Assembly: GCA_001972305.1 (NCBI GenBank)
Contig: BDDD01000019.1
Location: 781,382 to 845,381 of the forward strand
Source: Cephalotus follicularis
Lineage: Eukaryota; Streptophyta; Magnoliopsida; Oxalidales; Cephalotaceae
Length of the DNA stretch: 64,000 nt
Reading direction: 5' to 3'
Of this stretch, positions 1 to 64,000 are shown piece after piece; the stretch's first letter is position 1, and each line of letters starts with the position of its first letter. Position numbers and translations under genes: made by a program. The notes under the pieces were generated by a model. That model was not told where the DNA came from, did not search any database, and saw only the letters and a list, made by a program, of their open reading frames with translations.

Positions 1-214
1 TTTTGGGCAAGTACTTTATTTTATATAAACTACTTGATGACTGTTTTGGAAAGGACTATTTTGCATACATCTATATGTATGGATATGGTTTCAAGCGTTT
101 ATGAAAATATAGACTACTTGAAACATAATTGACAGGATTGTTTGATTGTTGTGCTTTCCTAGCTCAGGGCCGATTAGCATTACTGATCGATTGACTGTGA
201 TGGGAATTCCATAT

Positions 215-585
215 TAGTTACTAAACATGGAGTGTAAGTAACTGGGAGTTCATATGTGTTATCTACTAAACACGGAGTGGAAGTAGCTAGGGTTTCCCAT
301 ATTGTGGTTACTAAACGCAGAGCGGAAGTAACCGGGCTACTAAACACGGAGTGGAACTAGCCAGGGAGTCCCACCTTCCGCAGTTACTAAACGTAGAACG
401 GAAGTAACTGGGTTACTAAACACAGAGTGGAAGTAACCGAGTGCTAAACACAGAGTGGAAGCATCTCTGGAGTGACTGATGGATTGTTGTGGCGGTTACT
501 AAACGCAGAGCGGAAGTAACCGGGTTGCTAAACACAGAGTGGAAGTGACCGGGTGCTAAACACAGAGTGGAAGCATCCTAACGGG
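215..585 (+). repeat. degenerate tandem array, unit about 28-29 bp, around ten copies
   Basis: The word CTAAAC recurs at about 221, 266, 311, 340, 387, 416, 444, 499, 528 and 556, each followed by a variant of RSAGAGYGGAAGTARC. The steps are 28-29 bp, or 45-55 bp where a unit is expanded. Two unit types differ mainly by C/T at CpG positions (ACGCAGAGCGG and ACACAGAGTGG), which suggests methylated CpG decay within the array. Confidence 0.8.
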
Positions 586-711
586 TTGCACCTTTACTGT
601 GAATATGCATATATAGATACATATATGTATATACTGTTATATATACCGTACTGCATCACTGTGCATTCATACATGACATGCATTATCATTGAAACCGAAC
701 TGTATTTATAC

Positions 712-736
712 TTAGCCGAGTGAGGACAAAGGCTAA
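712..736 (+). other. conserved LTR stem-loop, copy in LTR F
   Basis: TTAGCC and GGCTAA form a perfect 6-bp stem around a 13-nt loop containing GAGTGAGGAC. It lies 366 bp before the LTR end. Equivalent stem-loops occur in the LTRs of Gypsy A, B and C and in solo LTRs G and H. Confidence 0.55.
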
Positions 737-1102
737 CCCCCTACAATTTCAGATTGATTTCAGGTTGATGCAGTGGATTGTTACCGTTGAGTTCCGTGGA
801 GCAAAATGGAGTTTTATGTTGTTTTTACCTATGAGAAATGTTAATGGATCATTGTAATAAATGAATCGATGTATTGATGAATATTGTTCACGTTCCGTTT
901 GAGGGCAGTTAACTTTGATGATGTTTATTGTTGTAGCATGTAGTATGGGATGCATGTTACGTTATAATTCGGCTTATATTTAAATGCTTCCGGAAGTTGT
1001 TAATGGATATGGAAAGTTTTAAATTTATGGTAAATTACATAAGCCCGATTTATATGTTGATTGCCACCACTATATATGTTGTTTGTGAAACAGGGTGTGA
1101 CA

Positions 1103-2501
1103 ACTGAACTCACAATTCACTGATACCGAGTTGTGGAATATTCGTGAGAATCTAGTTCTGATTCTGAATTCTCTATACACGCTGATGGCATATTAAGGAT
1201 CTGAGGAAGGGTATGTGTTCCGGATGACGAGAACATCAGAGATGAGCTACTGCAGCAAGCTCATAAATCAAATTACAGTGTTCATCCAGGAAGCTCTAAG
1301 ATGTGGCATGACATGAAGAGAAACTACTGGTGGAGTGGTATGAAGAGAGAGATTACATAATATGTAGCAAGATGTTTGGCCTGTCAGAGAGTGAAGGCTG
1401 AACATCAAAAACCTACGAGATTGCTACAATCATTACCAGTGGTTGAGTGGAAATGGGAGCATGTGACCATGGACTTTGTATCAGGTCTACCGAGGTCACA
1501 GAATGGGCGCGAAGCAGTGTGGGTTGTCGTGGACAAACTCACCAAGTCTGTACACTTTCTTCCGATGAACATGACCTATTCAATCAAGAAATTGGCTCGA
1601 TTATACATCCGAGAGATAGTGAGATTGCATGGAGTGCTGGTCAGTATTGTTTCTGACCGTGATGCGAGATTTACTTCAGGGTTCTGGAAGAAGTTCCAAG
1701 CAGCGATGGGAACGGCCTTGAACTTCAGTACTGCATTGCATCCACAGACTGATGGACAGTCCGAGCGTACCATTCAGACTCTTGAAGATATGCTGCGGGC
1801 TTGTGTTATTGACTTCGTTGGGAGTTGAGAGGGTCATCTTTCACTATGGAATTCTCCTACAACAACAGCTATCATGCCAGCATTGGTATGGCTCCTTACG
1901 AGGCCTTGTACGGGAGGAAGTGTAGATCTCCCATTTGCTGGGATGAAGTGGTGAAAGACAGGTACTGGGACCGGATCTTGTACAAGAGACTACTGATAAA
2001 GTCTTGATAATCAAGAAGAGGTTACTCGCTGCACAGAGTCGGTAAAATAATTATGCCGATAGAGGAGAAGGAAGCTCGAGTTTGAGAAGGGAGATCATAT
2101 TTTTCTGAGGATCTCGCCTTCGAAAGTAGTGCGCCGATTTGACCTGAAAGGGAAATTGGATCCACGGTATATTGGACCCGATGAGATATTGGAGAGAGTT
2201 GGGGAAGTGGCATATCAGATCACACTACCACCTAGCTTATCGAGTTTTCATAACGTATTCCATGTTTCCATGCTACGGAAATACGCCATCTCACGTCTCG
2301 ACTTACGACCCCGGATTCATCAGTGATAACCTATCTTATGACGAACGGCCAATGAAGATTTTTGATCGCAAGGAGAATCTACTGAGGAATAAGACTATTC
2401 CTATGGTGAAGGTATTATGGCGGTTTCACGGAGCTGAGGAAGCTACATGGGAACGTGAAGCCGAAATGATGGAGACATTTCCTCACTTATTCGGAATGTA
2501 A
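1103..2501 (+). pseudogene. Gypsy A integrase and chromodomain (broken)
   Basis: This is the C-terminal half of a Ty3/gypsy pol, which inserts the cDNA copy into the chromosome. In order: the HHCC zinc-binding region (about 1255-1390, with [11 protein letters not shown] at its end), the catalytic core with its three acidic residues (in [15 protein letters not shown] and [13 protein letters not shown]), the tail with HNVFHVSMLRKY, and a chromodomain ending in EEATWEREAEMMETFPHLF. Chromodomains of this group are known to steer insertion toward heterochromatin. Breaks: TAA at about 1357, a stop or frameshift near 1826, more near 2008 and 2300. The upstream RT is not present; LTR F abuts the remnant at 1102. 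Gypsy B at 25245-26653 is the best reference copy in the window. Confidence 0.9.
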
Positions 2502-2528
2502 AACTAAATTTGAGGATGAATTTTCTTT

Positions 2529-2541
2529 AAGGAGTGGGGAA
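2529..2541 (+). other. polypurine tract of Gypsy A
   Basis: A purine run (AAGGAGTGGGGAA) directly precedes the LTR start TGTAATAATTG. Polypurine tracts prime plus-strand DNA synthesis. Confidence 0.8.
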
Positions 2542-2693
2542 TGTAATAATTGCAATTTTCAATTAATGTATATTGTACACATGATGAATAAAATGTGCAT
2601 TTAATTGACATTAATTATCCAATTATAATACGGATAGTGATTATTGAATTTTCGGTTGTGGAATAAAGTTCAAACGGACAGAATTAGGGCTGG

Positions 2694-2775
2694 ACAGCCA
2701 ACTGTCTCAGGGGGGCAGCCGACTGGCCAACCTTAAACGAAACAACTGACTGTCCGAACAAAGCAGTCGGCTGGT
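2694..2775 (+). repeat. TCGA-core motif cluster 1 of the Gypsy A LTR
   Basis: Four copies of an AGYCGACTG-like palindrome, some mutated, start at 2696, 2717, 2744 and 2765, giving steps of 21, 27 and 21 bp. The cluster lies about 150 bp from the LTR start, the same position as cluster 1 in Gypsy B. Confidence 0.7.
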
Positions 2776-3231
2776 TTGACCTGGACAGGTTGCCTGATAC
2801 GTGTTCAGGAACAGGGCAGGCATGGCAATTGAGTGGCTTGTTGTATGGCATGTGTCCTAAACGTGTCATCAACAATTGAGGCATGTCAATAGCTGATTAG
2901 CAGCTGAGAGTGAAGTCTTGCAGTCCCTGCAAACTTGCAAAACATAAATTGAATGAGAAATGTGCATGTGAGAGAGAGAAGAGAAGAGGATGAAAACTTG
3001 AGTTGTGACTGGAACTGGTCACTGGAATCACGAGTTCTTATATCAGTGTTGCATGAGTATTAAGAGAGTTTAGTAATCGTCTAGAGAGAAGAGTTCAACC
3101 ACTGTATTGATTGTGCATGTTAGTTTGGAGTTCCAAGTGGAGTTAGGGAGCTTGGAATCAATTGGTAAGCTCCTGTTATAATTTCGGTTGTTGATATAGT
3201 TGTTCAATAGGTATATGTATACTGCTTTTGT

Positions 3232-3254
3232 TATATATATATATATATATATAT
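3232..3254. repeat. (TA)n microsatellite
   Basis: A run of about eleven TA dinucleotides inside the Gypsy A LTR. Confidence 0.95.
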
Positions 3255-3520
3255 CTTCTGTTAACATGCACGGATAGTTAATTGCTGGATTTCTGGATTG
3301 TTCTTGTTAAGTTGAAGTTGGAACTCAAAGAGAAGAATCAATCCGAATTGATTCTTGGATAGCGATTGAGGTAGGGGTATTGACATGTTTTCGAAGATAT
3401 AATATGTATATCATGTATGGATAATTTCTGTATGATTGCATATTATTAATTGGTTGGAATTGGATTGTAAACATGCATACTCTGTTTCTGTTAAACTACT
3501 GTCTGTCAATTTTCTGGGCA

Positions 3521-3661
3521 AAACAGTCTACTGTTGAACCCAACAGTCGACTGCTGAGGACAAACAGTCGACTACTCAATGTAAACAGCCGACTGTTAAG
3601 TGCAAACAGTCGATTGCTCAATGTAAACAGCCGGCTATTCTTATGAACAACAGACTGCTAA
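3521..3661 (+). repeat. TCGA-core motif cluster 2 of the Gypsy A LTR, 21-bp period
   Basis: Copies of ACAGTCGACTGYT start at 3523, 3543, 3564, 3585, 3606 and 3627, with a degenerate one near 3650. The steps are 20, 21, 21, 21 and 21 bp. The core is the 10-bp palindrome CAGTCGACTG. Decayed copies read CAGTCTACTG, CAGCCGACTG and CAGTCGATTG. Confidence 0.85.
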
Positions 3662-4624
3662 GAGATAAATTGCTGATAATAGGTACTGTTTAGGCTTAAA
3701 TTGTATGTAATCACATTGGCCTCCACATAGGATGATTCTAACAGTCAATCCTGGCCATATGTAGTTACATTTCGGGAATTAAACGACTTATGCATACCTT
3801 GTGAGAATTGGGTAAGGATGATTATGGTATGCTAATGACCTTGATTAAATCCTTGAATTGCTACGGTCCTTATTGATGTGCTGCTGTTATAGATGTTGTA
3901 CATCTATTAAGTGTTCATAAACACTATTGTTTCACTTAATTTCAAGGATTGAACCAATTAAGTCCTATAAGCACAAATATGGATTTTTATCTATGGTTTC
4001 AAATTGGAAACTTACTTTTAATGATTTATTGTTCCTCCTATGGGAGGTACTACTACTGTTTTGTTCTCCAATAGAGAACCACTATTATATTGATACCCTT
4101 TCCTCCAAAACAGAGGTACGGCCATGGAATTGTTAAATGTTTCTAAAAGGAAACTACTACTATATTGCATATTATAAATATATGTAATATTGCTATTGAA
4201 TTGGAATGAATTGATTGTCTATGATATTGCCGTTAGTCGAGTGATAGGAGACATCATTGGCTACGGGGTGGTCCTATGTGCCAGGAGTTGGCTAGAGCTC
4301 CCACCAAACTTATCTGCAACGCAGATCCTGATTGTTACCTACCTGCCAAATGCCGACAGAATTGTTACCTGATCTATCATCTTCGGAGTGTAGGGTGATA
4401 GTTTGGTGGTGCGCAGTTTGTGCTAGGAGTCAGCGATATGTGACACCAAACCATTGTACCGATTGATTGATTGTACCCTTGTGCGGTATTCTTGAATTGT
4501 ACTGTTTATGGCCACTTGGTATGATTGATTATATATATTGGAATACCTACATATAGATACTATTTTAAAATATAAATGTCATACATGTTGCATATATATT
4601 TTAATTTTCATGCATTATTCCTGC

Positions 4625-4649
4625 TTAGCCATATGAGGACAGCGGTTAA
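4625..4649 (+). other. conserved LTR stem-loop, copy in Gypsy A
   Basis: TTAGCC and GGTTAA pair as RNA with one G-U wobble; the loop contains ATGAGGAC. It lies 343 bp before the LTR end. Confidence 0.5.
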
Positions 4650-4992
4650 CTCCCTACAATTTCAGATTGACGAAGGTGTTTGGGGCAAGCGCTGCTGAAG
4701 CTTTATTGGAGAGCTTCTGTTAATTTAAGGTTGTTATTTACTATGTCAATTGTATTGTAATAACGATCATACTCTGTTTTTTATTTTTTACATTTTCAAT
4801 ATGTAAAAGATAACTCGTTTGTATTGTGTAAGCACATAGTATGGGCTGCGTGCGGATCATTTAAATAATCTGGCTATTGAACGTTTCCGCAAATTGTTAA
4901 TGATATTTGGATTGTTGTTGAATGCTGGATTATTAACTGTTTACCATATAAATATGTTGTCTATGAACGTGAGAAATAAACGGGGTGTGACA

Positions 4993-6447
4993 GATTCCAT
5001 GGATCTGGGGGATGATTGGAAATTATACCGAGGTCATTCTGAAAGTCAGGGACTATTAGGATGGTCGTACCTGATTCCCGGGATGTTTTGGGAAACTTAT
5101 AGTCGTACTGGGATTCAAACCGGGCTTTTGGGGTCCTACTTGGTTTTGGAATCAGTTGACATGTGTGGGACACATATCGTTTAGTGAAAGGATGACATAT
5201 GGAGATGTTACTTGGCCAGAGAACATTTATTTTACTGGACTTTTTCATTTCTAAGGAAATGAGTTCAAACAGCACCCTAAATAGATTGTTCTGGGCTACG
5301 GGGTATGTTTTTCATTTATGAATAATTGATTATTCATGGAGAGAGAGACATTTTTGGAGCACTTGGGATGAACCCTATGCCTTGGAAAGGCTTGGATTTT
5401 GGCCTCCCATAATGCTCCTTTAATGGGCCTAATGGTAACAAGATAGTTACTAGTTGGTTGGAAACTAAAGGAATTAGTTAGTTGACTTGTCAACTTTCTT
5501 AATCCTTAAGTAACACATGGTCATTTACATGGCTCTAATACTTCCTCCAAGGGCCGGCCATATTGAGTGGAGAAGAGTGAATGTGTGTTGCTCACTTGTG
5601 ATTGGTTTACAAGTTATGTGAGTGTAGATCTTTTGAAAGTCTTCACTTAATGGACAAGGCAAAACATGGAAACGGATGATGCTTAGTCATTCTCTTCTTT
5701 TATCCTAACACAAGCCAGCCTTTTCTCTCTCTTTTCTCTCTTCTTCTTCCTCTCATTTCACGAGTGAAGAACTCCATTGATGGAGTCATAGAACTTCTTT
5801 GTTCTTGAAGATAGAAGCAAGACATACTCTCCTCTCACCCTCCACAACTCCTAGTAGGTGGAAATCATCACATATCTCTATCTCCTTTGAGTGATATTTC
5901 TAGGATAGAATTTCTACCGAAAACACCTTCCTATAATGTCTTAGCCGCCACTTTTGGAGACTAAAATGTGAAGGTGGATTGCTTGGATAGCAAGGCAAAG
6001 GAACACATCAAAATGGAGTGAAGGAGTAATGACATTTTGGTGAACTTTTTCCGTAATCTCTTTATTTGTTTTGTGATGTGGTGTGTGTGTTGGATGCTAA
6101 GGTTTTGCCAAACCCTAGCTTGCTTGTTTGTACAGGTAGTGATGTTGTGAAACCCTTAGGGTTATTGGTGGAGATTGGTGTAGGGCTATGTGTGCAACCC
6201 TAACCGAATTTGGTATGTAACCATTGCTAGGGTTGGTGTTCCCTTGCTCCACCAGAAACCCTAGCATGCATGGAACCTGTTTCTTCTACTTTTAATTGAC
6301 CAATTAGTGATCCTTGGATGTAATTGGGACATTTTAGGGCAATGGTTATGGGTGATTCCTTTGCTGGAATTATTTTTTTAAAATTTTTCACTATAAACCC
6401 TACTTGCCTGAAATGGTTTTCTTCTGCTGCTTTCCCAATTTTCAACA
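4993..6447 (+). repeat. Copia A 5' LTR, portion right of Gypsy A
   Basis: It matches the 3' LTR pieces 15647-16778, 19690-19983 and 29177-29199 along its whole length. It ends TTTTCAACA just before AG and the primer binding site. The match stops on the left at 4993, where Gypsy A is inserted. It has no gene; short open frames here are part of the LTR. Confidence 0.85.
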
Positions 6448-6449
6448 AG

Positions 6450-6462
6450 TGGTATCAGAGCC
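6450..6462 (+). other. primer binding site of Copia A (initiator tRNA-Met)
   Basis: TGGTATCAGAGCC is complementary to the 3' end of plant initiator tRNA-Met and lies 2 nt after the LTR end. Confidence 0.9.
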
Positions 6463-8590
6463 TCTAATTGGCATTAATTGTACCATTTATAAATGTGTAG
6501 TGGCATAGCAAAGGGACTTTGTCCCTTGGCCGAATCTTGGACCCCAAACCCTAGAGTGGCATTGGCAAAAATGTGACAATTGGAATGTGAAAATTCTAAT
6601 TATTTTGCCAATTGATTGAACTTGTGTAAATGACTCTTTGAGTGGATAGTTCGATGTACCAAACATTAATACATTGGGTGTTGATGGTGCATCGAGCATT
6701 CCAACATCCGTATGTATGATTTTGGATCTCGAACAGACCTTAAATAAGTCATTAAACGGACGTTTAAAAGTGTCGTGATTTTTTGTTCGAAAGTTGGTCA
6801 TGTGCGGGAATTTTTGCATAGATTTTTTTGTACTAGTGAGTGCAGATTATCTAGCAGTTGGCCAAAGCAAAAAATTGCACTAATTAATGATAGTCTGAGT
6901 ACAGGATTATTCTGGACAGTTTCTGGCAGTCCTTGCTAAGATTCTGGCAGTTTTCTGCACTCTTACCGACATTTTCTGGTACGATTACTGCTGGTTGCCT
7001 GAAAGTTTCCAGCGAGCTTTCAACGAGCTTTTTTATGCAGTTTCTGTGCAATCTTCGCACAGTTACTGTTAGTAATATTTCATGTATAGGATATTTATGT
7101 ACTAGGATATTCGGACATAGATTCAATTCACTTATGCACATAGTTCATTTAGATAGTGTAATTTATTCAAGAGGAATATTTATATTAGTTTATTCTAATA
7201 TTTAATTACATTGTTTTCACTCTATAAGATCCAATGATGGGATCAATGTTTAAATGTACTTGGATACTATATAAGACTATACTAGATTTTATTTTATCTA
7301 GTGGGAGTCGAGTTTTAAAGTTGGTTATATTTACCAAAATGCCACTAAGCATTTATGTTGTTAGGTGTTTATTCATTAAAACATAAAGTGTATATTTTCT
7401 TCAATTTCTTATGTATGCTGGTAGACTAGTGACTAGAACTACCTTTTGGTTTCTTCTGTGGATGAAATTTAAATGCTTTATTTACGTGGTTATTCATTTG
7501 GTCTGTAATATGGCTGCCTGCGTGCGCCATAATTTTTCTTGTGTGTTATTTTAGGATAAATAAATTCTCTTCTCCTTCATTATTATATTCTTTATTTTTA
7601 TAGTTTCTAAGGTTGTAATTTATTTAAATTTGAGTACAATGGAGCATGAATAGGGGATCAAGAAAGACGCGAGACCAAGTGAAGACCATGTATGCATGGT
7701 GAAATGTGTAATAAAGTAGAGATTAAATTTCTTATCACCTATGAGACTAGGTGGTCACGTTTGACACACGTGATCACATAGATAGTTAAAGTCCCTAGTC
7801 AAGCTGCTTTTTATGATGCATAAGATGGATGTTTTTGTTTTTCCAAATAATCAAAACACGTCCAAGCATGCCAAGCCGTCCAAAAGGATTGGAAGATAAT
7901 AATTTATCTAATAATGGCTTATGGTAAAATGAAAAACTTGATGAGACCAAAATTCCTCCAATTGTGAAATAATAAGCCCATAAGCGATGGGGCACTTTGG
8001 AGTCCCGTCATTGGGCTTCCACGACCTTCGTTGAATGGTGTGGACATATTGGGGATGTCAACTGCCTCCGCAGAGGTCCTCCGTATGATCATTTCTATTC
8101 CATTTCAGTGTGAGGTACACTAGAAGGAAATAATCAGGTTTTGGCACTCTGACAAGCTCCCTTGTGGGGATCAAAATGGGTTTATTTCTTTGAGCATTGT
8201 GGGTTTGACTTATACCGGGTTCATATTGTTGACACAACCCACCGTTGTGGACTATATGGGCCGACAGGCCGAACTTGTATCGGATCTTGCATTTCTAAGT
8301 GTGGGACCTTAATGCAAATTGGCATTTATGCATACATATTTCAGTATAATGGCTTATTATGCCCAACGCTGAGGCCATGTTATGCGGAATAGATTCCGAT
8401 CCCCACTAGGAAGCGGGGCTTCCCGAATTCTACAGAGGAGGTGTGGGATACGATTAGAATACTGGGAGGAGCCATAATTACAAAAGACCAAGGATTATAG
8501 TAATAACATTAATCGAATGATTTGCTAAAATTTTCTCTCTTTTTCCTCATATAGGTTGCTAGTTTTCACATATTCTACAAATATACTCAA
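6463..8590 (+). other. untranslated leader of Copia A; no gene seen
   Basis: This is about 2.1 kb between the primer binding site and the gag start. It aligns in patches with the shorter leader of Copia B (47055-48486), for example the block around 7960-8110 with 47890-48060. The open frames are short, on both strands, and match nothing I recognise. Confidence 0.6.
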
Positions 8591-9210
8591 ATGGCAGACA
8601 TCACAAATATATTAAACTCACATGTAACTCCTAAGCTTGAACATCCTATTTTTACCGAATGGAAATGCATTTTGCGTATTAATCTCACGAGCTTGAATTT
8701 AATTCATGTTATGACTGAGATACCCCCCGAGCTAGGGAATGATACATCCGACCATCACAAGGCATATGTGGCTAAGTGGTGGGATGGCAGTTATCAAGCT
8801 CGTAGCCTAGTAGTTGTTGGCATGCCGCCACAATTGCATATGAGGGTTATGCACTCACAGACCTTGTGTTCCATGCTTGCACAACTCGAGGAGTTGTATG
8901 ACACCTAATCTAGTTCTGGAAAGGCAGATTTTGACCAAAGTGGGTCGAGATCAACTGTGATGCCTCATATTCCTATCGGAACAACCTGTAAGAGAGGTAG
9001 ATTAGATGGATCTAGTTCCAAGGGTGAAAACCAAAGGAAGAGGTAGCTAGTAACAGGGGATATCATTCTAGATAGGATGAAAAAGCTACGAAAAGAGAAA
9101 GCCTACTTCTATTGTGGGAAGCAAGGGCACTGGAGGAGAAATTGCAGTACGTTCCTAAAGTCCATAGCTGGAGGTGCCTCGGGTAGCTTACAATGTAAGT
9201 TCAATTTGAG
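8591..9210 (+). pseudogene. Copia A gag (broken)
   Basis: Gag forms the virus-like particle that encloses element RNA. An ATG at 8591 opens MADITNILN and runs to a stop after LEELYDT (8906-8908), with FTEWKCILRINL, a copia gag signature, about 20 residues in. The same frame region then continues past the stop, and a CCHC zinc knuckle (YFYCGKQGHWRRNC) lies at about 9107-9150. Stops at about 8906 and 9043 break it. Copia B has the same start (MADS) at 48487. Confidence 0.75.
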
Positions 9211-9214
9211 TAGA

Positions 9215-11880
9215 TGACTCATTGTGAGATTGACATTTTTACCTCTTTGCAGGAGCTAAGAGACGCTAGTCAGTTGAGGGAGCTGGTACAGCTAAGGAGT
9301 AACGCCATGGTGATGCATAGAGGATTCACACCAATGTTGTTGGCGTTTATGAATTGAAAATTTTGTAAATGGATATGTATTTAAGACATGATCTCTGCAT
9401 ATAAAGAACATTGTAAGAAACTAATGATTTGTTTCAAATATGAATAAGATGAGCTGGAAGCTCGAATTTTTGTATAAATTCTGTATAGTCTTATACTTCA
9501 AAATGTTCTAGTTAGTGCAAGAGGCACATGGACAAAAGAGATCTATGACTTATACAATTACCATAACATTGCATTAACAATTCAAGGAACTACTAATAAA
9601 AGACTATGAGAAATAAAAGAGATGATAGTATTCTCTCTCAATGGACACCTACTTGAACACCAAAGCTTGGTGGATATCCGTATGGAGTAAATAGACGTTA
9701 ATGAATTTGGTCCAGTCCATGATGTCTTTTATACATCTTCCAATCTTATTCTATGTAATGCACTGTAGTCAACAGCGTACATCCTAAACCGGATTCCTTT
9801 GAAATCTGTCTCCTCCATATCTTGTGAGATATTCAAATGGAGGAAACCCAACCTAAACCAACGTTAGGTTAAGGGTTGTCTAGCTTGTGTAAGAAGGTGA
9901 AAACCTTCTAAGGTGGAGGCACGATCTAGACGATGTTGGTTTGTGGGATATCCTAAAGAGAACTTAGGATATTATTTCTACCATCCCAACAAACAAAAGG
10001 ATTTTATTTCGCACACTGCAAAATTCATAGTGAAGGAATACCTGCTTGTAGGAAGCAGTGGGAGTTAGGTGAAACTAAGAGAGTTTCCACCAGATAAAAA
10101 CCCAAAGGATGATAAGGAACTAGAGGTTTAAACCTCTAGAGACATAATTGGGGAAGGATCCCAACCTGAGATAGAATCTCAGTTAGGCACTCCTCAATTG
10201 GAGGAGATCAAGCAAAGGTTTTCAACAGCGCCTAAGAAATAAGGTTGTCTTAGTAAAAGGCATTGAAAAACCTATCATAAGGGATAGTGATGAGCCTGTT
10301 AGCTACAAGGAAGCAGTGAAATGCACTCATTCCAGTACATAGCCACAAGCCATGAAATCCGAAATGGACTCCATATACACAAAACAAGTAAGGAACTTGG
10401 TAAATGCAACCGAAGACATAAAATCCTATTGTATGCTAGTAGATATTCAGGATGAAGATTGACGTTAATGGATAAGGTTAAAAACCTATAAAGGGCAATT
10501 GATGGCGAAAGGGTACAGGCTAAGACAAGTGGTCAACTATACCAAAAACTTTCTCTATAGTTACAATGCTTAAGTCCATTCAGATACTGCATGCATTTGC
10601 CGCTCATTGTGAAAATGAGCTACAGAAAATGGATGTCAAGACGGCCTTCTCTAAGGGATATCCTGAAGAGGATATCTATATGTCCCAAACTCGAGGGGTT
10701 TACATCCGATGAGCATTGGCAAGTAAATGTGCAAACTCCTAAGTTCTACCTAAGACCTTAAGTAAGCATCCTGTAGCTGAAACATCTGATTTGATGAGAC
10801 CATTAGAATCTTTTGGCCTCATCAATGATATGGATAAACCTAATGTCTACCAGAAATATGATAACTCAGAAATCACTTTCTTGGCACTGTATGTAGAGGA
10901 CATACTACACATAGAGAATGGTGTAGGTATGTTATAATATAGTTAACCAAAAACTTCTTCACAAAGGATTTGGGAAGGGCGTCCGACGTTTTCAGAATGA
11001 AGATCTATAAGAGATAGATCAAGTAGGTTGTTTGGAGTTTCCTAAAGCCAGTACATCAGCAAGATACTGAAATGGTATGGAAAGGAATTCCATATATGGC
11101 TTATTGCCAATCAGCCAAGGAATTCACCTTTCCAAGAGGAAGTCTTCTAAGAGTTTTCAGGAGAGGACAGGCATGAACAAGCTGGCTTATGCTTCGCATG
11201 TGGGCTCCTTCATGTATGCCATACTTCATACAAAGCCTGATGTCGCACATTGCCTAGAGAATGGCTAGTCGATTTTAGTCCCATCCCAGTGAAAGGCACC
11301 GTGAAATTGTCAAGAGTATATGATATCTGAGAGAGAGACTCAATATATCTTCTTGACATATGGAGATGATAGTGAATTGAAATTTAAGAGTTATAACGAC
11401 TCTAATTTCAACTGTGATCTGGATGATCACAAATCTGTTTCAGGATAAGTGTTGGTCCTCAACAGAAGTGCTGTGTGAGTTGGAGGAGTTTGATGCAATC
11501 GAGGACTGCATACTATACCATGGAATAAGAGTATGTTGCAACCTGTGATACCGATATTGGTAATTGGTTTGGATACAGAATTTCATGCCTGAACTTTAAT
11601 AGAGATTCCATCCGTCGTTTGTCCAGTTGTGCTGACTGTGACATTGATGGAGGCTTTTGCATAAGCCATGGAACTCAGGTCCCATTACTGCACCAAACAT
11701 ATACAGCAACGGTATCATTTGATCATTGAGATCATATATAGGGAAAACGACTCGAAAGAGACATTATAGAGGAATTACAGGAGCCATCATCAGAGTAGAT
11801 GTCACCATAGAGAGAGTTGCAGTGGAATCAAACTTAGCAGACCCACTGACCAAAGCCATGAGCTATGATAAATAATGCAA
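9215..11880 (+). pseudogene. Copia A pol: integrase end, RT and RNase H remnants
   Basis: Recognisable pieces, in order: end of integrase (about 9930-10080, WFVGYPKENLGYYFYHP), start of RT (about 10300-10430, QAMKSEMDSIYTKQV), RT middle (KMDVKTAFSKGYPEEDIYM, about 10625), the catalytic motif now YVEDIL instead of YVDDIL (about 10890), KDLGRAS, then RNase H pieces (YASHVGSFMYAILHTKPD at about 11190-11245; NLADPLTKA near 11838). The copia order of integrase before RT is clear. Many stops and frameshifts are present and the protease and integrase core are not recognisable, so the copy is inactive. Confidence 0.8.
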
Positions 11881-11916
11881 TGGACTTAGGCTGATGGTCT
11901 TTGTGGCCTGAGGGCC

Positions 11917-11927
11917 AAGTGGGAGAT
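11917..11927 (+). other. polypurine tract of Copia A
   Basis: AAGTGGGAGAT directly precedes the 3' LTR start TGTTAGACAGG. Copia B has the same tract at 51740-51750. Confidence 0.85.
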
Positions 11928-12758
11928 TGTTAGACAGGGGTGTCCCTGCAAGCCAAGAGGTGGTTGTATCCATATGTGTTTTACATATGCTACACTCTTT
12001 GTCCATACATTCTTAGTTCCATTCATGTTCTATAGTGCATATTTGGGAAACATTGGCATTTACTATATGTATTATCCCAAACAATTGATATAGATAAGTT
12101 GATCACCATGTTAATTGAATACACATGTAGCGCCCTGTCGTTCGAGGGGTTGGATCTCGTACCTGGGAGGTTGAGAGAATGAGATCCTTACTCCCTTCTG
12201 ACAAAATGTTCTAAGTCATAGGTTCACTTTTTGAGGGCAATTGATGAATCGTAAAGACTTGCCTTATTATGCTTCCCCTCTTGTGTGTGAGGGATGGATC
12301 ATCTCATTGCCATTTGGGTTTACCCTAAAGCTGATGCGAGTGCATGCTGGAGGCATGTCACTGAACAGACCCACAATAGGAACCCTATTTGGAGAGTCAA
12401 CACCTTTGTCAATAGGATTCCTATTGTCTCAGTAGTGTATAGTCAAAGCTGACTAGTAAGCCATACGTGACCTGCGTTATGTCCTTAGACCTGATCGGCT
12501 GGCATGCGTCGTGTAGTAACTGGTTGACTTTTATATTCGCCTTCCCCAGCACTGGCCATGTGCTGGCAAAAGGGTTGTCATTGGGCCTTGTGAGAGCTGC
12601 ATTGAGATGTATGGGAGAATTCGTAAGATGGGATCGTCACACCCGTGTTGAGGGTTATACGCTCTATAACATCTGTGACCGTTGAAGACTTATAGTCCTG
12701 GCCAGGCACTAGGGATATTGCAAACGAGTGGTTTCCTGGGGAGTCTTCCGATAGTCTC
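11928..12758 (+). repeat. Copia A 3' LTR, piece 1 of 4
   Basis: It starts TGTTAGACAGGGG and matches the Copia B LTRs (45512 and 51751 onward). It is cut at 12758 by solo LTR G; the last five bases, GTCTC, are the left target-site duplication. No gene. Confidence 0.85.
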
Positions 12759-12950
12759 TGTAACACCCGGTATTTTCCTTATTGTAATATTTCATTTTAA
12801 GATGTAATCTTATGCTTGAATTAATGAAAATGTTTGAGATTTCAGCCTCAAAGATGTTTCCAAACCCTATATATTGTTTTGGGGAAAGAAATGTGTATGT
12901 TGAACCAAAAACAGTGCGGTTTTGGACAATCGCGTCTATTTCTTTGGAAA

Positions 12951-13082
12951 GACGTTGACGCCTATGGGAACCCAGATGCACGTGAATGCATGGATATGCA
13001 CGTCGTTGTAGGGTGAAGACATCAACACCCTCTTGTGAAAAAGGAAAAGACATCGACGTCTAAGGAAAGACATCGACGTCTT
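12951..13082 (+). repeat. TCGA-core motif cluster 1 of solo LTR G
   Basis: Copies of GACATCGACGTC, some mutated, start at about 12951, 13018, 13049 and 13069. The last steps are 31 and 20 bp. Confidence 0.7.
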
Positions 13083-13845
13083 TGAAAAGTATATCAGTCA
13101 CGTTATGAACTGACAGAGTAACGTGCAAGAAGGAAGGAATTAGGATCCTTGCAGGCGCCTTGAGACACGGGTAGGAGACGTGTTGATCATGCATAATGGC
13201 CTCCTGACCTGCATGACTGAGCAAGGAGGAAGAACATGACAAGTGTGGGTGTGCATGCAACCTGCAAAAGAAAACATGAGAAGAAACAAAGTGAAAATGC
13301 AGAATTCACTGGAAAAGAGGGAGAGAACACGAGAGTGTTCATTGAATACAGGGAGAAAGAGGGTGGGGGAGCCATCTGCATAAGAACAACCCCCTCCCCA
13401 CCTCTCTCTCTCGTTTAAACACCAAAAGAAAGGAAGAAGAGGAAACCAGTGAGTGGGAGAAAGAGAGAGCCACCGTTGTTGAGCTTGATTGGAGCTAGAG
13501 ACTTGGAGCTCGTGGATTGCAGCTGCTGAGCGGATCTTGGATCTGCTGTGGCTGAAATCTTGGAACACAAAGAGGTGGACTTACAAGGTTTCTAACTTGG
13601 AACCAGAGGTAGGGGAAAGTGATGATTCTTATACATGCATTTTGAGTTTAGGATAATGAATGCCATTGGTGAATTGCATGTTAATGGATGAATTGTAACC
13701 TCTGGACTTGTTGTGATGACTACTGTGATGTATGGAGTGAACATGCATGTGCAAATTACATGAATATTTGAACTGGTTTATGTAATGGATGATTTGGTTA
13801 ATAACCTGGTGTGTTAAAACTGTAGAAAGGACGTTCTGGACTGAA

Positions 13846-13930
13846 TAGACGTCGACGTCTATCTAAAGACGTCGATGTCCTCGTGTGTGGATGTGAAAGA
13901 CATCGATGTTTGATTAAAAACATTGACGCA
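13846..13930 (+). repeat. TCGA-core motif cluster 2 of solo LTR G
   Basis: Copies of GACRTCGAYGTC start at 13848, 13868, 13899 and 13919; steps 20, 31 and 20 bp, near two, three and two helical turns. Confidence 0.8.
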
Positions 13931-14150
13931 TTTTCTGGGTATTCCTATAACAGTAGTGCTTACTGCAGATGGTGATTTGGTCACTCGTGGTTACGTCTTT
14001 ATTTAGGGATTGATGTTCTGGTTACATATCCTGATAACCAGTAGCATGTCTTACGCCTTGAGAGGGTGAGTTTCACTTATATGAGGGTTTAGGGGCCGGA
14101 TTCTTCCCCCTGGAATCAAGATTTGCGAACTGATACCTCCTGGTATGATA

Positions 14151-14272
14151 AAGACATCGATGTCTTTGGAAAAGCATCGACGTCTTTGGTCCAAAAATGC
14201 TTGGGAATAACTGTACGAGGGGTTGATGCCTTAGGGTAAGGACGTCCATGCCCTGGGAATAAGCATCAACGC
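14151..14272 (+). repeat. TCGA-core motif cluster 3 of solo LTR G
   Basis: Copies at 14153, 14173, about 14219, 14241 and 14262; steps 20, 46, 22 and 21 bp. Several have lost the CpG (GCATCAACGCC). Confidence 0.7.
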
Positions 14273-15061
14273 CTATCCCCCTGTTTGAAGGAAATTCGCT
14301 CGAATGGGACCCGTTAGGCTCGAAACGACTCTAGAAACCATCCTAGATGCATTCTGAGCATATGGTTGCATTATTACTGTGAATTGCATTATGGTTGATT
14401 TCTAAAAAGTGTTAACCATTTTGAAAAGTTTGTATGATTATTATAATCATTATTGTACAAAAATGTATATTTGTCAACATATGAACATATATATTTTCGA
14501 AATGACTGGGGAAAGTATTTTTCAAAGACGGAGAAATGTTTTAAAGGATTGGTTACACAATTCAAAATGTATTGTTTTAAGTTTTATAACTTATCACAAC
14601 TTGTGAACGGAGTAATATATTTTAAACAAATATATTTGATCTACTAATTATATATTATTGCTTGACTTGTACTGTGCAATGCTTGTGCCTGTTGATTATT
14701 AGCCGTTGTGCTAATAATCTGTTGAATGTTTGGCCGTTGTGCTAAGCAACCTGTACGGAGGACTTACTCCAAACCGTTCACAAACGGGGATGGGGTAAGA
14801 GTGCATGACATTGGGGCTAGGAGGTGGCGACGGTCATGACGACTGGTTTGTCTGGTTCCTTTTTGGGACATACTTACTGCTTGTGTTGATGTAGCCTTAC
14901 GAGGTTATACCTGTACCGTAAACATGCATATACCTTATACATGTATACACTGCGGTATTTATACTGCAATATATATATGTATATACTGTACAGCATCATA
15001 ATGCATTCATTAATGATACTCATTATCATATACCTTGAACTGCATTTATGAGTTTATTCAC

Positions 15062-15086
15062 TTAGCCGAGTGAGGACAAAGGCTAA
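15062..15086 (+). other. conserved LTR stem-loop, copy in solo LTR G
   Basis: TTAGCC and GGCTAA pair around a 13-nt loop with GAGTGAGGAC; 394 bp before the LTR end. Confidence 0.55.
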
Positions 15087-15480
15087 CCCCTACTGTAACA
15101 GATTGATGGAGTGGATTTGACACGAAGCATGCAAGGAGACTTAAGGAGAAGACTGAATTGTTTCTCTTATTTCTTGTACTGAATTAACAAACATTGGTTA
15201 TGTTAATTGGATTATTGTAATGTGGATTATTCTTATCACCCTGTACTGTTTATCACACTCTGTTTTGGGTGATCGACTATGATGTTGAGTTTTATACAAT
15301 CTCGTTGGGTATCACGTAGTATGGGATGCGTGATATATATTTTTAAATTCATCCTATTTCATGTTATTGCTTCCGCTACTGAAGGTTTTGTTTTTACGTT
15401 TTATCGCATAAGCTGAATTATGTTGTGTTGATTGCCTTACCGCTTTAATGTTGTCCTCTTGGGAAAAATGGGGTGTGACA

Positions 15481-16778
15481 GTCTCAATGCATTCATAGAA
15501 TTATAGTTATCGCGATTTTACATGGGGTGACATTTATCCAAACCCTATTCCACAGTCGGAGCCAAGATGATGAGGGATACCTGACAAATAGACTGATGAT
15601 AGTGATAAAGCACTGGTTTACCAGATGTCGACTTATAGACATGGTTGATTCCATTGATCCAGGGGATGATTGGAAATCATACCGGGATCATTCTGATAGT
15701 TGGGGACTATTAGGATTGTTGTACCAGAACTCCGGGATGTTCCGGGAAACTTATAGTAGTACCGGGATTCAAACCAGGCCTTCAGGTCCCACCTGGTTTT
15801 GGAATAAGTTGACATGTGTGGGACACATGTCATTTAGTAGAGGATGACATCTGGAGATGTTACTTGGCCAGAGAACATTTATTTTGCTAGACTTTTCCAT
15901 TTTTAAAGAAACGAGTATAAGCAGCACCATAAATAGATTGTTCCGGACTAAGGGGTATTTTTGTCATTTATGAATTATTTATTATTCATAGAGAAAGAGA
16001 CAATTTTGGAGCACTTGGGTCAAACCCTATGCCTTTGAAAGGCTTGGATTTGGGCCAACCATAATGCTCCTTTAATGGGCCTAATGGTGACTAGATAGTT
16101 ACTAGTTGGTTGGAAACTAATGGAATTAGTTAGTTGACTTGTCAACTTTCTTAATCCTTAAGTAACACATGGCCATTTACTTGCCTCGAATACTTCCTCC
16201 AAGGGCCGGCCATATTGAGTGGAGAAGAGTGAATGTGTGTTGCTCACTTGTGATTGGTATACAAGTTACGTGAGTGTAGATCTTTTGTAAGTGTTCACTT
16301 AATGCACACGGCAAAACATGGAAAAGGATGATGCTTAGTCATTCTCTTCTCTCTCTCTTTCCCCTCTTCTTATTCCTCTCATTCCGTTAGTGAAGAACTC
16401 CATTGATGGAGTCATAGAACTTCTTAGTTCTTGAAGATAGAAGCAAGACATACTCTCCTCTCACGCTCCTCAACTCCTAGTAGGTAGAGATCATCACATA
16501 TCTCTACCTCCTTTGAGTGATATTTATAGGATAGAATTTCTACACAAAACACCTTCCTATAGTGTCTTAGCTGCCACTTTTGGAGACCTAAATGTGAAGG
16601 TGGATTTCTTGGACAACAAGGCAAAGGAACACATCAAAATGGAGTGAAGGAGTAAAGACATTTTGGTAAACTTTTTCCTTAATCTCTTTATGTCTTTTGT
16701 GATGTGGTGTGAGTGGTGGATGCTAGGGTTTTGTCAAACCCTAGCTTGCTTGTTTGTACAGGTTGTGATGTTGTGAAA
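15481..16778 (+). repeat. Copia A 3' LTR, piece 2 of 4
   Basis: It resumes with the GTCTC duplication, then continues the LTR. From 15647 it aligns with the 5' LTR portion beginning at 4993. It ends at TGAAA (16774-16778), the left duplication of solo LTR H. No gene. Confidence 0.85.
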
Positions 16779-17741
16779 TGTAATACCCCGTTTGTTCGTG
16801 AGCTTATTTTCGGATTTTTATTTGATTTTATTTCGCTTTGTTATATTATGATTGGCCTATTTTAATTTATGGACTCTTGTGTTTGGACTATATGATATTA
16901 TTTTTGGGCTATGTGATACCATCTTTGGGCTTTTGCTAAATTGTTGGAATAGGGATTATGGGAAATATAAAATCAATTGTTTGTATTATAAATTAGTTTA
17001 ATTATTAATATGGCAAAAGTGTATTATATTAGAAATAAAATAAATGAATTATGGCAATTTTATTTTGTTTCTATTTTCTTCCCTCCCTTTCCAGTTTTCT
17101 TCCTTCTTCCTTCCAAAAAACTGATTTCTTGCCTTCCTTTCTCTCTAGCAATCCCGAAATTATGCCCTATTTCCACATTATATCAGATTTGGATTCCTTT
17201 TCTGCATTACCATGACCTAAATTACCTTTCCCATATTGTATATGTATGTTATTATTCTTTGCATATGCCTCCATTGTGTCATTGTGCCTAAGACCTGAAC
17301 CTACAAGATTAGAATCCGTTTGTTCTCCTTTGATCTTCATACCAGGTTTGTTTTACACTATTGATATGGTTTAGCAGTGAATTTTCGTTTATAATATCCA
17401 ATGCATGTTCATATAAGTTGCTAGTGTGCTTTCTTATTAATCCCTTCCATGTATGTTTGGTTAATGTTTCTGAGATTGTTAGCAAGCCCTGAAGTGTCTA
17501 GTAATGGTTATAAACAGATTGTGAAACTAGAAATTGGTATATGACAGAAATTGATTACTAGTTATGCATGCTTTGAAGTAGAATTTTGCTTCCTTTAAAA
17601 GAAAGATCACCCACTGCATGATTTCTGGATGTTTAAATGAAACTAATGAGTCACTTAAGTCCTATATAAGTGTTTAAGATCATCTGGTAATGTTGTAATA
17701 TGGTTTTGACAGAAAATTGGAATTGAATTGCTATGTTTTTA

Positions 17742-17925
17742 CTGTTCTGTTGCCCAGAACAGTCGACTGCCTTGTGAAATAGTCGACTGTTTTGCCTTGC
17801 ACAGTCGACTGGACCCCTGTCACACTCGACTGGATTCAACCTAGTTTGAGTAGTCGGCTGCCTATGCCACACAGTTGACTGCCACCTTTGAGTAGTTGAC
17901 TGGATCTTGATACAGTCGACTGGTT
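17742..17925 (+). repeat. TCGA-core motif cluster of solo LTR H with hairpin cap
   Basis: CTGTTCTG and CAGAACAG (17742-17749, 17755-17762) form a perfect 8-bp stem, and its right arm runs into the first motif. Copies of AGTCGACTG then start at 17761, 17781, 17803, 17824, 17852, 17873, 17894 and 17914; steps 20, 22, 21, 28, 21, 21 and 20 bp. Confidence 0.85.
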
Positions 17926-19271
17926 TTGTCCTGCAAGTTTTCTGGATTAAAGTTTTGTTATCCGTTTGGTTTTGTAATGATTTGGAGTATGCTTTTGACA
18001 CTGTTAAATTGCTGTTTGATGTTTGAAAATGATTTTTGAACCCTTATATGAATGATATTGTATCTTTTAGATTTGTGTGCCACGAGGAACAATTAGAAAT
18101 TGTTGATCAAATCGTAAAGTTATTTTTGTGATCGCTTAAGGTACGGATGTCCTTCTCTCTTGGCTATCTGATTTTATTGAAACTGCCCCGTTCACTATTT
18201 TATGGATAATGTACGGATTCTTCGTTCTTGGCTTATTCCTTCAGTTTTACCGAAATGAATTCAGTTTTGTTTTATGAATATGATTCCTTTGATTTTATGA
18301 ACTTCGTTATGCTTCGTAATTCGATATGTTTTGAAATAAAGTCGGTAAGATATTTTTGTGAAAATAAATATTTTCTGACTTTATGTTTTGGCTCTGAAAT
18401 GTTTACAAAATGTTATGCAACCTTGGATATTTCATAAAATCTGTTTTACTACTAAAGTTTAATATTACCGGTTTTATAAACTAAGTATGACTTTCACATA
18501 CGAAAGTATACGGATTTTGGATTTGATAAGGAACATGACTTCTACTATCGAAGTGTGTTAAACGAACATGATTTTCACATTAGGAAGTATGTTAACTTTG
18601 GATAAGGATATACAAAGATATTTCCCACCTATGGGGTGTACCACAGGCATGTCGTAGGCCTGGCACGGGGACATGACACTTCCGTAGTTGTGTGATTCGA
18701 CTACGTCGTCTCTCTATGTTTTGAATAAATCCCATGAGGTGGATTTATGGATCCGATATATGTGATAGAGGCGTATGGATCAATCCTAGGATATGATAAG
18801 GATTCGGATTTTGGGGATTGATTGTGTAGTGTCGTACACGTCTTTCCGTCGGAGCATGTGGGCCTTGCAAACCCATTGTACTTATATACATATACTTTGG
18901 ATATCTATTATGAGATTTTGGAATCGGATAAGTCTCTGTTATATGTTTTGGATCTCTTTGATGAGATATTGGAATCGGATAAGTTTTGTTTTCAAATCCT
19001 TTTTAACTCGGACAAAGTTAAAGAGATTTTGAGTATTGTTTTGAATATTGTTTTGGGATTTTGATTGAAACTGGATTATGCTTTGAAAATCAGATTTTCC
19101 TTTCATATATCGTTTTCAGAATTTGTTAACGTTTTGAAATTTGGATATTGGTTTTGAATTGATAGAACTGTTTATAATTATTTTTATGCATAAGGTATAT
19201 GTTATTTAAAGATTCAGGTATTTTACAATCTTTTAAATTATTGTTTTATGTTTTATGATTCTATATTCGTA

Positions 19272-19308
19272 CTGAGGTTTCTCAGCCGCGTTTTTGTTTC
19301 CATGCGGC
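19272..19308 (+). other. double stem-loop, copy in solo LTR H
   Basis: CTGAG/CTCAG (loop GTTT) is followed by GCCGC/GCGGC around a 14-nt loop. It ends 381 bp before the LTR end and is almost identical at 43813-43850 in Gypsy C. Confidence 0.55.
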
Positions 19309-19689
19309 AGGTATTCTGGGACAGCATCCGGGCAATGTGTGATCAGCGAGATGTCACATATGATAAGGATCACTTAGGAGATGGACTCGTTTATGCTTAG
19401 TTATTTTATGGTCATGTTAGAACCCCTATTTGAGTAATATTATGTCTTTCAATTTATGACGTGGGATTATGTTTCAGCTTTGGTTTATGTTTAAGTTTTC
19501 GGATTATGAATAAAGTTTCAGACTATGTCCTAGATTATAAATGTTATGTTTAGACCATCACGCAAGTTGAATAAAAGATGACTTAATATTTTCATAAAAA
19601 GGAATAATATTTAGTTATATTTCATGATAGGTTATGTTTAGTCTCGGATTAGGAACCGTAACGACTCCCTCCGAAATGGGGGTGTTACA

Positions 19690-19983
19690 TGAAACCCTTA
19701 GGGTTAGAGTTTGTTAGTGGTGGTGATTGGTTTAGGGTTATGTGTGCAACCCTAACCGAATTTGGTATGTAACCATTGCTAGGGTTTGTGCTCCCTTTCT
19801 CCACCCGAAACCCTAGCATGGATGGAACCTAGTTTTGGTACTTTTAATTGACCAATTAGTGATCCTTGGACATAATTGGGACATTTTAGGGCAATTGTTA
19901 TGGGTGATTCCTTTGCTGGAATCATTTTTTTTTAAAATTAGTCACACTAAACCCTACTTGCCTCAAATGGTTTTCTTCCGTTG
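19690..19983 (+). repeat. Copia A 3' LTR, piece 3 of 4
   Basis: It begins with the TGAAA duplication and continues the LTR, matching 6149-6430. It ends CGTTG, the left duplication of Gypsy B. No gene. Confidence 0.85.
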
Positions 19984-20133
19984 TGTTATAACCGCAATTT
20001 CAATTCATGTATTTTGCACCCAACGATGAATAAAATGTACTTTTTGAGATGTTATGTTGGTTACCTTTTTAATAGAATGAAGTTGGAATAAAATTCTTAA
20101 ATGGAAAACTAAAGAAATAATTTCTGGTGCTAA

Positions 20134-20256
20134 ACCGCCGACGCCTAACTCCTTACCGTCGACGCTTTGAGCTCTGACACGTGTACAAACGCGCAGTTGA
20201 AGGCTGAGTTATGATGCACAAACCGCCGATGCCAGAGAGAAAACCGTCGACGCTTT
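20134..20256 (+). repeat. TCGA-core motif cluster 1 of the Gypsy B 5' LTR
   Basis: CCGCCGACGCC and CCGTCGACGCTTT copies place the GAYGC word at 20140, 20161, 20228 and 20249: two pairs, each 21 bp apart. Equivalent to 26845-26967 in the 3' LTR. Confidence 0.8.
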
Positions 20257-21198
20257 GCGCGGTGTCAGGAATGTGACACACGCCTGTTAGAACAGGGCAG
20301 TGGAGCCAAATGGTTTTCCTTGCAAGCTAAGTGTCCGACGACGTGTCAATCATGCAAGGAAACGTTACCAGCTGTTGATAATGCCAGACCAATGAGCTTT
20401 GCATGTCTCTTTTCACCTGCAACCTGCAAAACACAGCAGAAAAGGGTAAGAGAAAACAAAGAGAGAATGCATGCATGAGGGAGAGAGAATTGTGCATTAA
20501 AAGTTAAACCAACTGAGGAATGAAAGGCACGAGATTGAGCACTTATATCAGCTCATACTTGAGCTATTTGAGAGTTGAAAAACACTGAGGAAGAGGAGGA
20601 CTAGCTGGACAGTTGCTGGGAAGTGCTAGAGGTTACATGTTAATGTTTGAAGAGTTCAAGTGGTTGAAGCTTTGATTCCAGGTAAGTTACAATTCGAAGC
20701 TCACTTACTGTGATTAAGATGGTTATGTAAACATGTTGATGTCAATGATATACCTACTGTTGAATATGCAAATCAATAGTTGAATCGTAAAAGTTAATTG
20801 GAAAATGGAGAAGTGATTTAAATGGGATTAGAGGGTTAGAAATTAATTATTAAGCTTCTGATTCAATTCCTTGATGTTGTCATGGTTAGATAACTAGTTT
20901 AACGTACTGGATTTGTATCTAAAACCTCAAAGCATGCAATTATGTAGATTAATTCTGTAATTTTGGAAGATTGAAGGAGAGTGAAGAACTTTTGGACATA
21001 GAGTGAGAAATCAACTCGATTTGATGTCGGGACTGCTTCTAAGGTAGGGGTTTTTGACATGTTTTTGAACATATAACGTGTATAATGTGTAGTGATGTTC
21101 AATACTTGATTGCATGTTGAATTGGATTGAGATTGGGTTGATTTTATGCATCCCTTGTTTTGGTGTTGCTCTTGGAATTCGAAAAAACGCCAGAAGCG

Positions 21199-21337
21199 CT
21201 GACGCTTTAGTTCAGACGGTCGACGCTTTGGTGCAAAAATGGCATATTAAGGCTTAGAATATGGACGCTTAAGTTGTGTGGTGTCGACGCTTAGTCATAA
21301 TTCGTCGACGCTCACACAGAAACTGTCGACGCTTTAG
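21199..21337 (+). repeat. TCGA-core motif cluster 2 of the Gypsy B 5' LTR
   Basis: The GACGCT word lies at 21201, 21222, 21264, 21286, 21307 and 21328; steps 21, 42, 22, 21 and 21 bp. Best copies read GTCGACGCTT. Confidence 0.85.
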
Positions 21338-21598
21338 AACAGTAAATGTAGAAATGTGTAAACTGATCGATCGAATTGTTTGTGGTTGCAATTATCCTTG
21401 ATCTGCTATATTGTAACTATTAGTACTGTTATTTAATGAAATTACTACTGTTATATATACATATTCAAGGATTTTACCAACTTAATGCTTAAAGCATAAT
21501 TAATGATTTTCAATAACGGTTTTCTTATGGAAAATCTTAATGTCATACAAACTGCCATATTTACATTTATAGATTAATTACATGCTTTATCTTCCTAC

Positions 21599-21623
21599 TT
21601 AGCCAAGTGAGGACAACAGCTAA
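21599..21623 (+). other. conserved LTR stem-loop, Gypsy B 5' LTR
   Basis: TTAGC and GCTAA pair; the loop has AAGTGAGGAC. The 3' LTR copy (28815-28839) has TTAGC with GTTAA, which keeps pairing through G-U in RNA. Confidence 0.5.
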
Positions 21624-21963
21624 CCCCTAAAATTTCAGATTAAGCGAAGACGTACGGGAGGTGCTGTTGGAGCTTTTGGGAGAGTTGCTTTTTCTATTAA
21701 GGTTGTTATTCTTATGTTGTACTGTAATTGTATTGAACGGTTCACACTCCATGTTACTGTTGTACTTTCTTTATGTATGAGGATATTGCCGGATAGTACA
21801 TGCATGTTGTATGGGCTGTGTGCAGATGGCTTATGTTTTATAATCCAGATATGAATGCTTCCGCTTATTTATGAAATGTTAATGAAATGCTGGATTATAT
21901 GTATTTCTGATATCACCATATATGCTTGTCTCTAAAAGAATTGAAAGGAGGGGTGTGACAGCG

Positions 21964-21974
21964 TGGTATCAGAG
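21964..21974 (+). other. primer binding site of Gypsy B (initiator tRNA-Met)
   Basis: TGGTATCAGAG lies 3 nt after the 5' LTR. Confidence 0.9.
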
Positions 21975-22064
21975 AATATTCCATATATGCTAGCTGGGAT
22001 AAGTTTCTCGGAAATTAAGTGAAATTGTTTCCTAATGATTATGTCATTCCATATAGGAAACTGA

Positions 22065-23160
22065 ATGGACCTACGAAGAGGCAGAAGAGGAAGGCGTAGA
22101 GCCGCCGAAGGAGTCAATGCACAGCCAGTGCACGAACATGATCCGCCAGCGAATGAAGGAGTGAATGTTCCTCCAACGCATGACGAGAGGAGTAATTTTG
22201 ACCGCATGGATGATCTCTTTCAACAACAGATGCAAGCTAATACGGCGAACATGGAACAGATTCGGCAAATGTACGAGGCTAACCGGGCCTATCATCAGGC
22301 TCGTGAAGCTTGTCATACTGGTGGATTTGGCCGAGATCTCGAACGGTTCATGAGACAGAATCCTCTGACATTCAACGGTGAGCTGAATGCTAATGTGGCC
22401 GAATAGTGGATTAGAGATCTGGAGAAAATATTTGCTGCCTTGTAGTGTACTGATGAGCAGAAACTTAACTTTGTTGTATACCGCTTATGGGGCGAAGCTA
22501 CTTATTGGTGGGAAAGGACTGAAGCAAAATGGGAATCCCGTGGACTTGATAGGACTTGGGACAGATTTCAGTCTGAATTCCTTGAAACTTATGTGCCACA
22601 GATAGAACGTGACCGGAGGGAGACCGAACTGATGGAGTTACGTCAAGGGGACATGACGGTAGCTCAGTACCAGACCATATTTGTGGAGCTAGCAATACAT
22701 ACACCTTATTTGTGGAGGGTGAATCGTGAATGATCCGAAGGTTTCTGAAAGGCCTTCGACCTGACATTAGATCTAAACTGTTGATGTTGCAGCTAACCTC
22801 TTTTGTAGATGTTGCTGAGAGGGCGATGATTTTGGAAGCATATGAGAATGAGAGAAGAGCGGAACTGACTCGTACTAATCAACCGAGGGGCGTATAGTCA
22901 CAGGGGCAGGGGAGTAATAATCCTACTAAGTCAACAAAGTCTGAGAACAGAGGTCAAGGGAGTTCTCGACGCAGAAATTCATGATCAAGGACTCCTAATC
23001 GAAGCGGTCAACAGAATGCGGGTGGATGTACATTTTGTGGTCGTCAGAATCATGATGAGACTAAATGCTGGAAGAAGATGGGAAAGTGCTTGAGGTGTGG
23101 TTCACAAGATCACATGCTGAACAGTTGTCCTATGATGAGGGATCAAGCACACGGCCAACA
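22065..23160 (+). pseudogene. Gypsy B gag (broken)
   Basis: Gag is the particle protein. The ATG at 22065 opens a basic start (MDLRRGRRGRRR). A retrotransposon gag core follows (YWWERTEAKWES, AQYQTIFVELA), ending in two zinc knuckles: CTFCGRQNHDETKC and CLRCGSQDHMLNSC (about 23028-23133). Breaks: TAG at 22404 and 22443, a one-base frameshift near 22707, TGA at 22727, TAG at 22895 and TGA at 22982. After the frameshift the frame is the same as in pol, so gag and pol were one continuous frame in the active ancestor. Confidence 0.9.
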
Positions 23161-25603
23161 AGGAAGTGTTGGTGCAAGTGGTAGTGTTGCGACTTCTCAA
23201 CCGCAGAAGGACACCGGGAAAGGGATTGTGAAAGGTAGGGTCTACACCTTATCTAAAGATGATGTGCCTGAATCTACTACTGTTGTAGGAGGTACTATCT
23301 ATATAACTGGCATACTAGTTCATGTATTGATTGACCCTGGTGCGACACATTCATTCATTGCATCTGAATTTGCTCGCAATTTGCATGGTATTACTTCTAG
23401 ATTACCTTATGTATTGGAGGTGAGTACTCCTGCTGGTACTTGTCTTCTATCTGACACTATAATGAAAGATTGTGAGATTGTGGTAGCTGGGATTCAGTTA
23501 TCTGCTGACTTGATAGTGTTACCTATCCGAGACTTCGCTGTAATCTTGGGGATCGACTGGCTATATATTCATCATGCTTGTGTTGATTGCTATAACAAGA
23601 TGATGACCTTTTATCTTTAAGATGGGACTGAGTGCAAGTTTATCTGGGAGAAGAATGTTTCTACTCCGATCATTTCATATAATCGAGCACAGAACTATCT
23701 TAAGCAGGGATGCAAAGGCTATTTGGCGTATGTGATTGATCATACGAAAGGTACGCCTAGTATTGAACAACTGCCTGTTGTATGTGAATTTCCTGATGTA
23801 TTTCCAGATGAACTCACATCGTTGCCACTGGAGAGAGATATAGAGTTCAGCATCGAGCTATTGCCTGGGACTGCTCCTATATCCAAAGCACCGTACCGAA
23901 TGGCTCCTGCCGAACTGAAGCAGCTAAAGATTCAATTACAGGATTACCTTGACAAGGGCTTTATCAGACCGAATGTATCACCTTGGGGAGCACCGGTTCT
24001 TTTTGTGAAAAAGAAGGATGGATCGATGCGGTTATGCATTGATTACAGGCTGCTAAATCAGGTAACGGTGAAGAACAAGTATCCTCTGCCACATATTGAG
24101 GAGTTGTTCGACCAATTGCAAGGCTCAACTATATTCTCCAAACTGGACCTGAGAACAGGTTATCATCAGTTGAGGATCAGAGAGGGTGATGTGGAGAAGA
24201 CCGCATTTCGAACCAGATATGGGAATTACGAGTTTCTGATACTGTCGTTTGGTTTGACAAATGCTCCTGCAGCCTTTATGTGTCTAATGAACAAAGTGTT
24301 CCAACCGTACCTGGACCAGTTTGTCGTTATATTCCTAGACGACAACTTGATTTATTCAAAGAGCATTGAGGAACACATGCAGCATTTGAGGATTGTATTG
24401 CAGACACTACGGAAGGAACAGCTATACGCCAAATTCAGCAAGTGCGAATTTTGGCTGTATCATGTGACTTTCCTAGGTCACATTGTGTCGAGTCAAGGAT
24501 TGTCAGTGGATCCTTAGAAGATAGAAAGTATTGTTGATTGGCCCCAACCGAGAAACATTACTGAGGTTCGTAGTTTCTTGGGATTGGCTGGCTATTACCG
24601 AAGGTTCATCAAAGGGTTTTCGAAGCTTGCTGCACCTTTGACGCAGTTGACTCAGAAGAAGTCAAGCTTTGTGTGGAATGATTCCTATGAGGAAAGTTTC
24701 CAAGAGTTGAAGAGTCGGATGATTTCGGTTCCAGTGTTGGCATTACCGGAAGGCAATGAGGGTTTCACTGTCTATACCGATGCTTCTCTTAAAGGATTGG
24801 GATGAGTTCTTATGCAACATGGTAGGGTGATTGCGTACGCATCGAGGAAGTTAAAGCCGTACGAGGAAAATTATCCCGTACACGATCTTGAGCTGACAGC
24901 CATAGTGTTTGCTTTGCAGAAATGGAGGCACTACCTCTATGGTACTCAATTTGAGATCTTTACTGACCACAAAAGTTTAAAGTATTTGTTTTCCCAGAAG
25001 GAGCTCAACATGAGACAGAGGTGATGGGTGGAATTCTTTCTTGATTACAACTGCAACATTAAATACCACCCGGGAAAGGCGAATGTAGTGGCTGATGCGC
25101 TGAGTCACAAGGCAATGATTGCTGGAGTAATGGTTTCACAGTGGAAGCTATTGGAGGAATTTCAGAGATGGAATCCGTTCATGGTTTCCCGAGGAGTTAT
25201 TGTGGCAAGTCTGAGAGCACAACCGGAACTTCTAGAGCGTATTCTGACTGCTCAGTATAGTGGCACTGAGTTATGGAGTATTCGTGAGAACCTAGACACT
25301 GATTTTGAGTTCTCCATTCATACTGACGGCATCTTGAGGTTCCGAGGAAGGATATGTGTTCCGAATGACGAAAGCATTAGGAATGAGCTACTGCAACAAG
25401 CTCACAAGTCAAAATACAGTGTTCACCCTAGAAGTTCCAAGAAGTGGCATGACATGAAAAAGAACTACTGGTGGAGTGGCATGAAAATAGAGATTGCCGA
25501 ATACGTAGCAAGATGCTTGACCTGTCAGAGAGTGAAGGCTGAACAATAGAGACCTGCGGGACTGCTACAATCGCTACCAGTGGTTGAATGGAAATGAGAG
25601 CAT
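23161..25603 (+). pseudogene. Gypsy B protease, RT and RNase H (broken)
   Basis: The protease cuts the polyprotein; RT and RNase H copy the RNA. Protease: VLIDPGATHSF (about 23325), with catalytic Asp present. [36 protein letters not shown] and LSFGLTNAP are all visible; the catalytic motif reads FLDDNLIY, with Ile to Asn just after the two Asp. RNase [12 protein letters not shown] and [10 protein letters not shown] (about 24770-24990). Then comes the HHCC region (about 25395-25540). Stops lie at 23618 (TAA), 24515 (TAG), 24803 (TGA), 25022 (TGA), 25547 (TAG) and 25595 (TGA), all in one frame without further frameshift. Confidence 0.92.
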
Positions 25604-26653
25604 GTGACCATGGACTTCGTGTCAGGATTGCCGAGGTCACGGAATCAGCATGAAGCAGTGTGGGTTGTAGTGGGCAGACTCACTAAGTCTGCTCACTTCC
25701 TTCCAATGAACATGACGTATTCTATCGAGAAGCTTGCTCGATTGTATATCCGGGAGATTGTGAGATTGCATGGGGCGCCGGTCAGTATTGTTTGTGACCG
25801 AGATGCTAGATTTACTTCAAGGTTCTGGAAAAAGTTCCAAGCAGCAATGGGAACAAGCTTGAACTTTAGCACTGCATTCCACCCACAGACTGACAGACAG
25901 TCCGAGCGTACTATCCAGACTCTGGAGGATATGCTACGGACTTGCATGATTGATTTTGCTGGGGGTTGGGAGGATCATCTGGCACTGATTGAGTTCTCCT
26001 ACAACAACAGTTTTCACTCCAGCATTGGAATGGCTCCTTATGAAGCTTTGTATGGGAGGAAGTGCAGATCACCTAATTTCTGGGACGAGGTAGGTGAAAG
26101 ACAAGTGTTGGGACCAGAATTGGTGCAAGAGACTACTGATAAAGTGGAAATAATCAAGAAGAGACTGCTAGCTGCGCAAAGTCGGCAGAAGAGTTACGCC
26201 GATAGTAAGAGGAGGAAGCTAGAATTCGAGAAGGGGGATCATGTTTTCCTGAAGATCTCGCCTTTGAAAGGGATACACCGTTTTGACCTCAAAGGGAAGT
26301 TGGCTCCAAGGTATATTGGACCTTACGAGATACTGGAAAGAGTGGGGGAGTTAGCATATCAGATTGCACTACCGCCTAGTTTGTCGGATGTGCATAACGT
26401 ATTTCATGTCTCCATGTTACGGAAATACGTACCCGACCCATCTCACATATTGAGCTACGACCCTGGATTCATCCGTCCAAGATTGTCTTATGAAGAGAGG
26501 CCGACAAGGATAGTAGATCGAATGGAGAAGGTGCTGAGGAATAAGACTATTCCTATGGTAAAAGTGCTGTGGCGTTTTCACGGAGCAGATGAAGCTACGT
26601 GGGAGCGTGAGGACGAAATGATGGAGACATTTCCCCTCTTGTTCGGGATTTAA
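25604..26653 (+). CDS. Gypsy B integrase core and chromodomain, open for 349 codons
   Basis: This is the longest open segment of Gypsy B, in frame with RT but cut off from it by TGA at 25595, where related copies have a Trp codon. Seen: the DDE core ([28 protein letters not shown]), [19 protein letters not shown], the basic region, HNVFHVSMLRKY, and a C-terminal chromodomain (VKVLWRFHGADEATWERE, about 26555-26620). The chromodomain is the mark of chromoviruses. One odd residue: Asp-Arg-Gln where the family usually has Asp-Gly-Gln before SER. The segment would not be translated on its own without a start; it is kept as coding only because it is open. Confidence 0.85.
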   Translation: MTMDFVSGLPRSRNQHEAVWVVVGRLTKSAHFLPMNMTYSIEKLARLYIREIVRLHGAPVSIVCDRDARFTSRFWKKFQAAMGTSLNFSTAFHPQTDRQSERTIQTLEDMLRTCMIDFAGGWEDHLALIEFSYNNSFHSSIGMAPYEALYGRKCRSPNFWDEVGERQVLGPELVQETTDKVEIIKKRLLAAQSRQKSYADSKRRKLEFEKGDHVFLKISPLKGIHRFDLKGKLAPRYIGPYEILERVGELAYQIALPPSLSDVHNVFHVSMLRKYVPDPSHILSYDPGFIRPRLSYEERPTRIVDRMEKVLRNKTIPMVKVLWRFHGADEATWEREDEMMETFPLLFGI

Positions 26654-26681
26654 AGGCTAAATTCGAGGACAAATTTTCTTT

Positions 26682-26694
26682 AAGGAGGGGGGAA
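26682..26694 (+). other. polypurine tract of Gypsy B
   Basis: AAGGAGGGGGGAA lies directly before the 3' LTR. Confidence 0.9.
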
Positions 26695-26844
26695 TGTAAT
26701 AACCGCAATTTCGATTCATGTATTTTGCACCCAACGATGAATAAAATGTACTTTTTGAGATGTTATGTTGGTTACCTTTTTAATAGAATGAAGTTGGAAT
26801 AAAATTCTTAAATGGAAAACTAAAGAAATAATTTCTGGTGCTAA

Positions 26845-26967
26845 ACCGCCGACGCCTAACTCCTTACCATCGAAGCTTTGAGAACTGACACGTGTACAAA
26901 CGCGCAGTTGAAGGCTGAGTTATGATGCACAAACCGCCGAAGCCAGAGAGAAAACCGTCGACGCTTT
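26845..26967 (+). repeat. TCGA-core motif cluster 1 of the Gypsy B 3' LTR
   Basis: Aligns with 20134-20256. One copy now reads CCATCGAAGC where the 5' LTR has CCGTCGACGC. Confidence 0.8.
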
Positions 26968-27908
26968 GCGCGGTGTAAGGAATGTGACACACGCATGTTA
27001 GAACAGGGCAGTGGAGCCAAATGGTTTTCCTTGCAAGCTAAGTGTCAAACGACGTGTCAATCATGCAAGGAAACGTTACCAGCTGTTGATAATGCCAGAC
27101 CAAGGAGCTTTGCATGTCTCTTTTCACCTGCAACCTGCAAAACACAGTAGAAAAGGGTAAGAGAAAACAAAGAGAGAATGCATGCATGAGGGAGAGAGAA
27201 TTGTGCATTAAAAGTTAAACCAACTGAGGAATGAAAGCCACGAGATTGAGCACTTATATCAGCTCATACTTGAGCTATTTGAGAGTTGAAAAACACTGAG
27301 GAAGAGGAGGACTAGTTGGACAGTTGCTGGGAAGTGCTAGAGGTTACATGTTAATGTTTGAAGAGTTCAAGTGGTTGAAGCTTTGATTCCAGGTAAGTTA
27401 CAATTCGAAGCTCACTTACTGTGATTAAGATGGTTATGTAAACATGTTGATGTCAATGATATACCTACTGTTGAATATGCAAATCAGTAGTTGAATCGTA
27501 AAAGTTAATTGGAAAATGGAGAAGTGATTTAAATGGGATTAGAGGGTTAGAAATTAATTATTAAGCTTCTGATTCAATTCCTTGATGTTGTCATGGTTAG
27601 ATAACTAGTTTAACATACTGGATTCGTATCTAAAACCTGAAAGCATGCAATTATGTAGATTAATTCTGCAATTTAGGAAGATTGAAGGAGAGTGAAGAAC
27701 ATTTGGACATAGAGTGAGAAATCAACTAGATTTGATATCGGGACTGCTTCTAAGGTAGGGGTTTTTGACATGTTTTTGAACATATAACATGTATAATGTG
27801 TAGTGATGGTCAATACTTGATTGCATGTTGAATTGGATTGAGATTGGGTTGATTTTATGCATCCCCTGTTTTGATGTTGCTCCTGGAATTCGAAAAAACG
27901 CCAGAAGC

Positions 27909-28048
27909 GCAAACGCTTTAGTTCAGACAGTCAACGCTTTGGTGCAAAAATGGCATATTAAGGCTTAGAATATAGACGCTTAAGTTGTGTAGTGTCAACG
28001 CTTAGTCATAAAACGTCGACGCTCACACAGAAACTGTCAACGCTTTAG
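27909..28048 (+). repeat. TCGA-core motif cluster 2 of the Gypsy B 3' LTR, CpG-decayed
   Basis: Aligns with 21199-21337. Three of the four GTCGACGCT copies of the 5' LTR read GTCAACGCT here; the 21-bp spacing is unchanged. Confidence 0.85.
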
Positions 28049-29176
28049 AACAGTAAATGTAGAAATGTGTAAACTGATCGATAGAATTGTTTGTGGTTGC
28101 AATTATCCTTGATCTACTATATTGTAACTATTAATACTGTTATTTAATGAAATTACTACTGTTATATATACATATTCAAGGATTTTACCAACTTAATGCT
28201 TAAAGCATAATTAATGATTTTCAATAACGGTTTTCTTATGGAAAATCTTAATGTCATACAAACTGTCATTTTCCTCTTAATAGAGGCACTGTTACTGATT
28301 AGTTGCCCCAATAGAACCACTAACTGAACTGTTATGTTTTCTAAAAATGAAAACTACTATAATATTGCATATTATAGATATATGTAATATTGTTACTGAA
28401 TTGATTGTCTATGCTATTACCGTTAGTCGAGTGATAGGAGACATCACTGGCTACGGAGGTGGTCCTATGTGCCAGGAGTTGGCTAGAGTATCCACCCAAA
28501 CTGTCTGCAATGCAGAATGTGATTATTAAACTGCTCGCTAAAGCCGGTAGTAACTGACATGATCTATCATCTTCAGGAGTGTAGGGTGATAGATAGGTGG
28601 TGCACAGTTGGTTCTAGGAGTTAGCGACATGTGACACCCAAACCGCTGTACTGATTGATTGTACCCTTGTACGGTATTCTTGCATTGTACTGTCTATGGC
28701 CACTTGGCATGATTGTGTATATATTGGAATACTATATATATATATATGTCATTTCATTTAAACTATCATGCATATTTACATTTATAGATTCAATTACATG
28801 CTTTATCTTCCTACTTAGCCAAGTGAGGACAACAGTTAACCCCTGCAATTTCAGATTAAGCGAAGACGTACGGGAGGTGTTGTTGGAGCTTTTGGGAGAG
28901 TTGCTTTTTCTATTAAGGTTGTTATTCTTATGTTGTACTGTAATTGTATTGAACGGTTCACACTCCGTGTTACTGTTGTACTTTCTTTATGTATGAGGAT
29001 ATTGCCAGATAGTACATGCATGTAGTATGGGCTGCGTGCAGATGGCTTATGTTTTATAATCCAGATATGAATGCTTCCGCTTATTTATGAAATGTTAATG
29101 AAATGCCGGATTATATGTATTTCTGATATCACCATATATGCTTGTCTCTAACGGAATTGAAATGAGGGGTGTGACA

Positions 29177-29199
29177 CGCTGCTTTCCCAATTTCCAACA
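29177..29199 (+). repeat. Copia A 3' LTR, piece 4 of 4 (LTR end)
   Basis: CGCTGCTTTCCCAATT... ends in TTCCAACA and matches the end of the 5' LTR at 6425-6447. The first five bases are the right duplication of Gypsy B. Confidence 0.9.
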
Positions 29200-29204
29200 T
29201 CCCA

Positions 29205-30014
29205 AAAATCGCATCAAGGTCATGCATGGGAAGAACAGTAAGGTTGGCTCCCAAGCAATGACCGTGAATCTCCAATATACAATCTCTACACACTAAATCG
29301 ATGGCCACTAATTCATCGAGAGACGTACTAACCTTCATAAGGAAAGGTAAACAATCAAGTCTCAAACCCATGATATGAACAATATGTGGTGCACTGAATG
29401 AGTGGGATGTGCCCGGATCTATGATAACCTGTGCTGAGATCTGAACAAGTTGAATAGTACCTCTAATAACTGAGTTTGATCCAACTGTAGTACCTAGATC
29501 CATGGGAAAGACTTTGGTCTGCATGATTGGTGTAGAACCTGCGACCTACTTACTTTTGTACTGAGAAGTCCCACTGGAAGATGATAGTGCACTGCATACT
29601 GTCTTTGCGATGTTTGTGGTTGTGGTGATCCTCTATGAAGATAATTATGTGGACAATCTATGGCAATATGATCAATAGCACCACAAACCATGAAAAGACC
29701 CAAATACCATCGACAGTTGTTTGAGGTATGGGTGGCCTTCTTGTAATGCATGCAAGGTGTTGGGCTTCCTTGGTTATGTACATCGAAGAATCTAGAAGGG
29801 ATACTCTGGTTGGCCCGTCTAGATTTTTGATGGGAACTTTGCAAACTAGGAGAACCACTACTATCAGTATTTTGTGACTTGCCAATGTCGCTACCACTAT
29901 CACCACCCTACCATGAAGTAGGTATTGGACGAGAGTTAGCACTGCTTCGCATCTGTTTACTCTCCTTAGTAAGATCCTCAAGCTGTCGAGCTTCAGTACC
30001 AATCTATGTGATAG
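29205..30014 (-). pseudogene. Gypsy M gag end and protease, minus strand (broken)
   Basis: Read on the minus strand from 30014 downward: the end of gag, a zinc-knuckle pair (CMHYKKATHTSNNC, CGAIDHIAIDC, about 29650-29750), then an aspartic protease (VIIDPGTSHSF, about 29395-29430; VLPMHDLDAIFGM near 29215). The frames overlap and shift near 29500, so at least one frameshift is present. The gene is cut on the right by Copia S (30020) and on the left by Copia A (29199); RT and integrase would lie left of the window. Gag resumes at 35645. Confidence 0.8.
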
Positions 30015-30138
30015 ATGTCTGTTGACGATTTAGTCCCAATCCTTGTTTTGATGATAACATATTTGCATTTGACAAGTTTACTTGATGTGCAAGAAATTAC
30101 AAAGTTCAATACCAAGGCAAATACCATCTGCAGAAGAA

Positions 30139-30680
30139 GACATCGACTTTCAAGAAATGACATCGACGTCTGTACAGAAAGACATCGATCCCTTTCAAAT
30201 GACATCGACGTCTTTAGTTCCAGAAGTTACAAGATCAAATTATAATGAAGACATCGTCCTTCCAGTAATGACATTGACGTCCGTACAGAAAGACATCGAT
30301 CCCTTTCACAAAGACATCGACGTCTTTAGTGCTAGAAGCTACTGTTCAAATTTGCAATTGAAGACATCGATCCCTACATGCAAAGACATCGACGTCAGTA
30401 CAAAAGAAATCGACGCCTTTAGATAGACATCGACGCCTTTCTAGAGCTACCTGCATTTCCCAGAAAATACATCGACCCCTACAGAAAGAAGTCGATGTGA
30501 TGCTCAAAGTTTCAATACCTGGAGATTTCCCAGAAATGACATCGACGCCTTTAAAAAGACATCGACATCTTTTTAAATGACTTGACCCGGGAAACATGGA
30601 ACGGCTAGTTGGCGCACTCTCAACGGCTATCAACAGTGAAAGACATCGACGCCTTTATAAAAGACATCGACGTCTTTATG
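30139..30680 (+). repeat. TCGA-core motif array in the Copia S LTR, about 19 copies
   Basis: GACATCGACGYCTTT-like units start at 30139, 30159, 30181, 30201, 30250, 30270, 30292, 30313, 30363, 30385, 30406, 30426, 30468, 30488, 30538, 30558, 30579, 30642 and 30663. The steps are 20-22 bp, with gaps of 42, 49-50 and 63 bp. Many units carry GACGTC or ATCGAT palindromes. Confidence 0.9.
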
Positions 30681-30770
30681 TCAGCAGAGACAAAATTCAA
30701 AGATAGCAACTAACACATTTTTAAATCAAAAGCTTCTATGAATTATGCAACGGCTACAAATATTTTATGC

Positions 30771-30781
30771 CTATAAAAGGA
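30771..30781 (+). promoter_or_regulatory. probable TATA box of Copia S
   Basis: CCTATAAAAGG follows the motif array and precedes the probable transcribed part of the LTR. Called from sequence and position only. Confidence 0.6.
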
Positions 30782-31303
30782 AGACTGAAACCTCAGAAGA
30801 ACAACAATTCAGAATTATTCACATCAATTACACAACATCAAGAGAAATATCAAGTTCAAGCATTATAGTGTGTAAAATCTCAAAGTGCTCAATAGTTTTC
30901 TAAAAATCTTCTAAGCTCTATCCTTTGAGATTTTCTGAGTGTTTCACATTGTGAGCTGTATTATTCATATCAACCTATTTGAGAGGTTATTTTGTAAACA
31001 ATTTCAATTACTTGTAAAAGAGGAGAATCCTCTAAGGTCTTGAGGTCAAGGTCTTGTGATTGAGGTCAATCACAAAGTTGTGAGGTGTAACGATTTGCTT
31101 CCTTAATCAAATCGAGATAGTGGAAACTCAAGGAGCTCCCTTGGGAAAAGTGCACGTAGGCAAGAGTTAGCCGAACCACTCTAAATTCGAAGAAGTTTTT
31201 CTTTCCTTGACTCTTTACATTTAAACTTTTTTAAATTTCCGATATTTACTTCAATATTCAATTCACCCCCCTCTTGTATATTGCAAGAGTGTTATATTTC
31301 AGT

Positions 31304-31317
31304 TGGTATCAGAGAGG
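31304..31317 (+). other. primer binding site of Copia S (initiator tRNA-Met)
   Basis: TGGTATCAGAGAGG lies 2 nt after the LTR. Confidence 0.9.
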
Positions 31318-31358
31318 TTAATCTTATTTCTTAATTGTTAGAGATTACAAAGATCATT

Positions 31359-32966
31359 ATGGAATTGAATATGTCAAACAAGGAAAGCATGTCCATCTCA
31401 AAGCCTCCATTATTCGATGGAAACAACTATAGTCATTGGAAGGCAAAGATGACTATATTCATTCAAGCTCTTGACTTCAACTTATGGGACATCATTATTG
31501 ACGGCCCGGGACTTCCTCACATCATCTCACAAGAAGGTATCAAAACCCTCAAACCGAGAAGCTCATATACGGATGATGATCGAAAGAAGGTACAATTAAA
31601 TGCTAAAGCAAAACATGTTATTATATGTGCCTTAAATTCATTTGAATTCAATAGAGTATGATCATGTGCTACCGCAAAAGAGACGTGGGATAGATTAGAG
31701 GTTACCTATGAAGGCACCAACCAAGTCAAGGATGCAAAAATAAATATGCTTGTAAGAGAATACGAAATGTTCTCTATGAAGGAAATTGAAAACATTTCCA
31801 GTATGTTTGTTAGATTTACAAATATTATTAATTCCTTACAATCTTTGAATAAATGCTACACTAATAGTGAGATGGTAAGGAAGATACTTAGGTGTCTACC
31901 CAAAAGTTGGATGCCTAAAATTACGGCTATAGAGGAAGCAAAAGACCTCAACACTTTGCCGCTTGAAGAACTTCTTGGATCACTCATGACACATGAAATG
32001 ACCATCAAAAATCATGAGGATGATGAAGAACAAGATAAAAAGAAAAAGAAAGTCATTGCATTCAAGTCTTCCACAACGGACACAAGTGAAGAAGATAGTG
32101 ATGATGAAATGGCTTTGATCACAAGAAGATTCAAAAAATATCTAGCGGAAAAAAAGTTTGGGAACAAACACTTCAAGAAGACATTCCCATGAAAATCCGA
32201 AACAAAGAAGGAAGAAATAGTTTGTTTCGAATGTAATAAACCCGGACATTACAAGAGTGAATGCCCAAGATTGAAGAAAGCAAAAGACACTATCAAAAAG
32301 AAGAAAGCTATGCTTGCTACATGGTCAGATAGTGATGAATCAAGTTCCAAAGAAGAAGAAGACCAAGAAGTAGCACAAATAGCATTGATGGCAATCAATG
32401 ATAGTGATCAAGATGAAGATGAAGATGAAGATGAGAATGAGGTAAGTGAACTTCTTGAATTACTTGAGAAATTTAGTTTAGAAAATAGTTCTCTTAAAAA
32501 GACCATTAAAGCTCTTAATAGAGAAAATGTTAGTCTAAAAAATGAATTAGAATGTTTATCTAATACGTCCTTTGATGATAAGACTATTTCTTTAGAAAAG
32601 GAAAATGGGACTTTAAAAATTGAAATTGATGCTCTTAAAAGGACTTTTTCAAAATTTTCAAATAGTAGTGAAAAACTTGATAAACTCTTAGGTATTCAAA
32701 GATGTGTTTTTAACAAGGCTGGCCTAGGTTATGATGAGATGAATAAGGATAATCAAAAGATCTCATCTAGCATGACTTGTAATTATTGCAATAGACATGG
32801 CCACACTACACACACTTGCTATTGCAAGAAAAATGACATGCATAAGAGAAATTTGTTATTGAATAATAAATTGTCGAAAGTAAGAACTATATGGGTTCCT
32901 AAAGGAACATTTTTTACTAACCCCCCCGGACCCAAAGCAACTTGGGTACCAAAGTCTTCAACATAA
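31359..32966 (+). pseudogene. Copia S gag, 535 codons with two TGA stops
   Basis: This is the particle protein. The ATG at 31359 starts a single frame to TAA at 32964, interrupted only by TGA at 31659 and about 32190. Order: gag N-terminus (PPLFDGNNYSHWKAKM), helical gag core, acidic and lysine-rich linker, zinc knuckle CFECNKPGHYKSEC (about 32224), a second acidic stretch, a long coiled coil (about 32440-32700), a second knuckle CNYCNRHGHTTHTC (about 32780-32820), and a WVPK-repeat tail. Both stops can be explained by a single C-to-T change from CGA, though that is inferred. Gag is otherwise fully retained, unlike pol. Confidence 0.88.
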
Positions 32967-32972
32967 ACTCTC

Positions 32973-33383
32973 TTGTTTTGTAGGTGTCACCAAAGAGAAA
33001 TCGTTGGTACCTCGATAGTGGATGTTCCAAGCATATGACGGGTAACAAACGTCAATTTATAACTTGGAAACCAAAAGACGGAGGAAACGTAACCTTTGGA
33101 GACAATACAAAAGGAAAAAAAACAACAATTGGTTGATTATGGTATATGTGTTAAGAATGTATCTATTAAATGTGATAATACTAGTAGTATTTGTCTTGCT
33201 AAGAACCCAGTCCATCATTCTAGAACAAAGCATATTGACATTAGATACCATTTCTTAAGAGAACATGTAGAAAGTGGTGACATTGTTTTAGAGTATATTC
33301 CCACCGAAAAACAAGTGGCGGATATTTTCACCAAACCCTTAGATGAGAATTCTTTTTCTAAGTTTAGAAGAGAACTAGGGTAA
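32973..33383 (+). pseudogene. Copia S pol scar: protease start joined to RNase H end
   Basis: Pol starts after gag in another frame with RNRWYLDSGCSKHMTG (about 32996-33043), the beginning of a copia protease with its catalytic Asp. Near 33117-33125, in an A-rich run, the sequence jumps to the last part of RNase H (SIKCDNTSSICLAKNPVHH and ADIFTKPLDENSF), ending at 33383. Integrase, RT and most of RNase H are gone. TTGTTTTGTAG before GTGTC (about 32972-32987) resembles a 3' splice site at the gag-pol boundary; this is only a resemblance. Confidence 0.85.
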
Positions 33384-33499
33384 TGTGAACTTGAATGATG
33401 TTATGTGAATGATTGTTTTATTTGAATGCATATTTGCTGTGATGATTTTTTTTTTGATATTGTTCTATTTTTGCTTGATTTTCTGTTCTATTTTACAAA

Positions 33500-33790
33500 A
33501 ACGTCGACTTCTTTTCTGGAAATTCTGTGCTTTACAAAAACACGTCGACTTCTTTTCTGCAAAACCTTATGTCTTATGAAAATCACGTCGATCCCTTTTG
33601 AAAAAAATCGATCTCTTTGCGTTTCCCTGAAACACGTCGACTACTTTTGAATCACGTCGATGCTTTTCAAAACGCAACATTTTCTGAATCGATTTCTTCA
33701 GTTCATTTAAGGAACACGTCGACTTCTTTTAAATCACGTCGACGTCTTTAACTCAGAAATCGACTTCTTCCTAAAAACGTCGATCTCATG
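33500..33790 (+). repeat. second TCGA-core array of Copia S, upstream of ORF3
   Basis: CACGTCGACTTCTTTT-like units place the T of TCGA at 33504, 33545, 33588, 33608, 33637, 33657, 33689, 33719, 33739, 33760 and 33780. The steps (41, 43, 20, 29, 20, 32, 30, 20, 21 and 20) are close to multiples of 10.4 bp. The unit differs from that in the LTR of the same element. No gene. Confidence 0.85.
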
Positions 33791-33990
33791 CTCATTTCTC
33801 ACTTTTACCCTACTCTGTGTCTTTTAGAAAATTTCTACTCTTTTATTTTTCTTTCAAAAATCATTCTATCTGTTCGAAAACAATCTTATAATTACTTTTC
33901 CAACTTCAAAAACCGTTTTCGTCTTGTCCAATTCGTCTGTTTTTATCACTCTTTGTGTCTCTCTTTTGTACTCACCAAGTGTTTGATAAT

Positions 33991-35304
33991 ATGCCGAGAA
34001 CAAAATGAACTGCCAAAAAGAAGGCTGCTTCTCCCTATCAGCCTAAGAAATCTGCTAAAAAGCAGAGATTTGAACTTAGAGAGTCTTCCCCCGACCCTTC
34101 TCTATCGGATTCCGAATCCGAAGAGCAAGTCCCATTGAGAAATGTGGTTTTTGTTGACAAAAGAGTTATGGGAGGCAGAAATATCGACTTGGATTTCTGT
34201 TCTTCTGAATTTTCTTTTGTTTCCTGGGTAGATGATCTCCATCTCCTTCCTCTTGTACAAATTCAAGACCCTTTTTACATAAAATTGGTCAAGGAATTTT
34301 ACATGCACCTTCGGATTGTTTCAAGCCCAAATGAGGAATTTGCACTCTCCTCTTCTGTTAAAGGGCAGAGAATTTATCTAGATGCTAGGATTCTAGCCTC
34401 TATTCTATACATTCCACATACCGGTTTATACGTTTTTGAACACAAAAAATGGCCGGAGGTTGAGGGCTTTCACCCTAACCAAATTTTGTCCATTCTCTAC
34501 CCAAATGATCCAAATGTTCATCCCAATATGGCACTGACTACCAATAGATTGTCAGTAGATCATAGGCTACTCCACCATCTTATTGTACACCAATTTCTAC
34601 CCACCGGTGGAGGGTATGCAACGTTGTCTAGGATGCAAGTTTTTCTCATGTGGTGTATCCTCTCCAAAATTGAATTTTGTTTTCCCCTTCTCACGCTCAA
34701 GACTATGGTAAGAGCTTTCTCTCAAAAGAAATCTGTCCTACCCTTCGGCTCTATCCTTACCAAAGTCTTTCTCCATCATCAAATTCGGCTAGAAGGAGAA
34801 ATTACTACGAAATTGAAGAAAGAGGACACTTACAACAAGAGCACTATGAATCGGATGGGGTGGAAAAAGCAAGAAGGAATTTGGACCTATTGCCCCAAAG
34901 TTGACCAAGTGCAAAGGATTGCAAGGGAAGAGCAAGAAGAGAACCCTCCTTGGGAAGCTCACGAAGAATCTGCACCTGCTCAGGCTCAAGCTCAAGGAAC
35001 CTCTTCCTCTACTGATCTTGACAGGATAATGGAGTTTATGCGCTCAAACTTTGATTCTATGCAAGCCTCGCTTGAAGAGAAATTTGAGCAAGTCAACACG
35101 CGGCTCACTAGCTTTGAAAAATATCATGTAACGATTCGTTCCGACTTCGATAACATTGATGACACCATCTACTACGACCTAAAAGTATTAAGGAGACGTC
35201 TCAAGACAATGGAACGAAAACTAGCCGTTTCCAAGACTATTGATGGTTGCGAAGAGACTTCGGGCGATGATTCCGATTTCGATGCCCCTCCTGCTGCTGC
35301 CTGA
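33991..35304 (+). pseudogene. Copia S ORF3 (extra gene after pol), 437 codons with one early TGA
   Basis: The ATG at 33991 is in frame with the whole ORF; the sixth codon is TGA (34006), after which the frame is open to TGA at 35302. The start region is rich in Lys (TAKKKAA, KKSAKKQRF), like a nuclear localisation signal. Residues about 50-300 resemble the 'putative plant transposon protein' domain found in plant repeats (KEFYMHLRIVSS, VKGQRIYLDARILASIL). Then come an Ala-Gln stretch, a coiled coil (about residues 345-415) and an acidic end. I see no signal peptide. In SIRE-type elements this position is called envelope-like, but nothing here looks like a membrane fusion protein. Function unknown. 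Confidence 0.75.
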
Positions 35305-35324
35305 TCTTGTTGTTGTTTTTGTTT

Positions 35325-35639
35325 TTATTTTGTAAACACTTTCAATTACTTGTAAAAGAGGAGAATCCTCTAAGGTCTTGAGGTCAAGGTCTTGTGATTA
35401 AGGTCAATCACGAAGTTGTAAGGTGTAACGAATTGCTGCCTTAATCAATTCGAGATAGTGGAAACTCAAGGAGCTCCCTTGGGAAAAGTGGACGTAGGCA
35501 AGAGTTAGCCGAACCACTCTAAATTCAGAGAAGTTTTTCTCTCCTTGACTCTTTACATTTAAAGTTTTTTAAATTTCCGATATTTACTTCAATATTCAAT
35601 TCACCCCCCTCTTGTATATTGCAAGAGTGTTATATTTCA
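35325..35639 (+). repeat. Copia S 3' LTR, truncated to its last 315 bp
   Basis: It matches 30987-31301. The first 967 bp of the LTR, including the array and TATA box, are missing; the ORF3 stop lies only about 20 bp before the join. The left target-site duplication is at the 5' LTR, so the loss is internal. Confidence 0.9.
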
Positions 35640-35644
35640 ATGTC

Positions 35645-36336
35645 AAAGTTAGAGGAGTCAACTATCTGTTTAGATCCATCCTCAAATCGTGAAGGACCTT
35701 CTTTGCCCTCCATTCTTGCCCTTCCACCAGAGATGGAGTAGAATGGGCCAGGTGTATAAATCTGGACTTGTACTCGGTAACTTTGATGCTTCCCTTCGCC
35801 AGATTAGCAAAATAAATCTCTCTTTTGTCCTTTTCATCCTAAGGGAAATATCGAGCATTGAACTCTGTTAGAAAAGCCCTCGAAGAATGAGCTGTCCCAG
35901 TCGTTGTCCAATCAGCATTGACCATAATCCACCAATGTTCAGCTTCGACTTATAGCATGTGCACTGCCAAGACTAGCTTATAGTCATCCTCAATCTCCAT
36001 GGCTTGAAAGATCTTTTTTTTTTTTCTGAGAAGCTATGACTCTACTACAAAAGGATCTGAGAGTCCCAAGAAAGCTAGAGGTTGCAACTTAAAGAACTGA
36101 TTCAAAACACTATCTCTTCGTGGTCTTCGTTGAGCTCTAGTAGCTTTGAGTCCTATGAGATTCCCCATTTGTGCTATGGTAACACACATCTATCTGCATA
36201 TCTCAGGATCAGCTCCTAGAGGTGAAGCATCAGGGTCATACTCAGGAAAACAAAATTCATGCACAGATTCATCATCAACGGTAGGAGCTGGATCATTTCG
36301 TCTACCTTCCCGACAATATCTTCTTCTACCATCCAT
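35645..36336 (-). pseudogene. Gypsy M gag N-terminal part, minus strand (broken)
   Basis: Read from 36336 downward: MDGRRRYCREGRR, then ADPEICR and a stop, IAQMGNLIGL, LQPLAFLGLSDPF, and a gag core with AEHWWIMVNADW, FARYFP-like FNARYFP, YKSRFIHLAHSTPS. At least five stops (for example where Gln or Glu would be expected) and a poly-T insertion near 36010 break it. It is interrupted at 35644 by Copia S and continues at 30014. It is the usual plant gypsy gag core; the lineage is probably chromovirus but not certain. Confidence 0.75.
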
Positions 36337-36434
36337 TATCTACCTTAAAAAGAAAAATGTTAGATTCATACTAAGAAACATTCAATTTGGGCTTATCATT
36401 ACAATTTGATACTTAATCTAGCAGGCCGACAAAT

Positions 36435-36447
36435 CTCTCTTATACCA
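36435..36447 (-). other. primer binding site of Gypsy M (initiator tRNA-Met, one change)
   Basis: On the minus strand TGGTATAAGAGAG, one base off TGGTATCAGAGAG, lies 2 nt after the LTR end at 36450. This fixes 36450-55109 as the 5' LTR of Gypsy M. Confidence 0.75.
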
Positions 36448-36449
36448 AC

Positions 36450-37087
36450 TGTAACACCCCGTATCCGGGTGACAAACCCGAGACATTACATTCAATAATA
36501 TACATTTAATAATAGTAGTCGGGCCTAGGTAACATATCAAAACATGAGATAAATTAAAACTTTATTACATACATGTATCAAGCTTATAAAGTAGTGATAA
36601 AAATAAATACAAGTTATTACAAGCCAGAAATAAGTACAATATTGAATCCACTACATGACAGTACTAATACATAATATAAATAACATAGTAAAGTCCAAAA
36701 GTTCAATCTTCAATCTGTAGCCGCATCTAAGAGCCTCCACGACCGCTACTCCCTACTGAGCCACCTGTAACAAAAGTAGATGCTCTATCTGGAATGATGG
36801 GTTAGCCATAGGGCCAAACAGACATATCCCTATACATGGATTATGCTATAAACAGCATACAGTATCAAGGTGTACAATATCAGTGTGTACAGTATCAGTG
36901 AATAGTATGCAAATGCATGTATGACGATTATGACCAATCATTCGTATACCACCATCCTATACCGGCGTATAGGAATGAGATCTAGTCAATCAATCCTATC
37001 AATCATCTATCAAACAATTGGTAGTGGTGTATAAATACACCCAATCATTTTGTATAGAGCATGTGACCTCCAGTAGTACAGTATCAG
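36450..37087 (-). repeat. Gypsy M 5' LTR, terminal piece next to the primer binding site
   Basis: In plus orientation it begins TGTAACACCCCG, the complement of the LTR terminus CGGGGTGTTACA. The block at 36805-36826 (GGGTTAGCCATAGGGCC), about 350 bp in, could be the counterpart of the LTR stem-loop. It ends ATCAG (37083-37087), the left duplication of LTR E. No gene. Confidence 0.75.
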
Positions 37088-37716
37088 TGTAACGCCCCGT
37101 AATGTTTTCTTCCTTGGAAAAATAGAGATAAAGAAAGTTGATGATAAAAAGAGCTTAAGTTAAAAGGGCCAAGGACATAAGAATAATTAAGAGAAGTTTT
37201 AAGGGGCCGAAAGCAAAGCTTCCTTAGGAAGTTTACAAGTTTCAAGGTTGATGTGAGGTAAGGTGTTGGCGACGTGTTCAGTGTTATAGCATGCTGTGTT
37301 AGAGTGTTGGCCGAGTTTTAGTTTCAGTAGGATAGTGGAGTGAGAGAGAGAGCTCTAGTTTCCTTTTTTCTTCTTCCCTGTTCCTCTAGCGTGAGAATAG
37401 TTGCAGTTTAAAGCTTTCGAGCACAGCAAGATGAAGTAGTCAGACAAGGAGAAAGAAGAGAAGTTCTCCTCAGATGATGTAGCAGAGAACTGTGAGTGGG
37501 ACATCCTTTCCTTTATAGATATTATGTTCATGTTATTTCTTGAGAATCCTTTCAATTCCAGTATAGCTAGTGAGTTAGTTAGGAACTTTCTTCCCTAACG
37601 TTTTATGTAAGCCATTCTTTGTGGGTGGATAGTTTTTTCGAGCATTAGTGCTCAGTTCCTTTATCAATGATCAGCCATCCTTGGATGAGGTAACAAGTAC
37701 GTGCTTACCCTACTCC

Positions 37717-37971
37717 TCGGCTCTCTCATTGTCTATGATGGGAAGTTGAGCGAGTCTGCCCCCAGGTTCCATACCTGGATCTCCTTACATTGTTGTCTAT
37801 GATGGTGTACAACGGTTGAGTGCAGCAGAGCACATATGTACATAGCTCCAACCTCTTCAGCTCTCTCATTGTCTGTGATGAGAAATTGAGCGAGTCTGCC
37901 CCCAGGTTCCATACCTGGATCTCCTTACACTGTTGTCTACGTGGTGTACAGCGGTTGAGTGCAGCAAAGCT
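37717..37971 (+). repeat. direct duplication, period 140 bp
   Basis: CTCTCTCATTGTC starts at 37721 and again at 37861, each followed by GAGCGAGTCTGCCCCCAG and ACCTGGATCTCCTTACA. The two copies differ at only a few positions. Confidence 0.9.
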
Positions 37972-38555
37972 AAGTTGCCAGATAGTAATGCGCTGCCAGA
38001 TAGTAATGCATAGAGCCTTTCAGTAAGTTTTCCAGAGGAGGACCTTGTCCTCAGCAGTCAGTCCTTAGCTCAGTTAAGAATGTAAGTAATGAAAAGCACA
38101 GATAATCAAGGTCAGAAGAGAACCATGGTTCTCGGCAGGCAACCTGCCAGTTATGACTTAGGCCAAGATCAGCTAAGAAATCAGCTTAGGCTACTATAAG
38201 TTGGCACCTATATTATGTATAAGCAAAGCAAAGAAAAGCAAAGTAAGTTTCGAGATCAGTTCTCGTCCTCCTCGGCATTTTAGCCTAGTCGGACCTTTTC
38301 CAGAGCACTTTTCTAACAGTTAAATTCTTAAGCTTTATTCAGTTTTTCATGAGCACTCTAGTATCAGCTAAGTAGGGAAAAGAGTAAGTTTTTCAAGTAC
38401 TTTGAGCAGTTCTTTATTGTATGCCATGACATATTTGTTGTTTACATTTTCTCCCCTAGTTGGGATAATTTTACTCATGTTCATGGTAAGCTTTGTTCAA
38501 CGCATTCATTTTTAAGGAATGCATCAGAGGATGACTTGTTCTTAGTCACTTAGTC

Positions 38556-38898
38556 TGTAATACCCTACTTGTTCATAAATATATTTTACGGATTTATATG
38601 TGTTTTTGGGCTTTTAATTTTGTTTAATTTTAAAAGTCCGGTTGCCCTATGATTTGGGTTTATGTGAATTGAGCTGACTGTTACCAGTCCGAAATTTTGG
38701 GTATGTTATGCTATGTTGGGTTTGGGTAAAGCAAACTTATAATTTGATATATTATGTATATGCTCAGATAAGTAATGTTATGTATGATATGACCCTGTGA
38801 CGACTCCCGCCGTCCGGGGGTGTTACATATATGCTCTGATAGTTAATGTTACGTATGATATGACCCTGTGACGACTCCCGCCGTCCGGGGGTGTTACA
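38556..38898 (+). repeat. Gypsy C 5' LTR, reduced to 343 bp by internal deletion
   Basis: Compared with the 3' LTR (2222 bp), 1879 bp are missing between GGGTTTGGGT (near 38728) and AAGCAAACTT. The TCGA array and the stem-loops are lost. Both termini and a 72-bp duplication of the LTR end (38755-38826 and 38827-38898) remain. Confidence 0.9.
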
Positions 38899-38903
38899 GA
38901 ATA

Positions 38904-38914
38904 TGGTATCAGAG
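38904..38914 (+). other. primer binding site of Gypsy C (initiator tRNA-Met)
   Basis: TGGTATCAGAG lies 5 nt after the 5' LTR. Confidence 0.9.
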
Positions 38915-39066
38915 TAAGGTTTTGTTTCCTTAGAAGACGTAACTAGGTTTGACCTGTGAGATTGGGTAGACACCGGGTTAGGTTATTTCAGTTTTTATTT
39001 TCTGATATGTTTTCGGCTTTCTGTTTTGATCCACGTGATGTTTTATGTTTAAACGCCTTCTCGTAG

Positions 39067-40165
39067 ATGGCACGTACAAGGAACGCTGCTCAGAGGACTG
39101 CACCCGTTGAGGCTGAGGAAGCTAGAAATGAGCGTACTATGGAGGAGCTTGTACGTCAGGAAGTCGCTTAGGAGATACGACGCGTGTTGAGTGAACATAA
39201 TCAGAATTAGGGCCGTAGGGAGCCGGTTGTTGCTAATGATACTCCAGCTGATGTCCATTTGGGACGAGATACCGGGGACAAGACTGATACGCCCACTTAT
39301 GTTTGGCTAGAGCGGTTCCAGAAGCAGAGACCGCAGTCTTTCAGCTCAGCCGTGACTCCGGTGGAAGCTAAGCACTGGATTGCTAATATGGACAAGATCT
39401 TTGATGTGCTTTGTTGCAGTGATGAACAGAAGATTAAGTTAGCTCTGTACAAGCTTGAGGGTGATGCTCAGAAATGGTGGAAATCTATGGTTTTGGCTAA
39501 GGGTGGCAACTATACGGAGACTTTGACCTGGTCTGAGTTTTGCGAGGTCTTTTATCAGCAGTACTTTCCCACCACTGATAAGGAGGCTTACGCCAGAGAG
39601 TTTATCAATACCAGACAGAAGGATGGAGAGTCGGTGACAGAGTTCTTGACCCGTTTCACTAGGCTTGCTGGTTTTGCTGGTTTTGCGGCAGGGACAGCAT
39701 TGGAGCAGGCAGAAAAGTTCAAATGGAAGTTACATTATCAACTCTGGGGTAAGTTGATCAATACCAAGTTTGCTGATGTATCTGAAGTGGCTAATGCGGC
39801 AAAGAACATTGAGCTGGAAAGGTTAGATTTCCAGGCTGCTCGACAGGAGTTTGATAGGAAGAGAAACAGAGGGGATTCTCAAGGGCAAGGTTCTGGACAA
39901 AATAAGAATAGGAATGGCAAGCGTGGGAAGAGAAATGATAACCGGGGAAACAACACCTCGGTAATGACCAGAGGCAGACACAGGGAGCTGCAGATGTCCA
40001 GATTGCCAAGTGCGATGTGTGTGGTAGACAGCATCCGGTGGGAGTATGCTACAAGGCTATTGGGGCCTGTTTTGTGTGTGGACAGAAAGGGCACTTCGTG
40101 AAGGATTGTCCTGACCTCATGCGAAGGAAAGGAAGGGGAATAATGCAGATCATGGACAGCGTAAC
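39067..40165 (+). pseudogene. Gypsy C gag (broken)
   Basis: The ATG at 39067 starts MARTRNAAQRT. The frame is broken by TAG at 39169 and 39208, both plausible CAG-to-TAG changes, and is then open from 39211 to a frameshift near 39958. It contains a gag core (AKHWIANMDKIFDVL, AQKWWKSMV, FYQQYFP) and a basic Gly/Asn-rich linker. The zinc knuckle CFVCGQKGHFVKDC (about 40056-40100) is in another frame, and a second shift near 40165 leads into the protease frame. Confidence 0.9.
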
Positions 40166-40891
40166 GTGGGAGGTCGTGTCTTTGCTATCACGACTCAGCA
40201 GGCAGCTAACGCACCAGGTACAGTTTCGGGCTTTATTTATGTTGGTAACCGTAGGGCTTATATTTTGTATGATACTGGATCGACCTACTCGGTTGTAGTG
40301 AGGTCTTTTGTTCGGCATCTTGGGATGCCTTCCCAGTTGCTTGATCTAGCTTTGGTTCTTTCGACCCCTACGGGTTCTTCTGTTGTGATATCTGAGTGCT
40401 TTTATGCTTGTCCTCTTGTTTTCGATGATCGGATTCGTGATGCGGATCTTTTGCCTATCGATATGTATGACTTCGATATGATTTTGGGAATGAACTGGTT
40501 GGATCATCGTCGGGCTACGATCGTCTGTTATGCTCGGAAGGTTCTGTTTGGGGACATGAATAGTCCTGATTTTGTTTATCAGGGTTCACAGCCGAGGAAA
40601 GAAGTGAAGGTGATATCTGCTCTGAATGCTCGGAAATTAGTAGCTAAGGGCGCTGATGGTTTCTTAGCTGTTGTGAAGGAAGTCTCAAAGGTTGAGCCTC
40701 GCCTTGAAGACTATCCTGTGGTGCGAGAATTTTCTGACGTGTTTCCGGAGGAGCTATCGGGTTTGCCACCGCAACGGGAAGTGGAGTTTACCATCGAACT
40801 CATTCCCGAATCGGCACCTATATCTAAGGCATATTACAGAATGGCACTGTTGAAACTACAAGAGTTGAAGGAACAATTGCAAGAGCTGTAG
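40166..40891 (+). pseudogene. Gypsy C protease and RT start
   Basis: Open for 241 codons: MGGRVFAITTQQA, an aspartic protease with LYDTGSTYS, where the Asp is the catalytic residue, and IDMYDFDMILGMNWL, then the linker into RT (FPEELSGLPPQREVEF). It ends at TAG (40889), one stop away from the RT frame that follows. Confidence 0.88.
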
Positions 40892-42001
40892 GAGCAGGGT
40901 TTCATTCGGCCTAGTGTGTCGCCTTGGGGTGCTCCGATTCTTTTTGTGAAGAAGAAGGATGGGTCCATGAGGTTATGTATAGACTACGGGGAGTTGAACC
41001 AAATCACTGTTCAGAATAAATACCCGCTACCTAGGATTGATGACTTATTTGATCAACTCCAAGGTGCTCGGTATATCTCAAAGATCGATTTGAGATCAGG
41101 ATATCATCAACTTCGGATAAAGGATGAAGATGTGCCTAAAACTGCTTTCTGTACTCGGTATGGGCATTATGAGTTTTTGGTTATGCCTTTCGGACTCACT
41201 AATGCACCGACAGTTTTCATGGATTTGATGAATAGGGTTTTTCATGAGTACTTGGATCAGTTTGTTATTGTGTTCGTAGATGACATTCTTGTGTATTCCA
41301 AGTCGAAGGAAGCGCATGAAGAACAGCTTCGCATTGTGCTGGGTATTCTGAGGAAGAATCAGCTATACGCGAAGTTCTCGAAGTGTGAGTTCTGGTTGGA
41401 ACAGGTGGCGTTTTTGGGTCATGTGGTCACAGCTGAAGGTATTTGTGTGGATCCTGCTAAAGTTGAGGCTATTACGAAATGGCCAAGACCTACCACAGTG
41501 ACGGAGGTTAGGAGTTTCTTGGGCTTGGCTGGATATTATAGGCGGTTTGTGGAAAGCTTTTCCTCTATAGCCTTACCACTGACTCAGCTTATGAGGAAAG
41601 GAGCTAAGTTTGAGTGGAATGAGGAGCGAGAAGCAAGCTTCGAGAAATTGAAGAATAGTCTTGTGTCAGCACCGATTCTTCCTTTACCATCTGGGTCAGG
41701 TGGATACCAGATATACAGCGATGCTTCTAAGAAGGGTTTGGGTTGTGTTCTAATGCAGCACGGTCTTGTGATAGCTTATGCTTCGAGACAGTTGAAGCCT
41801 TATGAAGTGAACTATCCTACACATGATCTCGAGTTGGCAGCGGTAGTGTTTGCGTTGAAGATTTGGAGGCACTACTTGTACGGAGAAACTTGTGACGTCT
41901 TTACGGATCATAAGAGTCTCAAGTATATCTTTACACATAAAGAGTTGAACATGCGTCAGGATATCCACACTTGTTTGTTTGAGGTATGTTTGTGTTTGTG
42001 A
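40892..42001 (+). pseudogene. Gypsy C RT and RNase H, open, joined to a foreign tail
   Basis: RT and RNase H are intact in sequence: [28 protein letters not shown], the catalytic [19 protein letters not shown], then RNase H with [11 protein letters not shown] and [10 protein letters not shown]. After KELNMRQ (41958) the frame runs into 13 unrelated codons and a stop. The whole integrase and chromodomain are absent; the sequence resumes about 45 bp before the polypurine tract (TTCGGGACGAAATC). The copy could make RT only if the upstream breaks were absent. Confidence 0.9.
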
Positions 42002-43158
42002 TTTCGGGACGAAATCTTCTTTTTAGGGGGAGTGGATGTAATACCCTGCTCGTTCGTAAATATATTTTACGGATTTATATGTGTTTTCGAGCTTTTAATT
42101 TTGTTTAATTTTAAAAGCCCGGTGTCCCTATGATTTGGGTTTATGTGAATTGAGCTAATTGTTACCAGTCCGAAATTTTGGGTATGTTATGCTATGTTGG
42201 GTTTGGGTTTTATTTATTTTATTATAATCAAAAATAATTTTATTAAAAACAAATTATCATTCTTTTATTTTAAAATTCCTTAATTCCTTTTATTATTAAT
42301 TCTTTATTTTCCTTTTTCCCTATTTTATCATTTTCTTCATACTTTCCTCCTACCTTCCCATGATTCCTTCTTCCCACCATCTATTTCACATGCTAAACCT
42401 CTCCTTTTTCCTATTTCAAATTCCAGAAAATCCTCCTTTCTTCCCCCTTTTGTCAAATTGTGTTTCCTCCTTTCTCCTTTTTTAGAGTGCCTTTACCATT
42501 TTATATGTTGCCCTCATCTTTCTTGCAAGCCACTACAGATTCTGCCTTGTTAGTGTGTAACAAACTGATGTGTAATTCATTCTTCAAAGTCAGAAGAGGT
42601 AAATTCGATCCTTTAGTTGTTTCTTTGGATTGAACTCTCTTAGTTTGCAATGTATGTCTAAGTATACTATGGTTTTGTATTCTTCTTCCTCTGTTTTTGT
42701 TCACAGCCGAATTGTGGGTGTGTGCTAGTGTTTCTTCTACTGTTTTTGTGTTCTGGGAATCACTACAGGTCAGTAAATTCATCCCTTTTGTAATAGTTTT
42801 GTAGTAATGTTGTAAAAATTGAGTTTTTGTGCTCTTGATGTCTTTGGGTCATTGATTCCTGCCTAAACATGTTGTCATTGTGTTAGTGATATTGTAAACA
42901 CATTTTATACTCATATATGTGTCACAAACTTGTTTTATAACATCTGTAATCGATAAGAGACAGAATCTGGACATGTACATCCATTGTCTTCTTGTTTCCT
43001 TTTTGCAAGTTAAGTCACTGTCAAATTATTTATGTGTCGTTTCTGTGTTCTTATGTCACCTGCAAGTCATATATGATCATATGTTTATGTCCATATGTCT
43101 CTAGTTTAATGTAGAAACCATTTGAACCATTTTCAGTAGCTAATCATCGAATTTCCAA

Positions 43159-43384
43159 CTGTTCTGTCCCCCAGAACAGTCGGCTGTCTCTGTGGACAGT
43201 CGGCTGGAATGCTTGGGTAGCCGACTGCCACATGAATGCATTCGACTACCTTGGTTGTGTAGTCGACTGGAGGGATGAACATAGTCGACTGCCTGCACTT
43301 TTAATTGTGTAGTCGACTGAACCATATGAATAGTCGACTGCCAGGCCTCCCCAGTCGACTGGAGTCCTGTTTTAGTCGACTGTT
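43159..43384 (+). repeat. TCGA-core motif array of Gypsy C with hairpin cap
   Basis: CTGTTCTG and CAGAACAG (43159-43166, 43172-43179) form a perfect stem with a 5-nt loop. AGTCGACTG-like copies start at 43178, 43198, 43219, 43240, 43261, 43283, 43311, 43332, 43353 and 43374; steps 20, 21, 21, 21, 22, 28, 21, 21 and 21 bp. Same design as in solo LTR H. Confidence 0.9.
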
Positions 43385-43812
43385 TTGCCCTGGAATGTAC
43401 TGTTTTCAATTGTTTTAATTCGTTTGATCCTCGAATCGATCCGAGTCTTCACCAAACACTGTTATGAGTCTGTTTAACGTTTCTGGTGTGTTTTAAACTC
43501 TCACACGTATGATTTTGAATGCCTTTTAGATTGTGTGCTTCGAAGGAGAATTTGTTTTTGATTGCCTATTCGTATGTACTTTGTAAGCGCATAAGGTACG
43601 GAATTTTCTGTTCTCTTGCTATCTGATATTCGAACTGAAACTGTTTTGCTAAGCATCTTCGTTTATAATATCAACGATGTTTTATGATTTTAACACATTT
43701 CGAATTTAAAGTTGGTTTGACATTTTAATTGATTCCGACTTTATCGATATGAAATGATACGATATGTTATGTTACGATATGATATGATATGTTATGATAC
43801 CGTTGTGAAGTA

Positions 43813-43850
43813 CTGAGGTTTGCTCAGCCGCGTTTTTGTTTCCATGCGGC
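43813..43850 (+). other. double stem-loop, copy in Gypsy C
   Basis: CTGAG/CTCAG is followed by GCCGC/GCGGC with a 14-nt loop; it ends 408 bp before the LTR end. Confidence 0.55.
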
Positions 43851-45283
43851 AGGTTTTCAGGAGCAGCGGGGGAAAGTGTGATTGAGTGATGACCACCCTA
43901 TGTGTTGGATCCTTAGGAGAGTGATCCTTATGTTATGATTAGTGGTCAGAAACATGGATTATTATGTTTTAAGTTTTTAAATTGGAACTGAATTATGTTT
44001 TGAGTTTTCCGCAACCACGTAATATGTTAAATGGTTAAGTTTTAATGTTTTGATAAGACTGCCACGTTTTGGCTGTTATTGGCTAATGAAGCAAACTTAT
44101 AATTTGATATATTATGTATATGCTCAGATAAGTAATGTTATGTATGATATGACCCTGTGACGACTCCCGCCGTCCGGGGGTGTTACATATATGCTCTGAT
44201 AGTTAATGTTACGTATGATATGACCCTGTGATGACTCCCGCCGTCCGGGGGTGTTACATAGTCAGTTTGACAAATCCCCTCATAGATTATTTTGTTGACC
44301 AGCCAGTAGGAGGAGATCCTCCAGACCAGTTGTAGAAGGCTAAGCAAATGTAGTTTTTGTGCTCGGCACCTCGGGAAGCTAGCTCGGGTATCTAGCATGC
44401 ATTGCATTGGGTATTCTTTTGGGTTCCTCTACTTCTTTTTGTTGTGGAGTGGCCGAGAGCTTATGTTTTGTATATGAGATGTTAAAGCAAAAGATACTAT
44501 GTTAATTCTTTGGATGAATAGAAAGAAAGCAGAGGTTGTTTCTAGTCCGAGGACTAGCATGTCATGTAAAAGTACTTTGATGAAAGAAATAGATCTTTTA
44601 GTCCGTGGACTAGTTTTATATAATGATATGTTAGTAGTTTTCTGTTGTAAGCCTTGTGTTTGAAGTTACGTCCGAGGAGCCAAGGAGTCCTCGGATGGCT
44701 TTAGCGTTATATGTGTGAGGCTCGTTAAGGAGTCCTCGGATGTGTGGTCAGTGGAAACAAAGAGAGAGGTCTGTGGCCGACCTCAAGGTTTCATGCGACA
44801 GATTATTATAATAGTTACTAGCACTACAGTGTTTAAGTTAAGTTAAGCTGTGCGTTTTGATGCTCAGCCAAGGTCTATATTTTTTGTAGAAGCGCTAGAG
44901 AATGGTAGAGGAGAAAAGGCCGTGGATAGAGTGTGTCCTCGAGATATAAAGCATACCTTGGTGTTTATGTGATCACGAGTGGAGCACGTGAGTGTTCTTC
45001 TAGGATGTTAATTGATGCGGGCGTTTTGGAGTATGTTTAGATGTATGCTGGTGACTTATTGAAACGGGGAGTTTGAGTCCTCGGTTCTTTTAAGTCCCCT
45101 GCCTTTAAATTCCGCGTCAGTTGCACGCTCAACCCAGACTTCCTCATCGGGCCTTTGCGTAACAAATCCTTGGAGCGATCATTGTAGCTTTGTAGGTGCA
45201 GTTTAAGCCGAGAAGGTTGTTGGCAGGAGCGCCATCCCCGGTAGGGCACGTCTCCCAGAGCAGAGCGGGAACGGGTTCTGTCA

Positions 45284-45511
45284 ATCAGTGCCGATGTCAG
45301 TATTAATATCAATATCAATATTGATAGCCTAACCATGGAAGGTAGTCCTTAAAAAACAGTGGCTAGACAGGTCTAATTGTCTCAAGTTGATCAGGCCAAG
45401 TCAACTAAACCTACTAAGTGGTAGTATCTAGCTAAGTACCTGCTTAGTGGTACTATCCATCTAAGTGCATACTCAATAGTGTGAGTCACTAGAGTGCATA
45501 CTCAACGACAC
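45284..45511 (-). repeat. Gypsy M 5' LTR, middle piece
   Basis: It lies between solo LTR E and Copia B. It begins with the ATCAG duplication and ends GACAC (45507-45511), the left duplication of Copia B. It contains repeated AAGTGGTAGTAT / TTAGTGGTACTAT words that recur at 53333-53370. No gene. Confidence 0.65.
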
Positions 45512-47039
45512 TATTAGATTAGGGTGTCCATGAAAGCCACGAGGAGGCTGCAGACATATGTACTTTACATATGATACACTATTGAATCATACATTCTTAG
45601 CTCCATTCGTGTTCTATTGTGCATATTCAATGAACATTGGCATCTTGCTATATGTATTATCCGAAACCGTCTCAACGGATCCGTTGATCACCATGTCAAC
45701 TGAATACACATATAGCGCCCTGTTCGTAAAGGGTTGGATCTCATGCCTCAGAGGTTATGAGAATGAGATCCTTACTCCCTTGTGACAAAAGTTCCAAGTC
45801 ATAGGTTCACTTTCTTAGGGAAACTGATGGAACCGCAAAGACTTTCCGTGTTGTGCTTGCTCCGAATGGTAAAGGAGGGTGGATCATCTCATTGCCATTT
45901 GGGTTTTACCCTAAAGCTGATGCGGGGTGCGTGCAGAGGCACGACACTGAACCGACCCACCATAGGTTATCTATTTGGAGAGTCAACACCTCTGTCAATA
46001 GAGTTCCTATTGTCATGGTAGTGTTTAGTCAAAGGTCACTAGTAGATCATATGTGATTTACGTTGTGTCCTTAGACATGAGTGGCCAGCATGCATTGTGC
46101 AGCAACTGCTTGGTTTTGATTTCTGCCTTCCCCAGCACTAGCCATGCTAGCAAAAAGGTTTCTTTGGGACTTGTGGGAGCTGCATCGAGATGTATGGGCG
46201 AGTGCGCAAGATGGGATCATCACACCCGTGTTGAGGGTTATAGGCTCATAACATCTGTGACCGTTGAAGACTTAAAGTCCTGGCCAGGCACTGGGAGATT
46301 GGGAATGAGAGGTTTCCAAGGATATCTCCCATAGTCTCAGTGCGTTCATAGAATTATATTTATCGTGGTTTTACCTAGGGGTGACATAAATCCAAACCCT
46401 AGTCTGCGGTCGGAGCCGAGATGATGAGGGATACGTGGCACACAAACCTATGACAGTGATAAAGCACTGGGGAACTGGCTAATGAATGATAGACGTGGTA
46501 ATTTGTGGTCCACGAATCCGGGGGTGATTAAAGATCACACCGGGGCTATTAGTTGGATAGTCGTACCAGAACTTTGGGATGTTCAGGGAAATTTATCATC
46601 GTACGAAAAATCCACCGGGCTTTTGGGTCCCGCCTGATTATTAGAAAAGTGATGCATGCTGCACACATGCTCGTTTGGTGGTAAATCTAGTTGTTAACTA
46701 GTATATATTAATTTGACATTTGTGGTTTGTTTATCTCTCCATAATTTTCCTTCTTGATATATAAAGAGATTTAATGCCGGAGCATGATTTAATTTTATTA
46801 AATCAAATTAAAGAGAGAGTCTTGAATTTATAAAGGAAAGAAACATATTTAATTAATTGAGAGAATTATTAAACATGTAGGAGAAACATTTTAATTTTGA
46901 AAGAGATTTTAAAATAAAAGTGAAAGAAGATTTTTGGCTTAAGTCAATTTCTATCTTTTATACCAAAGTCTCACACTCCAAAACACACACTAGCGTCCTA
47001 TGACCAAATCGATAGGGAACCCTTGCCAGGGTTCCAACA
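45512..47039 (+). repeat. Copia B 5' LTR, 1528 bp
   Basis: It starts TATTAGATTAGGG (the 3' LTR has TGTTAG, so the terminal TG has mutated) and ends GGTTCCAACA. No gene; open frames in it are shared with the other LTR and break in both. Confidence 0.92.
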
Positions 47040-47041
47040 AG

Positions 47042-47054
47042 TGGTATCAGAGCC
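47042..47054 (+). other. primer binding site of Copia B (initiator tRNA-Met)
   Basis: TGGTATCAGAGCC lies 2 nt after the 5' LTR, as in Copia A. Confidence 0.9.
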
Positions 47055-48486
47055 ATCCGTTTCAATTTCAATTGGATTTTAATTTCGATTTTGGTGACTA
47101 TTTTTGAATAATTAAAGTGCCTGGAATTCTAGTTTAGTTCCCATATCATGGTTGTTTTATAAAATAAAATATTATTTTTGGGGAGACTAGGTTTCAAATA
47201 ATCTAGTGGGAGGTTTACTGGAATATCGGTGGACTTGTGGAATTATTTCGATTGGTTATCAAAAATTGAAATTCCTTGTGTTTATTTAAAGTCTATAGTG
47301 GATGTAGATTTTAAATGTCTTATGCATGATAGTTGGCTATGTGACTGGACCTAGCTTTTGATTTCTTTTGTGGATGGTTTAATTTGCTTTATTAACTTGT
47401 GCTTTTATTTGGTTTGTAATATGGTTACCTGTGTGCACCATAAATTCCTTATTTGTTTTATTCTCTCTCCATCCATTTTGTATACTATTCTTTATTTTTT
47501 AAAATGTATTTGAGAAATTTCATTTTGTAAACAATGAAGAGAGGAATCGCAAAGGAGCGAGAAGAGGAAAATCAAGGAATTTACAAGACCAGGTGAAGGC
47601 CATGTATGCATGGTGCATTTTGTAATAAAGTAGTTTTAAATAGTTCACCCAAGAGATCTAGTGATCACATTGGCTCGTGTGATCACTTATAGATTTAGTC
47701 CTTGGCCAGACCATATTTATTTCTAAGAGGGAAATAGGTTGCATGAGATGGATGTTTTCTTTTTGAAAACAAATCCAAACACATCAAGCATACTCAGCCA
47801 TCTAAATGGATTGGAAGATAATTAAATTTATCTAAAACAACTTTTGGTAATAAATATATAAAATTTGATAAGACCAAATTCCTCCAACTTATGAAATAAC
47901 AAGTCCATAAGCGGTGGGACATAGGGTTGTCCCGTCGTTGGCCTTCCATGACTTTCGTTGAATGGCGTGGAGATATTGGGGATAGCAGTGCCAAAGCAAA
48001 GGTCCCTCGTATGACCATTTCTATTCAATTTCAATGTGAGGTGCACTGGAAGGAAATAACCATGTTTTGGCACTTTGACAGGCCAAAGCGTGTGGGTGTC
48101 AAAACGGGTTCATTTCTTTGAGGATTATGGGTTCAGACTTATACCGGGTTCATACTATTGGCATGTCCAAAGCTGTGGATTGTATTGTCCGTGAGGCCGT
48201 AACTTGTATCGGATCTTGCATTTCAAGGGCGAGGCCCTAATGCAAACATGATGCTTTAAGCCTAACTACCATGATAGAGCGGGATAGATTCCGATCCCCA
48301 CTAGGAGGCAAGAGGCTTCCCGAGTTCCACATTGGAGGTGTGGGATATGATTAGAATAGTGGGAGGAGCCATAATTACAAAAGACCAAGGATTATTGTAA
48401 TAACATAAATGGAATGATCTGTTAATATTCTATCTCTCTTTCCTCATATAGGTTGCTAGTCTTCACATACTCGATTTAATACTCAA
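47055..48486 (+). other. untranslated leader of Copia B; no gene seen
   Basis: It aligns in patches with the Copia A leader. It contains only short open frames on both strands. Confidence 0.6.
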
Positions 48487-49140
48487 ATGGCAGACAGCAC
48501 GACAAATTCAAACACATTTGGAACTCCTAAACTTACACATCTAATCTCACTGAATGGAAACGCGTTTAGCGTAATATTCTCACGAGCATGAGTTTCTCAT
48601 GTCATGATTGAGAAAACCTCAAGCTAGTGAACGTTGTATCCGACCATCACAAGACCATAGGGGCTAAGTAATGGGATGATGATTATCGAGCTCGTACCTT
48701 ATCAATTGCTGGCATGTTGCCACAATTCCACATGATCGGGTCATGCACTCACAGACCTTGTGTGCCATGCTTACACAACTCGAGGAGTTGTATGACACCC
48801 AGTTGAGGACTGTAAAGGTAGATTTTGACCAAGAGAGGTTGAGATCGTCTGTGATGCCTCGATTTCCTACTTGAATAATCTCAAGGGGAGATAAATAAAG
48901 TGAATCTAAGTTCCAAGGGGGAAAACCTAAGGAAGAGGCAGCTAGTGCAAAAGGAATTCTATTCTAGAAAAACGATTTAAAAGTTTTATATGGAGTTTGC
49001 CTACTTCCATTGTGGGAAGCTAAGGCAATTGGAAGAGATATGGGTTGTTCCTAAGTCCAAAGCAGGAAATGCCTCGTGTTGGGCACTTCTATGTCTTTAT
49101 CTAGCTTACAGTGTAAGTTCAACATGAGTGATGGGTTCAG
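48487..49140 (+). pseudogene. Copia B gag (broken)
   Basis: The ATG at 48487 begins MADSTTNSNTFGTPKL, like Copia A. The frame is soon lost, but LEELYDTQLRTVKVDFDQ (about 48782-48835) is clear and does not have the stop seen in Copia A. A damaged zinc knuckle (AYFHCGKLRQL) lies near 48985. Multiple stops and frameshifts. Confidence 0.7.
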
Positions 49141-49199
49141 GTTGTGAGACTAACATTCATAACTCTTTACAGTAGCTAAGAGATGATAGACAACTGAGA

Positions 49200-51690
49200 G
49201 AGCTGGTAAAGCTAAGGACTGGCGTCATAGTGATGAATAAAGAATTCACACCGGTGTTGTTGGCGCTTATGAATTGTAAATTTAGTAAATGGAAATGTAT
49301 TATAGACTTGATCTCTGTATATACAGAACATTTTAATGTTCTAGTTAGTGCAAGAGGTACGTGGACTGAAGAGATCTACGTCTTATACAAGTACCATTAC
49401 ATTACATTAACAATTCAAGGAACTACATAATAAAAGACTATGAGAAATGAGGTTTTCACTACTTCACCTTCACTGATGATTTTTCACGGTTTAGGTACGT
49501 GTTTAATGTTGAAACACAAGTCTAAAATCCTACGAAAGAGTCATGGATTTATGACAAGAAGTAGATAATGGTAAGGTCCATTATGTCTTTTATACATCTT
49601 CCAAATCTTATTCTGGGGTTATGCATTGCAGCTGGAAGAGCATATCCTAATCCGAATTCTTTTGAAATCCGTCCCCTCCATATCTAGTGAGATATTTAAA
49701 TGGAGGAAACCCACCCTAAACCGTTTGAGGGTTAAGGCTGTCCAGTTTATATAAGAAGGTGGAAACCTTCTAAATTGGAGGCAAGATCGAGACGTTACCG
49801 GTTTGTGGAATATTCTAAGAAATTCTTAGGATATTATTTCTAGCATCCCAGTGAACAAATATGGTTTTGTTTTGCGTACTGCAAAATTCCTAGAGAAGGA
49901 ATACCTGATTGCAGGAAGCAGTGGGAGTAAAATGAAACTAACAGAGTTGCCACCAGGTAGAAACCTACAGGATGATAAGGAACTAGAGGTTTATTCCTCT
50001 AAAGATATAATATGGAAAGGATCCTAATCTGAGATGGAATCTAAGTTAGGCACTCCTCTAGCGAGGAGTTCAGGGAAGGTTCTTGATAGCGCCTGAGAAA
50101 TGCGGTTTTCTCATTAAAGTCACTGACGAACCTAAAGTCAGTGAGATGACGAGCCTATCAACTATGAGGAAGCAGCGAAGTGCACTGATTCCAGGACATG
50201 GTAAGAGACCATGAAATCCGAAAAGTACTCCATGTACGCCTACCAAGTGAGTGACTTGGTACACGCACCCAAAATCTTAAAACCCTATCAGATGCTAAGT
50301 AAATCTTTACGAGGAAGATTGGCATTAATGGAAAATGTTCAAAACCTTGAAAGCGCAATTGGTAGCGAAAGGGTATACACTAAGACAAGAGGTCTATATA
50401 CTGGGAACTTTCTCACCAGTCGCGAATGCTTAAGTCCATTTAGATATTGCTTGCTATTGCCGCTCATTGTGATAATGGGCTATGGAAAATGGATATCAAG
50501 ACGGTCTGCAAGAGTGGCTATCTTGAAGAGGACATCTAAATGTCCCAAACCCGAGGAGTTTACATCCAAAGAGCATTAGCACAAAAGGTGCAAGCTCCAA
50601 AGGTCAATGACCTTATGCAAGCATCCCGTAGCTGAAATATCCATTTTGATTTTATCAACTATATGGATAAGCCTAATGTCTACTGGAAACAGGATAACCT
50701 AAAAATCACTTTCTTGGCACTGTATGTAGAAAACATACTACACATAGAGAATGATGTAGGTATGTTGAAGTACAGTTAAGCAAGAAATTCTCCGTAAAGG
50801 ATTTGGGAAGGGCTTCCTACATTTTGAGAATGAAGATCTATAAGAGATAGATCAAGTAGCTTGCTTAAACTTTTCCAAAGCCAGTAGATCACCAGAGTGC
50901 TGAAATGGTATGGAAAGAATTCCATGTATGGCTTACTGCCAATTAGCCAAGGAATTAACATTTCCAAGAGGATGTCTTCCAAGACTTATGAGGAAAGGAC
51001 ACACATGAATACGTAACCTTATGCTTCGGTATTAGGCTCCATCATGTATGCCATACTTCTTACTAAGCTTGATGTCGATATGCCTAAGGGTCTGGCTAGT
51101 CGATTTCAGTCCAATACCTGTAAGAGACAGTGGGACATTGTCAAGAGGATATAATGCTTGTGAAAGACTCAGGATTATTTCTTGACACATGGAGAAGATA
51201 GTGAATTGAGACGTAAGAGTTGGGTTAACTCTAGTTTCAACTGTGATCTGGATGATCATAAATCCATTTCAGCATATGTGTTGGTCTTGCATGGAAGTGT
51301 TGCGTGAGTGGGAGGAGTTTGTGGTAGTCGAGGACTGCAGACTCCACCATAGAATAAGAGTATGTTGCAACCTGTGATGCCAGTTATGGTAGCTGATTTG
51401 GTAGCGGAAGTTCATTGTGGAACTTTATGTGGTTCTATCCACCATTTGTCCAGTTGTGCATCATAAGGACGACGATGGGGCTTTGCACAAACAATGGAAC
51501 CAGAGTCTCATTATCGCCCAAACATATACAACAACGGTATCATTTGATCATGGAGATCATAGAAGAATGTAACGTTTCAAAAGAGATGTTATTAAGGAAA
51601 TAAAGGAGACATAATGAGAGTAGATGTCACCATAGAGAGAGTCGCGTGAGAAGCAAACTTAGCAAACCCGCTGACCAAGGCCATGAGTAG
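49200..51690 (+). pseudogene. Copia B pol remnants
   Basis: Visible pieces: end of integrase (about 49800-49920, with LGYYF and RTAKFLEKEYL), RT start (ETMKSEKYSMYAYQV, about 50200-50250), a catalytic motif now YVENIL (about 50722), KDLGRAS-like sequence (about 50800), an SKRMSSKTYEERTHM segment (about 50965), and the RNase H end (ANLANPLTKAMS, about 51652-51687). Both catalytic Asp positions of RT are damaged. Same layout as Copia A. Confidence 0.75.
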
Positions 51691-51739
51691 TGCTAGAGTG
51701 ATATATGCTTAGGCTGTAGGTTTTTGTGGCTGGAGGGCC

Positions 51740-51750
51740 AAGTGGGAGAT
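51740..51750 (+). other. polypurine tract of Copia B
   Basis: AAGTGGGAGAT lies directly before the 3' LTR. Confidence 0.85.
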
Positions 51751-53272
51751 TGTTAGATTAGGGTGTCCCTGCAAGCCACGAGGAGGCTGTAGACATACGT
51801 ACTTTACATATGACACACTCTTGAATCGTACATTCTTAGTTCCATTCCTGTTCAATTGTTCATATTCAGTAAACATTGGTATCTTGCTATATGTATTATC
51901 CCAAACCTTCTCAACAAATCAGTTGATCACCATGTCAACTGAAAACACATATAGCGCCCCGTCCGTAAAGGGTTGGATGAGAGGTTATGAGAATGAGATC
52001 CTTACTCCCTTGTGACAAAAGTTCCAAGTCATAGGTTCACTTTCTTAGGGAAATTGATGGAACCGCAAAGACTTGTCGTGTTATGCTTCCTCCAAATGGT
52101 AAATGGGGATGGATCATCTCATTGCCATTTGCGTTTTACCCTAAAGCTGATGCAGGATGCGTGTAGAGGCACGACACTGAACCGACTCACCATAGGTTAT
52201 CTATTTGGAGAGTCAACACCTCTGTCCATAGAGTTCCTATTGTCGCGGCAGTGTTTTGTCAAAGGTGACTAGTAGATCATACGTGATTTACATTGTGTCC
52301 TTAGACCTGAGCGGCTGGCATGCATTGTGCAGTAACTGCTTGGCTTTGATTTCCACCTTCCTCAGCACTAGCCACGTACTGACAAAAGGGTTGTCTTTGG
52401 GCCTTGTGGGAGCTGCATCGACATGTATGGGCGATTGTGCAATTTGGGATCATCACACTCTTGTTGAGGGTTATAGGCTGTATAACATCTGTGACCGTTG
52501 AAGACTTAAAGTCCTGGCCAGGCACTGGGAGATTGGGAACAAGAGATTTTCGGGGATATCTCCCATTGTTTCAGTGCGTTCATAGAATTATAGTTACCGT
52601 GGTTTTAGCTAGGGCTGACATTAATCCAAACCCTAGTCTGTGGTCGGAGCCGAGATGATGAGGGTTTGCGGCACAGAAATCGATGACAGTGATAAAGCAC
52701 TGGGGAACCGACTAACCAATGATAGACGTGGTACTTTGTGGTCGACCAATCCGCGGGTGACTAAAGATCACACCAGGGCTATTAGTTGGATAGTCGTACC
52801 AAAACTTTGGGATGTTCAGAGAAATTTATCATCGTACCGGAAATCCACTGGGCTTTCTGGCCCTGCCTAATTATTGGAAAAGTGACGCATGTTGCACACA
52901 TGCTCGCTTGGTGGTAAATCTAGTTGTTAACTTGTATATATCAATTTGACATTTGTGGTTTGTTTATCTCTCCACAATTTGCCTTCTTGATATATAAATA
53001 GATTTAATGCCGGAGCATGATTTAATTTTATTAAATCAAATTAAAGAGAGAGTCTTTAATTTGTAAAGGAGAGAAACATGTTTAATTAATTGAGAGAATT
53101 ATTAAACATGTAGGAGAAACATTTTAATTTTGAAAGAGATTTTAAAATAAAAGAGAAAGAAGATTTTTGGCTTAAGTCAAATTTTGTCTTTTATGACAAA
53201 GCCTCACACTCCAAAAAACACACTAGCGTCCTAGGACCTAATCGATAGGGAACCCTTGCCAGGTTTACAACA
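51751..53272 (+). repeat. Copia B 3' LTR, 1522 bp
   Basis: It runs from TGTTAGATTAGGG to GTTTACAACA, aligned throughout with 45512-47039. No gene. Confidence 0.93.
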
Positions 53273-54828
53273 GACACATGTGACTGGAGTGTAATAACTC
53301 TGCCCGCGGCGGCTGAGTACACTCTAGTCGCTCGACGGTAGTATCCATAGCACGTACTTGGTGGTAGTATAACTAGAATGCAAAAGTCTAGTGTAGCTTG
53401 AAGACTATGACTATCTAGTCAGAGGGAACAGATGGGATAACCATCGCCTAGCTTCCTATCTAGAGTCATGAGGTCACTCTAATAGGAATAATCTAGTACA
53501 ATCAATCCATCAATCAATACTTATGTAAATAGACAATAAACAACGATTGTCTAACCAAACGGAACAGATGGTTATGTATATAACCATTGTCTAGCTTCTT
53601 GACTAAAGATTGCTAACGCACCTATGGATATAGTCAATCAATCAATCGGTGATCAATGCGACTACACTATTGTTCAACACGAAGCATCGGTCGTCCAATA
53701 GGTGGACTGACTAACTAGAGAGAGCATATATATATATCTACAATCGTTGTCATGCATACCTGATTAGATATTGCTAGAATGTCTACGGTATTAATAAGTC
53801 AATCAATCACTAACATGACTACGCAATTGTTCAATAAGATGGGTTGGTCGATGGTTGGACCATAGTCCAAGCACTCAGTCAATCAATCCAACGATCAATG
53901 ATTTAGTTGGTTAATCATGTCCTCGAAAGTTCTATACTATAAATTGATCTACCAAAAGATTAAGATTTTTCTAACTAAGATATAAAATTGTTTAAAAAGG
54001 CTTGAGTTATCTCAAGTATGATCAAGTGAAGTGGTCATTTGAAAACAAGTTAGAAAACAACAGTTTTTGAGGAAAAGTATCAGACCATTGGACCAATAGT
54101 CGACTGGCATGTCGCATTAGTCGATTGACATATACAAGTCAACTAACCTGGGCTCACCAATCGACTAATGGTCGACTGGGCCATGAAAATATGCAGAAAA
54201 CAATAGATTTCCCATATGCTCAATCCGATCCAATTTGGGGTTTTAGCCATCTTTCTAAAATCCGTTTGAAACAAAAGTTTAGGGGTATAATCTAAACATG
54301 TCTAAGGGTGACATATCAAGACATCAATTCATTTGGACTGTCCGAAGGTCCGCAAATCAGAATAGGGCCAAAGTAGATCTAAAAACCCATTTCCATCGAT
54401 TTTCACATTCATCAGAATTCAGTCAATTTCAATCAATACAATCACCAAATAATACTTTATATGTACATAATTTTAAGTATTTTAGGTAGAGATTATCTAA
54501 CTAATAACCAGAAGCTTTTGATGTTGAATATATCTAGAAATTAGATGTTAGACTCAAGTAAAACTTCCAATCAGTTGCAAGCTTCATGGGGTGCTGTCAT
54601 GGTGCAAAACCAAGCTCAATCCACTCCTAATCATGGGATGTCAGTGGCGGCATCAAGAGAGGGAGAGGGTTGTGTGTTATATGTGTATGTGGTAAGGAGA
54701 AGAGAAGAAAAGGAGAGGGGAAAAGGGAGAGGGGGATCGGGTTGAAAGCGAGATGGGAGGAGATGTTTGTGGTATGTGTGATGCTATGTAGAGAAAGCAA
54801 GAGGAAGAAGAGAGAGGGGCTGGCCTAT

Positions 54829-54859
<31 letters not shown>

Positions 54860-55109
54860 TGTTATTTTTTAATTGAGTAAGAAGGATGAGCTTTTATTGT
54901 CAAACGAGTGGCCATAAATGATCCAATTCATGTGGTCACAGTTAATAGTTGTCCCACCTTCTGAAACTCAACTTAAACATACTCGAATAGAAATAAGAGT
55001 GCGTATGCTCAATCAATAAAATAAGGATCTATCATATATCGGGTATATAAAATACTCAGTTGTTCAATACAGTAAAATAATAATGCATACAATAATTTGG
55101 GTCATTACA
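53273..55109 (-). repeat. Gypsy M 5' LTR, beginning of the LTR
   Basis: Starting at 55109 on the minus strand it reads TGTAATGACCCAAATT. It contains degenerate repeats of roughly 100-150 bp (53415-53830) that share GGAACAGATGG, TAACCATYGYCTAGCTTC and the word TCAATCAATC, a short TCGA cluster (54096-54180) and purine-rich stretches (54655-54860). No gene; open frames here are in GA-rich sequence. Confidence 0.7.
54096..54180 (-). repeat. TCGA-core motif cluster of the Gypsy M LTR
   Basis: TAGTCGACTGG-like copies place TCGA (or TCAA) at 54100, 54121, 54139, 54161 and 54172; steps 21, 18, 22 and 11 bp. Confidence 0.65.
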
Positions 55110-56697
55110 CTAAGTCTCCTAACTATCTATGGATTGACCTAATAGATACACAGTTAGGTATAGCTACATATGGATCATCCTAAAAGATACACAACTATAT
55201 ATTGGAGTTAACCAGTTAACAAAAGCCGTTTAGGTTGTTAACTGTCTAATTAGAAGGAATAGTTGAACGAAGTTCAACGCCTGGTATGCCTGACTAGAAG
55301 TCAATAAGGTCACCCTAAATTGTTCAATTAATCAATCAATCAATCAATCGGTCAGTCAATACCATGACTTAGTCAATCAGTTGGTTGGTACAATCGATCG
55401 GTCAATTGGTTTTGGTTCGAGTGAAATGGTATAGAAAACAGTTCAGCATTAAGTGAGGATTGATCCAGGATTGAGTCCCATTAAAAACAATGTTTAAACA
55501 GAGCATGCGGACCTTGGAAAGGTCCTAGAATATGTCGAGTGAAAAACATCCAGTGAAAGCCATGAAACAAACTTCACAAGAAGAAACAAGGGAATAATGT
55601 CAATGCTTTCATAGAAAACGTCGATGTTTTCCATTGTTTCCTTCAAGTCTGTGGGAAGTACATAGAAAAGCGTCGATTCTTTTTGGAGAAAGCATTGACG
55701 TATTTCTATAAACTTGACTCCAGTGGCTGTATTCAGTATAAGCATGATGCTTTAAAGGGGAAGGCATTAATACTCTAGAAGGCGTCGATGCTCAAACAAC
55801 AAGCATCGATGGGTTTTGGCAGTTTGTTTTTTAGGAAAAGAAGGATGTAAGACATCGATGCACATGGTAAAGATGTCGATACAATTTATGGAATAATTGC
55901 ATCGATGCTTTTTCCAAAACACTGATGTGATTTCATGGAATAAAGCCATAAATGCAATGCGCAGTAATGACGTCGATGCTTATGGGAAAAGCGTCGACAC
56001 AATTCTGTTGGAATAAACTCAAAATTATGAATTTCCATCGAGTTCAATTTGTAAGTCCATTTTAAAGCAGTGTAAGTGTTAGGTAAGTTTAAAAACATCT
56101 TCCTAACACTTCTAAATAAGTTTTAGGCCATTGAATCCATGGATTCAAGAATTAGGTTAAAAACCCCTAAATTTTTAACAAAAAATCCAATTTTCATTTC
56201 AATTTACAATCAATCAGTTCCAAACAATCAATTTACGCAATATATAAAGCAATAACCCTGTATCCACGGTGCATTTGAGGTAAAGAAATCTTACCAATAT
56301 GTTTTGAAGCTTTAACTCCGTGGAAATCAGTAAAAAGAAGGAAGAACTCAAGTTCTTCACTTCAATTGGTTAAGTAGGCTTCAATCAAGTTGTGGCAATC
56401 AATTGATTAGAAAAACAACACAGAATTAAGGTGAGAATGAAAATTAGAAGTAAGGTGAATAACAAGTGAAGATGAGGAGATGGTATTTTGTGGAAACGAT
56501 TTAGTGTATCTCGGTGCATAGTAGGGTATATGTTCTCAAACTAGAATTAAAACCAGTAAACAATACATAAACATATAAATGGGTATGAAATAGTTTGGTC
56601 AATTAGTTTACAATGCAGTCAATTACAGAATTAGTAAAGTAATAAACGTGAAATGCTAAAATGCAGTAAATAGACCCATCTGGTATGGGGCCTTACA
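55110..56697 (-). repeat. Gypsy N LTR, part, minus strand
   Basis: On the minus strand it starts at 56697 with TGTAAGGCCCCATACC, the start form of the gypsy LTRs here. It is cut at 55110 by Gypsy M, so the rest lies left of the window. It carries a TCAA-type microsatellite (about 55322-55348), one copy of the repeat type of the Gypsy M LTR (55245-55380) and a TCGA cluster (55596-56000). No gene. Confidence 0.6.
55596..56000 (-). repeat. TCGA-core motif cluster of the Gypsy N LTR
   Basis: GCGTCGATGCTT / GCATCGATGC-like copies form close pairs: 55600 and 55621, 55673 and 55695, 55785 and 55806, 55855 and 55876, 55973 and 55995. The step within each pair is 21-22 bp. A single copy is at 55902. 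Confidence 0.75.
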
Positions 56698-56933
56698 GAT
56701 GTTATGGCATTATTTGTGATTGTTTGATGTTGCTGGGTATTTGTTTAGTTGCAGTAGCGGCTGTGTGTGACTTGGCTTGTGGATTTTCTGGACTGGTATG
56801 GTGGGTTTGGATACTTGGAGGTGGTCGTGGTTTTGTTTTCATGTACACATGGAGGCTAGTTTTGGATGGTGGATTGTTTACAAGGTGTTGTGGGTGTTGG
56901 ACAAGTGGCATTATCAACGGCTTGCTGATGGTT
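56698..56933. other. short segment of unknown origin; no supported gene
   Basis: It lies between the Gypsy N LTR and the Cassandra-like element. A plus-strand frame is open from before 56698 to 56948 with many hydrophobic and Cys/Trp/Gly codons; the minus strand is open too. Neither matches anything I recognise. TG-rich composition explains the open frames. Confidence 0.4.
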
Positions 56934-57044
56934 TGTGTAACAACTTGATCCATGTCCGATTTATCCCACTCAGAACATACAACCCCCATACATCTGTGTT
57001 TCCACATGGAACTCGTGATTTTGTCCTTATTGAATTATTGGTAA

Positions 57045-57123
57045 GACTTCCCATAAGGTCACACCTATCTTGATTTTTCCTTGAGTGTAGCATGCATAAC
57101 CTTAAGGTTTTCACTAACTACTC
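57045..57123 (-). ncRNA. 5S rRNA-like segment, left Cassandra LTR (decayed)
   Basis: In plus orientation GACTTCCCATAAGGTCAC and CTTAAGGTTTTCACT correspond to the reverse complement of 5S rRNA (GACTTCCCAGGAGGTCACCC and AACTTCGGAGTTCT). It is not a functional 5S gene. Confidence 0.6.
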
Positions 57124-57496
57124 AGTCAAACAACCAAAAGACATCTCATATGATTATTTTCTAGATCATTTCATATATCGCTTTGTCACTTTCTCCTCCT
57201 TTTCGGTGATGCGGTTCAATCCTGTCACAAAGACAACTCCATCTCATAGATATCCCTTTCCTCTGGCAGAGACCCTAACTCCCGGATAGGCCCTTCTTCT
57301 TGCCCATTTGTCCTCTACCGAGCGAGGTGTTACAAACCCAATAGCTTTCGTCTGGTTCATCCCTGAACCACACCTATTGAGGGGGTCTTGCTCTAATACG
57401 AAATTGTATGCGTTACCCCACCAAAAACATACAACGCCTATACATCTACATTTTCATGTAGGACTCACAGTGTTTTCCTTACTGATGAATTGGTAA

Positions 57497-57573
57497 GACT
57501 TACTAGGAGATCACCCATTCTAATTTTGCCCTGACTGTAACACATTTAACCTTGAAGTTTCACTAACTCCTCG
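57497..57573 (-). ncRNA. 5S rRNA-like segment, right Cassandra LTR (decayed)
   Basis: GACTTACTAGGAGATCACCC matches the reverse complement of 5S rRNA at most positions; CACATTTAACCTTGAAGTTT is the second matching block. Confidence 0.65.
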
Positions 57574-57736
57574 ATCAACCCACCAAAAGGCATCTCACGT
57601 GATTAAATTCTAGTTTTCTTCATTATGTAGCTCATTCACTTTCGACACCTTTTCGGTGGATCCGATTCATTCTGGTCACAATGGCGACTAATCTCGTGGA
57701 TAGCCCTTTCCTATGATAGCGACACCATCTCATTGG

Positions 57737-59425
57737 AAAGATATTCGCCTCCACGATTGGATCGTGGAGTTTTAATACTCTTTCCAATTTGTTTCTCTAC
57801 TCCAAATCTTAATTCTATGAACCTTTCAAAGATTTCGGCCCCATCCCAAGAGGACCCAAGTGTGCCATTGAGACAGGAGTGACTATCACATGGTAAGCCC
57901 CCTATTTGGAGGCTTCCACGTGATTTCTAAACTCTCTCTTGAAGAAGAGAGATAATAAAATTTACTTACAGTAAAATATGTGAAATAATTTGAAACTTTC
58001 TTAAAATTTGAAAATAATTCTAACTATTAAAAGTTTATAAAAAACCGGATATGTAGTATCCACTTATCATACCGTATCACTTATGCCACGTGTATAGAAA
58101 AACACAATTTCATATAATGGGCTCAGCCCTCAACAACCACAGTCATAGTCACACATATGTAGGGATTAGGCTCAGCCTCAACCATAACATCAGTATACTA
58201 TCTATCTATTGGCTCAGCCCTCAAAGAAAATCATAAACAATACATAAACATGGATACAAAGAAGATAAAATCAACTCAATGCAAAATGCATGATGCTAAT
58301 GTCGATTATGCTGAGTGGTAGGCTGGTATGGATGCCCTCAAAATGTAATACTGGACTGACTACTGCATGACAAGGTTAGCAGGTCTTCCTGGTACATCTG
58401 AAATGTTTAAAAGGGGAGGTGGTTAGTTTCACTGACTGGTGAACAGAACAAATAGCCATAATATTATTTAAAAACTTTTTAATCTCAAAAATGAATTTAT
58501 AAGCACAAAAATTTGTCTCAAAACTAATAGCTCAGCAATAAGAGTTCCGTATGGAAACTAAAAACCATTAAAGCTTTATTTAAGATGGAAAATCGGTAGG
58601 AGATCCTGCAGAATCTAAAACGAACACATTTAAGAACAGGTTATATCAAAATAACGGGAGATCCTCTATGATCTTTAGTAAAACAATTCATAATTGATAG
58701 GAACTCCTTGAAATTAAATCTCCTCACAAAAAATGAAATCAAGAGGAGTTATTAATATATAAGTTTAATGTATGTGACCTAAGTACAGGAGCACCAAGTG
58801 CTAAACAAGATCAGGAAAGGTACTAAGGTATCAATGTGATAACAGCACAACATATCATATGTAAATGGGATCATACACGTGTGGATGTGAGGCCCCAAAG
58901 GCCTAGCCCCCAAAAGGAAAATTCTAATCCGTCAATTCCCACAAGAGGCCATAATATATACATAAACTATGAAAAACTATTAAAATAAAATCATTCCCGT
59001 AAAAATATGTTACTCATATATATAAAAACAAGGATATAAAAGATTTACGGAATTATGTTAGCTGAAGTCCCACTCACAGTGTTGTTGGGCGAGTAATCAG
59101 CTAATGCGGATTACCTCTTCGTATGACCTCAAAAATTGGATCCTCATCTATAAGACATAATATAAACCCTCAATCAATGCTAGAACATAATCATTATGCA
59201 TATTTATAAGTATGCCATCAAAGAGATGCAAAAATGTATTCAAAGTAGGTGTAATCGGCCGCAAACATGAAATAACATTGAAAATCCGTCACATTAGAGT
59301 TAAAAACTTTATAACTTATTTTCTCGAGTTAAACATGAGTAAAATAGCAAACAATAATTATTGAAATCCTTAAATTCTTGAAATCTCCTTAAAGTCACCG
59401 AATATATACTTTTTCTCTGAAAACT
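57737..59425 (-). repeat. decayed LTR-like sequence, probably a minus-strand gypsy LTR
   Basis: No gene is seen. On the minus strand the block at 58400-58440 (CTAACC... CATTTCAGATG) resembles the GGCTAACCCC...TTTCAGATT block after the stem-loop in the other LTRs. The word GGCTCAGCCCTCAA recurs at about 58120, 58169 and 58211, and GGAGATCCT words recur at 58590-58680. A perfect hairpin (CTCCACGAT / ATCGTGGAG, loop TGG) lies at 57749-57769. Boundaries unknown. Confidence 0.35.
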
Positions 59426-59931
59426 TGTTGATATGCAAAAAATCCTACCCAAAAATACCGCCACTTGTCCTCTGAAAAACAAGACAAGTGTCCTCTAGAG
59501 CTACATACACGTGGTCAGATTGATTGTAATCTGAAAAGATAACGCACAATGACGCCAGAGTGCCAAATAAGGAAATGGCGCGAGATCCTCAGCCATTTCC
59601 TAGGGGTACAATAATCATCTCTGTAAGTCAAGCAAGGCAGTTACAACGAAGCATCACTATAAATACAGCAATCAAATACATTGCACAGGTCTGCCACTTT
59701 TACACAAAAAGAACCTTATTGCTTTTCTTCTTTGTACACTGTCTGACTTAAGCATTGGAGAGTCCCCAGGAGTGAAACCTCCTCGTTCTTCGATTAGTTT
59801 GCTATTTGTCTACAGGGAAGATCGTGATATACTCAAACCAATACCATTCTTGGAGCATCCAGTTCATTTCCCTCTACAAATCAAACCCTTCCACATAACG
59901 GACTGTTGAGGAGTTGATTTTGACATCAACA
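59426..59931 (+). repeat. Gypsy D 5' LTR, 506 bp
   Basis: It runs from TGTTGATATGC to GACATCAACA; TGTTGA and TCAACA are inverted copies, which supports both ends. A TATA box lies at 59658-59665, and CTGACTTAAGCATTGGAG (about 59743), a block common in LTRs of this type, follows it. The start was chosen from the inverted termini; only one LTR is in the window. Confidence 0.75.
59658..59665 (+). promoter_or_regulatory. probable TATA box of Gypsy D
   Basis: CACTATAAATACAGC lies 266 bp before the LTR end, where a promoter is expected. Confidence 0.65.
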
Positions 59932-59933
59932 GT

Positions 59934-59950
59934 TGGTGCCGTCTGTGGGA
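59934..59950 (+). other. primer binding site of Gypsy D
   Basis: TGGTGCCGTCTGTGGGA lies 2 nt after the LTR, the form typical of Tat-type elements. The tRNA was not identified with certainty. Confidence 0.75.
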
Positions 59951-59975
59951 AACATTGCGAAAATCTATTTGAACC

Positions 59976-61241
59976 ATGCCTCCAAGAAGAAATACTAGTT
60001 CTATGGCCGCTGATAGCCAGGTAGCCACTGATAATCAACCACCCATTGCCAGTCAAGTCGCTGCTACAGAGCAAGCTCCCATCACTGGCGAGTAATTCAA
60101 TCAACTGCTCCAAGAAATGGGGTGCGTTACAATGCTGCTGGCACACAACATTGCCAATCAAAACTAGGCTAGTCCGAGTAGACTAGCCATCCAAGATCAG
60201 GCTGGTCCGAGCAGGCCAGCCACTAAAGTTCAACAGCCCCAAGGGGCCAGGCGAAATGCACCGAGGAGGACCATGTGTCCTCCAAGGAGGTCAGAGGTTG
60301 ATACATCTCTGAGGAGGAGAACAGAGATTAATATATCTATAAGGGCGGAATCTTGAAGTGCTCAGGATCGTAGCTATAATCCCCAGGAAAACCTTCCCGA
60401 GCAGGACCCAATGGATGAGGATTGCTCGGTGGAGGAGGAGACCTGAGCACAATCCTACGCTTCCCGTAGGATGGAGACCCGACAAAGGAGTAGGTCGGAC
60501 CATTCCGCCAGGCTAGCTGGCCAGTCACAAGTTTCTAGCAAGACTAGAAACATTGAGGACATAGAGCAAACCATGAATAGAAGGTTGGCCGAGATGGAGA
60601 GCAGAATCAAAGGATCTGAGCATCCGAAGGGGTACATGACAGAGGTACAAAATATTAACTCAACACCCTTCAAGCCCGAGATAATGAGGGAGCGTATCTC
60701 AAAGGGATTCCGGTTCTCGAGTCCCAAGGAGTATGACGGGTCCACGGATCCAATCCAGCATGTCCGCTACTGCACACAAATTATGCTAGTGCACAAAGCT
60801 TTAGATGTTGTGCTTTGCCGAGGGTTCCCGGTAACTCTGACAAGTGCAGCCCAAGCGTTGTACTCCATGCTACCTCAGGACTCGGTGGCGAACTTCGAGC
60901 TATTTACAGAACTGTTTGTTACAAAATTCCTTAACAGCACCACGCAGAGGAAGAACTCGAACCATCTAATCAATGTGGTGCAAGGAAATGTTAAGTCACT
61001 CAGAGACTACCTCACTAGATTCAACAAGGAGTCTCTGATGATTAAGGACCTGGAGCCTTCTTTCGCTCTAGCAGCTCTAAAGAGTGGGTTGAAAGACAAC
61101 TCACCTTTTACCTTTTCTCTTATGAAGAAACCTGCTCAGGATATGGCTGACCTCCTCAGAAGAGCCGAGAAGTATGTGAATGCCGAGGAGACGATGGCAG
61201 CTAGGAAGCAAAAGACTTCATGGTCAGGCCATCAGGCGTAG
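59976..61241 (+). pseudogene. Gypsy D gag (broken near its start)
   Basis: The ATG at 59976 (MPPRRNTSSMAADS) is in one frame with the long open part from 60471, so gag is about 421 codons. Four in-frame stops lie in the first 165 codons, the first at 60093 (TAA). The open part has a coiled-coil-like stretch (RLAEMESRIKGSE), then the Tat gag core (SKGFRFSSPKEYDGSTDPIQ, FVTKFLNSTTQRKNSNHL, RRAEKYVNAEE). TAG ends it at 61239. Stops at 60165-60450 fall in an Arg/Pro-rich variable region. Confidence 0.85.
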
Positions 61242-61456
61242 AAATATGAGCACTCATGAGGTGCTCCAGGGAAGAAACAAAAGAGAAAGGAGAGGTTAGA
61301 GCTGTCCAAAGATGACCTTAGGCACAAGCTTTCCAGGAGGGATGAATCCCCAAAAAGGGGATACCCACTTACAACAACTTTTCCCCTCTCCTGGAGACGT
61401 GCACAAGGATATTAGCAGTAGAGAAGGACAAGTTCTCTATCCAATGGTTAGCACCA

Positions 61457-61651
61457 TTGAGATCCTCAGCTGAGAAGAGAGACACAAATAAGTGCTGCCA
61501 GTACCATCGTGACCACGGGCACAACACGGAGGAGTGCATGCATTTAAAGAATCAGATTGAGTATCTTATTCGAAGAGGTCATCTATGCAAGTTTGTTAAC
61601 AGGGATGCTCCCCAAGAAATAAGGGAGCACAGAGAACAAGCTCCATGGTAG
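61457..61651 (+). pseudogene. Gypsy D zinc-binding linker
   Basis: CQYHRDHGHNTEECMHLKNQ then LIRRGHLCKFV is the Cys-His motif between gag and protease typical of Tat elements. It is in a different frame from gag, so a frameshift lies between 61242 and 61457, and it ends in a stop at 61649. Confidence 0.8.
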
Positions 61652-61675
61652 GAAGAGGAGCAGTAGCCCAGAGGC

Positions 61676-62422
61676 GTGATTCGCACAATCTCTAGAGGAG
61701 ACGCATTAGATGGTGACCATAACAGGGCTCGAAAAGCCTATGCTAGACAGACCTTTGCCGTGCAACAATACCCACATAGCAAAAGGTTGAAGTCAGGTAG
61801 AGACGAGGAGGTAATATCCTTCTCTGAGGCATACTATGAGGGAGTACGTCTCCGTCACGATGATCCAGTGGTGGTGACTCTTCAAGTGGAATTATTCACT
61901 ATGAAGAGAATCCTTATAGACAGCGGGAGCTCAGTGGATATCCTTTACAAGAATGCATTTGATCAGTTGAGAATATCGGCCGACCAATTAAGGCTGGTGA
62001 AAACTCCTTCGGTAGGCTTCACAGGAGATATGGTCCATCCTCTGGGGTCCATCGACTTGTCAATGGTTACATGCACGGCCCCACGCCAAACCTTGGTACA
62101 AAGGACCTTCCCGGTAGTTGATACGCCAAACCCATATAATGCTATAGTCGAGCGACCAAGATGAAACTTGATGGAAGCAATAGTCTCGACAAGGCACTTA
62201 TTGGTGAAGTTCCTGACTAGGTTTGGTGTGGGAGAAGTCCGAGGAGACCAACTAGTGGCAAGAAAGTGTTATAAAACTACCATAATGGAAAAGGGTAAAG
62301 AAAAGGTCCTTCCCATAGCTAACGTGGAGCTCAGAGGAGAAGTGGAGCCTGAGCGTCCACAGCCTGTGGAAGATATTGTGCAAGTCCCTGTAGAAGAAGG
62401 CAATGTAGAGAAGGTGTTCTAG
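61676..62422 (+). pseudogene. Gypsy D protease and linker
   Basis: An aspartic protease: ILIDSGSSVDILY (about 61913-61950), with the catalytic Asp intact, followed by PLGSIDLSMVTC and FPVVDTPNPYNAIVERP. TGA at 62162 is followed in the same frame by the linker (MEAIVSTRHLLVKF, EPERPQPVEDIV). A stop at about 62420 separates it from RT. Confidence 0.85.
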
Positions 62423-63431
62423 GTTTGTTCACAACTTGGAGAGGTGGAGAAAGAGGAACTAATAACGTACCTCAGAAATAACAGACATGTGTTTGCTTGG
62501 TCGGCAAAGGAGGTCCCTGGAATCAGCCCACAGGTGATGGTGCATAAGTTGAGTGTAGATCCAATGAGGCCTTCGACCAAGAAAAAGAAGAGGAACTTCA
62601 CTCCCGAGAGGCAATAGGTAATAGCAGATGATGTAAACAAGCTATTACAAGCGGGATTTATAAGGGAAGTGCAATATTCTAACTGGTTGGCAAACCCGGT
62701 CCTAGTCAAGAAGGCGAATGGCAGGTGGAGGATGTGCGTAGATTTTACAGACCTCAACAAAGCTTGTCCAAAAGACCACTTTTCCCTCCCGAAGATTGAT
62801 CAATTGGTGGATGCAACCTCTTGTTACAGAATGTTAAGCTTTTTGGATGCGTACTCGGGCTATAATCAAATCCCCATGTATGAGCCAGACGAGAACAAGA
62901 TATCTTTCATCAGCAATAGGGGCATGTATTTCTACAAAGTCATGCCTTTTGGATTAAAAAATGTGCGACCTACCAACGGTTGGTCAGTAAAATCTTAGAG
63001 CCTCAAATCGGGAGAAATATTGAGGTCTACATTGTGATATGCTCGTCAAAACACCAGAGAGGAGTCCTCATATCAGGGACTTAGAGGAGACTTTTGGGGT
63101 ACTAAGAAGATACAAGATGCACCTCAATCCTTCCAAGTGCATGTTTGGGGTCACTTCTGGTAAGTTTCTTGTATTCATGGTCTCAAGCAGAGGAATAGAG
63201 GCCAACCTAGAGAAGTTCTTGGCCATATAGAGCATGAAGCCTCCTCAATCTATCAGGGATGTACAGAAATTAAATGAGAAAATCGCAGCCCTGAGTAGTT
63301 TTTTTTCCAAGTCGGTAGAGAAGTGCCTCCCATTCTTCAAGGTGTTAAGGAATCCTAAGGTTTTTCTCTGGACCGAAGAATGTCAAGAAGCCTTTGAGAA
63401 ATTGAAGGAATACTTGACTTCCCCTCCTATG
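62423..63431 (+). pseudogene. Gypsy D reverse transcriptase (broken at the active site)
   Basis: RT begins near VFAWSAKEVPGISPQ (about 62490). WRMCVDFTDLNKACPKDHF, LDAYSGYNQIPM and YKVMPFGLKN are clear. Breaks: TAG at about 62616, a frameshift near 62960, a small deletion at about 63030 that removes the catalytic Asp-Asp (the sequence reads TACATTGTGATATGC), and TAG at about 63229. The connection domain (KPPQSIRDVQKLNEKIAALS, FLWTEECQEAFEKLKEYL) follows. Confidence 0.88.
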
Positions 63432-63780
63432 ATATCAAAACCAAGAGATGGGGAAGACTTGTATTTGTACCTTGCGGCAACAGAAAGCGCAGTGAGTGCA
63501 GTGCTAGTCAAAGAAGAGGATAAGGTACAAAGGCCGGTGTACTAGGTGAGCAAGGCCTTAAATGATGCCGATGGGAGATATCCAAAGGTAGAGAAGTATG
63601 ATTACGCTCTGATCATAGCGAGGAGTAAATTAAGGCCGTATTTTAGAGCCCACAGTATCAAAGTTTTAACCGACAAGCCACTTAGACAAGTTCTAGCAAA
63701 GCCAGACACCTCAGGCAGACTAGTCAAGTAGTCAATCGAATTGGGCGAATATGATGTGAAGTTTGAAACCATACCATCAA
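63432..63780 (+). pseudogene. Gypsy D first RNase H
   Basis: DLYLYLAATESAVSAVLVKE, then SKALNDADGRYPKVEKYDYA and RPYFRAHSIKVLTDKPL: the usual gypsy RNase H, in which the first catalytic Asp position reads Ala-Ala here, as is common in this lineage. TAG at 63543 and 63729 interrupt it, and a frameshift at about 63781 leads to the next domain. Confidence 0.82.
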
Positions 63781-63865
63781 TAAATCACAGGTCTTGGCTG
63801 AATTTGTAGGAGATAATACACCTACGGGGTGTATGGAGGTGGACCCCTCCGAAAATGAGAGGGGG

Positions 63866-64000
63866 TTATGGAAGCTTTCAGTTGATGGGTCATCCTTTGT
63901 ATCTGGAAGTGGAGCAGGATTGCTGCGAACTAGCCCCGATGGGTGGACCTTGGAGTAAGCTCTGAGATTTGGGTTCAAAGCAACCAATAATGAAGCATAA
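63866..64000 (+). pseudogene. Gypsy D second (archaeal-type) RNase H, start
   Basis: WKLSVDGSSFVSGSGAGLL, SPDGWTLE, a stop, ALRFGFKATNNEA: the start of the extra RNase H known from Tat elements, with the first catalytic Asp (VDGSS) and the Glu (TNNEA) present. TAG lies at about 63956 and the frame ends at the last bases of the window. Confidence 0.82.

What the first reader, a model, noticed from the sequence alone, without database searches (positions are those of the whole stretch)
43159..43384. Short TCGA-core motif arrays with about 21-bp phasing in many unrelated LTR families
Seen directly: AGTCGACTG-type motifs in Gypsy C are spaced 20, 21, 21, 21, 22, 28, 21, 21, 21; in solo LTR H (17761-17914) 20, 22, 21, 28, 21, 21, 20; in the Gypsy A LTR (3523-3627) 20, 21, 21, 21, 21; in Gypsy B (21201-21328) 21, 42, 22, 21, 21; in LTR G (13848-13919) 20, 31, 20; in Copia S (30139-30663) mostly 20-22 with 42 and 63. 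Most spacings are near whole multiples of the 10.4-10.5 bp helical turn, with the sequence between motifs poorly conserved. Exceptions exist (28, 46, 49-50 and 67). That pattern is expected if a protein, or a row of dimers, binds one face of the DNA; a 21-nt small-RNA register is an alternative. I know of no description of such arrays shared by gypsy and copia LTRs, but cannot search.
Basis: seen in the sequence. Interest (0 to 1): 0.92.

Follow-up and report, generated by a model that had tools for sequence, protein, structure and literature searches.

The report
Phased palindrome boxes in plant retrotransposons
Unrelated jumping genes in a pitcher-plant genome carry rows of short mirror-image DNA words, mostly two turns of the double helix apart, probably docking sites for a protein that some of these elements encode, which would give a testable job to a gene family of unknown function.

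Summary
In the window, TCGA recurs at 20-22 bp (34 pairs; background about 1.4 per distance). Across the 1.58 Gb genome (Cephalotus follicularis by protein matches), AGTCGACTG pairs occur 44,196 times at 21 bp and 219 times at 26 bp. Longer spacings also keep helical phase. The units are family-specific palindromes in gypsy and copia LTRs. RNA folding shows nothing beyond the boxes themselves.

Best reading: the "env-like" proteins bind the boxes, VANC-like, and gypsy elements hitchhike. No binding data exist. Rival: host factors.

The parts
43178..43381 (.). Gypsy C LTR array, 10 CAGTCGACTG-type boxes (class C), spacings 20,21,21,21,22,28,21,21,21
17761..17921 (.). LTR H array, 8 class C boxes
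3525..3615 (.). Gypsy A LTR array, 5 class C boxes
54098..54177 (.). class C boxes near the 45514-47039/51753-53272 LTR pair
21218..21331 (.). Gypsy B 5' LTR array, GTCGACGCT boxes (called mostly class B: 3 of 5 sites)
27929..28042 (.). same array in the Gypsy B 3' LTR; 3 of 4 central TCGA read TCAA
13045..13080 (.). LTR G, two GACATCGACGTC boxes (class A)
13844..14185 (.). LTR G, further class A boxes (13852, 13872, 13903, 14157, 14177)
30136..30676 (.). Copia S 5' LTR U3 array, 16 class A boxes (AAAGACRTCGAYGTCTTT), upstream of a TATA-like CCTATAAAAG at about 30770
30017..31301 (+). Copia S 5' LTR (start approximate), followed by TGGTATCAGAG, a primer-binding site (label recalled)
31662..32966 (+). 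Copia gag region (PF14223, zinc knuckle)
33502..33785 (.). second array of the same element, 11 RTCGAY boxes, between the end of pol and the extra ORF
34009..35304 (+). extra ORF, PF20167 (Transposase_32), in the position of the Sirevirus env-like gene; the upstream in-frame ATG is followed by a stop in this copy
35325..35639 (+). 3' part of a Copia S LTR (96% to 30987-31301); the box-bearing part of this LTR is missing
55783..55999 (.). further array, RTCGAY boxes with GC..GC arms

Best explanation
The arrays are rows of binding sites for sequence-specific, probably dimeric DNA-binding proteins; the palindromes are laid out so that bound proteins sit on one face of the helix. The binder of each box class is most likely the PF20167 ('env-like', extra-ORF) protein encoded by a Sirevirus-type copia element that carries the same class both in its LTR U3 and directly upstream of that ORF. 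The protein would bind its own LTR and its own promoter, in the manner of VANC proteins of VANDAL transposons, to open or activate the element. Gypsy families that carry the boxes without the gene would be hitchhikers. Shown: arrays, phasing, sharing across families, architecture, co-variation of box class with protein clade. Inferred: that PF20167 binds the boxes, and that the result is anti-silencing or activation.
Confidence: 0.55

Rival explanations
1. The boxes bind host transcription factors (one or several paralogues), used as enhancers by copia and gypsy LTRs and by the promoter of the extra ORF; PF20167 has another function. This is close to the suggestion in the 2010 Sirevirus paper.
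For: Boxes lie upstream of a TATA-like box in the U3 of Copia S; carriers without PF20167 exist (queries of all three clades match only one place in the window). PMC2829016 reports mostly stress-related plant factor sites for its boxes and names no single binder.
Against: Why LTR and ORF promoter should change box class together, in step with the clade of the encoded protein, is not explained. Gypsy A and B have 81% identical pol and a shared 627-bp LTR part (80%) but different box classes.
Confidence: 0.3
2. The arrays act through RNA: neighbouring palindromes fold into hairpins that feed small-RNA silencing or shield the RNA.
For: The Gypsy C array folds strongly (z -6.8). Small RNAs map to palindrome-rich regions of maize Sirevirus LTRs (PMC5311732 and PMC10760457, passages).
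Against: With boxes held fixed and spacers shuffled, all 9 arrays tested lie within an absolute z of 2 (range -1.91 to 1.76; four lie between -1 and -2; 60 shuffles each). Hairpins do not need a fixed word shared by unrelated families nor helical phasing.
Confidence: 0.08
3. Neutral minisatellite expansion: the boxes are remains of a 21-bp repeat spread by slippage and recombination between LTRs.
For: Local higher-order duplication in Copia S (111-bp units). Some arrays are homologous across loci (L133 to Copia S; L142 to L148; H to L145; the two PF-B LTRs).
Against: Steps of 28-32, 41-43 and 48-53 bp, matches in both orientations, no extended homology among most families, and falling conservation next to the boxes in classes B and C.
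Confidence: 0.04

Closest known systems
Repeated-motif (RM) boxes of Sirevirus copia retrotransposons (Bousios et al. 2010, PMC2829016; passages plus sections 9, 19, 20 read)
   Same: Palindromic boxes in high copy in the LTR upstream of the TATA box and again upstream of the env-like gene; box differs between elements; two listed boxes have a TCGA centre (Vitis CGGTCGACCG, Tnd-1 ACAATCGATTGT).
   Different: There the core is CGG-CCG in 12 of 13, and the boxes are called Sirevirus-specific in a comparison of copia elements; no phasing or cognate protein is given in the parts read. Here the cores are TCGA or TYAA, phased to the helix, also found in gypsy LTRs, and matched to PF20167 clades.
VANC anti-silencing proteins and their motif arrays in VANDAL DNA transposons (PMC5735166, passages read; PDB 9lnj found by fold search)
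   Same: Short motif arrays in non-coding parts of an element, motif changing with the element's own DNA-binding protein; weak fold resemblance of PF20167 to VANC21.
   Different: DNA transposons, not LTR retrotransposons; the VANC21 motif is 9 bp, arrayed in one orientation; no sequence homology seen here.
Transposase_32 (PF20167) / Athila-type extra ORFs (PMC11728184, passages read)
   Same: PF20167 in a 3' extra ORF of a sunflower Athila element, predicted nuclear, function unknown.
   Different: Here in copia elements, with a phased box array directly upstream.
Palindrome clusters of maize Sirevirus LTRs as small-RNA hot spots (Bousios et al. 2016, not held, known only through PMC5311732 and PMC10760457 passages)
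   Same: Palindromes cluster in the regulatory part of the LTR; [quoted passage not shown]
   Different: Read there as RNA structure; box word CACCGGACNNNGTCCGGTG.

Membership tests
Sirevirus RM boxes | palindromic box in at least eight copies per element | tested here: met
   16 LTR + 11 promoter boxes in the window's Copia S; 11-12 LTR boxes in PF-C; 13-14 in one PF-B LTR
Sirevirus RM boxes | boxes in the LTR and upstream of the env-like gene | tested here: met
   one or two elements of each of three clades
Sirevirus RM boxes | CGG-CCG core (not in Tnd-1) | tested here: not met
   cores RTCGAY, GTYRAC, AGYCGACT
Sirevirus (host element) | several AGGGGGAG tracts before the 3' LTR, the last joined to AT/TG | tested here: met
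   L170 (PF-B) 673, 722, 1005 and L128 (PF-C) 903, 942, 1181, the last of each with ATTG; three tracts without it in L187; none in L169; not testable in the window copy (PF-A), whose 3' LTR is truncated
Sirevirus (host element) | primer-binding site TATCAGAGC | tested here: inconclusive
   Copia S 31307 and L122 2308 read TATCAGAGA (8 of 9); Gypsy B has the same word at 21967, so it does not discriminate
Sirevirus (host element) | PF-A element belongs to the same lineage as PF-B and PF-C elements | tested here: inconclusive
   gag 57.5% identical over 120 residues between window PF-A and PF-C; LTR start 74% over 78 bp to a PF-B LTR; no tree was built
VANC-type anti-silencing system | motif arrays in non-coding parts of the element that encodes the binder | tested here: inconclusive
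   arrays met; that PF20167 is the binder is inferred
VANC-type anti-silencing system | protein homologous to VANC | tested here: inconclusive
VANC-type anti-silencing system | protein binds motif and removes methylation | not testable with these tools
   needs binding and methylation data
env-like protein (membrane type) | transmembrane helix | tested here: inconclusive
   highest 19-residue hydropathy 1.26-1.46 in two PF-B and three PF-C proteins, 1.7-1.8 in two PF-A proteins, inside the PF20167 domain

The most novel reading that the evidence does not exclude
The long-mysterious env-like genes of Sireviruses (and perhaps Athila) encode VANC-fold, sequence-specific anti-silencing DNA-binding proteins. 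Each clade recognises its own helically phased palindrome array, and unrelated gypsy elements have repeatedly evolved arrays of another element's class to hitchhike on its protein, making a genome-wide economy of self-activation and theft.
Probability: 0.4. Interest if true: 0.93.

Novelty: new variant of a known kind. Interest (0 to 1): 0.82.

Why it matters
The role of extra 'env-like' ORFs in plant LTR retrotransposons is called unclear or controversial in the passages read here (PMC7264820; PMC2829016). If they bind the phased boxes, the question becomes a single in vitro experiment, Sirevirus RM boxes get a binder, anti-silencing would extend from DNA transposons to LTR retrotransposons, and sharing of box classes could explain how unrelated families rise together in one genome.

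Tried and rejected
Of three protein searches, the listed rows that bear a name (120 rows shown each, of 368, 124 and 360) are all Cephalotus, so other plants could not be compared. L152 first looked like a PF20167 clade with class C boxes; it is a PF-B copy cut by a nested class C LTR and was dropped. Plain CpG decay as the source of the TYAA class was rejected. PF-A structure model too poor; its VIA list has no VANC21 row. Solved-structure sequence searches listed 4 and 5 chains at E 1 and 10, none of them VANC21. Paper searches. In their listings and the passages I opened I saw no description of phased boxes, boxes shared with gypsy LTRs or a binder, but most subscription papers are not held and Bousios 2016 could not be read. 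Distances over 26 bp could not be counted genome-wide; a count for the GTCAACGC class did not complete.

Full report
OBSERVATION. The motifs and spacings given for Gypsy C, LTR H, LTR G and, with small differences, Gypsy A, Gypsy B and Copia S are in the sequence. TCGA recurs at 20, 21 and 22 bp 14, 16 and 4 times against about 1.4 per distance. Twenty 10-kb stretches of contigs C1-C12 of the same genome, at positions picked without looking, repeat the result (15, 21, 9 against 3.2). The genome is Cephalotus follicularis or very near it, by protein matches, and holds 1.58 Gb. In it AGTCGACTG pairs occur 44,196 times at 21 bp (control 147) and 219 times at 26 bp (control 0). That ratio, about 200 to 1, is the strongest single number; 26 bp is the only out-of-phase distance counted genome-wide.

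ANATOMY OF THE BOXES. The cores belong to longer palindromes: class C, CAGTCGACTG; class A, AAAGACRTCGAYGTCTTT; class B, RCGTYAACGY, with a related GCGTCGACGC form. By matrices from the three carrier elements, Gypsy A, Gypsy C, H, 54100 and L145 are called mostly C; LTR G, 55785 and L129, L130, L133, L142, L148 mostly A; Gypsy B (3 of 5), L131 and L135 mostly B; L132 and L137 split. Of 151 adjacent spacings of 12-80 bp from 23 arrays (L133, L145, L148 and B2_prom dropped as homologous; the partly homologous B_LTR and B2_LTR both kept), 94 lie at 19-22 bp, and the 55 above 24 bp cluster near 30, 42, 51, 63 and 71 bp (R 0.53 at 10.4 bp, similar from 10.0 to 11). Out-of-phase steps (13, 26, 45-46, 56, 59) are few. 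I read this as one-face binding.

ARCHITECTURE. In the window's Copia S element a second array (33502-33785) lies between the end of pol and an extra ORF with a PF20167 domain. The same layout was found at 12 of 12 fetched PF-A loci (6-11 RTCGAY boxes), 18 of 20 PF-B loci (4-10 GTYRAC; L162 none, L152 nested insertion) and 4 of 4 PF-C loci (3-6 class C boxes), against sample densities per 320 bp of 0.35, 0.38 and 0.045. In the 320-bp intervals tested, no class C box (9 of 10 letters) was seen at any PF-A locus or at any PF-B locus other than L152. Loci of one clade are related copies, so these are three groups, not 36 independent cases. Elements of PF-B and PF-C show Sirevirus marks: three AGGGGGAG tracts, the last with AT/TG, in L170 and L128, though not in L169. 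The PF-A element is linked to them by gag (57.5% over 120 residues to PF-C) and the LTR start.

CO-VARIATION. Matrices from LTR boxes assign 33 of 36 promoter boxes to their own element; with equal-size matrices 32.6 on average, minimum 30, against a shuffled mean of 14.0 and a largest value of 32 in 1000. In reverse 57 of 58 LTR boxes go to their own class. LTR and promoter arrays of one element share no homology beyond stretches of about 31-56 bp that span boxes. In class B the centre is mostly TYAA although most flanking CGs persist, so it is a variant, not plain decay. The simplest reading is one recognition factor per element lineage; linked descent alone would not keep two separate arrays in step unless something reads both. 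That this factor is the encoded PF20167 protein is inference.

RIVALS. RNA: the Gypsy C array folds strongly (z -6.8), but with boxes fixed and spacers shuffled all 9 arrays tested lie within an absolute z of 2. Host factor: not excluded; it would need separate factors per class and an unexplained match to the protein clade. Slippage alone: disfavoured by variable steps and lack of extended homology, with local duplication as a contributor.

PRIOR ART. Bousios et al. 2010 (PMC2829016; [quoted passage not shown] VANC motif arrays are known from VANDAL transposons (PMC5735166, passages). PF20167 in an Athila extra ORF is noted in PMC11728184 (passages). What I did not find in the searches listed under Tried and rejected is helical phasing, sharing with gypsy LTRs, or the protein link.

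VERDICT. A real, strong, genome-wide pattern; a new variant of Sirevirus RM boxes, with a testable proposal that the env-like PF20167 proteins are VANC-like binders of these boxes and that gypsy families hitchhike on them.

Noticed in passing
window 31662-35639: The Copia S copy lacks most of pol (gag is followed by only the end of RNase H, by eye), and its 3' LTR has lost the box-bearing U3 part.
   Followed up: partly
window 2597-4760 against 19984-29176: Gypsy A and Gypsy B share 81% identical pol and an 80% identical 627-bp LTR stretch, but their U3 arrays belong to different box classes: a natural swap.
   Followed up: partly
window 21218-21331 and 27929-28042: Between two LTRs that are 97% identical, 3 of 4 box centres read TCAA instead of TCGA in one LTR, as expected from methylated CpG decay; the 3' LTR also has about 500 extra bases.
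   Followed up: no
window 38729-38905 and 44089-44260: A 71-bp GC-rich unit duplicated in tandem near the end of both Gypsy C LTR copies, 93-94% alike; the 5' copy lacks about 1.9 kb, the array included.
   Followed up: no
L152 (C32:193373-195321): A PF-B element whose promoter array is replaced by a nested class C LTR insertion.
   Followed up: yes
L124 1560-1580: One class A box (AAGACATCGACGTCTTT) sits inside the class C promoter array of a PF-C element.
   Followed up: no
whole genome G000: PF20167 is very numerous: 13,073, 14,936 and 11,933 first-look candidates in three searches; the overlap between them is not known.
   Followed up: no
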